NCBI GenBank assembly: GCA_020746105.1
Contig: CM036629.1
Span: 2,797,501-2,861,500 of the forward strand
Length of the DNA: 64,000 nucleotides
Source: Trogon surrucura
Lineage: Eukaryota; Chordata; Aves; Trogoniformes; Trogonidae
Direction of reading: 5' to 3'
Under the pieces are notes generated by a model. It was not told the origin of the DNA, searched no databases, and worked only from the letters and a program-made list of their open reading frames with translations. This document shows, in pieces, positions 1-64,000 of the stretch. Made by a program: the position numbers and the translations under genes. The stretch's first letter is position 1. Every line of letters begins with the position of its first letter.

Positions 1-2387
1 AAAAAAAAAAAAAAAGAAAAAAGAAAACCCCACAAAACTAAGGAAATCTAGTGTGTGTCTAATTGCTTCTTTAAATATAGACCTATTTTTATATATATAT
101 ATATATATATTTACACTATATATTTGGCTACTTTAACTAGAGTAGAGGAACGAAACTGAACATTTGGAGGATGATGGGAAACATTAATCAAATGGAGCAA
201 GAAGTTATCTCAGTCAAAGCCTGGCCTAAATTCAAACGACAGGACTAGCAAAAAGGTTCAAACAACGGCGGCTGGGAGAGGAGCCTAGGTCTTACCTCCT
301 GCCCTCTGTGGCTATTTTCTGCTGACGTTCATCTGACAAAGATCCTTTAGAAAACCTCCGCCGCGCGGATGTGGAACTGTCCTGCCATTTCAGAAAGGGC
401 TCGTGGATTTTCTTTCTAACCTAACGTTTCTAGGTTCGAGGGTAAGCAGTTTTGACCTGAATTAGCAAACAAAGCTCCAAGCAAAAGGTAAAGGCGAGGC
501 AGAAAGTGCCTTTTTCCCCGTTTGTCCAACCCACTCCGTTACAAAAAGGCTTTGGTAAAATTGTTTTTCCTTCGAGAGTCGCCTCGCGCTGGAGTGACTT
601 CTCGAACCGCGTGGGCGGTTCTCCACTCTTCAAAAAAAATCCCTCCATCAAACCCAAACGCTTTTCTAAAAATACTCCACAGCTCAGCTCCAAGATAAGG
701 GTTCAGTGAAAGAATTATTGGCGTTATTAAAGATACGGTCGGCCCAGGCAGCTCCTCCTCATTTAACATCTGCGCACGAACGCTTAAACGCGGGCATTTC
801 TTTTGCAACTCTTGATTTACACAGGCACAAAAGTTGACGGATTTTTGTTGCTGGTCATTTCTTTTTTTTAAGTGGTTTTAGAATACGCACGCTGCTGCTC
901 TTCCTGCTTTATGCTGGACCTCAACTCCTCCTGCTGACTCTGTGTTGCTTTGAAAATACGTATGTGTGTATATATATATATGATGTTTCTCCTTATAACT
1001 GAGGATATTAAGTCAGCATAAACCAGAGCCCTGAAAGACAGAATTGGATAAAACAGCCAGAATTTTCCTTTGCAGTCCCCGGAGAACACGCATCAAAAAA
1101 ACCCTCACCAGCTATATCGAAACGGAGTCCAAAAATACATCTGATGCTGACCTGTCACATCCTGTAAGTCCAATCAATCTCGTTTTTAGCAATAATTATA
1201 GTGTCAGACTGCATAAAGAAACAAACAAAGCCATGCGAATAATCCCTCCACTACAAGGGATGACACGGATTTAAGTGATAGCAAATGAATAAATAATAAT
1301 AAAAAAATAAATCTGCGTAGCCCTGCTATAGATGGGGGCCAACTGCTGTTTCAATTACAAACCCATTTTGAGGGCTTAAGACTAGGGTTTTAACTGATAG
1401 CGGTTTGAAAGCCTGGCATTAGAGCCAGAAGCCCAGACACTAAAATTAATAATATTTTTTTTTTAAAAGAAAAAAGTCCATCAATTTAAAAATTAAAAAC
1501 CTTAGCTCTGAAACAATTTTGGTTGCATAGCAAAAACGGTCTTAAAAAATTTTTTTTTTTACAAAAGGGTGTGTGATTTTTAAGTTTCCAGTTCCCCAAG
1601 TGGTAATTAAAAACTGCTTCCGTAAAAAAAAAAAAAATTTTTTTTTGAATTAAAGCTGTTTCCATCTGCAATTTCCGACCACTCTCTAACCACAGCGTCG
1701 TCACCACAAGGAGCTTCAGCATCGGTCAGTCCCCGGTATTTTGAATTCTGCCCTGCCCTGATAAGCTGAAGGGGGACAAATCATGTCTCGCTTCCACACG
1801 GGTGACCGCTCAAAAATCAGAAGCAGTTTGCCCTCCTCAAGGGAGGCAGAACTGCTGCTTGGGGATTTTTTGCTTGTTGGGTTGTTTTTTGGAGAAGATG
1901 CGGTTGCAAAACCGCATCGATTAGCTGAGAAACTCCACAGCACAACCCCCCCCCCTCCCCCCACGTTAAAACTTAATTCGCTTTTTCCCCTTAATGACTC
2001 CGTCATTTTTTTTCCGAAAGGGCTTTCAAACTGATGAAGCCAAAGCGCAAATTACAACGCGGCGCTTCTGCCCCGCTCCTCCAGAGCTACGAACCTTCAA
2101 GCGCTGCCGCAGGCGTAATAAAATCTAATTTTGTCGGTGCGTTGTACCCTGAGTGGACAAGCCCGTAGGAAAGCACACCCTGAGGGGTTTTTTTTCAGAT
2201 TAAATCAGGAGACTGTCACCCTCCCGTTGATGTCCCGGGATAACTCAGGTCAGAGAAGAGGAAACTCGTGGTGCTGTTTCTAGAAAACCCTCGGGCACGG
2301 GAGCAGCCTGCAGGCTCGAGCAACAGTCGGGCAGGGATTGAACTGGAAGGGGAACGGATCCCGTCGCTGCGAGATCCGTTAGAATCA
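1..2387. other. Non-coding, probable EMC8 intron 1
   Basis: I see no gene here. The stretch is AT-rich with A and T homopolymers (for example around 1545-1560 and 1625-1648) and short TA repeats. It lies downstream of the EMC8 exon 1 donor on the minus strand, so it is most simply read as intron 1 of EMC8. No later EMC8 exon was recognised on the minus strand. The open reading frames present are short, overlap on both strands and resemble no known protein. Confidence 0.5.
91..110. repeat. (AT)n microsatellite
   Basis: Ten uninterrupted AT units. A similar TA run lies at about 965-981. Confidence 0.9.
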
Positions 2388-2842
2388 CAGAGTCACAGAA
2401 CGTTGGGACCCCGAAAGATCATCCAGTGCCACCCCCTGCCAGAGCAGGGTCACCCAGGGCAGCCCCACAGGAACGTGTGTGGGTTTGAAAGTCTCCAGAG
2501 CAGGAGACTCCACAACCTCCCTGGGCAGCCTGGGCCAGGGCTCCGGCACCCGCACAGCCAAGAAGCTTCTCCTCATGTTGAGGTGGAACTTCCCATGTTC
2601 TAGTTTAAACCCATTATTCCTTGTTCTACAGCTGGGCATCACTGAGAAGAGACTGTCCCCTTCCCCTTGACACCCACCCCTCAGATATCTCTATACATTA
2701 ACAGGATCCCCTCTCAGCCTTCTCCTTTCAAGACTAAACAGCCCCAGTTTTCTCAGTGTCTCTTGACAGGAGAAATGTTCAAGTTCCTCCATCCTCGTAG
2801 CTCTCCCTTGGACTCTCTCCAGTAGGTCCCTGTCTCTTTTAG
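2388..2842 (-). mobile_element. CR1 LINE 3' fragment
   Basis: The plus strand reads as the reverse complement of an avian CR1 3' end. It begins with the tail (AGAATCACAGAG), then the segments equivalent to 'gatcatccagt...cccctgcc', 'ctccacaacctccctgggcag' and 'cctcatgttgaggtggaactt', and ends in the upstream part ('ttggactctctccagtagg'). The element is 5'-truncated, as most CR1 copies are, and retains no useful reading frame. Its outer limits are approximate. Confidence 0.9.
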
Positions 2843-4650
2843 AAACAGAAGAGTTTCGACCACGCTCACCTCACCAGTTCAGCGGGGAACCACGCGCCAC
2901 GTCATCACGTGCAATGGGTGAGAGCACCCTCCTTCCAAACATCGCGAGCAGTAGAAATCTCGTTTCTCGTAGCGGCCCCGGCGCCAGCGTTTATCGACGC
3001 CTTCGCCTCCGTTTGACCAAAGAACGGGAGCAAAAGCCCTCGGGGCTCTCGCCAAGGTTTGTGAGCTGCCAAGCGTCACGCAACCAAACGTGCCTGCAAA
3101 CCACGACGCGCCTCGGCAAGTCCTCGCTAACGTGGGAAAGGCCAGATCTGGTGACTTTTTGTATGAAAACCCAAGAGCGAATATGCAGAACGCTGCCCTT
3201 TCTTTGCTTCCCCAACGACTTGCTCACCGTAGAAGTGGCGAGGTATTTCGGATGTTGTAAGAAACAGGTTTTATTTCCTAATAATCTGATCCCGCAGCAA
3301 GATCTACGCTATAAAACCACACTGCTGGCCTGAAGTTCACAAAAACTCACCGTCCCGACCCTGAAGACTGACATCTAATTCAAAGACAAAATCTACGCAG
3401 ACTTTAAATACATTAAAGGTTATTCTGGACTGCACTTGCAACTTCCACTCGCTTCTCCCCAGAGGAAAAACAGATCACCGTCGTTCAAAACCGTAAAGTC
3501 GAGCCACGCCCACACTAAAGTAATTATAAATGGTTTTATTACATTTTCCCAAGCAGGAACACGAGGGAAACTGAAGCAGAAACGGATCACAGGCGTTTCT
3601 GAGTTCCTCCTACGCTGTTGCACTGGTGTAATTATATTGGAGACTGATAAATCTGGCGTGCTCCACAGCAAACTTGGAACAGGGCTCAGGCTGTTCCTCT
3701 GCCTCTGGCTGCGTTTCATCCAGCCTTCAGAAAGATCTCAATATCCCCAGGGCACCCCATCAGCTGGGCTTTACTTACAACTAAATGTTTTCGGACGAAG
3801 CAACCTCTTAAAACCAAGGGAAACCTTGAGGCCAAACAGTCTAGAAGGATCAGGAACTAGTTATTCACGCAGCTATCAAACAAGGGATGGATTTTTCTCC
3901 TGTTAATAACAAGTCTTTAAATGGACAGAAAAGCCCGGAGCTCAAGTCACACCCAGATCACACTTCAGCCACTGGAAAATGGATTATCCCACGATAACTT
4001 CCTGCTCTTCCACAGAGGTGGACGAGGTAGGGGACTCTGTAACGGGGAGAGCTTGGCTGCCCCTGGCTATCCCAGAGTTAATTAACCAGCATCGAGCTCA
4101 CGATACACCAAGGGAGATTTCAAACCCAAGGGAGACCTGCAGGATGAAGAGGTGTAGTTTTTCCTTCCCCTCCTCAGACTAATGGCTTTCACACTCAGTG
4201 AACAGACGCCAAAATGAATTCGGAAATACGTACTTATACCCATCTATAACCCCCTACTCGGAGGGGACCGTGCCTTTTTCCAATTAGCTGATATGGCTTT
4301 GAAGTGCCTTAAAGGTAAGCCAGGAAAAGCTCTTTCTGCTGCAGAGTAAGGGATGTTCCCTCTGGGAGTTATTCAGGGATAACGACACCAATATAAAGAG
4401 CAGTTTCCCTGCACTGAGCAAGAAATCAAACGAAACCACCGAACTCTGTACAGTTTTCTGCTGCTTCCCCAGTGGGAAGTCGTACAGCGGACGGGCCTCC
4501 GGGTTGGGGTTTTTTTCTGCTCTAGAAACACTCTGCTCACCCCACAGATTTGGCTGCTGCTAGGACAGGGCTGGCATTGCTGCCCGGAGTCCCCTCAGCA
4601 CCAGCTCTGTCTGCACCCCCCGAGCTCTGCCAGCACCTGGAGACGACCCC
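2843..4650. other. Non-coding, probable EMC8 intron 1
   Basis: No gene or repeat family was recognised. The longest frames (plus strand, about 2914-3333 and 3436-3906) show no domain, have no convincing splice context and overlap frames on the other strand. Confidence 0.45.
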
Positions 4651-4912
4651 AGAATCACCTAGAACGGAAAAGACCTTTAAGATCATTGCTCCCAACCATT
4701 AACCTAACACTGAAGAGTCCACTTAAACCATATCCCTAAGCATTAAATCTACGTGACTCTTAAATACCTCCAGGGGAAGGGCACTCTACTGCTGCCTTGG
4801 GCAACCTGTTCCAACGCCTGATAACCCATTCAGTTAAAAAAAAAATCCTTCTTAACAGGCAATCTAAACCTCCCTTGGCACAACCTGAGACCTTTTCCTC
4901 TTGTCCTAGCAG
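4651..4912 (-). mobile_element. CR1 LINE 3' fragment, second subfamily
   Basis: Read on the minus strand this matches a CR1 3' end: an 'ggacaagagg' start, a 'ggaggtttagattgcc' segment, 'ggaacaggttgcccaaggca' and the terminal part with 'aaggtcttttccgttctagg'. It is diverged and 5'-truncated. A subfamily difference from the 2388-2842 copy is suggested by the different core text. Confidence 0.8.
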
Positions 4913-4940
4913 AACCGCCGAGGTTAGAAAAGTCCTTTAA

Positions 4941-5128
4941 GATCACAGAATTATAGAACAGTTTGGAAGAGACCTTAAAGATTGTTTCGTTCCAACTCCA
5001 ACTCCCCCTGCCATGAGCAAGGACACCTCCCACCAGCCCAGGTTGCTCAAAGCTTCATCCAGGACGGTCTTTCGACAATTCCAGGGAGGGGTCATCCACA
5101 ACTTCCCCGGGCAACCTGTTCCAGAGTC
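4941..5128 (-). mobile_element. CR1-like LINE fragment
   Basis: A second minus-strand CR1-like 3' piece starts only 28 bp after the previous one. It has the tail 'gatcacagaattatagaaca', the block ending in 'ccaactccccctgccatgag' and the end 'gggcaacctgttccagagtc'. It stops about 60 bp before the EMC8 exon 1 donor. Confidence 0.75.
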
Positions 5129-5187
5129 TCACCGAGCCCAACCGGGCCCCGACAAGACCCCCCCCCCCCACCCCTCCCAGGCCTCAC

Positions 5188-5397
5188 CAGGGTGAGCGCC
5201 ACCTCCAGCATGGGCGCCAGGGCCAGGGTGCCGTGGAAGAGCGGGATGCAGTCCACGAAGAGGGAGGGCGGCCCGGCCTGCTCCCGGCGGGGAGGGCCCG
5301 CGGGCCTCTCGGCCACCAGCAGCCCGTTGACGGCGCAGTGCGGGTACTTGGCGCCGTGCAGCACCATCTTGCAGTAGGCCTGAGTGGTCAGCTTCAT
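5188..5397 (-). CDS. EMC8: EMC8, first coding exon only (ER membrane complex subunit 8)
   Basis: EMC8 is a cytosolic subunit of the ER membrane protein complex, which inserts tail-anchored and multipass proteins; it has a non-catalytic MPN-like fold. This exon encodes 70 residues (5397 down to 5188). They include [20 protein letters not shown] and [20 protein letters not shown], which match the start of vertebrate EMC8. The segment between them (residues about 31-45, Pro/Arg-rich) is the variable loop of the family. The exon ends at a clean donor (CTG|GTGAGG on the minus strand, GT at 5187-5186). I chose the Met just before KLTTQ; human starts three residues earlier (MPGV). The remaining exons, about two thirds of the protein, were not found in 1-5187, so the gene is cut by the window edge. 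It is divergent from COX4I1 and shares its CpG-rich promoter. Confidence 0.93.
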
Positions 5398-5440
5398 CCC
5401 GCCGCGGCCACACAGCGCCGGCCCCGCCGCCTCCTCCGGC

Positions 5441-5500
5441 CTCCAAGTGTCGCCAGACGCCGCCAAGTGTCGCCAAGCGCCGCCAAGTGTCGCCAAGCGC
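5441..5500. repeat. 20-bp minisatellite, 3 copies, in EMC8 5' leader
   Basis: Three consecutive 20-bp units of the form CGCCAAGTGTCGCCAAGCGC occupy 5441-5460, 5461-5480 and 5481-5500. The last two are identical and the first differs at several bases. The array begins 44 bp upstream of the EMC8 start codon. Confidence 0.95.
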
Positions 5501-5742
5501 CGCCACCGCTGCCGTAAAACCCGAGCGCCGGTCCTCCTGTATCCCATCAGCCCTCGCAGCGGGGAGGCGGGGGGAAGGTGGGGACGCTCCTTCACGCCAC
5601 CTCGCTGACCACCCGTTTCCCGGCGCGCCCCGCGCCTTCCGCTCGGCGTCTTCCTTCCGGTCGCGGCCCGGCGGTAGAGGACGGTCGCCAGGTCGTCGGG
5701 CCGGGAGCGGGAACGGGAGCGGGGAGGGGGCAGCGCGGGGAG

Positions 5743-5813
5743 CCGCCCGCCCCCCGCCACCTCCGCCCGCCCCCCCCGCCACCTCCGCCCGCCCCCCCCG
5801 CCACCTTCTTCCG
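5743..5813. repeat. C-rich minisatellite, about 22-bp unit
   Basis: About three copies of a unit containing CCGCCACCTCCGCCCG with variable C runs. It is followed by G-rich sequence at 5815-5880 that includes a G run of more than 10, so the promoter core has G-quadruplex potential on both strands. Confidence 0.85.
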
Positions 5814-6458
5814 CCCCCGGGGGGATGGCAGGCGGGGCGGGGTGGGCTGGGGAGGAGGGGGGTGGGGGGGGGGGGGAGCGCTGCGGCCTCCCCCCCCCCT
5901 CCCCTCTGAGGGGGCGGCGGCCACGTCCTGTCGCCGCTGTCGCGTCGTGTCGGGCCCGGGGAGGGGGGACACACACGTTTTTCTCCCTTGTGAAGCCCAC
6001 GCCAAGGTCAGGCGTGAGGCCGCGGGCTCCACGCTTTCCCTGGCGGCGGGGGACGGGGGTGCTGGGGCGGTTCTGAGCTGAGGTGGGGGGGGGGATCCGT
6101 GGCAAAGTCGTGGGGTTAACCCTCGGCAGCGGGAGAAGCCGTTAGCTGTGTGCCCGCCCTTCCCTCGGGAGTGAGGGCGTTTCTTCAGTGGGTGTGCGAT
6201 GCCTTTAGTTTCCTTTAGGGCTCCTGGCATGTGCCCAGTAACGATTTGTTCCCGAGTGAAAGCGTCCCAGAAGGGCGACTTCAACAAGGGAGCATTGCCT
6301 TTGCGTTCAAATGCAGCGCTGCCCTTTGGAGAAGGGGCAGGAGGCCTCTAGGCCAGCTTTTGTTTTTAATAGATGAGAGGAAAATGGTGTTATTTCACCT
6401 TTGCACATTTGGTATCTTCACCCGATGCTGCCTTACCTGCTGTTTTTATCCCGATAGG

Positions 6459-9400
6459 ATGTTGGCTTCAAGGGTGTTCAGCCTCGTTGGGAAGAGGGCC
6501 ATTTCCACCTCCATCTGCGTGAGGGCGCACGGACATGGTAGGTGGCAACCGTGTCATTTTTTTCAGGAAAGATGACGAGACAGATGCTTTAGAGGAAAAC
6601 CACACGCAAGAAAAAGCTGCTCCTGGGGGTTTGGGTGAGGAAAGAATGGGGATAAGAAGGGTGTCCTGGGTTTAGCTAAAAACCCAGTCCCGTTTAGTGG
6701 TTTTTACTTTCCAGTTTAGTGTCTTCTAAAAGGGGATTGGGGAAGCTGGTGGCAGGGGATCGGTGCAGGCTGTGCCAGCAGAGGGCAATGCGGAGGTGCA
6801 GGCAGGGCTGATGGCTGCTGGGGAGGTGGCAGGAGCCAAGGGCTGGGTAGCAATTGGGGCTCCTAGGCGTTTGACAGGGTGGCAATTAGTGTGACAGCTA
6901 GAAAGAGAGATAACTGAGACATTAATCAAGTTTACGTAATGCTCTTTATGTAGATCTTCCTTCTGCTTTACTCTTATGCTCCTAAACTAGCACCCACTTG
7001 AGGCACTCTCCCTTCCTCCTCCTCCCTGAGGAACGCTTCGCCTCAACTGTCATCACTTTTTTTGGCCAAACTGTTGCTTTTTTTGTTGTAACCGGTAAGG
7101 AATGTTTGTGCAGTCGTCGGAAGCTTGACTGGGCGTCTCTTCTGTTCCTCTGTGCAGCTGGTGTTGTCAAAGCAGAGGATTTCAGCCACCCAGCCTACGT
7201 CGACCGGCGTGACGTCCCTCTCCCTGAAGTGGCCTTTGTCAGGGATCTCTCTGCTCAGCAGAAGGCGCTGAAAGAGAAGGAAAAGGCGTCTTGGACCGCT
7301 CTCTCTGTCGATGAGAAAGTTGAGTGTAAGTGGCGGGGGCTTTAATGACACAAGCTCATCTGTTGCATGTTCATTATTGGTAATTTTAGTCGAGAGGCTG
7401 CTGCAGACAGTGCTGGTCAGGGCAGCTGCTAAATGCTGCTCTTTCCAACGGCTCCGCGAGCAGAGCCGTGAAGGAGTGTTCCCGGCATCCTTGGTGCTGT
7501 TTCCAAAAGCTAGAAGCACCTGCTGTGGTGTCTGTTGGGTGCCCTGAGGTCAAGCTCAGTAATTTCTTCCTTTTCTGGAAAACCAAAAATAATTCTGTTT
7601 GTTACTTCGTCCCCATCTGCTGTCGACAAGCCAGAAGAAAAATCTCTTCGTTAGACCAAGAAGCAATTATTAGTCCAGCTGAATAAAAATGAACCCTGTG
7701 TATTTTAACATGAATGACCAGGGATCTTAGCGTCGCCAGATTTCAGCTAATTAAAGTGACTCGCAGGCGAAACTGCGTCATCTTCTCTAACCACCAACGG
7801 TGCCGTGTCCGCCCTCGGTGCTGCGAGAAGGTTTGAAACTTTTGCAAACCGCTCGAATGTTCGTAAGCGCTCTCCAAATCTAATGCTGTTTACAAGTCCA
7901 AAATCTCGTGGGCCTCTAGCGGCAAAGCTGAGAGAAACCTTTTGAGATACGTTCCCACTCAAATTATTTGTGCAGGGAAGCTTGGTGGTCAAAAACCACT
8001 CTGGGAATTGAAGGGAAGGGAGGAAAATGCCCTTTCTCCTTCTATCAGACCTTTCCCTTTCGGTCACCTTTAGGCTTTGGTCCTGTCCTTCTGAAGAGCA
8101 GCTTGACTGCAAGTCGCAGGAAAAGAAGTAATTTGATGCTCTTAATTTTTATTTTCAGTGTATCGTATTAAATTTAATGAGACCTACGCGGAAATGAACA
8201 AAGGGACGAACGAGTGGAAGACCGTCGTCGGTGGAGCGCTGTTCTTTCTTGGCTTAACCGGTCTCATCCTCATTTGGCAGAAACATTTCAGTAAGTAAAT
8301 GCTGGACGGTGTTAACTCTTAAATTAAGAGCCCAATCGATCGATACCTAATGGGAAATCAGAGAAATCTGTGAACTGCTTTGGGGTGGAGGGGTCAGAAT
8401 GGTCTATTGAACAGCTGTTCCTGGCAGTTGCTGTTTGCTACAGTCTCTGAAAACTCAGTTCTGGAGTCGTAACTTCACGGGGATCAGCGGGTACGTAGCC
8501 CAAATTTTCAGGAAGCTGACTCTTAGGAAAGTGGAGGTGGTGGAGACAGCTTCGGTGGGAGGAGAAGGAAGGGTGGTGATACACTAATGATCCCAGAGCT
8601 TCCCCTCCCTGTGGAACCTGCTGTCTTAAAAGCTTATTGCTGCCTTGGTAGTAAACATTTGGGTTTCTGCCACGTTTGGCATCCTTCCCAGCTAACGATC
8701 CTACCTCGAGGGAGCCCTCCAGCTGCCGCAAGGCAGAGCACACAGTGAAATGAGCTGCTCTCCATCGTGAGGCTTTGCTGGGAAAGGCTGGTACAAGCCT
8801 TTTACTGATGAATAAAACGGCTGTAGGGAATCAGTGGGGGAATCGGGTCCGAGCTGAGCGCTTCAGAAACTGGGTGTGGGGACCTGGGGGTTCTGGTGGG
8901 CAGCAGGATGGCCATGAGCCAGCAGTGTGCCCTCGTGGGCAAGAAGGCCAATGGCATCCTGGGGTGTGTTAGAAGGGGGGTGGTTAGTAGGTCGAGAGAG
9001 GTTCTCCTTCCCCTCTACTCTGCCCTGGTGAGACCCCATCTGGAATATTGTGTCTGGTTCTGGGCCCCTCAGTTCAAGAAGGACAGGGAGCTGCCTGAGA
9101 GAGTCCAGCGCAGAGCTACAAAGATGGTGAAGGGAGTGGAGCATCTCCCTTATGAGGAAAGGCTGAAGGAGCTGAGTGTCTTTAGCTTGGAGAAGAGGAG
9201 GCTGAGGGGTGACCTCACTAATGTTTATAAATATGTCAAGGGGGAATGTCAGGAGGATGGAGCCAGGCTCTTTTCAGCGGCGTCCATTGACAGGACAAGG
9301 GGCAATGGGTGGAAGCTGGAACACAGGAGGTTCCATAAAAATATGAGGAAAAACTTTTTCACTGTGAGGGTGACGGAGCCCTGGCCCAGGCTGCCCAGGG

Positions 9401-9852
9401 AGGGTGTGGAATCTCCTTCTTTGGAGACATTCAAAACCCACCTGGACACATTCCTGTGCGCTCTACTGTAGGTGATCCTGCTCTGGCAGGGGGTTGGACT
9501 AGATGATCTTTGAGGTCCCTTCCAACCTCTAACATTCTGTGATTCTGTGAACGTAGGTTTGAACAGACGATGTGGGGGGTGTGTGTGTGTGATCAGTACT
9601 GATGGCTTCGAGAGGCAGGGGAGGAAAAAGCTTTTTGTTGGTGAAATTTGCACCTCGGTTCCCAACTTGCTCGTTTTTGTACCGCCGCGTAATTCCCCCT
9701 GCCATTGAATTGCAGTGTACGGCCAGATCCCGCACACCTTTTCCGACGAGTGGCTGTCGATGCAGACAAAGAGAATGTTGGACATGAGGATTAATCCTGT
9801 GGAGGGCATCTCTTCCCAGTGGGATTTTGAGAAGAACGAATGGAAGAAATGA
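6459..9852 (+). CDS. COX4I1: COX4I1, cytochrome c oxidase subunit IV isoform 1
   Basis: This is the nuclear-encoded structural and regulatory subunit of respiratory complex IV in the inner mitochondrial membrane. The coding exons are 6459-6537, 7158-7325, 8159-8290 and 9716-9852, all with GT-AG borders and compatible phases. They give 171 aa (human 169). Residues 1-22 form an Arg-rich, acid-free presequence ([20 protein letters not shown]). The mature protein continues with AHGHAG and the matrix domain (residues about 30-100, including SVDEKVELYRIKF). The single membrane helix is about 104-122 ([18 protein letters not shown]), and the tail ends FEKNEWKK. The family signatures [10 protein letters not shown] and KRMLDM are intact. 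The exon at 6458 begins one base before the ATG, so exon 1 is non-coding and lies in the shared promoter. The third coding intron carries a CR1. The tail residues argue for isoform 1 rather than isoform 2. Confidence 0.97.
8879..9549 (+). mobile_element. CR1 LINE fragment with ORF2 C-terminus, in COX4I1 intron
   Basis: Sense-oriented CR1 3' end. A frame from 8896 to 9471 (191 aa) is the C-terminal tail of the CR1 ORF2 polyprotein; it includes [20 protein letters not shown] and [20 protein letters not shown]. The 3' end reads 'ggactagatgatctttgagg' and closes with two copies of ATTCTGTGA (9533-9549), the CR1 terminal repeat. The start is truncated and the endonuclease and reverse transcriptase cores are absent, so it cannot move by itself. 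The open frame over its full length suggests a fairly young copy. Confidence 0.95.
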
Positions 9853-9958
9853 AGCGGCTCAGCGGAATCTGCTCGGCTTGAATATTAAATGATTCCATTA
9901 CCTGTGCGTGACCTCGTCGCTTATGTACTGGAACAACCTCTCCACCGACGTGGATACT

Positions 9959-9964
9959 AATAAA
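9959..9964 (+). terminator. COX4I1 polyadenylation signal (AATAAA)
   Basis: Canonical AATAAA 107 bp after the COX4I1 stop codon, followed by T- and GT-rich sequence (9980-10020). This gives a 3' UTR of about 130 bp, as usual for this gene. Confidence 0.85.
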
Positions 9965-9984
9965 TGTCTGGTTAACTTGAAAGC

Positions 9985-11131
9985 TTCCTTTTATTGGTCT
10001 TTAAATGTGTTTGTCGTGACGGTAATCTGTAGGGCGGGCTGAGGTTGTGTCACGGCTGGAATATAATCGGTGAGAGGGAATGTTTCTGGGGCAGAGCCAG
10101 CTGGGCTGAGGTCCGAGCTGTGTGTAAGGTGAGCAGAAGCTCCTGCAGAAGCTCGGTGCCCCGTAACAGCTCCAAAAATAGCGTGTCGGTTTTAAATCTG
10201 TGCCTGTGTTTAGCGGCCACGATGGAAACCCTGGGATGGGGCATAATTCTTACCCAGGGGCTGGCCAGCCTCTCCTTAACAGTCAGAGAAATTCAGGCAA
10301 GGTGAGAAGATTTGGTGGGAGTTGAGTGATGAGCTCCTCCTTCCCGCAACTGAAAATTCCCTTGGGCGAAACGTTTGTTCTCCAGGGTGCCGAGGAGGAT
10401 GTTACAAGGATGGCAGTCGCAGGCTGGCGGGGTTTTCGCCACGCTTGCTGTCTGCTCGTCGTGCAGCTCGTGCCTTTTTCAGGCTGATCGGTGAGCTGCT
10501 GGGTGCATCGGCTTTGAGAATTGATATTTCGAGGCGCTTGCTGAAACTGTAAGCGCTGCTTCACAGCTCCTCTTAACCTCCCTGGAGGAAGGGGGAGATG
10601 GGCTTATCCTCAATGCTCCATTAGCTCCGCGCCGCTCATCATGTGCTCTGGTTTTCGAGGGAAGTGCCTTATTCTGAATTCTGCTCTCGTTTCTCTGACT
10701 GGGAGGAGTTAGTGGGAATGGGAGAGAAATCCTGCTCAGCAAGGAGCTCGTACTGGCCCGTAGCATCCTGGAATGAAGCCCGGTGAGCGTCGCTGGGATG
10801 AGGGAGTCATTCCTCCCGGGAACATCCTCCTCGTCACTCTACTTAAAAAGGCTGCAGGGAGCTGGGGAGAGAAACCTGAGCCTTCCCACCATCCTGGATC
10901 CTTATTTTGTTCCCCCCTGCCCAGCACCAGCCACTCTCGATCCCCTTCCCTTGCCGGCACAGCAGAAGTGACCTGCCGGAGCAGCCTGCAGCCAGTGAGT
11001 GAGCTGAGTTTGCTGGGACTCTGCACACTCGCCTCCTGGTATGTGTTCCCCTTCCCTCCTGCTTTGGGGAGAGGGACGTGCTGTTGGAGGGGAGGCAGGT
11101 CTCATCATCCTGTCTGGGATTTTATTTGCAG
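9985..11131. other. Intergenic COX4I1 to DUSP22-like
   Basis: No gene recognised. The 5' leader of the downstream phosphatase gene may start here. A likely acceptor (TTTATTTGCAG, ending 11131) precedes the exon that carries its start codon, so an upstream non-coding exon and promoter are expected somewhere in this stretch. Confidence 0.5.
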
Positions 11132-11187
11132 ATAACCTCGGATACCGAGAAGCCACCTGAAATTCTGATTCTGGGAAGAGGAAAACC

Positions 11188-14100
11188 ATGGGAAGTGGAA
11201 TGAGCAAGGTACTGGGGGGCTGGTGGGATGCTGGCCAGCACATCCCCTTGGGCAGGACTTTTCTCCTGCAGCCCAGGGGGATGCTCATTCCCAGGCCACT
11301 ATGATGCCCTAAATAGAACCATTTCCATCTTCCCTTTCTCATTGAAACGTCAAGCACTTCAGAAAGGGAATTAGAAAGCTAATGGTGATCCCCAGCTTTA
11401 TATCCGAGGAGATGAGCTAAGTGCCTGTGGGTGTTAGAGAAGTGGCAGCTGGCTTTAGATACTGGTCCCTTGGCTGGTAAAGCTGTGGCATCATCATCCT
11501 CAGAGCTGACGGGGGTCTCTGCAGGGAAATTCCCTTCCCTCACCACCTCCGGGACGTGTTTTTGCCTGGCAGCCGCACGCTGCAAAGGGGGAAGTGGGGT
11601 TTTACCACTGCTTGTTGCTCAGCTGAGCTCTGGGGCTGGCAGAGGGGACTGATTTCTGTTGGTGTCCTTAAATAACCGCTTGGTATGTGCTTTCTCCAGT
11701 TTAAAATTAGACCCTGGGACAACAACAGAGAGATCAGATCAGGGCAAGCTCTCTCTGCACAGCTCTGATGTGATTTAACACCAGGGCTTCACCCCCTGTG
11801 GACACAGCCCCACCTGCAAAGTGGCTTTTCCAGTCTCCTTGGTGCCACCAAAAACCCTCTTGGGGAGCCCAGGCTGCCAGGGGCTGGGTTGGTGCAGACA
11901 CATTTGCAGTCTTTGACTTGACGAAATGCAGGACTGGGAGTCCCCCTTTCAGTGGTAACAGCTTGTAGTGGCCACAGACGTTTGCTGAATCCAGGTGTTT
12001 GCACCCCAGGAGCGGGCTGAGGTGGTAGAGGTGGGCTGGATGTGACCCAGTGCTGTCAAAAACCCACTCTATGGCCTCTCAAACCACATGTTTTCTGCCA
12101 CGTAGGTGCAAATAAGCCCAACCTCTAATCATCTCTTCCTTTCTGTGCCTCTGGAAATTGCTCTGATGGGCTCTTACACACCGTAAATACTCTGAGCTGC
12201 CCCTTTTTCTCCTTGTAACCCTGCAGCAGCAAATTGGAGACCAGATTTGCATACTTGATGGCACTTACTGCAACAGCCTGGCCAGGAAAATGTTATAAAT
12301 AGCCTGTGCCTGTCCCCAGCTGGCAGAGACAACCTTTGGAACTATTTGTGAGAGGTGATTGCTATAGAATAGCAAAGCAAAAGGAATCTGCTATAGAATA
12401 GCAAAGCAAAAGGAATCCTGATAGCAACAGGACCACCTGCAAGCCCCTTCCTTCTGTGTGCTGAATTTTCCTGACCTCTGCACTCCTGGAGAGGGTTTTT
12501 TGGGTTGGTGGTTTGAGTGGGTTTAGCCTTTGCTGTTCAGTAATAAAGATGGTTCTTTAATTAGGGGACTGGTTTATCGTTTGGTGCCAGATGCCCTGGT
12601 CCTGCTGGCACCATGCGTGTGGCTTGATGCTCCCGTCACGTCAGGTGCACGTTGTGCCCGTCGCCTTCTGAAATCTCTCTCCTTTTTGTCACCTGCCAGG
12701 TTGTCAAAGGCCTCTACCTTGGGAACATCCGTGGTGAGTGCCTTCCCCTGCTCCACCTCCACCTCGTGCTGGCACCCCTGGCAGGGCTGGAGGAGCTCCT
12801 CTCCTTTGGGAGCTCCCTGTGCCTCCTCCTAGCTGGAGACCTCAACACCTTTTGGAGATCCAAAACCTCCAGAAAATCCCATCCCAACCACAGGAGGCCC
12901 CGTGCAGCTCAGGAAAAGGGATATCCGTGAGGAGCTGTGGTCAGCAGTCACACTGGAGCACCGAGGAACCCCTGGCATGGCTGGAAACCTCTCTGTGTTG
13001 CTGGGGCAATATTTACAGCGGGGCCAATGCCTGGCTTTCTTGCTGGGACCTCTGGCCACACTGGGGAGCAGGGCGAAGCTTCGCTTTCACCCAACAGTGA
13101 GGACAAACCAGCCTTTTCCAAATTAGCAGTCCGATTTCTGATTCCACAGGTGGTTTTAGGAGCCTGGTGAATACCCAGTGCATCCGAGGGGGATTTGGTT
13201 TAGCAGGAGCCACACTGGTCTCTCCCATCCCGCATCGTGTGGGGCGAGAGGCAGCGGGAGGGGGCTGGTGTGGGGGTCAGGGGTGATGGGTGGAGGTTGT
13301 TAGTGGCTGCTTTGTCCAGCACGTCTCCTGCAAGCGCTGCTCCTCCTCCAGATTCCGAGGACCAGGAAAACCTGCTGAGAAATGGGGTGACCCACATCCT
13401 CTCTGTCCACCACAGAGCCAAGCCGGTGCTGGAGGTGAGTGCTCAGGTTGGGAGGTGGGGAGGGTGCCTGTGGGACCACTCCTGGGGAGCAGATTTTGGG
13501 AAGGTGTGGATGGGACACGCGTGATCTTTTCCCTGCGCGGGGCAGAGAAGGGAGAAGCGATGCTGGGTTTGCACCGAATCGCACCCAGAGGGGCTCGGCG
13601 CTGGCTTTTGGAGGAGTGGGGTGTTAGGACGGGGAGGCACGACCAGGTGGGGTTTTTTTTTTAGGGGGTGAAGGTGTGCAGTCGCACACCCCCTGCCTGG
13701 TGGGGCGCCCGGTGCGGGGAGAACCGCGAGAGGGCGGCGGCGGTCCGCGGATGGCAGCACCGGGGCTGCATCCCGCCCCGGCGGGGATGTGAAAAGGGGA
13801 TTCAGCGGGACACGCAGGACCCCCTCCCCACCTCCAAAACAGGGGTGCCTGGCCACCCTGGCTTTGCCTGCCTAGCTCCCCCCCTCCCCACCTCGCTTTG
13901 CTGAGCCTGAAGCGCTGCAGATCCCTCTGGCTGTGAGTAGGGGAAACTGAGGCAGGAGGGTGGGTTGATGCCAGAGGTGCTGGCCGGGTCTTTAGTGCAC
14001 AAATCCTGCTTGTGCGGACCCGTGGGCTTGGGAGAGCCTGGAAGAGAGGGAGAAATTTGGGCCATGCTGCTCATCTTGCAATGGATGGCCACGTAAAACT

Positions 14101-17100
14101 TGCACTTCATCCTGGCGTCGGACCCTGTGCCAGCTCCCAAATCTTGCGGAAGGCAAAGGAAATCGCTTGGATCCCTCATCCTTTGGGACCACGCTGGAAA
14201 GGGAGCTCTGGCGAAACACCAGTTCGAGTCTTTTCCGTGCTGAGGCATTGAGTAACGGCGGAGAAAGAGAGAGAAGGAAGGAGGCTGCATAAAATGGGTG
14301 CAGAGAAAACGGCTCGTGGCCGGGGAAGGGGCAGCAGCTGGGGCTGGTGGGGCTCGGGACGTGGCCAGACGGGTGGCAACCGCACGGCGAGCTTACAACA
14401 CGGAGCAAGCCGCCGGGCCCTGCGGAAAGGGGAACCGGAAAAGTATGGTGGGTTGAGCAATGTGTCAATCACAGCTCCGGGTCAGGAACCGCAAACCCCA
14501 GCGCCGTTCCCATGCGTGGCTCAGCTCGCCGAGGCGGGATGGGGGCACCTGGCCCCCTTGGGGAAGGGGAAGCCGCTGGCAGCCCGTCGGTTAATCTGGG
14601 GTCGGGGTGCGGGGTCGCTTTGGCTGTGGGGATGTCGTGCTGGCACCGGGCACAGCCAGGTTTTGGGAAGCCGCAGCCCGTCGTGGCTCATTCTGGAAAA
14701 CCCGACAGTGTTTGCTTGCTGGTCCCAGTGTCCCTGCCTCGTGCGTGGTCCCCATCTACCTGCCAAGCTCCCGTGGGCACCCTCCATCCCCTGTGTGCCT
14801 GGGAGCTGCGGTTTGGTCGGGGATGTGGATGAGGAACCCGCTGGATCCGTTTCACCACCCTGCCCCAGCTTCTCTGGGTGGGAAGCAGGTCTCCGGCACG
14901 CCACGGGGAGCCAACAAGTGCCACCTCGCTGTGGCTCCTTGTCCCCATCCTGCAAGAGGCTGTGGGATGGGTCTGGGGAGGATGGATGGGATGGAGAGGT
15001 GATGCATGAGAAAGCCTGCCCGTGCTCCTCCTTGCAACATGGGTCTTTCCAGCACAGAAATATTCCCATTCCCATCCTGCTCTGCCCCTTCCTTCCCTAA
15101 ACAATAATTTTTTTCCGACCTCCCTGGGCTATGTGCTTGGGCTGCATCAGTCCGGGGGGGGAACATTTTGGCAGGCAGCTGATGGAGAAGGGCTAATCCC
15201 CGGCACTTGGTTGTTTCAACTCTGGCTGGCGAGATCTTCATCGTTTTGCAAAGGAAAAAAAAAAAAAAAATCTGAAGAAAAAGATCTAATTTTAGCCCGC
15301 AGCGGGGAGGATCGAGGAAGCGATGTTTTAAAGAAAGCAATCTGACCTACGCCAGCATGCGGCAGGATGATTTATTGTGTATTAAAAAGGACCGGGAGGA
15401 AATAACTCATTGATGAGAGTGACTTCATCAGTGCGTGTTCGCACACATCTTCCTGGCCTGTCGGGGCTCTGGGAAAGGGGTGGCTCAGTTTTTTTTGGGA
15501 GGGGTTCTTGAGCATTGCAGCAGTTCCTCACAGCCCAGCCTGTCCTCTGGGCTGAAACGAGGGGGAAAATAATCAGGAGTGGGTTGGATGCCACCCATCG
15601 TGTTTCTCCCTGCCCACAGGGAATGGAGTGGTTGCACCTGGAAGTGGATTGTGGCTTTTCCCTCACTGAAGGGTCAGCTGGGGAGAGGGAACAGAGAGAA
15701 ATGGGGGATTCCATGGGTTTGGGGGTATCTTACTCCATCTTTGTATTGCAGGGCATGACCTATCTCTGTATCTCAGCCTCGGATTCCTCCAGTCAGAACC
15801 TGTAAGTCGTTTGCCATCCTTTTGCCTCCCAGCATCGCGTGTCGGTAGTTGTTGGTCAATAAAAGCCCAGATTCTGCAGGCTGAAGGTTCAGTCAGTGAA
15901 AACTCTATATCATCGCTGAGCTTGACAAAAGCTGCAGTTCATTCTCAGGGTGTAAATAGCATTTGTAGGGCTTAAAATCTGCTTCTGTTTGCAGCCAGTA
16001 AATTTAATTTCCCATGAAATTTCAGAATTATTCTACTGGGCAGGGTTGAAAATCGGTGCATTTTTTTTACTGGTTTGGAAAGACGATGATTTGTGTTGGT
16101 CTTCCAGACATTCTCCTTGGAAAGAGACATAAAATATTTATTAAACCAACATGTTTCTACTTTTTTTTCCCCCACGCAAAGCTTAGATGCTTGTCTTTTA
16201 ACAATGTTCTGGAGATGAAGCTGGTGAGAGGTGCTCAGCCTCAGGCTTTCATGGGATGTGGTGCTGGGGTGTGATGGGTGCTGGTGCTGCCGGCACTGGG
16301 GAGGGTCACAGCACCTTGCTGCTGCTTTTGGACTCCACAAGCCATCTGCTGCAACCAGAAAATCCCAGCTCAGAGGGATATTTTTTCACCAGTCAAACCC
16401 TAATAAAGATTGGAACATTGTGCACAGTGGCTGGACCAAGCCCCATTTGTGGAGGTGCTGGTTTTCCAGCATTCTGGCAGCAGCCATGCCCGGGGGGGGT
16501 GTGTGATTCCGCTTGCTCATGCTCCCGCTGAGCGGAAAGAGAAGCTTTACAAGAAAACCCTGCCTCAGCAAGAACTGGGCTTTTCGGTTGTTATTTTTTT
16601 CTCTCCTCTCATTTCTTTGCATTTGTTGCATATCTACTGTAAGGACAAAAAGGAAAAGGGAAAAAAAAAAAGAAAAAGAAGACTTGCTGCTGGAAGGAAG
16701 GCTTATTCAAGGAACTGTTTTGTGCTTGTCAGTTTATGCCTCGGATTTCGCAATCCTGGTGAACTTCTTGTCCTCCAGAGGAGATTCTTATGACTCAGGA
16801 CCTCAGTGGCTCTCAGCATTACCAGGCTTCATGCTCTGATCCCATGCTTTGAGGCTGGAAAAGCAGAGAGAGAGAGAGCTTTCCTGAGGGGGGAAACCCC
16901 CCCCCCCCCCCCCTACAAAAAAAAACCCTGTGGAGTGAGTGAGGATTGTAGAGGTAGCTGAAGTGCTCACCTCCCTCCCTGTGGGATGGGTTGGTAGGGG
17001 GATGCTGTGTGCACAGAGCGGGCTGGAGGCTGGCAGCAAGCACCCTCAGGGAGCTGGAGGTGAGAGCATCACGTCCTTGCATCCCTGCTGGTGCCAGTCA

Positions 17101-20100
17101 AGGGGCTGCAGTGGAGGACCGGGATCCAGAGAGTGTGGATCTGTGTCCTGGGGGATGCTATCTGCTTGCAAAGATGAGTAGGATGAGGAGAAATCCCCCC
17201 AGGGCAAGCTTTAGGCAGGGAAAGGACTCCTGAAATGGCAATGCCCTGTTTGTTACGGTGGTTGAGGAGGAGGCATGTTTGCAGAGGAGCGATGAGCTGA
17301 TGTCTCCTTCCAGTGCTGAGAGGCTCCATGTTTTTGGTATGGTCCCCATTTCTCCTCCTCTTCTTGGGCAGCAGAACCCCTTGCTATTTCTTAACATGTC
17401 CTTGGTTCCTTAGAAGGTGCCTGAGCCTTGTCCTTCCAGGGAGGCGTAAAGAGCATCCCCTTCAATGGACCAGCAGGGATGGCAAAGGTTTTGGAGGGTT
17501 CTGCCTCGTTGTCACTGGGAATCCAGCTCTGGGCTCTAGGTGAGGGGTACAGTGCGGGGAATAGCTCTGTGGTAGCTCATGCCTTGGCTTCTGAGAAATC
17601 AGGAAGGCTCACGCCCACCCTATCACGCGGAGGCAGAGGAAGTCCGGCACTGGGACAGAGACACTGCCAAAGGGACCCTCTCCTCCTCCTCCTGAAAGAA
17701 ACGGGGCTCAGAGAGTTCCACCGGCAGCCCAAGTTACCCAGAATCAGGTTTTCTGCCTCGAAACTGCCCCACGGCTTGGTGGGACTGCGAGGGCGAGCAG
17801 GGTCGGGCAGCGTTTATTGCAGAATAACTGGCTCGACGGGGATGCCCGTTGTCTGCGGGAGGGATCGGCAGCAGCTGCCAGCATCCCAGGCAGCGATGAG
17901 CAGGAGGGGTGCATCTCAGCACAGCCTGCATAACCCTCCCACAAACGCCCACTTCTAGCTCCTCAGTACACATGAAGTCAGTTATCCTGGTTTCTAGGTC
18001 TCAAGCATGTTGCAGTTGAGCTGCCAGAAAGTCCCAGCTCCTTGGCTTGCCCTGTTTTGCTGCAAAAATCCCTGGTTTAGGGTTAATATGTTCAGGATAA
18101 CCTCTCATGTGGGGGATGCTCATGTCCCTCAGGCACAAGATGATGCCTTACCCTGGAGGCTGCCTCTCTGACATCCTCCCTGAGCTGCTTTGGCTGATAG
18201 CATCACCCTGTTCCTAATTTCTCTGGCAAGCAAGAAATCCCCTGGAAAGTCTCCCAGGTCATTTCCTTCTTGGCAGATGAAGATCAGCTCCTCTGCCTTC
18301 ACCTGGCAGAGGAAGGATCTCTGCTCCCACCCTACGCCGGTGGCCCCAGGGTGGTGGGAAGTCCCAGAGACGGCCACAACTGCTGCTGCTGGTGTGACAG
18401 GGCACCTTGCTGAACTGGACAGCCCTCCCATCCTCACCTCCCTGCCTCTCTCCTTGCAGGCTGCAGCATTTTAAGGAGTGCATCAAGTTCATCCACGAAT
18501 GCCGGCTCGCTGGGGGAGGCTGCCTCGTCCATTGGTGAGAGCTGCTGTCACCACCTCGTGTTCTCGTCCGTCCTCTGGGAGGTGGGCATGGGCCCCCAAA
18601 AAGTGTCCTCGGGGTCGCATGTCACTTGTAGCGGGGAGGAAGAGGAGGAGAAGGCAAGGAATATTGGGAGGATGACAGGAGAAGGTGTGTGGTGCCGAGA
18701 CCCGTGGGTTTGGGTGGTTCGTGCCTTAAAAACTTGATAAAGGAGGGGACAGGGGGAAGCCACCTGCCTGGGCCACCAACAATGCCCCCCTGTCCGTGCA
18801 GCTTCTTACTCCTACCCAGACCACAGCTGGGGAACCTCACTAGCGCTCCAACACATCCCATGGATGTCCCTCCATGGTGGGAATACCAGTCCCTGATGCT
18901 TCTCTCTCACACCGTGCCAGCCTGGCTGGGGTCTCCCGCAGCACCACCATCCTGGTGGCCTACCTCATGACGGTGACAGAGCTGGGCTGGGAGGGCTGCC
19001 TGGCTGCCACCAAGGCTGTGCGGTCCTACGTCAGCCCCAACTTGGGCTTCCAGCAGCAGCTGCAGGAGTACGAGGCGACCTTGCTGCAGGAGGTATGTCC
19101 CATGCCGATGGCCCCTTATATACGTGTCTGCAGAGTTTGCAAGCAGGCACAGCTTTTTTGCATGCAGCTCTCTGCGAGGGCCAGCTGTTCGCCCGAGCTG
19201 GCTTTTTGTGCATGTTATTTATTGCCTGGGGATTTTAGGTTTTGCATAAAAAAAAAAATAAATAAAAAATATATATATATAAAAAAGAAGTGCCTAGACA
19301 TCATGCGAGTGCACTTAAAAAGGCTCTTTAAAACCCCAGTGCTTTTCTCGAGAGTTCACTTTGGATGCAGCGGGAGGGATGGGTGAGCAACAAGTCCCCT
19401 GGGAGCCCTTGGAAGGGTGCTGGGCCAGTTCCTGGGAATGCAGCACAGCGGGAGCCAGAAAGGGGGACAGGAGGAGGAAGAAGGCTCTTGCGAGCGGCTT
19501 TGGGATGTCTGGGCATGCTTGGATCTGGCTGGGCTTCCTCTGACAGCAAGTCCTCTGCTTTTAGAGGCAGGCGACATCAAAAAAGCAAGCATTGACAGAG
19601 GAAATCTCTTTCCTCCCCCAAATGAGGCAGAACAGGAGCCCAGGCTATGTGGGTCCCCGTCCTGTGCAAGGAGGGGATGTTGTAGCTGAGCAGAGCTGGA
19701 TGCTGGCAGCTGGGAGCAACAGCGTCATGTTTACTCGGGCAAGCACTAGCTGCAGAGATCAGAGCTGCACTTTTCACCCAGAAAGCCTTCGAAAGCAAAA
19801 GGAAAGACTTTTAAAGGCAGAGCTCCCTCTGCCCATACTGGACCCTCCTCCTCCACCCACCCTCAGGGTCCACCATGAAGGACCAGCATCCAAAACTGTC
19901 CCGGGAGGGCACACAGGCTGGATCTGTGTGAGGAAAGAGTAACCCACATGTCCAAGATACCTCACAGCCTACATCACCTTTAAAATTGGTCCCATCCCTG
20001 GAGGCAAAGCCCTCACCATCTGCTTTAGCCACGAGCATTGTGCAATGGCCCTGCAGCAAACGGCGGCAGGACCCGGTGGTCCCTCTGGCCACACGGAGTG

Positions 20101-23100
20101 GTTTGAGGGGATTTCTCTCCTCCCGAGAGGGAGGCAGGGACAGCATGTGACATTGACCTGAATGTCAGCTCCTTCCCTGCTGCAGAGTCCCCTTCCTCGG
20201 GTGCTGGAGGGAGCGGGCAGGCACTGTCACATGAGGGAAGCAGCCCTGCCCCGTTATCACTGGCTTGCAAAAATACCCACGGAGGAGGGCGAAAAATGGT
20301 CCGAGGGATTACAAAACACTCGCGATGCTGGAGATTCCCTGTGGGGCTTCCCCTGGCTGGGCCAAGCTGTCCCCAGCCCTTCCCACGCCCTGGCTGTGTC
20401 CCAGCACAGACCGTGATGCCAGGTTTTCTCTGTTGTCCCCCCTCTTCCATCCCACCTATTCCTCCGGCTCCCCAAAACGCCGGCTGGCACCAGCCTTCCC
20501 TCCCTTTCCCGTAGATGCTGCTTTTTCGTCACCTCGACGTTTCGCTGTGGGCTTTGCAAACACTTCCCCGAAAAATCCTGAAGGCAGAGCCAAGGATGGA
20601 GGCGCTTGGATGCATTTTTTCGGAGCCCGAGGGGTTGAGCAAGAGCCGCCTATTACTTGAAACACCCTGCGTTCCCCGCTAGCGCAGTGTTGAGGAGGGA
20701 AGCTGCTGACGGCTCTTGTGGGCGGACTGAGGCTCGCACGGCTCCGGGGGCGAGGGCTGGGTGCCAGAGCAGGGAGTGTTCTGGCATTACTCACCCACAG
20801 CTGCACTTGAAGAAGACGAAGAGTCAGGATGGATGCTGCAGTCTGATACCCTGCTTGCAGCTCGTTCCTTGAGCCCTCCGTGTTTGCGAGAGGAAGGGAC
20901 TTGGGGGCAGGGCAGGCGAGGTGGATGGTCAGGGGTCCCTGCATGGCCAGAAGCCTGTGGGACCTGGTGCCACGTGGGTCCTGCACCTTGCTTCATGCCA
21001 AGCACCAGCTGGCTTGCTTACCTTGGCTGCGGAGGTCACGCCTTGTTCCCTTTCGTGGTATTTGTGGGTTTTTTCCCCACGTGTATAGGTAGGATGCAGG
21101 AGTAAGGGTATCGTAACCTGAGTTTCAGCTATTGCTGAGTATAAAGGGATAAAGCAGAGGTTGAATTTCCTCATTTAGCCCAGCTGTCACCCCGGCAATT
21201 TGGAAACACCGTACTTGAGAGTAGACATGGATAAAGGCTGGGCAGGCTGTCTGGGAGGAAAACCCTCATTTATTGTTGACTAAAACCTGCAAGGAATGGA
21301 TCAGTCCTTCTGGGGACCTTCTCCCCAGGGCTGTGGGTGAGTATCCCTCGGTGCCTCCGTTTCCTTGATCTGGAGCCAGGACCTCAGACAAGACCCTGGG
21401 AGGTAGAAATGGGGAAGATGCTCTCTGGGACTGGCCAGCCAGCCCTTCACTGCAGGAAGCATGCCTTGAGCGTGCAGCTGTGGTTTTTTGAGGTGGCAAA
21501 TGGTGCTTATTGGGGCTAGATGGATAAGAAGGAAGGAAAGGACCAAGAGTGGCAGCAGAATGACGGGTGAGGTTAGAAAAGGAAGTAAATGAGCGCAGAG
21601 AAGACAGTGTGGATGTGAGGGAGGGCACACTGGGTGAGGGACCTGTCCCGCTCTTGCCCCAACACCCACCTGCAGTGTTGTCACACCATGACTAAGCTCA
21701 CTTTCTCCCTGCCCCGGTGCTGTCCCAGATGGGATGAGTGCTCCTGGCTCCAGGAGAGAGAAGGAGGGCAGAGGGTTAGTGGTCAGCAGTGGAGGAAATG
21801 GCCTGTAACCACTTCTTGCTCTGGCTTTCAAAGGAAACGCCTGGCAACAGGAGCAGGGTGCTTCCCCTGGCCTCTTGCTGGCTCCTTCCCTTCTTCACTG
21901 GAGGGTGGGAGCCAGCTCTGAGGCTGGGAGATGGGTGCTGAGCCTCAGTGGGTGCTGTGCCTTAGTGACCAGGCTGGCTTCCCCATGGAACTTCATCCCT
22001 TCAGATCATTTATGTTGGCAGCTGACACGGATGCTTGCCCCAGATCCTGTCCCAAATCACTTCCCAGGGGTTGTTTTCTAGCAAGGATATCATGTCTGGC
22101 TTTTGGCGTCCATCCCTTGCATGGGGATCTTCCTGCTTGCTGTTGATAAGCTCACAGCAGCCATGGTGAGTCCCGCTGTCCAAGGGAGCGGATTTGGGAA
22201 ACCCAGGCATTCCCAGCGGAAATCCCCTCTGCCCGAGCTGGTATTCCCTGGCCATAGGAGAGAGAGATGCTGCCAGGGTCAGTCTCAGACTTCCTTCTCT
22301 TGCAGCTTGCGGTGCCCGTGCAGCCCTGGCAGGGCAGGGCTGACCTTTGCCACGAGCTCGGTGGCTCCCGGCTGTGGGGTGCTGCTGCAGCACCCCAGGA
22401 AGCCAGAGCCATTGCAGGGACATCTCACCCTGGGGGTGCTTAACTCTTGGGAACTGCAATCTGGGCCCATCTTTGCCGTTTCTCATCACAGTATGGACTG
22501 TCTCTGGCTTCCCAGCCATCTCCAGACCTCAGCCTGCTGCCAGCTGGCCGCCGGCCATGCTCCTGCTGCTGGAGCAGCCTTTGCAGCCGGCTACAGAGAT
22601 GTGGGAAGACAAGATGCACCCCACTACCACCCAGCAGTGAGCAAAATGCTCTGCAGACAAACCTGCCTCAGCATGCAAGAGCTGATGAGGCCATGCAGCT
22701 TGTGGCGGCGAGTGCAGCCCATCCCTGCGCTGCCACGGCAGGGAGAAAGCGTGGGGAAGCTTTGCTTACCGGAATTCAGGCACACAAGGCACAGCAGCAG
22801 CTTCCTGGCAATGAAAAGTAAATAAAGCTGCTGTCCCAGCTGCAGCCAGTGCGGGAAGCTGAGGGTGCTGCCAGCTCTGTCTGTGCCGGCTTGGGGAGGT
22901 GGGGAGGACTCGGTTGCAGGGGGGACACTGTTGCATCTCTCATATGACGCGGTCCTGTCGTGTGGTGTGTGAGCTCTTGCAAAGCTGACACCTTCCTGGG
23001 GATCCCTGGCTGAGGCTGCAGCTGGGATGCAGCGGGCATCACCTCAGCTCACTGCTTCCCGCCCTAGTTGTTGCAAGCCCCAGCTCCCGAGTTTGGACAG

Positions 23101-23316
23101 GTCTCAGCCCCTGGGTGACCCTAACAACCTCTTTTGGCTTTGTCCTGGCAGTACCGCGCCTGGATCCGCCACGACTATGGCAGGAACCCGTTCAAGGACC
23201 AGGAGGAGCTGCAGTGTTTGCTGGCCCAGCAGAAGGAGCAGCAGCTGGGGAGCAGGGATTGCTCCTGGCTCTCAGCTCCCACCTACCAGGCAGGTGGCAG
23301 ACGGATGAACAGATAA
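11188..23316 (+). CDS. DUSP22-like atypical dual-specificity phosphatase
   Basis: Small Cys-based protein phosphatase expected to remove phosphate from Ser/Thr and Tyr. Coding exons: 11188-11208, 12700-12733, 13352-13434, 15752-15801, 18460-18534, 18921-19092 and 23152-23316. All have GT-AG borders and joinable phases; total 199 aa. The N-terminus MGSGMSK has Gly2 and Ser6, the N-myristoylation pattern of DUSP22/DUSP15, so membrane attachment is likely. The catalytic set is complete: general acid Asp57 (SASDSSSQNL), Cys88 and Arg94 in HCLAGVSRST. These positions equal those I recall for human DUSP22. Other DUSP22-like blocks are GLYLGN, NGVTHILSVH, FKECIKFIHECRL and VAYLMTVTELGWE. The C-terminus (YRAWIRHDYG onward) departs from DUSP22 after about residue 160. 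The gene lies between COX4I1 and IRF8, where mammals have no such gene that I know of. DUSP15 is the alternative family assignment. Confidence 0.92.
12361..12418. repeat. 29-bp perfect-looking tandem duplication
   Basis: The segment starting GCTATAGAATAGCAAAGCAA occurs twice head to tail (12361-12389 and 12390-12418), differing only in the last base. It lies in the first coding intron of the DUSP22-like gene and looks like a recent replication slip. Confidence 0.95.
16897..16913. repeat. C17 homopolymer
   Basis: Seventeen C residues in a DUSP22-like intron, preceded by GGGGGGAAA so that a short G/C hairpin is possible. A GA repeat (about 16865-16878) lies just upstream. Runs of this sort are prone to sequencing error. 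Confidence 0.85.
19269..19280. repeat. Short (AT)n run
   Basis: AT repeat flanked by A-rich sequence (19248-19290), in the last intron of the DUSP22-like gene. Confidence 0.8.
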
Positions 23317-24143
23317 GCAACCTCCTGCTCGAAGGCAGACGTTGGCTCTGGGGCTTGGAAAACTCATTCCTCCCTTTGCTGAGCGTCCGCAGCGGTTCGT
23401 GTCTCGGGCAGCGAGCAGCCAGCGCTGGCTGCTGGCTCAAGTGTGGGAGTGGGGATGGTCAGGACTTGCAGACCCCCTTCTTGGCTGCCAGCTCTATGTG
23501 TGCCTCTGGGAAAGCCAGTTCACTGATGGTGGTGTCTTGTTCTGTCCCATTCCCTCATTCCCCAGCCACTTTTCCATCACCCGTAGCAGCAGCAAGCCCC
23601 ATCCCTGTCCCCAGCAGCGTGGTACCCAGGCGCTCCTCCGGTAGCACATGAGGATGCCGACACCACCTTGGAAAGGACTGGAGGTTCCTGGGGCTGCAGA
23701 TGCCCCTTGCTGTGCTTGGAATTTCCTGGTCCACTTAGCAGATGTCTGTCTGGCATTTTTTTTAAGCCATCCCTCCCAGGGAGGGGGGAAATCCAGCAGT
23801 GCTGGAGGCTGCCCGTCCCCACCGCCTCCATCCCCAGAGCCCGAGAGATTTTGGGTTTCCCCTGGTGCCCTGAATGACCTCGGTTGCAAAAGAAGCCAAT
23901 GGCTCGATTGGACTCAGCTGACCCGCAGACCAATTTAATGCTGTCTCTCCCCAACAGTCTTTTTCATATTGAAAGACCATCCTCATGCCCCTTTTTTCAT
24001 CCCAAACTCATACACCTTGTTTCCAAAGTGTGAGCTTCCTTTGCCAGGACTCCCCGTATCCATCCTGCAAGCGGGGTCCCAACTCCTCGACAGAGCACTT
24101 TGACACTTAAACCATCAACTCTTCCACACCAGCTTGGCCTTTT
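23317..24143 (+). other. Probable 3' UTR of the DUSP22-like gene
   Basis: The DNA after the stop codon is non-coding. No AATAAA occurs before the LTR at 24149. The transcript must therefore end at a non-canonical signal, inside the LTR, or beyond it. Confidence 0.5.
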
Positions 24144-24148
24144 GGTAT

Positions 24149-25322
24149 TGTCGTGGGTTGACCCTGGCCGGCCGCCAGGTACCCACACAGCTGCTCACTC
24201 ACTCCCCCTTCACTGCTGAACAGGGGAGAAAATATTTCCAAGGGCTCAGAGTTTGAGATAAGGACAGGGAGATCACCCTCATTCACCGTCCCGGGCAAAA
24301 CAGACTCAGTTTTTGGGAAATTAGACATTTATTAAAAGAACTAATCAGAGAGGAGTAGTGAGAAGTGAGAAAAAACAAACCTTAAACAGAACACCTTCCC
24401 CCCATCCCTCCCTTCTTCCCGGGCTTAACATCAATCCCGGTTTCTCCACCTCCTCCCCCCGAGCGGCGCAGGGGGACAGGGAACGGGGGCTGCGGTCAGT
24501 TCATCCGACGTTGGTTCCACCGCTTCTTCATTCCGGGGGAGGACTCTTCACTCTTCCCCAGGGCCACTCTGGGGTCCCTCTCACGGGAGACAAGCTTCAC
24601 GCTCTCTTCTCCACATGAGTCGTCCCACGAAGGGCAATTCATCACAAACTGCCCAACGGGAGACACCTCACGAGGGGCAGCCCACCCCTCGTGAGTCTGA
24701 GGCGCAGTCCTTCGGGGGAAACTGCTCCAGCGTGAGCCACCCACAACGTCCCAAAAGTCCCACCGGCCAACCTGCTCCAGCGTGGGCATTCCCTCTTCCA
24801 CGGGCTACAGGTTCCGGCAGCAACTTGCTCTGATGGGGGCTTCCCACGGGCTACAGTCCCCTTTCAGGCATCCACCCACACGGCGTGGAGTCCTCGGTGG
24901 ACATCTACGCGGTGATCCTCACGGTGGACTTCTGCACCTCGCCCATGGGCTGCAGGGGGACAACCCGCTTCACCATGGTCTTCACCACGGACCCGGGGGA
25001 CTCTCTCTGCTCCGGCGCCTGGAGCTCATCCTCCCCCTCTCCTTCTTCACTGACCTTGGTGTCTGCACAGATTCTCACTCCTCCATCTCTGTGCCAGCTG
25101 TTGTGGCGCAGTTCTTTTTCCCATTCTTAAATATGTTTTTCACAGAGGCATTCCTCTGCTATCACCTTACTGATAGGCTCAGCCTTGGCCAGCGGCGGGT
25201 CCCTCTTTGTAGCCGGCTGGCATTGGCTCTATCAATCTTGGGGAGCTTCTAGCAGCTTCTTACAGAAGCCACCCTGCAGCTCCCCCCCCGCCGCCGAAAT
25301 CTGGCCAGGCCAAACCAAAACA
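24149..25322 (-). mobile_element. Solo LTR of an avian ERVL-type endogenous retrovirus
   Basis: A 1174-bp element starts TG (24149) and ends CA (25321-25322). It is flanked by an exact 5-bp direct repeat, GGTAT, at 24144-24148 and 25323-25327. A 5-bp duplication fits ERVL-class integrase. Internal text (repeated 'cacgggctacag' phrases, 'ttcactgaccttggtgtctg', 'ggccagcggcgggtccctct') matches a large LTR family common in birds. Promoter-like signals read on the minus strand: a CCAAT box (25226-25222) and a TATA-like CATATTTAAG (25135-25126), hence the minus orientation. No gag, pol or env sequence is present, so this is the recombined remnant of a provirus. Family name is from memory. Confidence 0.92.
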
Positions 25323-25327
25323 GGTAT

Positions 25328-27379
25328 AAATACTCTTCTTGGCTTCTCAGAAATATCTGTTCTGCAATGTATTCTGAGGAAAAAAAGAAAAAAGTTTGAA
25401 ATATTCTGAGAAAAAAAAAAAAAAGAAGACATTTAAAATATTTCTGGGGAATCTTAATGAAAATTTCTGGGTACTCGGAGAGTGACAGCACTGGGGGTGA
25501 CTTGCCCAACTCCTAATAAAGAGGAAAGTGATTATAACCATGAGGACAGTTGGTCTTGATTTGTGGTGTTCCTGGTGGGAATGGATGGATGGACTGACAT
25601 GACCGCTCCGCTGCTGTGTCCTGTTTCCTATTTTCTTGGTGACAACCACCAATAAAATTCAAAGTTTTAAAGACTTGGTGTTTAGCTGTAACATACAGGA
25701 TTCTGGAAAAAAAAAAATATTGTGAGGGCTTTTTGCTGTCTTTTTAGGCTAAGAGTAGAGTCCCTTTGGCTGATTTTTCTGCATGGAGGTGTGCCATGGT
25801 CCGTGCCTGCAGCACACTTCATGCAATTAATGAGAATTAATGAGATTCAAGGACCGTAAAGACTGTTGATGGAGTGGACTGAAGGGAGCTTGAGCAAACT
25901 GGATCGATGTTGAATTTAATGGCTCAATGTTATCGTTTTAGGAAGCAGAAAAATGGAACTTGGGCGCAGGGGAAAAAGAGAAGAGAGCTGTTTTTTGGTG
26001 TTAATAGGAAGTCGTCAGAGATATGTGATAAGCAGAGATTAGGTTTGCAGGAGGTGTGACAACCTCCGCGCAGCGCTGCCGTCCCGTCGCATGTGCCAGC
26101 CAGGATGGCCGTGCCCTTTCTCCTCCCACGACCGGCCAGCCGGGGACTTCATCATTCCCCAAGGAACTGCAGCACCAAAGCAGCTGGTACCCCCCAAAAA
26201 ATCTCCCTGATCTCGAGAATCACAAAGGATGCTCCTTCTCAGCTGCAGCATCACCTGCACCCAGCATCACAGCAACAACCCTTGCCCAAATAGCATCTCC
26301 TAAACCAAATTTCCCCCGAATCTGAGGCGTGTCCCAGGTGAATATATTATTTTTTCCTGTGCTGCCTCAGCCCTCCCAAAAGCCCTGTGCTTCTGGGGTG
26401 GGGAAAATCGCTCTTCTGAAGCATCAGTGAGCTTCCCGGGGTGTTTGTTCCACACAGAGAAATAGTTTGCAAGAAATTCCCTGCTCTGCTCCTTGCCCCA
26501 GGGTGTGTTTTGCATTTTCCCCTTGCCAGCAGGGCTGTATGGCATCTCGCTCCCTTCCAGCCTGCCACCGTGAGCGGCTGAAAAACCCTTTTTAAGGGGG
26601 TTTATTATTTTATCCTCCTGCTGCTGGGATCCTCCTCACCCCAAGGAATGGAGATTTTGCCTTTCCAGGCTGCCCATGAGGTCGTGGAGCCACAGTGAAG
26701 CTAGAGGTAATGAAATCATCCTGCAGTCAGGCTCCAGCTCTTCAGCCTCCAGGGGAATGAGGGAATGGAGAGGCTTGATTATACGAAACCCCTTTAAAAT
26801 ATCCCGAATTTGCCAGAATTTTTACAAAAGAAACAATTTTTTTTTTTTTTTTTTTTTTACTGGGGGGATCTCTGGCCAGCACAGGGAGGAAGGATCAGAC
26901 TCACCCTGCAGAACTTAACTTTTTTCTCGGTAGAAACCGAGAAATAGCCCTGACAACCGTATCTGATTGCAAATGATGTTTTTTTGGCTCTCCCCAGATC
27001 TCGCAGGGGGGGATCTGATTCGGCTCAGCTGGGTGTTTAAAAACAAGAGCTATTATAGCCGTCACTTATTAGAAATGACAGTAAAGGTTGTGTACCTTAG
27101 ATCATTATTTTTATTATACCATCTGTGCAGCTCCATGCATTTCCCATTTCTCTGTATTACCCACATGGGAGTAATTATGTTTTTTTTTTTTTTTTCCAAG
27201 AAATGTGTGTGTAATCTGGTAATCCCAAAAATAACAACCAAAAAACCCTCTGAAGTCAGGCTGCAGATGGTCCTTCACCCTCTACTACGGCCACCGGTCC
27301 CAGTTGGGTTTGGCCAGGCTGGACTGGGGGCAACAGGCACCGCTGGGGCGACAAAGGGGGAATGGATCTGGGACCTGGG
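25328..27379. other. Intergenic DUSP22-like to IRF8
   Basis: No gene recognised apart from possible 3' UTR at its left end. Contains A-rich runs at 25378-25425, a T22 homopolymer at 26837-26858 and a T run at 27180-27196. Confidence 0.5.
25515..25520 (+). terminator. Candidate poly(A) signal AATAAA beyond the LTR
   Basis: First canonical plus-strand AATAAA after the DUSP22-like stop codon. A second AATAAA at 25651-25656 is followed by a GT-rich stretch (about 25675-25690) and looks like the better site. If used, the 3' UTR would contain the whole solo LTR. Confidence 0.35.
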
Positions 27380-27962
27380 GTTGATCCAGGAGGGAACTGG
27401 GAACTGCCTGGAAATGGACTGGTCTGGAACCGGGGAGACTGGTTTTGAACTGGGTAAGGACTGACGTGAGACTATGGCAAGGTTAGTCTGGGACTGGAGG
27501 GGGATTGATGTGGGACTGGGGATGCGTTGACCTGAGACTGGAGGGACTGGTCTGAAATTGGGGATGGACGAATCTGAGACTGGGGAGACTGGTCTTGGAC
27601 TGGGGATGGACTGATCTGGGACCGGGGTTACTGGTCTGGAACAGGGGAGAACTGAGCTGGGACTGGGGATGGATTGATCTGAGATTGGAGAGTCTGAAAT
27701 TGGGGATGGACCAATCTGAAACTGGGGAGACTGGTCTGGGACTGAGGACGGACTGGCTGGGAACAGGGGACGGACCAGTCTAGGACTGGGGAGACTGATT
27801 TGGGAGAGGGGGGGACTGCTCTGAGATTGGGGAGGGACCAGACTGGGATGGAGGAGACTGGTCTGGACTGGGACTGGGGAGGCTGGTTGGGAACGGGGGA
27901 GGGACCGGTCTGGGACTGGGGATGGACTGGACTGGGGAGACGGGTTGGGACTGGGACTGGGT
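27380..27962. repeat. G-rich degenerate minisatellite upstream of IRF8
   Basis: Nearly 600 bp made of variants of a short core such as GGGACTGGGGA joined with GACTGGTCTGGGACTGG and ATGGACTGATCTG. Units vary in length, so the period is irregular (about 10-12 bp core, higher-order about 35-45 bp). The plus strand is strongly purine and G-biased. It ends about 390 bp before the inferred IRF8 start of transcription. The long frames across it on both strands are by-products of the repeat. Confidence 0.93.
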
Positions 27963-28041
27963 CAATCTCGGGGGAGCTGAGCTCAGCCCGGGGACGGACC
28001 CGGGTGAGACCCCCCTGGGCGGTGCCGGCCCCGCCCCTGAC

Positions 28042-28105
28042 CACGCCCTTGACCACGCCCTTGACCACGCCCCCGCCACGCCCCCGCCACGCCCCCGCCA
28101 CGCCC
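28042..28105. promoter_or_regulatory. Six phased CACGCCC boxes (KLF/Sp-type) in IRF8 promoter
   Basis: CACGCCC starts at 28042, 28054, 28066, 28077, 28088 and 28099: three 12-bp units (GACCACGCCCTT type), then three 11-bp units (CCGCCACGCCC). The complement GGGCGTGG is the KLF/Sp consensus core. The array sits directly upstream of the GAS element. The motif is seen; binding is inferred. Confidence 0.8.
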
Positions 28106-28124
28106 CCCCGCCGCCCCAGCTGAT

Positions 28125-28133
28125 TTCTCGGAA
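28125..28133. promoter_or_regulatory. GAS (STAT1-type) element of IRF8
   Basis: TTCTCGGAA fits TTCNNNGAA and lies about 190-220 bp upstream of the likely start of IRF8 transcription. The mammalian IRF8 (ICSBP) promoter has an interferon-gamma-responsive STAT1 site of this kind at a similar distance, with, as I recall, the same core. This would make IRF8 interferon-gamma inducible here too. Confidence 0.8.
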
Positions 28134-28192
28134 AGGCGCGGGCTTCGGAGAAAGCCGCGCCAGCCGCTCGAGCCCCGGCGAGGCGGCTCCCC

Positions 28193-28262
28193 ATTGGGGC
28201 AGCGGAGACAGCACCGGCTCCCCATTGGGCAGGCCGGGCGTGAGGGAGCGGCCGGCTATTGG
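28193..28262. promoter_or_regulatory. Three inverted CCAAT boxes in IRF8 promoter
   Basis: ATTGG at 28193-28197, 28224-28228 and 28258-28262, spaced 31 and 34 bp. The pattern of CCAAT boxes about three helical turns apart is typical of NF-Y-driven promoters. A GC box (GGGCGGGG, about 28279-28286) follows. Confidence 0.7.
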
Positions 28263-28321
28263 CCACTCCGTGCGCGGGGGGCGGGGTCGGGGAGAGGGAG
28301 GTCCCGCCTCCCCAGGACTGC

Positions 28322-28329
28322 TATAAAAG
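28322..28329 (+). promoter_or_regulatory. IRF8 TATA box
   Basis: TATAAAAG just upstream of GC-rich leader sequence. It predicts a transcription start near 28350, about 30 bp downstream. Confidence 0.85.
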
Positions 28330-28349
28330 GGGGCTCGGGGGCAGCGCGG

Positions 28350-28380
28350 GCAGAGCGCGGAGCGGTGCGGGCGGGAGCAG
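28350..28380 (+). other. IRF8: IRF8 exon 1 (non-coding)
   Basis: A short untranslated exon between the position predicted by the TATA box and the donor GAGCAG|GTAGGG at 28380/28381. Mammalian IRF8 likewise has a non-coding first exon with the ATG in exon 2. The left end is inferred. Confidence 0.75.
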
Positions 28381-29968
28381 GTAGGGGCGGTCCCGGTGAT
28401 CGGGTCTTGGGGGGCTGTGGGGTGCGAGATGGGACCCAGTCCCGGTCCCCGTGGCTCTGGGGTCGCGGGAGGTGCTGCCCCTGCTTGCCCCGGGGTAAAG
28501 CCCAGTGGTGGATGAATGGGTGGGTAGGTGGATGGGTTGGGCAGGGCTTGGTGGTGGCTTGGGACTAGGATCAGGTGGGTGATGGTGCTGGAACTGTCAG
28601 GCAAGTTTTCTGGCTGCTTGTGCGTGGGAAGGGCTCCTCGGCTGTGCCCTCCATGCGCTGTCTCAGTGGCAGCCTGAAGGGCCTGCCCCACCTTTTTTGC
28701 GTAGGGAATGTGGAGCTCTGCTCTCTGCTCAGTGCTGGGAACCAGCTTTGCAGAAAATGGGCTGATGTGGAAGGGGGTGCGAGTTCAGCGAGTGCTTCTG
28801 AGGCTATTTGTCCTGGCGTAATTGGAGTGCAAGGTGTTTGGTGCAGGAGCTTGCAGAGAGTCGGTGCATCCCCCTGTTGCTCCGAGGATGAGCTGTGGCA
28901 TCTGCTTTGGGGCAGCTTTGGAGGGGCAGGTGGGATCCCGAGCTGTGCCCCTCGGTGTTATTAACTATCTCTAAAAACAGAGGCTGTGCTGGGAATGGCC
29001 AGCCTGGTCCGTGTGTCCTACCATGCAGGAGTAGGGCGATGGAGAAGGGGCAGAAGCTGGTGGTACTGAGGTGGTGTGAGCCCGTGGCAAAGCAGTGACC
29101 ACCAGGTCTCAGGCTGTGCTGGCAGCATCCTCATTTCCTCCCTGAAACCTTCCTGCAGGGCAGGAATTAAAACAAGAATGGGGGGGAGGCAGTCCTGTAA
29201 AATTTAGAGGAACGCTGTGGTGAGCCCAAAAGGCTTGGAGGCTGCTCCTGGGGCAGCTGGTCACTTCTGCCAGGCCACCACCCCCTGAAGTCCCTGTGGG
29301 TTTTCCTGTGGAGGTGATGGAAGATGCTGGGAGGGTTGAGCCTGGCACTTCGCTTCCAGCTGCACAGGAGAAGCTTTCTCATGGGTCCTCCATGAAATAA
29401 CCGGGTGGGTTTGGCTAAAAATGACCCAAAGTCCTGGCATCAGTCCTCTTGGTTGTGCAGCCCCCATCCCTGCAGTGACTCTGGGTGCTGCCTGGAACTA
29501 GTGTCTGCTCCCCAAATTGTCAGTGCCTGCTGAGAGGGGCTGCCGCCTCCTCTGGGACAGACCCTTGTGCCAAGACCAGCTGGGGGACAGCATTTGGCTT
29601 CCTTCTCCTGCAGATGCTAACGGGTGTTTACCCTGGGATGGCCTGTCCCAGTGTCACTTGCTCAGGTGACAGCGGGAAAAAAGAGTAAGGAAAGCATCGA
29701 GCCACCTGTTTCTGTGAGCAGAGCTCTGATGGATAAAATTAGTAGTAACTCATGGAAAATTGCCTTGATATTTTTAATGATAAAAGAAGCAGGGGAGGAT
29801 TTTGACGCAGAGACGTTGGCGGGTGGGACCCTCAGAGCTGCCGAAAGCCGCTTGTCTCTGCAGGCGGTGCCGCTGCCCGAGTGGCAAACCTTTGATCCCT
29901 CGTACCCCAGCTGTGGTGGGACGGTGCTGGGGGATCTAACAGGGCTTGGACCTCTCGCTCCTTCCAGG

Positions 29969-32900
29969 ATGTGCGACCGCAATGGCGGGCGGCGGCTCCG
30001 GCAGTGGCTGATCGAGCAGATCGACAGCGAGCTCTACCCCGGGCTCATCTGGGAGAATGAAGAGAAAACCATGTTCCGCATCCCGTGGAAACACGCTGGG
30101 AAGCAGGACTACAACCAAGAAGTAGATGCCTCTATCTTTAAGGTAGGGATAGGTGATAAATGCCTTTTTCTTCTGGGCTTTTGCTGACAGCCCGGCTGGA
30201 GGGAGATGTCTGTGTTCTCTCTGCTTTTTGTATCTCTGACCCTCGCAGGAGATGCCTCACGCTGCAATTGGTCTCACAGACTCTTTTGGGGATATTTTTT
30301 CTTTTTTTGTCAAATGTTGGTACAAGTTTTAAGTTTGTTTTCAGAGTTTTTGCATCCTGGTTTGGCTTGAGAAAGGAGCTGGATGAGCTCCTTCTGACCT
30401 GGTCTAAACTTCTTATGAGGCTATTCTTGCTAGAGGGCTGGATTTACCAGAAAACTAAAAAGACTTTGCAGGAAGCAAGGACGTTTTGCATTTCACTGAA
30501 GGGGAGGGGGGGGGGAGAGGGGTTTTCCAGTTTTGGGGATAAGCTGGAAAAGTTCATCCTGAACATAAAGGTCAGACTTTTCCCCAGGAATTCCCTTCAC
30601 TCTGCCCTGACTTTCAAATACCTGTACCAGTGAGCGAGTTCACTTTCAGGACAGTAATATCTGGTTACCAGCTGGTTTGGGAGGCCAGAGTTATGAATTC
30701 AACCATCTGAAGATGGAGGTATTTATTTTATAGGTATTTTTTTTATATATATAAGAAGTTTTGTTTAAAAAACCACATACTTTGCAATCTCCATCCAGTG
30801 GTAAAATATATTCTCCCACCAAAAGCACAAGCAATGTTCTGATCTTGAAAAGAAGCCAGCTTTCATTGATTAGTCAGGACCCAGAAAATGAGGTTTACTT
30901 TGATTTTTAACCGAGGTGTTACCAGATCATTAGGAGCACGACCTCTTTGCCAGCGATTCCTTGCCTCCCCGGCAGCTCCCGACCTGGCGGTGCAGAGGTG
31001 AAGCCACATCTTATGACCTTGACCTCAAACCTGGGTGCTGCAGCCCTCCTTGCTCCCAGGTGCACCTGTCCCCACGTTTGGTGGCTTTGCACATGTCCAC
31101 AGTCTAGGAGCAAAGTGGCGAATGCGCGCGGGATGGTTGGGAGGGCGCGAAAGGCGAGGAGAGCAAGATGCTTTCTGCAACCTCAGCTCCTTTGCGTGTG
31201 GGGTTGAGGAGGTTTGCAGAGCTCGTGCGGAGGGTTCTCATTTTTGTTGTTGCCGTCTCTTTGTTTTAGGCTTGGGCTGTTTTCAAAGGCAAGTTCAAAG
31301 AAGGTGACAAAGCGGAGCCGGCCACGTGGAAGACGCGGCTGCGCTGTGCTTTGAACAAGAGCCCCGACTTCGAGGAGGTGACGGACAGGTCTCAGCTGGA
31401 CATCTCGGAGCCCTACAAGGTCTACAGGATCGTGCCGGAGGAGGAACAGAAATGTGAGTGCCCCGATACGGGACTGGCCCCTGGTGCAGGTCGGTCCTGT
31501 GGTCTTGTGCTTCCTGGCCACGCTCTGCTCTCGAGCTGTGATGCTTTGCTTGTCTTGCTTTACAGATGATGTCCCCTGCGTCGCTGTGGTGGTAGGGAGG
31601 CGGAGGAGGAAGGACAGCCTTTTTTTTTTTCTTCTTTTTTCACCACAAACAGCTGCTTAGGAGATAGAAGCTTACACGATGCTGCAGTTATCCCCTATCT
31701 TGTAAGGATATTGTAGAGGAAAGTTCAAAAATCCTCCTGTTGCGGGGGGTACTTGAGCCCCAATGCCTGCCCTGGGTGGATGGCAAGCAGCTGCAATAAA
31801 TCCCTTCTCTCTTACCCGGCAGTGATTAGAGTAGCAGTAATTTCACAGAGAGCAGTTGCTGCTGCGATGTCCGGTGCGGTGCAGGTTGTGCTAAGTATAT
31901 CTCTATTTGTGGTTAGGCGCGTGTGTGCTTTTTTTTTCTTTAAAGTAAAAACCTCGCAAAAAAAAAAAAAAAAACCTCGTTGTCAGGAAATCTGCCTTTA
32001 GCATCTCTATCTCCAGCCACATTCACACGGGGGGCTTGCTGCTGCTATGCAAATGGCAGTGCAGGTTCCCACCAAGCATGACTGTGCATGGGGTGGCTGG
32101 TGGAAAAAGGAGAAGCAGCAGCAGCCCTGGTCTCTGGGGGGCTCAGAAAAATTAAAAATTAAAGCCAGCTCCTCTGCTCTAACTTGGTCTCTGCTACTGT
32201 CTGGTGCAATGGATTGCAAACAGGTTTTTGGTCCAGAAAAGCAGCTCTAGAGAGGGCTGCGAGCCCCACCGAGGTGCTGCGCTGTGGTTCTCGGTTTCAT
32301 AACTTTCATGGGGCGAAGGGTTTCTAAAAGTCAGCGGTGAGACGAGCTGTGGCTGGGGGGCACGTGTGTCCTCACTGCATGCCGGCCTCTCATTCCAGGC
32401 AAAGCGAGTGTCGCCAACGGGAGCAGCCTGAACGACGTCACGGAGATGGACTGCAGCTCCTCTGCCATCGATGACCTCATTAAAGAGGTAAGTCCTCACC
32501 GTTGGCTGCAAGCCACCTTGGCTGGAGGTGAAGGGGTGGTGTGGAATTCCCTGATTTAAAAAAAAAAAACAAAAAACCATTGCCTTCCTAAAACTCAGCC
32601 TGCAAAGCTTTGGGGGTCATTGTGGAGAGCAACACTGGGTTTTGCAGTTTGTGGGCCAGCACTGGGACACGCTTTCCATTTGCAGCCAGGCGGGTGAGAC
32701 CTTCACGGCGGGGATAGAGGCTGTTTTGGAGCTCTGATCTCCTTCTTGGTGGTGTCACCTTGGGTCTTGAGGGTGTTATTTGAGTGTCTGGCCTGGGGAA
32801 TGCCAAACTTCATCTTTCTAACCTGAAAAGACTCCTTGGCATCCTGCAGGCATTGTCATTCAGACCCTCTCTGAGTGCTCCAAGTGTTTCAGTGCATGGA

Positions 32901-35900
32901 AACAGCTGTCTGAGGCTTCAGACCTCCTCTGATCTTGGTTGTCTGCTCTTGCACAGCCCCCCTGTGTAGATGAATACTTGGGGATCATCAAGAGGAGCCC
33001 CTCACCCCCGCAGGAGACCTGCAGGAACCCCCCGATACCCGACTGGTGGGTGCAGCAGCCCAGCCCTGGTAAGTAGCTGACAGCTCATGCGATGTTTAAT
33101 GAGACTGAGATTTCTTTTTTGTTCAGGGCGTGAAAAAACCTCACCTTATTGTGCTGCAGTGCATAATAGACAACAGTTGGATTTTATCTTCCTTATTAAA
33201 AATGCTTAAAGTACTAATTATGAACACTGTGGTTGGTACCAGGTGCCCAGCAGCGTGCATTGCAAAAAGTTAAATCTGTCTGGGACTATTTGCTGGTGTC
33301 TCCTGTGTGGGAACTGGGAAACACGATGTGTCTGGGAGAGAAAACTGGGGTGGGGGGGTAGTGGAGGGGAATGGAGGGGATTGGGACCTGGGAGCTGGGC
33401 ACACATGCTCAAGTTGGCTTTCTCTCTGCCCACAGCGTTGCCTCTGATGAATGGATACTCTGGCTACGAGCAGCATCACTCGAGTAAGGCAGCTACCCTG
33501 CTTGGTTGTGGGCTGTGGCCGTTAAATGCTTCTCTGGGGCTCACATGTGATGGCAAAAGGCGGCGCTGACTCTGCTCCTTGCCTTGGGGAGGAGGCTTTG
33601 CTCTGGGTTTGGGAGGTGCTGCACCCTTCTGAGTATCCACAGGCTTTGCATGCCAAAGAGGGATGCATTCTGCTTGGTGTCATGTGGTCCTGGCACGGGG
33701 GTGCTGCCTTGGGATGCTGGGGTCAGCCGTGATGTTGGTGTGGGGGAGATCTGCCCACATCGAGGGAGATGTGGAGCAAAGGCAGTAGGACAAGGTTCAG
33801 TATTGGGAGCTCTTGCTTGCTGATCAGCGCGGCTTCCAGGCTGAGCGCTGGAGATGTCCTCTAGCCAAGCAGGAGGTCTCTTCCATCAAGTGAGACTTGC
33901 TCTCAGGCAATTTTGCTGCTCTTACGGGGTCTGGGCATTGCAATGAAGAGCAGGCAGGGTTTTTCCATCTCCTAATGGGTGGTGTGCATGCTCATCACCT
34001 CCTAGGTTACTCCCAGATGGTGATCAGCTTCTACTACGGTGGGAGGCTGGTGGGTCACATCACCACCTCGTGCGCCGAGGGCTGCCGGATCTCGTTCAGC
34101 CACCCCTCGAGCCACGGCGAGAAGCTCTACGCTCCGGATTCCTTGGAGCACGTGCGGTTCCCTTCGGCCGACACCATCCAGAATGACCGGCAGAAGCAGA
34201 TCACCAGGAAGCTCTTTGGGCACCTGGAGAGGGGTGTCCTGCTGCACAGCAACAAGCAGGGCATCTTCATCAAGAGGCTGTGCCAAGGCAGGGTCTTCTG
34301 GAGTGGGAACACCATGGTTTACAAGGACAGGCCCAACAAACTGGACCGGGATGAGGTGGTGAAGATATTTGATACCAGCCTGTTCTTCAGAGGTTTGTAG
34401 GAGCATTTCCCTCCTTTTTTTCCCTTCATCTGCTTTTTATCTGCTTGAAAGGGTGAAACCTTTGGCCTTGGAGCACTTTGGAGTCATCCCTGATGGGTTA
34501 CACAAGTGCTTGGGATGAGTAGCTGGTGCTACCAGATGGAGGAGGGAATGGCCTCACTCGGCTGCACAACACAGCTGGCTTCCCTCCGTGGCATGGTGCT
34601 TGGTCCCAAAGCTGCGTGGCAAAGGCTGGCAGCTTGCAGCAGGCAGCTTCCAGCTGTTCCCCTCTCCTTGCAGAGCTGCAGCAGTATTACAACAACCAGG
34701 GCCGTTTTCCAGAGAGCCGGGTCATGCTGTGCTTTGGCGAGGAGTTCCCGGATGCGGTGCCGCTGCGGTGTAAGCTCATCCTCGTCCAGGTACGGAGGGG
34801 CTCCTTTGGAGCTCTGCTGTTGAATTCCCCACCTTCTCTTTTATCCTTTTTCTTTTACACCCCACAAGTAGGGCTCTAGCTTCAGCCACAGACCATTTGG
34901 GTGCTTGAACTGGTTGGGTGGCAAGTGTGATGTGAGCATCAGCTTATCTGCAGCCTCCCAAGAAGTTCTTAGGCTGTTGCTTCTCAGGGGCTCCTTCATC
35001 TGGGTAGATTACGTTTGTAAACAGAGCATCCAGATGGCAAAATCTTTTCTAAACTGCTTGCAAATCTGTTCTTTTCCTGTTCCTGCTGCTCAGCACTGGG
35101 ACCTCTGCCCTCACCTTTGGGAAATGGGGGAATAAATCCCTGGAATGGTTGAGTTAAAGGACAATCTCAAGCTGAATGGCCAACAGATGTGATGAACAAC
35201 CATGGTGGACAGCAGTGGGGTTGGGAAACCTTTGGGAGGGTGAAGGAGGAGATTGGATGAGAGGCAATCCCTGTGGCTCTGGCCAGAAACTTCTCTTTGG
35301 AGAAGCTGACGCAATTCTGGGATCTCAAAGGCTTGGGGCATTGCATAGGGTGTTTCTGGAGCCTGCACCCAGTGTGGGACCCTCCTTGGGCCAACAAGGG
35401 TGTGGCTGGAGGGACGGGGGATGGAGGGTACAGGGAGGGTGTTGCAGAGACCCACCAAGACTCTATGAGGTGCTGGAGAGGATTTTTAGAAGTGCAGAAG
35501 TGCTCTTACATCTCCCTGCACAACTTTCTGACCTGCCCAGCTCTTCTTGCCCTGGGTGCCTGCACCAGAATATCACTCCATGTTCCTCACCTCCCTATAG
35601 CTCTGCTGGGAGAGGAGCTCTCATGACTGCCTCTTCTCCTAGAGGTGCTCCTAGTTAAGACAGGGTAGCTTGTGGAGTTGGACCTGTTGGCCAGGGTGGT
35701 CCTGACCACCCGGGTTGATTTGGAATGACTGCTCTGCTGTGTCTCTCCCACCCCATCCCCTGCTGCCTGGGCTGGTGGCGGTGGATGGCAGCAGCAGGAG
35801 ATGCCCGAAGAGGTTCCTCTTCATTCAGTGTCTTCATGATTTTTCTTTTTTTGCATAGGTGGAGCAGTTATATGTCAGGCAGGTGGTGGAGGAGGCTGGA

Positions 35901-36035
35901 AAGACCTGCAGCAGTGGCCCCATGCTCCCCATAGCTGATGAGACTCAGCACGACCAGGTGTACAGGATCTTCCAGGACATCTGCGCCACGCACCAGCGGC
36001 CGCTCTTCAGAGAGAACCAACAGATCGCAGTCTGA
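29969..36035 (+). CDS. IRF8: IRF8, interferon regulatory factor 8 (ICSBP)
   Basis: Nuclear transcription factor that directs monocyte, dendritic-cell and B-cell genes, alone or with PU.1 and BATF partners. Coding exons: 29969-30142, 31270-31453, 32399-32487, 32957-33068, 33436-33483, 34006-34392, 34674-34789 and 35859-36035. All splice sites are GT-AG and phases agree; 428 aa (human 426). The ATG lies one base into its exon. The DNA-binding domain (about 7-114) holds the IRF tryptophans W13, W28, W40, W60 and W78. Residues T80 and K108, altered in human IRF8 deficiency, are intact. Residues about 120-200 are the variable linker (CKASVANGSSL; ends YSGYEQHHS). The IRF-association domain (about 204-385, SQMVISFYYGGRLV to LRCKLILVQ-type text) precedes the conserved end FRENQQIAV. 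The linker and IAD resemble IRF8 rather than IRF4. The gene follows a DUSP22-like gene in the same orientation. Confidence 0.98.
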
Positions 36036-37065
36036 TCCTCCTTCTCCGCAGGCGTAGAGTGGCGATTTGGGTCGATTTTAGACCCAGTATGGTCGTGTTA
36101 GTGCCTAAATTCCCCTTTTGGAAAGTTGGGTTTTGTTCTTTGCTGTTCCCAGTCCCGAGTCTATATAAATAACAGCGGTGAAAATTTGCCATGAGAAAGT
36201 AGGTTGGATGCTCAGCATTCATCTTGCAAACACTTTATTGATACAAATTACTTTTGTACCAAGCAGGGTAGCCCTGTTGTCTTGCAGCTGATGGCAGGGG
36301 GAGGAGAGGAGCATCTGAGCTCTGTGGGAAGGTCGGGGCTGGCTTTGCTTTGTGTTGCCTTTAAGGGCCAGCCAAGCAGAACCAAAAAGCAGCAGCTGCT
36401 AGGATCTGCCCCAGTGGTCTGCAACTTGGACCTCGCTGAGAGTAGTGGTTTGGTACGAGGTGACTCTTGGAAAATCCTTAAAATACTCTTTCCAGAAATC
36501 AGCTCTTTATTTTTAACGTCCCCCCCGCCCTCAAAGAGCCCTGCTGATGGAAGATAGGGTGTGCCTTCCAAGGAGAACATTCTTAAATTCTGATTCTCTT
36601 TATTTTTGCTATGAGATTTATATGTTTATCCGTAATGCCGAAGTATTTTGAAAATTTGGAAACCCATGCAGAGTTTATGTATGTAAATGTTGAATACAAG
36701 AACTTAGGAATCTTATTTTTTTCCTAACCAGAGACAGAGTTTATATAAATATACTATCTTTAATTTTTAAAGATCGTGGCGTAGTGTGAATAGGTTGGCT
36801 TCACCCTCCCAAATGCACGTGTTGGTCTCTCCCAAGCGTGACGAGGCAGCTGCATCCATGTGTAAATCCTCATTCACATGCTTCGGGTGTGTGCCTAGCA
36901 CCAGGGAGCTGCTTGGGCACGAGGCTTGTGGCTGACAAAAAACAGGGGTGCACACGTGTGTGTTACTAAGCAGCCTATTTATTTTATGTCTGAGGTTTAT
37001 TGAACTTTTTTGTGTGTCTTTTTTTTTTATCTTCCTGTGATTAAAGCGCTATATTTTGTATTTCT
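36036..37065 (+). other. IRF8: IRF8 3' UTR
   Basis: AT-rich stretch with several TTTATTTT and ATTTATT runs (for example about 36505, 36600 and 36977), compatible with AU-rich control of mRNA life. It ends shortly after the ATTAAA signal at 37040-37045, which is followed by a T- and GT-rich segment. No other gene seen. Confidence 0.8.
37040..37045 (+). terminator. IRF8 polyadenylation signal (ATTAAA)
   Basis: The common ATTAAA variant, about 1 kb after the stop codon, with a GT-rich downstream element (37069-37090). Confidence 0.75.
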
Positions 37066-40000
37066 TTTGTGAGGTGGTGGTTTATTTTTTGGTTGCAATG
37101 AGTGGGGGTGTTGTATCACTGGTGGGCAAGAGCCTGGGATCCCTGACTTGTTCCTGCACTGGTCTTCCCTGCAGCGGGGTCTGTGTTAAGCCTCTGCTGT
37201 CACCTCCCTCCTGCTCCATAACTGGTTTCATCTCTGGGGCAGGGGAAAAAATGACCCCAAATGCTACAATGCAATGGAGAGGGGAAAAGGTTATTACTCA
37301 CAGGGCCTTGATTCCAGGGAGTGTGATGATAGGTCCTTGCACATCTGCCACAGCGCTGACCTGAGTGCACTTGGGCTGGGATGCTCCAAGGTCATGGCAT
37401 GGTGGGGGAGAGGTTGGTTGTGGTCCTGCTGAGACAGGCCTTGGTCAGACAGCAGAGTCAATGTAGCAGAGGGGTGGACTGAGCATCTGCACCCTTGCCT
37501 ACCTTCATTTCAAGCCTGGGTTTGAGGTAACATGTCATGGAGTGATGGGTGTGAGGAGTGTGTCTGATCTGTCTTCTTGCCCCCTGCGAAAGATGAACAT
37601 GAACTCCAGCTCCTTTCCCACAGCAGGCTCCGCCATGTGCCAAGGGTCAGCCCCTCCAAGGGGTGCAGCATCAGCCTTCATGGGGTGACTGGTATGTTGG
37701 GCACCAGGGATGCAGGCACTGGTGAAGGGCATGCCTGGAGATCCTGGCAGCTGGAGGCGAAGTCTCTTTAGGAGATGCTGATGAGGTGGGTTCAAAGCCC
37801 TCCTCCCTGCTTGGGAATCAGAGCAGGTGAGCTCTATTCTGCTGCTCTGCCTTCTTCTTAAAGACAGATACTATCCCAAGCTTGAGAACGTGGTCAGGGT
37901 ACAGTTAAGGTATGAGGACCCTGACCTGGGGTGAGTTGACCACAGACCACCTCTGCCAGGAGGTGAGGTCTGCAAGATTGTTAGCTGGTTTGGGGTGAGC
38001 AGCTTGGTGTTCCCCAGGAAGCCTCCTTAAAATAAAGTGTAGAGGGCTAGAAGCTGACTCTTCCACGTCCCTCCAGCCACTCTCCCAAAGAGCAGTAGAT
38101 GTACAGTGGCCAACACAGCACCCAAAAAGCGCTCTGAGATGGGAGACCCAGCTGAGATTTTTGGTTACTTTACCATTAAGGGAGACCCTGCGCCTCAAGC
38201 TCCTTATGCTGTGAGCACCCCACTCTGGGTAAGTTGTTCTCTGTGCCCCAACTGTTTTGGTGGGATGCTTGTAGTTGTGTTTGCACACTTGTGTATGTCC
38301 CTTGCAGGCATGGATGCACGTGGCTTTGCTCTTCGTGAGCGGAGATGGCTGAAGACCCAAGATTTTTGAGGATGCACCAGGATCCGAAGTGCAACAAAGT
38401 CCCCAGCTCCTGTAAGCTCTTATGAGGTGCTTTGTCATGGAGATAGGGATTGCACCTTGCAGGTGCACCATCACCATTCACCCCTAGCCTTTCCCTGCTC
38501 CTTCTGAGGATCATCATGATGTCCCCTGTGGGTTTTGATCCTGTTCCAGCCCTCGGTTGCTCCTCAGGGCATGAGGAAGACTCACCTCCCTGTGGGTGAG
38601 GTGCCTTTTGGGGGGTGGGGGAGGTGGGAGCAAGGCACTCGCTGCGGTCTGTGCTGGAAAAACACATGCCCACTTGTGAAACACATGATGGGCTTCAGGC
38701 TGGGACACCATAAACACCGCTCGCGGTTTCCCCAGATGTCCTGGTGCAAGTCCTTCCTCAGAAACCACCACCTTGTGCTCGCCTGGAGCCACCTGCTACG
38801 TATTCAGGGCTCTTTCAATTTCCACCCCAAGACCACGGAAGAGCGGTGGGGAGCAGAGGTCCCTTTTCTTGGACCCGGCTGCACGGTTTATTTTTAGTGT
38901 TACCTTCGTGCCTCGGAGCCCAGAGCTCGGATTGGGACTGTGCTACATAAAACCAGCAGCATGGCTCCTGTCCTGATGGCTTCCAAGCCATGTCCAAGAG
39001 AGGACAACTGGTGGGAGTGGAAGGACTGGGAAGGAAGCCATGGGGCAGGGTCTTATGGCAGAGATAGGATGCAAGAAGGATAACCCAGTGGGGTGCATCA
39101 CTGTGGATCCCCTTTTTGCTCAGGTCTCAGGTAGGACTGCCGTAGCATTGAGTTTGTGCTTAATGTCTGGCCCAAACTGGACTTCCCCATCCCCAAATCC
39201 AACGTGAGAGATGCCTCCCAGGCTGGGTCACAGACAAAGGACCAGCAGAGGGGAGAAGGTTGCAAGGTCCAGATTGCACTAAGGGATGCTCTGGCCCAGA
39301 CTTGTAGTGGCTTTTGTAAAAGCCGGGAGGAATTTCCGCACATCTCACACTTTTCCTCCAAACTTCTTTTGAGGGAAACCTCAGTGTGCTGCTGTCCCCA
39401 CCACCCCAGCTGAGGAGCTGGTGGCATTCAGGAGCACCCCAACCCAGAGTCAGAGCCCATCCCTGCCTCTCATCTGGCCTCCAGCAGCTCCAGTGAGCTG
39501 CTTGGTGCAGCTGCACCAAGCCTTTAGTGGTTTTGGTTGACCGGGGACTCCAATACTTTCGTTGGTTTCTGTTCACTTGGGTTCTTCTCTATGACCTCAC
39601 TGAAGTGAAACCTTGGTGCCTGGTGTTGGCTCGTCTTTGTCAACGGTACATTGTTGGCAAGTCCAAACAGTGCCCCTTGTCTTCTTCAGCTGAGAGTCCT
39701 GTCCCCAAATCCTGGGGATGCAGTACCCACTGCACACAGTTTCCGTGGCACAGGCTGAATGATCCTCACTGGTGTGGCAGGATCTTGGGCAACATTAAGG
39801 AGAACTCAAAGGCTGTCCTCCTCAGAACGCTCGCTGCTTGTCCAGATGTGGTTTCCTACACCCTGAGCACGTGTTTTGAGTTGGAGCAGCACTATCATCA
39901 AACTCCCGCCTGATGTGGAGGTGTTTCCTTGCTTTGAGGGAAGGTCAACCCAGGTACCACGTCCTGCTGCTCCTCTGGAGAGGGCTGCAGTCCCTGTGGG

Positions 40001-43000
40001 CGAGAGAGGGTGATTTCTGGCAGATGCCCGTGCTAAACTCTTGCCTTCAGGGGCAAAAGGGCAGAGGGAAAGTTTCACATGGAAGAGAAAGGAGCTTGGT
40101 TTCCATGGAGACTGACCTTTCCTTGTAGGAGATACCCAGTTCTCCTCAAGTGTGTTTGGGAAGAGGCAGTGTGGTTATCCAATCCTTCTATCAGCAGAGA
40201 AGGATGGACCAGGACAGACAATGTGAGGGAATTTTCTATCGGCCCCTTCTCTGAGGTCTTCCAACAAAAAGTCTCCATGGTGTGCACTGGGATGCTTTGA
40301 CTTCTAGGAGCTACAACTGGCTTGGTAAGCACTGCAGCCCCACCTGCTGTTTTGCCCACTGACTTGGGGTGTCATTTGGGCTCAAAGCCAACCTTACTCC
40401 TGAGATTTGTCATGGCTGGAGGGCGGTTGTGCCATTGGGAAGCATTTTCCATAGATGAAAATGAGCCTGGTTATGTCCTGCAATGTTATCAGTCTTGTTC
40501 ACACTGTGCTTTGGTAGCTTTGCACGACGTGCCCTTCAATAAATGGAAAAAGGATCACTGGATGTGGCTTCAGGAGCAGAATTCAGTGTCTATGAAGGCA
40601 ATGAGCTTCTGCCCATCCCTCCTATGTGCTTAAAATACAGTGCAAGGAATGACCTGGTGATAAATCTCCTGCATGGAGAACAGGCTTGCTGGACTGCAGG
40701 GTTCTGGTCCAGCTGAAGCTCTTGAGAATTAGCCCATCTCAGTGGAGAAAGAGGAAGAACTCTACAACCATCTCCATCCAGCTCTGGAGGCCAAGTTGTC
40801 TGCACAGACAGACGACCAGCTCACAGTTGAACTGCTCAGGAGCACAACATAAACCAGCTACAGCTGCTTCCTCCAACCTGCTGCCCCTTGGCGTGGGCCC
40901 CCACCAGCCCCTACAGGCGTTAGAGAACAAACAGTCACTTTTTTATTTCTAGACACCAGGGTTTCCAACTGGTTTGATTGCTCAATGCCCAATTTCAGCA
41001 CAGCAGCCTGTCCACGACGAGCATCTCTGGGCTCTGCCTGCGAGCGTGTTGTAATATGGGAACCATCCTCCTTTGCACGATCACCAGTGACAGGACACCT
41101 CCTCCTTGCCCTCAGGGAGGCAGGAGAGCTGCACAGGGGCTTGCACCTCCTTCTCCAAGGGGTTTGTACCTCCTTGCGTGGTCTTACTGCCAAGGATACC
41201 TCAGTGATGCCTTCTGAAGGAAGCTTGGCAGGACAACCTACCTAGAGTTGTCTTTGGTGGACCTCAAAGGACTTGCACCGTTGTGTGACTGCTCAGTGCT
41301 CAAGCTGGTGTTACATGGCACTTCCAATTCATATTTGCTTTGGGTGGTCACCCTACATGGCTGGTGGGACTTGGTTCATGTGTCAAACCACAGCTTTCAT
41401 GAAGTCAGTCCCATGGAGGCAAGGGATGGTCTGAAGGTAACTCATCAGCTCTGGGCATCTCAGCTCCAACAGGACTGGCCGAGAAGAGAGAGGAGGTGGT
41501 GAGAAGAGCTGAGGCTGAGGGAGCTGAAGTTGCAGGATCTGAGCCTGGAGAAGCAGCCAACCTGCCAATTTCTTGAAACTAGACTTGGCTGCAGAGGCAA
41601 AGAGATCCCAAATTCCAGCAAGCACGACAGCCGCTCATTTTTCTGAATCCATTTTTGGCAGATGACCTCTTCCTCCTCGGAGTCTTTGCTGAGACACCAG
41701 GTACAAGTTCATGAAAACAAGCTCCACCCAAGCCACAAATGCAAAAATACACAAAGATGAGAAGAAACATGGTGACAATTGTTTTGTTATGCCAGGTTTA
41801 TTATGAGACCGAGTCTGTGAAAGTAAAATCCAGGCTGAAATACCCTCCCTTCCCCCTGAGTTTGCATGCACCTAAATGTTGCGTCCTGTGCTGAGCCTAT
41901 TTTTAGTGCATGCGATTTGCTTGCAATAACACAAACACCCTGATGCATCGCTGGAACCATAAAACACAGTCAAATAGCGCTTTTTTTTGTGTGTGTGTGA
42001 GCCACAATCCACCCTGATAGCAGGTAACTTGGGCCTCTTGCTCTTTGGGAGAGTAACATCGACTCAGCCCTCAAACACTCATGGAAGTGGGAAAAAGGAA
42101 AAGGGCATTTCAGGCTATTGCACAATCTTTGTCATGTGGAAATTAAAAAATACTTCAAGCTGGAGAAACATTCCTTTTCCCTCTTTCCAGCCCTTCCCCT
42201 CCCTGCAATGTGTGAGAGTAGCTGGGGGTTCAGAAGTGTTGCTCCAGCTCTTGCTGAGAGAATAATTCAGATCACTTACATAAAGCTCCCTTACTTGTGC
42301 TGGATGTTCTACAGAGAGCACGATTTTGAATTTTGGAGCAAGTAGGCTGTGGATTTCACCAGTATCGATTGCCAATGGACTGCAGTTCCTGTTTCTTCTT
42401 CTGAAGGGCCTCAAGGGGGGTTGTGCCCCAATTCATCTCCTGCATGAGCCAAGAGACGACAGTGCAAGGGTGTGGGAGGCGCTGCCGTGAATCCTGCGCC
42501 GCTTTCCCTGTGTTCTGCTGCAGGACTGGCTGTTGCTGAGCCAAACCGTGAGTTCGGCTGTCAAAAAAAACCCAAACACCCTTAGCCTGTATCTCGTAGC
42601 TCCAGGCTGAGGGACAGCAGATGGCATCGACAGGCTCCGTTGCTCTGGAGAGCAAAGCGAATGGACGGGGCTTCTGTTGGCGTGCTGCGAGAGGCGGCTC
42701 TGCCATGCAGATGCTTGCAGGGATGTTTTATTTGGACATGGGGAGGTGTGTGCAGCAATTTCTATCACCCAGCTGGAGAGTGAGGTCATTGATGTCCCTT
42801 AAACAGCAGTTTGCCGGGCAGCATCCAGCTGGTCTGAATGCGGTGCTTGGAGCCAGCTGTGATCGGGAATTGCATCAAGCTCCCAGCTGGGTGTTGAGCT
42901 CCAGCTCAGAAACTGGAGCTGTAATTCATTTATAACCTGTTTACCCAATGAGGCCATAAAGGAAACACACATTTCCTTGACATCTGATGCCTCGGTGCAC

Positions 43001-46000
43001 CGAAGACAAGTCTCCATCCATGCCACATGGCAGCAGCCGTGTCCAGAGGCCACCAAACGTCACTTTGGTCTCTCCATGCTGGCAAAGTCACCACCAGTTA
43101 ATTCAAAGATGCTCTTCTCCTTCAACCCCAGTCTCCTCCCACACCAAACCACCCCACTCCCTGCCTAACCTCGCGCCTTAGGACAACGCCATGCAAATCC
43201 ACCCTAGGACCTGAAACTTCTTGAGGTTCCTGGCGAGGTTCCTACCAAAATCAGCATTTCCCCATTTTTTTGTTTTGTTTTGTTTTGTTTTTTGCACAGA
43301 TATGGCAGAGCGGGTCCCCATCAGCCAGACACTGCAGCCCCCGAGGAGGTGCGTGGGGTGGGAGATCCGAGGGATGTGGAAGCAGCACAGTGGTTTGAAA
43401 CAAGTGATTCCCTCGCCTGGATCTTTCTGTTCTGTATTTCTCTTGAGAAGTAACCACTTCTCCTCAAGATAAATCTGGCTCATGGATATGTCTGCAGGGT
43501 GCAAAAGGCAACATGTCTTCAGGTTGGTCTTCCCAGCGAGCATGGCTAGAAAATAGAGAGAGGGATGTTTTTGCACCCAGAAAAAAATAGTCTGATTTTA
43601 TTTTGGAGGAGGGTCTGGACATCTCTTTTGTAAAAAATCCCAAATATTTAGAATTTTCCATTTTGCTGCTTCTACCCAAGTTGCTGCTCTGGGTTTTTCT
43701 CTGTTTGCTCTTAAATTCTGACCACCGCTGTGACCTCCCAGTCGTCCTTGGATTACTGCTGAGGTCTGGAGGAGACCTCCTTCACAAAGAGACGGGCAAA
43801 GCTTTGCAGCTCTGTCTCCCGGGGCAGGGAGTTTTCAGGTTGAGAAGAGAAAGGATGACTTGACTGCACTTCAGGCAAGGAAGAGAAAGGCAGCGGAAAA
43901 TGGTTTCCTTCCGGCGTTGCCAGCAAGGGGAAGGAGCACCTGGAGGATGAGGTCTTGTGGTTGGGATGGTGGGGAAGGTGGGCTGTGGTGCTCACCACCA
44001 AGGCAGAGATTGAAAAAATGGGGGAAAGTGAGGGATGAGGATGGATGGAGGGAAAGATTCGTCACTGACGCAGCGAAGGAGGAGCTGGTGGAAGTCATCG
44101 GAGAAGGGTGAACACCTGCCACACCAAGGCCTGCCAAAGGACCATCCCAGATCCTACACCCAACGTGAGTCAACGCATCTCTGGGACAGTTGAAGGACAG
44201 CCTGGCCCACAGCTTGTGCCTGCAGTGTGGTGGGTTGTAGCCCCCAGCACAGCTCTTCCCCAAGGACACCTTTAATGCCTTTAACCTGCTCATGGCTGTG
44301 GTGGCCAGGCCCTACAAAGTGATGGCCAAGAGGTGGACTATGCAGAAAGGGGAGGGGAAAGAGAGGTGGGGTTATCCTCATCGGGCAAGATACGGCACCA
44401 GTTGCTCCTGGAAAAGGGAGAATTTCCTGAGTTCTTCCTGATGAACCCAAGAGCATCTCCAGTGCACGGTTCCTCTTTCCTGGCCTCAGCAAGCGATGGT
44501 GCTGAGTCTCCTTCCATGGGGCTGAGGCGAGGCAGGAGGCCGGCATCAGGACAAGCACGAGGGAGGGGAAAACGAACCTGTTGTGCCCAGCCTGTAGGGC
44601 TCTGCCCTCGGCGTGGATGTGGGAAACTCTCGGTCTTCACAAGAGGCTGGAAATTCTGGTTATAATTATAGCCTCGCCGTGGGTTGTGAGAAACCAAGGG
44701 GCTTTACAGGTTGCCGTGCTGGGTAGTCAAAGTCACGGTATGCAACTCCCCCAGGAGAAACACTGAACCCCAACCGAGGGGCCCATGTTCGCTGACGAAA
44801 TACAGAGTGGGGATGGCTCACGGGAAACTGGTTTTCAAAGAAGTCAGTGGTTTGGGGTGTTTAGAAAAAGCACTGGAAGATGTGCTCCAGGGAGGTTGTG
44901 AATGGAGGATCCCGTTTTCTTAATTTCTCCCCCATCAGCTTTTCTGGGTGAAGCTTCTTCTCCCTCCAAGCACAAGCCATAAAGCCAAGCGCTGTCATTG
45001 TAGGAGGGTTTTGAGAAATGGGCAGACGTCTGTCTGGGCTGGTTTGGTAGTGCCCATCCTAACCTGGAGCTCTTATCACCCTGAGTCTGAAGCTGCTTTT
45101 CAATGTAGGGGTCTAACGCCGCGGGTTTGCAGCCCTCTGCGTGAAAGCAGGAGCATGAAAGCAAAACCTTGCCTCGGTGTTGCCTTGTTCAGAAATTGTT
45201 TTATGTTTCTAGTAAAGTGACAGCATCAGAATGAGCTGCTGCAGGAAAGGAGGTTGCTGAATTCGTTGCTGCATGGGCTGCCACCTCTTTTCTGGTCTTC
45301 CTTCCTAACTTTGGCTCTCGAGTAGGTTAAACTTAAGCAAAAGTGGAAAACTGAGGATTTCACCCTAATTTTTATGAAACTGATATAGTTTATAGGAGCC
45401 TATTTCTAAAGTGAGAAATGCTAGAAATGCTAGAAATGATGACTGCAGCCCACGGAGCAATTTTGCACAGCAGCATCTACCCCAAGAACCAGACCGAGGA
45501 AAGATTTGCCCGCCCGCTCGTGGAGGTTTATTTGCTGAAGGCTGAACCACCCAGGGCTGTTGGCACCCGTTAGTGCCTCGTACCACCGTGTTTTCACTCA
45601 TCTCCAACCAACCAGGAGCCATTCAGTGGGATCTGATGCATCACACACATTATCATCCCCATCCTCGGCGGAGGTAAGGCTGGAAATGAGATGGTGAATT
45701 TAATAATTCACTCTCGATTTGAGCGGCCGTCGCTGATGGATGCTGAGGTCTTGCCAGAGAAATGATCCGATGTTCAGTGAAGGGCCAGGTCTTAAAATAG
45801 GAGGGTGGATATGAATCGTAATGTGTTTTTTTTTTTCTCTTTTGCTGGCACCCCATAAACGCTCTCATCAGCTGGGCACGATGTGGTGATGCCGGCTTTC
45901 CGGGAATCACGACCTGGGGACCCGCTGCTCTACCCTTCACCCCAATCTGAGCAGACGCTGTATTTTCTTGAGATAAGAACTATCTGTAGTTTGGTCAGAC

Positions 46001-48000
46001 CTCTCCTATTCTTTTATTTTCTGCAGTTTTAGCCATTTTATCGTTTTGGGGGGGCCAGAGGAAGAGGCTGGCACAGTCAGGACCACTTTCAGCCGGCCCC
46101 ACTGCTCTGTACATTCGATTCTCAGGCTGGGTTTGGGATGGACCCCTTTTTCCCCTAAACCAGCATCCATCCATCACACGCTTTGGCTTCTGAGGCTGTA
46201 GGTGCAGCTGTTTTAGCTGGCTCCCAAATGACAAAAGACAAGTGCTTAGGCTTTGAAAATCCACAAAGCCACCAAAAAAAAAAAAAAAAAAATCCCCAGC
46301 CCCTTTTCCCAGATGACGAGAGCTGCTCTCAGTTTTATACACTGGCAAAACCTGGAGTTTCACTGAAACAAGCTCTGAAAATACCTGTGAAAATGTCCTG
46401 TAACCTCTGACCTTTTTGCAGCAATTTGCTGTGAGCTTTCCTTACAGCCTCCTCCTCTGTCCTGACTTAAAGACAGATTCTGGTTTAAGACCAAATTTTG
46501 AAAAGCAAATAGGTAAAAACTGAAAAACAAGCTCCGGTGCACAATGCCTGTTTGCAGAGAAAAGCAAAAATCACTAAATAAATGTTTATTCTGCCCAACT
46601 AAGCTTTCCAAAGAGGTGAGGAGGACTTTTCATGCTGGGATGAGCCACATCCCTCTGACAACAAACCAAGTCTTGGGGCTGAATTTGGATGTTTGACCTT
46701 TGCCAGGAATTAATCCGCATCGCGCTGCTCTTGCCGAGATTTCAGCTCTTTGGTTTCCCGCCACGGGACGTAGACCTTGGGGGTGCCCCTGCTTTAAAAA
46801 TCAGAATTTCCTCTTGAAAATTCTGGCAGAAAAAGTGACTTGCTGAGACCTGGTGGCTGATGGTGACGGGGCTGGTCCCAGGCTGGCGGCCTCGGGGGCT
46901 CATTTACATCTCGCCGAGAGAGAAGTCGGGCGTGAGCTGCTTTCCTGTCAGTGCCCAGCTCGACCTGAACCCCCCCCCCCTTAGCTTCGTCTTTCTTAGT
47001 GCTGACAGTGAGACCTTGGAGGGCAGTGAGCTGTCAAGCCTCTTTTCCTCATGAGTGGATTCACTCGTGTCTCGTAATGGGGTTAAGCTTGTGCCTCGTC
47101 CTCTCCGTCACCACCTCCGTTGTTATATTTGCTGTTTCCAGGAGGTTTTGCAGTGGTTGAACATTCCTGAAGCTGCCAAAATCATGCCTTTGGAGTCTCC
47201 TTCATCACCTTTATTGTCCTGTTTGCTGTATCCAGGAGGTCTGCGGGAATTTTGAGGCTGCTGAAAACAGGCAGAGCTGAGGCGTGGAGGCAGACACAGA
47301 GATGCCATCGCAAACATCCCTTGCCTTGGGAAACAGACCTGCAGACCCCTGGGGTTTGGGCTTCGGGGACCACTCCTCTTTCTTTCCCCAGGCTGTCGCA
47401 CAGCGCAACGCCGATGCTCACAGCTCGTACCCGTCCCGCTGTGGTTTTTGGCTGCCGAGCCACCGTGGGCTTCAAGGGTGTCCCAGTGCCACGAGTGACG
47501 TGACAGCGAGGAAGCACCTGAGAGCCCTCTGCTCAGGAAGCCAGGAGTGTCCTGTGGCCTCAGCGTGCTCTGTCCTCACCCTCCCACTCCAGGGCTCCAT
47601 GCATGGACCCCAAAGGGATGCCCATCGTGCTCGCTCAGCCCTGGAGGCCACCTGGAGATCTCCCTCCTCCTGGGATGCTGCCTGGTTTGGGGGCACCTCC
47701 AGCAGCAGCTCACCCTCTCCCCAGTGGTATTTTAACAGCCATCAAGTGTTCGATGACAATTGCCAAGTGATAAGGGAATCCCTGGGGACAAGAGAAGGAC
47801 ACTCCAGGGGAGTTAGAGAAGCTCTAAGAAGGGAGGTCAGCCTGGGCATCAGGGTGGGAACACACGGGCTCCCTGCAAAACTCCTTAGCATGGGGCTCTG
47901 TGGGTTTCCAGTTTCAAGGGAGCATTATAGCTGGTGGGGACGCCTGTGAAATAATTATGTTGCACCCTGGAGCGGGCTGGTTGCTTATAGCTGCTGGCGT
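37066..48000. other. Intergenic, IRF8 downstream desert (first part)
   Basis: No gene recognised on either strand. Frames are short and overlapping; none shows a domain or chains to another by good splice sites. Contains a possible CR1 scrap at 41501-41554, a poly(T)/(GTTTT) run at 43266-43295 and an A run at 46276-46294. Confidence 0.55.
41501..41554 (+). mobile_element. Possible CR1 scrap
   Basis: 'gagaagagctgaggctgagg' followed by 'gagctgaagttgcaggatct' and 'gagcctggagaag' resembles the CR1 segment preceding 'agcctggagaagaggaggct'. It is short and diverged. Confidence 0.4.
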
Positions 48001-51000
48001 TAGGGCTGTTCTTTTATTTTTTTGTCATCATCTGCATGAGCTGGATTGCTCAGAAGGGATAAAAATGTAGCTGGAGAAGAAACCGAGTGTTTGCAGGCTC
48101 ATTTGTCCATTTGCAGGCATAGCACCCCTGTTTGCAGGGCTAGGATAGGAGGTGGAGGAAATGTTGGAAAAGAAAACTGGGAGTCGGCTCCAGAACATAT
48201 CCCCCCACTGGATGCAGGCTAAGAGTGCTCAGGGCGCCCATGCATCTTTGTCCTTTTGGGATTCTGAACATAAAAGTGAGGATAACTTTCTCCTTCTTGC
48301 TGCTGTTGTTAATGCCATTGGACTCCTTGCCCTTCCTTCTTCACCATTTTTTGGTGCAGGATGGGATGATGCATTAACCCTTGTGCTCCTTGCCCTGTCC
48401 TTGCAGAGTCAGTCATCCCCCTAAGGCAAAAGGGCATTTTACAGGGATAAACAATAAAAAAAGGGGAAAAAAAAAAGAGGTCAGAGATAAATCCAGGCCT
48501 CAGGGCGAGGGGTGTTTGCAAAATCGCTGGAAATCTCACAAGGCCAAGCTGCATCTCATGAGATTTCTGATACTTCCCACTTCTGTCTGGGCCAGAAATA
48601 CCGCAAGAACAACGCAGTGTCATCATTCTTGGCGTTGGCTTCGCTGTTCCCACCATCCCGGCAGGGATTCTTCTCCCAAACATCCTCTGGGCTATGGATC
48701 CACCAGCACCGGCTGCAGCTCCTGGGGCAGCGCTGCCAAACGGCGCCCGGCGTGGACAGCGTCCGGCTCTTCCTACTAAGACCCATGCGTCGAGAAGGCA
48801 GATATTTTTGGTCAAGAAATCAAATGACTCATCTGGGGACCCGAAGAGCTATTTCGGGACCGAGCGCGCGCCTGCCCGGTGCAGTCCCATGCCGGCGCTC
48901 ACTGGGGATCTCAAACTGACCCGCATGTGTGGGTGCAGAAGGGACATTGCACCCCCAGCCTCCTGGATCCCCCCAGATTACCAACCCCAGAGACAGCCCG
49001 TGGCCACGGATGTTGTGCAATCCTGCTGTACACGTTTTTGTTCGGTCCTTACCCTTTCCGCCCTCCGGCCGGGTTTGTTATACAGAGGAAGCTTGTTAGG
49101 AGCCTCCACAAACAGACAGGAAACCGAGTCTTTCACCGCGCGTACACATTGTCTGCCCGGGCTAATTTTGAAGAGAAAAAAAAGAGTTTATTTATTTCTT
49201 TTATTTATAAATCCTGAGCCTTACGCTTTGAAGACAAGCACACGCTCTTGTCGGGCTAGGAAGCGTGCCGGGGAGGGCAAGGGGAAGAGTAGGAAGAGCG
49301 GCCGTCGCGGCACGGAGCGGCCGTATGACGGGGTCACGGCGGGCTCGGGGGGATGTCTGTGGGGTAATGGCAGCAGGGAGGGTGCAAACGCCAGGGCTCG
49401 GGCTGGGTGGCTGCCTGGGAGCAGTCGTGGGATGGAGACTCCACCTTGGGCATCCCTTGGGTCAACGATGGTGAAGCCGACGCCGGGCTGCAGCCCACAT
49501 CACCCGGAGCATGCTGAAGTCCCCAGTGGCTCCATGTCCCCACAGAGGTTTGAGTGATGGGGAAGAGGCATCGGCGAGATGGGGTGGCCACTGCTCAGGT
49601 CTGTGCCTGGAGGCATCATCGCTGGCCTTGGCCACCACCTCTGGAGAAGCCACAGAGGTCCCTGCCAGCATCAGGGACCCATCCTGCGGGCTCCAAGTCT
49701 CCACCAGCCCCAGGGACTCTGGTGAGGCCTTCAGAGAAATCAGAGACTCCTTTGGAGACAGGGTTTTTTTTTTTAATTTATTTTCCGTGTACCGGTGGGT
49801 ATTTCCAGGGCAAGGTAGTGTGATAGGAGCAGGCAGATATTAGTCACCGCAGCAGACTTTAAAAAGTGAAAACATGAAGTCGAAAGCTACCAAACCTGCG
49901 GCAACTTCCCAAATCCCACCCGAAAAATAGCAAAACACACCTAAAAAGGCGCAAAAAAGTAAAAGTTCCAGCATCGCTTTTTTGGGGGGGTTGTTTTTTT
50001 TTTTTTCCTGTCCTTTTTTGGAGAAACATCATGCTTTATCCCAAGAAAGGAGAAGCGCTGGGGCCATCAGCTCTTCGGGGTCATGCATCTCTCACGGGTG
50101 CCCCTCGGGAGAGCAAAGATTGGGGGGGGGTGAGCCCCAGCACCCCGGGTTGCATCAGCGCTTGGGCAATGCAACAGCGATGCTGAGGTTTCTGTGGCAG
50201 AGCCGGGAGGTGCAGGATGAGACAGGCGGGTGGCACCAAAGAGGAGAAGCCTCCCCTTATCCTCACCCGTTGCCCCTTTGCAGGGATGGGTTTGGGCACG
50301 GGGCTTCTCTGTTGCTCCCCCTCCCACACAGCCACATCCAGCCAGCACCCAACAAGACACACCGGCCATAGCGGCTCTTTTCTTTATTTATCCCTCCCCG
50401 AACCCCAGAGGAGCCACTTCCACATTTCTCCCCTCCGGCCATGGCCAAAAAGCCTCTGGAGCCGTTTCTCCTCCTCCTGCCCGGCTGGTCTCGCTTGCAG
50501 ATGCTCAAACCACACGCGCCTTCACCCAGGCTGGCCCATCGCAGATGGACACGGCTAAAGAAACCTAAAAATACCTCCTGGCCGCAGGCGTCCTGTGAGG
50601 GTCTTGCAGCCGGAGCAGCTGGGGACCAAGAGGACGGGCTAAAAATAAGAGCGCGGCGCGAGTTTCAGAAGATCCCGAAACATAAGGTGAAACTCGGTTC
50701 GGGGTTAACGGAAGAGCTGAGTGTGTTGAAAGGCTTGTTTCTTCTCGGGGAGGCTCAGGAGGGAGGAATGCAGGAGCCTGGGAGCTCTTAGGTGTGTGAA
50801 GTCAGTAGGGCATCACCGCCACCTCCGCGCACCACCCGTGCTGGCTCCTTGGGGTCACAACTCAGGCAAAGGGCCACCTTCGTGCTGAAACTGTTTTATA
50901 CCCAGGAATTTTCTTTCAGGGATGAAAAACCAGGAGTTTGGCCCCCTCACGTCATGCAGACAGCCCAGCAAGCCCTGTAATTGCACGCATGCCTCACAGC

Positions 51001-54000
51001 ACCCTGCCCTGAGATGATGCTCAAGCCCTCCAGCCTTTTATAAGGATGGCAGCTGGGGTGGGGGGGAAATTTCTCTCTGTTTTTTCCAGCCGTGAACCAT
51101 GAGCTAGTGCCATGGAGGTGTGCGGTCCTGTGCAGGTCCCCCTGACCCACCATTGAGCTCAGGGGAGCTCATCGCGGCCCCGTTCCTGCCCCACCTTGCA
51201 CAACCTCGCCGGTCCTTCTGCTTCCTCGCGCTGGGTGAAATCAGAGCTGTTATTTCAAAGAGCAGCTTGTGATTTATCGCTGTAATCTCAACCACAAGTT
51301 GAGCTGGCAGTAGTTAGGGCAGCCACGAGGAATAAGAGAAGGGTTAGCTATTCATTTCTGCATCCTCTATGCTCTTGAGGTTTTTATTTCTTCAATGCAA
51401 GAGCAAGGAAATATGGGCTTCTGCTGAGTAAAGAGGAGAAAATGAAAAGGCAAAAAAAAAAAAAAATTGCCTGGGATTTGTGCTAAAGTAGCTCGTGTTG
51501 GGCCATTTCTTTGCATAGTGTTAAAAAGAAAAAAAACCCAAAAGGGCAGCTTTCTGAACTTTGAAAACCAAGGTCATTGCAGAAACTGGAGGGACCAACC
51601 CTTACTTAGCAAGGGTAACACCCTGGGAAGGAGAGCGAGGTTGTCCTGGAAGGTCAGCGAGCAGGACCGAGTGGGGTTTCTTCTCTCTTTCTCCCCTTTC
51701 CCCTTCTCCATAAGTCACTTTTAAAGCTCTCAGCATCCAGTCTGGAAAGAGCAGCTTTGCACCGACGTTAGCGAGACTTTAAATCAAATGGGCAACTGAA
51801 GGGCTGTGTTGGCCAAACGCTGATGTCTCCTTCCAGAAAGGGCTGAGGATGCCCAGCCTGGGCTGTCAGAGATGCAGAAAACTCCCAAACATTGACTGTC
51901 TTGTGAAGTAATGGCATTTGCATCTTCATTATCTGATTTTTTTCTTATTGCGCTCTTTATTTATACACGATTCTACAGTTTATTTAAGGCTTTGAATTCT
52001 AATTTCCTCAGTTCGGCTTTGCTGTGAAGGGACCTGGAAGCATAATTTTTGCTAAATATCAGTGAAATGCTCCTTAGCTTGTGGAATTTCAGACCCTGGA
52101 GATCCAATAAACCCCCTGAATTCCCCAAATTTCCCAACACTGGAGCCTGGCAGAGCCTTTTGCACCCAGTACTCTGAGCTCCTGATGTGCTTAGATGAAG
52201 TCCATCATTTATTTCCTTTTTTTCCTTGTCTTAACAGAAGAAAAGGCTGGTTTCCAGGCTTGCTGCAGACTGTGGAGGAGTCAGACAGCATTTTAACCCA
52301 GTCTGAGGAAATGATAAAGCATTAACTCCCCTGAAAGGTACTGGAATAGTTTTCGATAAATACAATCTTTGCAACTTCACAAGAGCCCTGCGGTTATTTT
52401 CCAAGGAAGAAAAAAAAAAAGAAAGGGTCGTTCTTTCTCGGTTTTCTGGTTTGCTAATTTACTTTGACATTTATTAGCAATTATTTATTTCCTTCCCCAT
52501 TGGCTGTTTATGGTGCAATTTTTCAACAAAATAGGCATTACTCAATAATAACCTCTTCAAAAAAAAAAAGAGGACAATTAGGAAATGTGAAGAAGTGCAT
52601 TGCAGGGATGGCTTACAGAGACCGTGGGCCTTTCCCCACGTACAAAATTTCGTTTTCTGGCTCAGATGGAGCCAAAGATGCTGCTCTGGGCAGCAAAACC
52701 TGGCTGGGCTCTGAGATCAGAGCATCTCAGCTTTCACCCTATCCTTTCTGCAAAAGACTCGGGCTCATCCTTGCTTTTTTGCAGCCTTTGCAAGGAGCAA
52801 TAAGGTGAGAACCACGTATTTAGGAAGACCTGCTTTTGCTGTCTCCTGGGTAATAATGTTCTTTCCCCCCTTTGGGTTTTGGCGATGAGGAAGATCCGCA
52901 AAGAAAAACAGGATTCTTGTTCCTTAATGAAAACACTCTGCGCCGAAAGACTCCCACGGGTTCCCATAAAGCCACAAGACAGTGTAAAATGGAGAAAAAA
53001 AATAAATTAAAAAATAGCTTGTCCTTTTGGTGCAGCATCTCAGGAGCGTTTCCTCATTCCCCCTCCCTCCATGGGGAGAGCTCTGTGCCGGCCGGCTGCC
53101 CTGCAAAATCCCCCCTGAGCAGCAGCTTTCCCAAGAAAGGGCTTCATTGTGGCTTCTTGTGTGCAAGAAGCCACAGCGGGTGAAAGAAAAAGCTTCTAAT
53201 TGAAACAACGGAGCTTGCAAGAAAATAAATCCCTTTTCTAGCTACGCTTGCACGCAGAGTTTTGCATGGAGCATCCTTCCCAATGGATGCTGATGTTGGG
53301 CACTGGTGGGGAGCTTTGGGTACGATGTTGGCCCTTCTCTCATCCCACCCAGCTGGGGATTAATCGCACAAACCATCCCAGAAATCAGCAGGGCTGGGTG
53401 ATGGCAGGAAACACGGTAGAGAGGGGTGAGAGAACAGCGAGCGCTGCTCGAAGGCGGGGGACAGCCCAGTCCTGGTTCTGCTTGGCTGGAGCTGTCACCT
53501 AAAATAATCAGCTTCGCCGCAGTACTTTTGCTGGTTAGGGAAACTTAATTTTCATTTTCCGATCGGTTTCCCGGCCGGGACATGGGCGAGGGCTGGTTCA
53601 GCGGGCAGGAGGTGGTGAGAATGGTGGGGTTCTTGGCTGCCGAGCGCCCGGGTTTTGCTTTGCCGTGTTTTTTGCGCCTCTCCCGCGTGACGAACTCGTT
53701 AAATCACCCGCGCTTTAGATATATACGGTACGTACAAACATAGAGGCAATAAACACAAACCTTCTGCAGACACCGAGCGCTCCTGGAGACAAGATTAAGC
53801 TCAACAATAAGAAATCCAGCAGAATTTCATCTATTTATAGGCGCCGTTAAGGCATGTGGACAACCCACCGCGCGTTTCTTTACGCCTGCCATGAATCGCG
53901 CGTTCCCTGGTGCCGCGCGCTTACCCAGCCAAGCCGCTCCCTCCGCTTCTATTCAATATCTCCTCCACATATCAAGGGCCTGAGAACATTTCTCTTTGTG

Positions 54001-55154
54001 GATCCTTTTAAATTCCACACCCCAAACACCCTTCTGGATCAAAGTGTGAATGTTTGTCCCCAGGATCCTATAGGGAGCCTGGGAATTATTTTACTGCCAC
54101 AAATTTTTCTCATGTCTTATCGAAATTCAAATATCCTAATGCCAACGTTACTAAAAAAGCGAAGATGAAAGTGGCTTGTTCAGTGTGTGGATTTCTTTTT
54201 AGCTGCTTATTCTTGGTAGGTGCCGTTGAAAAAACAAGCTTTTCTGATTGTAATAAATATAACAGAACAGCCTGCGATAAGAAAATACGACTTCTAAGCA
54301 AGCAAAAGCAAATTCTGAAATTAAGAGTCTCAAATCCTTCTGGAAAATGTGCAACGAGGATCATGGGGGAAAATACCTCGCTAGAAATAACAACCGCAGC
54401 CTGGAAAGTGAACAGTGGAAATATTCTTACGTACGCACAGGAAGAATCTGCAGCCATTGAAAACCATTACAGTCAGCATTAATTAGGGCTGATTGACTGA
54501 AAACAGAGTCCGGCATGAGCTCGGCTCTGCTCGCAGGGCTGCTCAGAGCCTGTACTGAGTCACTGTGAAAACCACATGCTAAGTTGTAAGAGGGGAAAAA
54601 CATGAAACAAACAAATATATATATATATATATGAGCAGGTGGGATTTCTCCATGGCCCTGAGCGATGGAGGAGCCTGGTGTTGGGCATCAGCCTCGATTA
54701 ACGGGGACGGTGCCTCGTGCTCCTCATCCAAGTTTTGCAACCCAGGAGAGCGATGGTGGATGCTCTCCAGGGTGGGAACGAGTGTCCCTGCCAGGGATGT
54801 GAAGACAGGAACACAGAAGGAGAAGCTTCACTCCCTGTGGAGCCCAGGTCCTCAAAAGGTGGAAAACAGGAAATCTGGAAGCCCTCCTCCTCCATCCCCT
54901 TGCAGGCAGAACTCCCATGGCTGGATCCAGCCTTGCCGGCGGTGCACGAGTGACAGCTCCTCTCCCCACAGTAAGTTTTAGGGCTGTAAAAAAACACTTC
55001 TCCAAAATAATCGCTGCTCTTTCACCGTTGGGAGGGCTGCAGAAAATAGACAGGTGCACCGTGTGTTGGGGAATGTGGAGAAAGGGGAGCTGAAGCCTGG
55101 TGAAGGAGGCTCTGGCCTACCTGGGGTGCAGCCCCGCTTGGCTTTCAGAGCCTG
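48001..55154. other. Intergenic, IRF8 downstream desert (second part)
   Basis: No gene recognised. An AP-1-type TGACTCA next to an E-box (about 48827-48837) and an octamer/GATA pair (51916-51934) are single motifs without further support. An AT repeat lies at 54615-54632. A 142-aa frame at 54054-54482 is discussed as a weak candidate. Confidence 0.5.
54615..54632. repeat. (AT)n microsatellite
   Basis: Nine AT units in intergenic DNA. Confidence 0.9.
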
Positions 55155-55208
55155 GTTTTTAATGGTTGGACTTGATGATCTTAAAGGTCTTTTCCAACCT
55201 AAAAGATG
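55155..55208 (+). mobile_element. CR1 3'-end scrap
   Basis: 'aatggttggacttgatgatc' and 'ttaaaggtcttttccaacct' are the hallmark last bases of an avian CR1 3' end, sense orientation. The terminal octamer repeats are decayed. Confidence 0.8.
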
Positions 55209-55823
55209 ATTTTGGAGGATGGGAAGTCTCGAAGGGTCAGTACAACTCTCACTCCACAAGAGTGCTCATCCCCAAGACTCATCCTGCTGCCTCTTGCTCT
55301 GATCCCCAAAACTTATGTTTTCATGACTCTTCCATGAGTTGTTTTTTTTTTTTCTTTCTGTCATAAATTCACACAGCTTTAATGACCTTCCTGAAGAAAT
55401 AAGTGCATGATCCTGTTGTCTGCTGCCTTCTGCAACAACCAAAGCTCAGCTGGAGCAAGAGCATCTCCAACATTGGCTCCTCTGGCTCGATTTGAGGCTG
55501 GGAGATGAAAAAAACAAGCCCCCACCACCTCTCCCTGCAGTCTTTTTTGCATGGCCCATGGCTGATCTGGCTCTCTCCCTCCTTCCCGCCCACCTCGATC
55601 CCCTTCCCCACGTGCTCCAGCTATAAAGGTAACGGCACGGTCAGACTCTCGCTATCGGTCACCATCCTCTTTCTTATGTAAGAACAAACGAGAGCTGGTT
55701 GCTCTTTTGACTCACGGGCTGCAACCTCCATGCAGGGTTTGCAGCAGGAACTGTCCTGTGAATCGATACAGTTAATTCAGAAACTAGTCACTGGCATGAA
55801 TAATTTAGAATAATCTCTGGAGC

Positions 55824-55862
55824 AGACTTGGGGCACAGACTCGGGACACAGACTCGGGGCTG
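55824..55862. repeat. 13-bp tandem repeat, 3 copies
   Basis: AGACTTGGGGCAC, AGACTCGGGACAC and AGACTCGGGGCTG follow each other without gaps. Confidence 0.9.
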
Positions 55863-58800
55863 TTCTCTGCAGAGGGGCTTTCATTGCACTGCCAAGTGGA
55901 TGCTCCCTACTTTGTATTTTTCCTTTGGAAGAAAGATTTTTATGCTAAAATCCCCCCCTTACTCTGGATTTTAAAGCTCCTTATGCCAGCCTGGCTCTGG
56001 GTACGTTCCTGGGAGCAAAGAAGAGGAGACATGGGTGCCATCCCTTTTGCCCCAATCTTGGTGTTTCCCTGCAGAGCTACGTGGCCACCTTGAAACCCCT
56101 GGGACCAAGAGTGGACAACTTTGACCAGATGACCACAAACAGGTCCAGGCATGTGCTACAGCTCTCTTTCCTAGCTGAGCCGGCGAGAAAACCTGGTCCT
56201 ACGTATAAATGATGATTTATTGCACCCAAACGACAGAGAGTTGGCATTCAGGTGCAGCAGACAAAAGCTGCAGGAGACCCAGCAGGTGGGTGGGAAAGCT
56301 TTGCCTTTATACACGACCCTACCCTTCATGGCAGGGGATGTCTCCTAGAGAGAAGATCCCTTTTCTCTGCCTGTGCACAACTTTTTGGGGTGCCGGAGCC
56401 CAAGTCGCTCCCTGGCACAGCTGCCAAGGTAGCTCATAGAGGAACAGAGAGCGCTTCGTATTTAGGAAGTTAAACGGGGACCGAGTTCCCTAAAGGGATG
56501 GACTGAGAGTGAGAAGGATGGCAAACAGACAAAAGCATCCAGCTGCTGGAGGGACTTAAAGGGGGACCCCTGTCGCCCCTGTCCCCCAGGTTGGGAGGTG
56601 CACCCGAAGCTCCCGGTGCCTGGTTTTGCTGTGTCCAGGTCACACTGAGCCACATGATCTGCGGGGTCGGAGCAGAGACAACAACAGGAACAATCTGTGG
56701 GAGAGGAACTTAGGATGAGCCCAACTTCTCTAAAAGTATAAAAAGAGCCTGGGGAGGAGGGGGATGCAAAAAAAAAAAAAAAAAAAGGCTTTGACTTGCA
56801 CGTCCTCTCCTCCCACCGCTGCTGCCGCCTCGCAGCCCTGACGGTTGGAAGCTGGCGCTGTCCCGGCGTTGTGCAATAAATTTTTTCAGTGCCTTCGGCA
56901 TTGGCTCGCCCTGCCACTCGCCTGCCCTCGCAGGAAAAGAAACGCAACGCCAGCGATGGGTGAAGGTCCTTTGCAAGACGGCAAACGGCTCCTCTCAGCC
57001 TCTGTCCTGCTCGGCGGTTTCACCCAGGTGATGCTCCTGTGAAAGGAGTGAGGGAGCCTGTGAAAAACCTGCACCAAACCCCATTGAAGAGCATCAGGGA
57101 AGGGAATTAAACATCTCTTTCAACTTAAATGATTTTATGAATTGTAAGGAGTGTCTCCACTTTCTAGCAAAGGATGCTCGTGCAGCTCAAAAGAGGAGCT
57201 GGGCCAATTAATTCAAAGTCAAAGAGATTTTCAGCATCTTTCTGCATAGTCACTCACTCAACACAGCTACACCAAGGGGCATGGCAGTTTTGGGGGTCCT
57301 ATTCCCATCAATTTCTTCTTCTTTCCTGGATTTATTGGCATTTCCACTTGCTGACCCAAGCCAGCTGGGGGGAGGACATGTCACTGGAGCACCACAGCTT
57401 TTGCAACAGGTCTCTGCTTGTGCCCTGAAATAAGGCATTCAGACAAGGACATTTTAAAGCCTATTTTTGGCTTGGGGAAACACTAGCTCTGTCTGAAACC
57501 TTCCAAACGACAGAAAAAGACCCGCTGGAAATGAAGGCAAACCTTGTCTGGTGGCTTTTCTCTTGACCAACCTACAGAAAGGCACATCTTGCGCACAAGC
57601 TTATCTCCAAGCCAGACCCGGTGGCATCCTCCAGGAGATGGCTCAGATGCTGTGACTGCCATCGAGGCACATCTAGAGATGCTTATGTTCCTTTTCACAG
57701 TTTGTGAGCTTGGAAAAAATGTCATCCCACAGAGAAAAACTTGCTTCAATCGTATCCTTTGGCCACTGCACCTGCAAGGCTGTGACAGACACCAGGCAGC
57801 CGTGTGACATTTTCTCCCAGTCTAGAGGAAAACGTTTTGCTGATTGGAGGGAGGAGAAATGATAGAGAGGAAAAATCGGTCTCAGATTCTAGGTTTTTCT
57901 GGCCGCTAGAAAATTGGTCTTTATTATTAAGGCAAACTGATGCGACCAGCGGGGAGGAAAAGTTAAAACATGATGAGATTTAAAACTGTCACCCACGGCC
58001 ACTTGCAAGGCAGCTGTGCCTTAAGTGTTTCACCATTTTTTCTAGAGTCATTTAAATAAACCAGGAGCTGAGATTCCAGGAATTTTGGTGTTTTTTTGTT
58101 TGTTTGTCTTTTTTTTAAACTTATAGGAAAGGAGGAAGAAACAGATGGGGACGCTGCTTCTGAACTAAAAATACTGTTTAGAGAAGGACATCTGCAGCAC
58201 AGCTCTGAATGTCAAGGTCCTCCTGTTCTCTGTCAAATGTCACCTCCTGACATTGGGAGAGGTAGGAAGACTGGAAAAGAAAGTGAAAGTCCGCAGCCAT
58301 CCCCTTCTTCCCTTGGAAATACTTGTTCACCTGGAGGGGCTGCAATGAAATGGGAAGAAAATCTCACTTTCAGCCTGCGGTGCAGGGACGGGGACACCCC
58401 CAAGCTGTCCTTCCCAGTTTGGGGTCCCCATGTGGTGGAGCTGCACTGGTGCCAGCTGCTGGAGGCTTCCTGGGGACGTGGGTGTTGCCGAGAAGTCTTG
58501 ACAAGTCATTCATAAAACTTCTGGGAGAGTATTTGTGAAAGCCAAGCACGTTCGGTTCCCCAGCTCCCGCCCCCAGCACTGAATAAGTGACCTTTGTCTT
58601 GTCTTTCGTTTTCACTTTCGAGCTCTTGCCTTCCAGAGGTCAAGTGGTTAAAAAAGGCTGGCACAATTAAAAGGGCAGGATTAATCCTCCCAGTTATTTT
58701 ATCTTGCTGGCCACCATGTCCTCTTGCTTTTGCCAGGCTCAGTAATTATGCAAAAAATCAAAATGTTCCAAAATGCCACAAATCAGGCCCCAGAGAACCC

Positions 58801-61800
58801 AGGAAAGCACAGTATTTGCAAAAAAAAACCAAACCCTTCGGCCTCCTCGTCTCTCCATTCGGAGACTCTTTGCAGTTCTTGTTTTTCAAAAAAAGGAAGA
58901 ACGATTCTGATGTAACGGGAGGACTCCGGGAGCTGGAGATTTACGGGGAGGTGGGGGGAAATAATAAGTATTGTTCAATTCGTCATAAAGTGGTGAGAAA
59001 CCACCTGTGCTTCCCTCTGGTCTTGTTAAACCAGCTCTGCAATAAAGTTTTGCTTTTTGAATATGGTTTATAAGATTATAGCCATCCGGGCCAAGCAGCG
59101 TGCAAGCCAGGCCATAAACTTCCATCAGCTATAGCGTGTTGATGTTCTTTAACCTCTGATTATTTAACCCCCCATAGTAGGATGTGGGAGCTCTTATCTG
59201 GACTCGGTGGGAACATCACCCACCGTGTGCCGAGAGCAGCAAACCCCCAGACTGGAGTTAAACATTAATGAGCTGTCAGGTCGCTGGGTTACCAGAAAGC
59301 TGTCGAGCTAAGGTCATCCTCAGGGATGAAAGCGAAGGCTTATTTCAAATATCTCCAGGATATTGTGAGTCAAAGCTCGGAGGGCAGACTCGCGTGAGTG
59401 TCACCCATCCCTAGCGTGGCTGAGGTCTCTCTTGGCCAACATCAAGGCTTCCTCACACTTCTTCCTTCGGGCTTGTGGTCCAGCAGCGGCTTCCCTCCGT
59501 ATGTTTAAAGGGAAAAAAAAGCAAAAGAGGCGGAGGGAAGGCTCCATTTCTGAAAGCCCTTTTATCGCTGTTAATGGGACGGTACGTGGCATTCTTGTCC
59601 TTCACGTGAACCTCTTCAGGTGGTGGCTTCAGCTGAAGGGATGTGTGGCAGCGAGCTCCCCCGTCTAATTACTTCTGCCAAGCGAAAGCGCTGCCCTTTG
59701 CGGGGGGTTAATTTCCCGTGTATTCCTTTCACCTAATGGCTCCTTGTGCTTGGAGTACAAGCCGTGAAAACAGCTCTTAATCTACCTCCTGCCTCCCACC
59801 AATTATTTAATACCTGGGTTTTATTCCTTCTCGTTTGTCTTTCGAACTACCCTAATTTTTCCAGTTTCTCTCATCAGCGTTTTCCCAAGCTCTTTATTGT
59901 TTTCTGATTGCTGTAATTCTGCAATATCTCTTGGCGCTAAAACACGGCTCCCCAGAGGAAGAGGCTCATGAATTTATACAGCGACATTACGGAGGCTTTT
60001 CAGATGAGTCTCGGGGCTGATTCAGATGCCCAGAAATGCTCCTTCTGTTCCTACCTCTCCCGTCGCTGCATCTAATTTAATGAGAAGAAATTAGAAAGTA
60101 GAAATTGCACAAGCGGTTTGCTCTGGACTCTTGGTATAAAAAGTCATGAAAGTCTGGGCCAAGGTTTTTGGAGAGTAAATGCTTCGTCTCCTCCATCTTT
60201 CCCCTCTCTCCACGCCTCTGACTCAGCAGGGCATTTCTCTCTTCGTTTGTCAAGACAAGAGTTTCAGCCTGGGAGGAAATTTTCCCCACGGTATTAATTT
60301 CTTCATCTTCTTGCAACTGAAGCGCATTTGAGAATTTGCTCCTGAAACTTCCCGTGTTCTAATTTTACGTGATGGGGCTCTCAGAAGCAGTGCACAAGAG
60401 AAGCGAGATCTCCTCCGTGGCTTTGGGGTGACTGCGCCGCCCTAGAAGGGACGATGAAACTCAGAGACTGCTCCCCTGCTCATAAATACCAGATTTCCTC
60501 CCTTGGCCCCAGGGATTTTACGTGACAAAACCTGGGCCCAACATCCATTAAATCCTCTTCAAGCGCTGCTGCCTCTTTTTTTCCTTGCTTGGCAGAGGAA
60601 TCTGCCTGCTAACCAAATGCTTGAATGTGCACGTGTCAGGAGAGGAGTCTTAAATACAATCAGTATGAGGAAATGCATTGGGGTGCTGGGAATAAACATG
60701 TTCTGTAGGAGCTTATTTATCTTATAGGGCTGCCCCAGACTAAGGATCGGGTGAGACGGGAGCCAAACGTTGCTCGAAATTTGCTTCAAGCAACCTTTTT
60801 TTTCCTCTTCCAGTAACTTGTTTCTCTTTCCGACTGAGAGTGGAATTAAAAGAGGCACAGATGACGACGAGCGATTCTGCTTGTGAAATACTCTGCATTT
60901 TTTGAAAGGCAAGAGCACACAGCTGTACGGTAAGTACCGGTGGGTGGATGGAGATGTAGACACCCATGTCAGGATCTGGTGGAGATGCACTGATCAGAGA
61001 TCTGGGTTTGGGTCCCCGCTTCTTCACGGCTGCTTCTGCTAGCTCATCCTGCTTGAAGAGACCCCATGACTGCAAATCCTGTCACTGGTGAGAACAAACG
61101 CTAGTGCTTCCTAAAGGTGTTCCCAGGAAGGATGTCCAAGGTCAAAGCGGGAAAGTGGTTTTCTTTATTTCTTGTTAGTTATCTGCCTTTTCTGCCTCCT
61201 CTTGAGTGCAGGAAAAGATGAGCAAAGACTAAAGTGTAATTACTTCGTTGAGAACCAGGAGAGGCTCAGAAGAAACGTGTAAAGATCCAAACACCATGGG
61301 TTCTGGGAAGGTTGGGGTTGGCAGCTGCTGGTGGGTGGGGGTTGACCTCTCTTGCGTGTCAGCAATGACCTGCAACATGAACTTGCAAACAAACCTCAGT
61401 TCAGGGTTCAATTGTGAATTGATTGATGTGGGTTTGAGGTGGTGTAATTCCAAGGACTTTGAGGCTGAGGTCTGTAAATGTCATCTATCATCCACACAGA
61501 GAAATCAGTGTCTATCTGCTCCCGTGATTACGGGTGGGAGGAGGAAGACCTTTCCTCATTTGGCCTGAGGTCTCTCTTTTAGCATTTTTCTCCCATGTCG
61601 GTTGAACAACACAAGTAACTTGGGTCCAACCAAGGCCAAGCCTTGGAAGTCTTTCCAGGACCACAACCAGTATCAGTCCTGGTGACCAGTACTGAGCCCA
61701 AATTAGTTGATTTTCATTAGAAGAGATGCTTAGGGTGTCTGATAGCGCATCCACCGATGCTCTCCATGTCTCATCATCTCACATGCTTGCTGGGGCTTTA

Positions 61801-62261
61801 TGTTTTTGAGCCCACAAGCATCACCACTTTCTTCCCGATCAGTTTTGGCCCTTTTCTGGCCCTGCGGTGTGGTCGACAGGAGCAGCTCATGGGACAACCT
61901 GTCATGTGGAACCAACCGACCGCATCTCGTGTGGTCCATTTTCACCTTTTTTTTTTTTCCCCTCAGAGAGGCCAGATTGTGACCATAAAAGGGAAGAACG
62001 GAATATCGGGTGAGAAGCCCTGCCCTGATTGGTTGAGCTCCGATTCGTGACGGTTTCGGGGGAAATAACCAGATCGGAGTAATTTTTGGGCCGAGAATAA
62101 AAACAATGCAACAAAACCGTGTGGTTCACCATTGAAACCAAGGCAGGACTTTCGGTGTTGATGCCTCCTGTTGTTCTTGGTTCCACCTGCGTGAAACTGC
62201 AGCACGGCCCTCACTTCCACGTGGGCACAGTGGCTCAGCCGCACAGAGCTCCTGGTTCCCG
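55863..62261. other. Intergenic, IRF8 downstream desert (third part)
   Basis: No gene recognised. Includes an A run at 56767-56786. The part from about 58700 to 60100 is AT-rich, non-repetitive and full of TAAT/ATTA cores, which suggests non-coding regulatory DNA rather than genes. Confidence 0.5.
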
Positions 62262-62508
62262 TAAAACATCTCTGCAGCCACGACCAGCTGATGCCACCTA
62301 GGGTAACGTCTCCTGGTGGGGAACTGGAAGGATCTGATGGCCAAGTTGGCCAGGAACCAGAATTGCAACCACCTCCTGTCAACCCATAAAACATCTCTGC
62401 GGCCATGACCAGCTGGTGGTGGCATCTCCCTAGCCCTAAGTGGCTAGGGTAACCTGTCCTGGAGGTGAACTGGAAGGATCTGGTGGCCAAGTTGGCCAGG
62501 AACCAGAA
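62262..62508. repeat. Diverged tandem duplication with inserted hairpin
   Basis: Copy 1 (62262-62362) and copy 2 (62387-62508) both start TAAAACATCTCTGC and end GGCCAAGTTGGCCAGGAACC plus AGAA. Copy 2 is 21 bp longer because of a segment containing a perfect 8-bp inverted repeat, CCCTAGCC (62428-62435) and GGCTAGGG (62442-62449), with a 6-base loop. Both copies also carry the palindrome-like GGCCAAGTTGGCC. The family is not recognised. Confidence 0.9.
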
Positions 62509-64000
62509 CCTCCAGTCAACCTTGTGGTCTTCCGAGTTGGGAAACCCTAAGCATCAGCTTCTTGTGGTTCATGCATATCCATGTCTGAAAACCAGTAGAA
62601 CAAAGTCCCTCCATGCCTGAACATCTCTTCCACCCAACCTTCATTAGACTATTTCCATGGTTAAAACCAGGACTTTAATCTCCTGAGATGCTCGCCTAAA
62701 ATGTGCCACTGGCACTGAGAGATAAAATTTAATAAATATGATAAGAAAGGTTGAAACGGTTTCCTCGAAACTTGGGCTGCCTTTCTTTGGGAGTAGATGT
62801 TGGTGGCAAGCAAAGTCCTCGTAAGCTGTAAAGGCCTTCTAATGATTAGCCTGAGAAACGAGGCAGCTGAATTAGGGTATTTGTGCTCAGGAGCACGGAG
62901 AGCTGAGGTATCAGCTTCACCCCTTCCAGGAAAGCTGTGCCTTGTAAGTTCTTCACCATTGCCTTCATCTAATAAGAACGAGATGGTTTTACAGTTAACG
63001 CTGTCTTGGAGTTGAAAATGAAGTCCCACCACCGAGCCGGTGGCAATCTTCTGCCTTGCCTTGCGTGCTCGGTGTGGCAGCGGGGCCACCCGCAACGGGG
63101 AGCGTCTCTTCTGGAAGGTGAACCCAAGCGCCCGCAGAATGAGACAGCAGCCTGGCCACTGTGCCAGAGGAGGTCCGCCTTCACCATCTCTCAGAAGAAG
63201 TGGCTCCGGCAGCCTTTGGTTCCTTCCTTAAATTGGAAGAGAGTGTTGGTCCCCCCTTTACTGGCTGCTCTTGGCAACATCAGGATGATCATCTGCTCCT
63301 TCAGCAAGACCATCCAAGTCCAGGGGAGATGTGCCCTGCAGGTGACTGTGCAGATGCTGCAGCCTGCTCTTTTCATCCCTTTCTTCAAATTTCCTCCCCA
63401 TTCCTCCTCCCACCCACCCTTCCCTCCCAGCCTCCTCCCTTTTCCCCCAGGCAACTCGCTTTGGTGACACTGGAGACGATCCTGCACCATCACCCCACCT
63501 CTCCCTCTCCATCACATCCCTTCCTCTGCTCTTGCCCCAGTCCCGGGTACCTTTTGCTCTCCCGTGGTAGCAGTGCCTTGGTTCTCCTCGCTCCACCACC
63601 CGCTACAATTCCTCTCCTCGTTACCACTGCAGCTATTTCTTCAGCAGCGACCGCTGCGGTGAGCCCTGGGACCTATCGCAGCATCGCAAGCCATGGCGCT
63701 TGGCCCCACAAAACCAGAGGGGAACCACGGCGTCTTACTCATTGGTACCAGAAAGATGCTACCCCATCGCCTCCTTCCCGGTGGGCAGTGGTTTGGGGAG
63801 AGGGGGAAGAGGTGGCCGTGCTCATATCAGGGCAAAGCGCTTGCTCTGGGGACTTGGTCTCTTCCATGGCCATCAACGCAACATCTTGGGGCTCTCCAAA
63901 ACTAGCCTGGGCTGCAAGAGTCCGAGTCAAGCATCTTTTTTGAGGTGGGGATGGAGTTGGTGCTCGAAGGTTTGTTACTGGTGTGGTTCAGGGTAAAGAA
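62509..64000. other. Intergenic, right end of window
   Basis: No gene recognised. A 260-aa plus-strand frame (63161-63943) is rich in Pro and Ser, has a pyrimidine-rich centre (about 63370-63560) and shows no domain. Confidence 0.5.

Follow-up and report, generated by a model that had tools for sequence, protein, structure and literature searches.

An old DUSP22 paralogue, DUSP22-A, beside IRF8 in Trogon surrucura and its probable loss in therian mammals

The window, i.e., the whole 64,000-nucleotide stretch of Trogon surrucura DNA that was analyzed, contains a seven-exon DUSP22-like gene, DUSP22-A, at positions 11188-23316 on the forward strand. Its joined exons make a 600-base open frame encoding 199 amino acids plus the stop codon, and all six introns are of the GT-AG type. 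Neighboring genes were located by tblastn, using human query proteins (Table 1). The gene order is EMC8, COX4I1, DUSP22-A, IRF8, the last three being co-oriented, with ~6.7 kb separating the DUSP22-A stop codon from the downstream start codon of IRF8. An earlier note, made from the sequence, had described a complete gene of this kind between COX4I1 and IRF8 and in the orientation of IRF8; the open frame, the introns, and the tblastn neighbors bear this out. No tblastn match to the other EMC8 exons was found within the window, nor any to FOXF1 or GINS2 at E 0.01.

Just 5' of the first coding exon an AG follows a pyrimidine-rich stretch and could be an acceptor, with an exon start at about position 11132; this suggests, but does not prove, a noncoding 5' exon. 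CpG-rich stretches were sought from 4500 to about 37000 in 600-base windows with a step of 300 (GC >0.58, CpG ratio >0.6). Three were found: one in the EMC8/COX4I1 interval (5100-6299), one within DUSP22-A intron 3 (14100-14699), and one 5' of IRF8 (27900-28499). By the same criteria there is none at the DUSP22-A start codon. No RNA family reached its gathering score in the window.

Table 1. Coding features of the DUSP22-A locus (positions in the window)
Feature	Positions	Strand	Remarks
EMC8 5' coding exon	5185..5400	-	tblastn, 77% identity over 78 aa, residues 3-78; divergent from COX4I1
COX4I1 coding exons	6459..9849	+	tblastn, 62-92% identity by exon
DUSP22-A coding exon 1	11188..11208	+	encodes MGSGMSK, myristoylation-type start
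DUSP22-A coding exon 2	12700..12733	+	AG/GT borders, frame runs on
DUSP22-A coding exon 3	13352..13434	+	
DUSP22-A coding exon 4	15752..15801	+	general-acid loop, D57
DUSP22-A coding exon 5	18460..18534	+	3' end splits HC of signature motif
DUSP22-A coding exon 6	18921..19092	+	remainder of signature HCLAGVSRS; N-loop N128
DUSP22-A coding exon 7	23152..23316	+	includes stop; C-terminal tail shortened
IRF8 coding exons	29969..36032	+	tblastn, 38-95% identity by exon

A phmmer search of the PDB with the window protein recovered human DUSP22 (1wrm, E 1.2e-66) and DUSP15 (1yz4, E 4e-49), the next family, DUSP10, being far weaker (E about 1e-24). The Pfam DSPc domain scored 97.6 bits (cut-off 33.5), and PF22785, a phosphatase family, was barely over threshold (27.5 versus a cut-off of 27). 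G2, D57, C88, S93, R94, and N128 are all kept, so that intact catalytic residues and a myristoylation-type start, as the note had read them, are confirmed. Loss of N128 was suspected from a change of ANPN to SPN and was ruled out, N128 being the second Asn, which is retained. The HCxxGxSRS signature together with D57, S93, N128, and a DSPc domain characterizes an atypical DSP with the DPN triloop (DUSP22 type), and the window protein has every one of these features.

Many DUSP22-A proteins carry a tail of the form Y-x-L-P-Y-x-x-Y followed by W-x-N-R, which is common but not defining. When only the part beyond residue 150 was considered, LPYxxY occurred in 38 of the best 120 of 783 matches to the window protein (partial proteins included), in 1 of 121 proteins of the DUSP22 set (120 fetched proteins plus P0350), and in none of the 116 of the DUSP15 set. 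Among the best 120 of 783 matches this tail was clear in two sharks, Polypterus, lungfish, frogs, turtles, alligator, and platypus; among the listed matches it was altered in birds, most squamates, and many teleosts. Neither LPYxxY nor the longer YxLPYxxY...WxNR pattern was found in the window protein. In a model of catshark DUSP22-A (P0072), the core superposed on DUSP22 (6lvq) with an rmsd of 1.0 over 154 columns, and tail residues 185-213 had pLDDT <50, i.e., were predicted to be disordered. Packing of the tail motif on the catalytic domain was considered and rejected, as no contact was predicted for these residues. Because of the predicted disorder, the tail is more likely to be a short docking motif than an element of the fold.

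Searching protein sequences with the window protein yielded 783 matches, of which the best 120 were examined; 112 of these carry organism names, and many are labelled DUSP22-A, DUSP22-A-like, or dusp22a. The sauropsids among the best 120 of 783 are birds (ratites, galliforms, ducks, hawks, songbirds, and more), alligator, turtles, tuatara, lizards, and snakes, and the other taxa are platypus, frogs, axolotl, caecilian, lungfish, two sharks, Polypterus, sturgeons, and teleosts. In line with the note, the gene is thus not confined to the present genome; it has orthologues across the jawed vertebrates. The galliforms in this set are Lagopus, Coturnix, Bambusicola, and Callipepla; chicken is not named among these 120. 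The only mammal among the 112 organism-named rows is platypus (P0045).

The lowest score in the best 120 was 279 bits, with platypus at 324 and catshark at 298. Any therian orthologue with unexceptional divergence would be expected to score above this floor, so that the absence of one from the best 120 of 783 matches points to loss. DUSP22-A was most likely lost in therians, with the proviso that a fast-changing orthologue could sit below 279 bits; given the platypus orthologue, the loss looks to have been on the therian branch rather than in mammals as a whole. Of the note's proposal that birds kept the gene and mammals lost it, the part on birds stands. The part on mammals does not, as P0045 falls firmly within the DUSP22-A clade, and it is now limited to the therian absence.

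For the DUSP15/DUSP22 tree, 48 of 360 fetched proteins were picked by taxon and combined with the window gene and human DUSP22, and the root was placed on the coral Porites lobata and one coral-like sequence; shark and ray-finned DUSP22 and DUSP15, amphibian DUSP15, lamprey, and amphioxus were not represented. The tree had three clades: DUSP22-A, including the window gene (25 rows, support 100/99), DUSP22 (14 rows, 98/92), and DUSP15 (9 rows, 100/99). These were unchanged in a tree of 149 core columns minus two long rows (100/99, 92/90, and 100/100, respectively). The DUSP22-A clade holds sharks, ray-finned fish, lungfish, amphibians, reptiles, birds, and platypus, and branching within it broadly tracks species, with sharks, ray-fins, and lobe-fins at an unresolved base and, further up, lungfish (89/80), amphibians, platypus (88/75), and sauropsids. 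Zebra finch DUSP22-A was placed oddly with Harpia (93/79). The idea that the platypus row is a mislabelled mammalian DUSP22 was rejected (AU p 2.5e-52).

Constraining the DUSP22-A/DUSP22 split to follow the departure of sharks, or of sharks plus ray-fins, was rejected at p 0.031 in each case, a modest margin for constraints that were named after the tree had been seen. With sharks in the clade, the duplication that produced DUSP22-A thus appears to predate crown jawed vertebrates. The tree unites DUSP22-A with DUSP22 (98/93), but neither DUSP22-A plus DUSP15 (p 0.22) nor DUSP22 plus DUSP15 (p 0.215) was rejected, so that DUSP15 may be the closest relative of either one. The modal residue (≥85% in each group) differs between the listed DUSP22-A and DUSP22 proteins at 14 core positions, at one of which, position 39, the window protein deviates from the DUSP22-A residue. 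At positions such as 82 (G versus E) and 96 (T versus V), the DUSP15 and coral-type rows match DUSP22-A, so that DUSP22 is the changed copy there.

The wider block was described in 2006 in a paper by Wotton and Shimeld on four related regions. The regions, as published, are DUSP22-IRF4-FOXQ1-FOXF2-FOXC1, DUSP15-IRF10-FOXS1-COX4I2, COX4I1-IRF8-FOXF1-FOXC2-FOXL1, and the IRF9 region (PMC1634998). In the same maps, Xenopus tropicalis has a dusp family member and cox4i1 on one scaffold and irf8 on another; zebrafish has a dusp gene in a chromosome 18 region, with irf8 unplaced; and two pufferfish, the only species so stated, have a similar arrangement that includes irf8 (PMC1634998). The presence of this copy in frog and zebrafish was described there as 'unlike chicken and mammals', platypus not being among the mammals named, and the work used an early chicken assembly, build 1.1 (PMC1634998). 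We infer that this early build may explain why no such gene was seen in chicken. In light of the galliform and platypus proteins, the loss more likely lies on the branch leading to therians. In a 2010 IRF paper the legend to the IRF8 loci names no DUSP gene, and that to IRF10 names DUSP15 (PMC2885996). A 2025 account of avian IRF genes placed IRF4, 8, 9, and 10 in one paralogon (PMC12220609). The four-fold pattern of the surrounding block is supported by these maps as published (PMC1634998, PMC12220609).

Taken together, these results make it very probable that the DUSP22-A of the COX4I1-IRF8-FOXF1 region is an old block duplicate that therians lost and that encodes a likely active membrane phosphatase. 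The shark and bony vertebrate lineages would have parted after an ancestral block with a DUSP and an IRF gene had been copied. The genome duplications of early vertebrates are the simplest occasion for this, a date based on the sharks within the DUSP22-A clade and on the published maps. The copies would have become DUSP22 with IRF4, DUSP15 with IRF10, and DUSP22-A with IRF8; DUSP22-A would then have been retained in sharks, ray-finned fish, lungfish, amphibians, reptiles, birds, and platypus, and therians most likely lost it. The note had proposed that a DUSP-IRF pair was duplicated with its paralogon. Both the present tree and the published maps lend good support to its main inference, namely that the gene is an old duplicate with the same tie to IRF8 that DUSP22 has to IRF4. 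Its two-gene view gives way, since DUSP15 shares the published paralogon, to a set of at least three DUSP copies.

Two other origins were weighed. That bird DUSP22 or DUSP15 was copied in one lineage and the copy came to lie beside IRF8 is hardly credible. The 56% core identity of the window gene with pigeon DUSP22 could be cited for it, but identity with pigeon DUSP22-A is 95%, AU tests reject grouping the window gene with bird DUSP22 (p 3e-8) or bird DUSP15 (p 2.8e-5), the introns are intact, and orthologues span sharks to platypus. A recent copy is thus refuted by the tree and AU tests, and the window gene is, from its sequence, an old paralogue, as the note had argued. More serious, but still very unlikely in our judgment, is that a local duplication, tandem or segmental and older than jawed vertebrates, made DUSP22-A and DUSP22, their IRF linkages being acquired later; topology alone does not distinguish this mechanism from whole-genome duplication, and the tests allow more than one order of the three clades. 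Against it, the published maps pair DUSP22 with IRF4, DUSP15 with IRF10, and a third dusp with a region of the COX4I1-IRF8 type, and with IRF4, 8, 9, and 10 in one paralogon a single block event takes the fewest steps.

A further reading concerns the present state of the gene: DUSP22-A would be active in most vertebrates, with constraint relaxed in some birds, in which it would be heading for loss as in therians. For the ten species compared that have both genes, 151 core columns gave a mean pairwise difference of 0.196 for DUSP22-A versus 0.171 for DUSP22, the DUSP22-A value being larger in 31 of 45 (non-independent) pairs. Pigeon and duck differ by 0.152 in DUSP22-A versus 0.033 in DUSP22, the zebra finch branch is long (0.39), and the tail motif is altered in birds, all of which would favor relaxation. 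However, most of the pigeon-duck excess falls on duck (pigeon-Anolis, 0.152 for DUSP22-A versus 0.166 for DUSP22; duck-Anolis, 0.212 versus 0.159), the catalytic residues of the window protein are intact, and the best 120 of 783 matches include proteins from many bird orders, ratites and galliforms among them. Some bird lineages may be relaxing, or adapting, DUSP22-A; since duck accounts for most of the extra divergence, we consider relaxation toward loss rather unlikely.

By analogy with DUSP22, the window protein most likely is catalytically active, N-myristoylated, and membrane-bound, and works in the manner of that phosphatase. In DUSP22, mutation of D57, S93, or N128 lowers efficiency 40 to 500 times (PMC7589817). 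Reported DUSP22 targets include Lck Tyr394 and UBR2, and DUSP22 acts on JNK signaling (PMC13147768, PMC7589817). DUSP22-A would likewise be held at the membrane by myristoylation of Gly2 and would remove phosphate from membrane-proximal signaling proteins, as DUSP22 does on Lck and in the JNK pathway. Lying upstream of IRF8 in the same orientation, it may share the blood-cell expression of IRF8; that the two share control elements is conjecture based on where they lie. In salmon macrophage-like cells, a gene labelled dusp22a was lowered by poly(I:C) at 24 hours (PMC5591513), which fits a blood-cell role without being proof of one for birds. Going further, the ancestral jawed vertebrate might have had a module of an IRF4-group factor and an adjoining membrane DUSP under shared blood-cell control. 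Therians alone would then have lost the phosphatase on the IRF8 side, so that human and mouse myeloid signaling would run without a brake that most vertebrates use, one with its own conserved tyrosine-rich tail motif. We think this extension unlikely.

DUSP22-A is thus a gene of jawed vertebrates, more than the label of a teleost duplicate implies, and human and mouse models probably cannot reveal it. Studies of T-cell DUSP22 and of the IRF8 locus in birds, reptiles, and fish should allow for an extra phosphatase. Searches of the open-licence literature found no paper joining DUSP22, IRF8, and synteny, none on DUSP22 with therian gene loss, and none using the name 'DUSP22-A' or dusp22a together with dusp22b. 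The name DUSP22-A is already in databases, and the history of the four-fold region with a dusp copy within it dates, as published, from 2006 (PMC1634998). What is added here, as judged from the proteins, is that birds, galliforms included, and platypus possess DUSP22-A.

In comparison with known DUSP genes, the window gene belongs with those named DUSP22-A or dusp22a in databases (fish, frog, reptile, bird, and platypus), falling in the same clade with core identity of up to 95%; its protein is 14 residues shorter than that of Harpia (P0001), the difference lying wholly in the C-terminal part. It resembles DUSP22 (JKAP, JSP1) in the signature, the myristoylation-type start, and the DPN triloop residues, and also in position, an IRF4-group gene being linked to DUSP22 in print (PMC1634998). 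It differs from DUSP22 in forming a separate clade, with 60% core identity to the human protein and an unlike C-terminal tail. DUSP15 (VHY) shares with it the family and the published paralogon, but again forms a separate clade, with 54% core identity (leatherback DUSP15) and an unlike C terminus. The dusp of the chromosome-16-type Fox region reported for X. tropicalis and Danio rerio (PMC1634998) lies in a genomic region of the same kind; proteins of four galliforms and of platypus are nevertheless among the best 120 of 783 matches, although chicken and mammals were stated there to be without the gene.

The tyrosine-rich C-terminal motif YxLPYxxY...WxNR is carried by DUSP22-A, the old paralogue of DUSP22 and DUSP15 that lies between COX4I1 and IRF8 in the trogon window, in sharks, lungfish, frogs, turtles, alligator and platypus among the matches listed (best 120 of 783); in the birds among those matches this tail is changed, and the motif is absent from the corresponding region of the trogon protein. 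The DUSP22 tail, which ends in TET in 44 of 121 proteins, differs from that of DUSP22-A, and the two are perhaps homologous.

In estrildid finches (zebra finch and Lonchura; database proteins P0048, P0064 and P0115) the DUSP22-A models close with an unrelated tail, and the zebra finch protein P0048 sits on a long branch (0.39) in the tree of the three families. These oddities may come from altered splicing, from a frameshift or from an error in the gene model.

Features in and near DUSP22-A
Feature	Position	Remarks
Tail-motif region of DUSP22-A	23250-23316	exon 7; compared with P0001 (Harpia), P0072 (catshark) and P0014
CpG-rich stretch	14100-14699	within DUSP22-A intron 3
Imperfect tandem array	27390-27943	short way upstream of IRF8

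The scan for CpG-rich stretches found none at the DUSP22-A start codon; the intronic stretch may be an alternative promoter, or else an element that controls IRF8. The array comprises GGACTGGTCTGGGACTGGGGA-like units of ~22, 42 and 142 bases.

The Anolis carolinensis DUSP22-A protein (P0042) bears, in one source, a label starting "Interferon regulatory fa", perhaps a name slip from a neighbouring IRF8 and hence a hint of linkage in Anolis.

Among the best 120 of 415 matches to the DUSP15 query, all organism-named DUSP15 proteins came from amniotes, and corals ranked beside a lungfish DUSP22. In amphibians and fish, DUSP15 may have been lost or may have diverged too far to enter these best matches.
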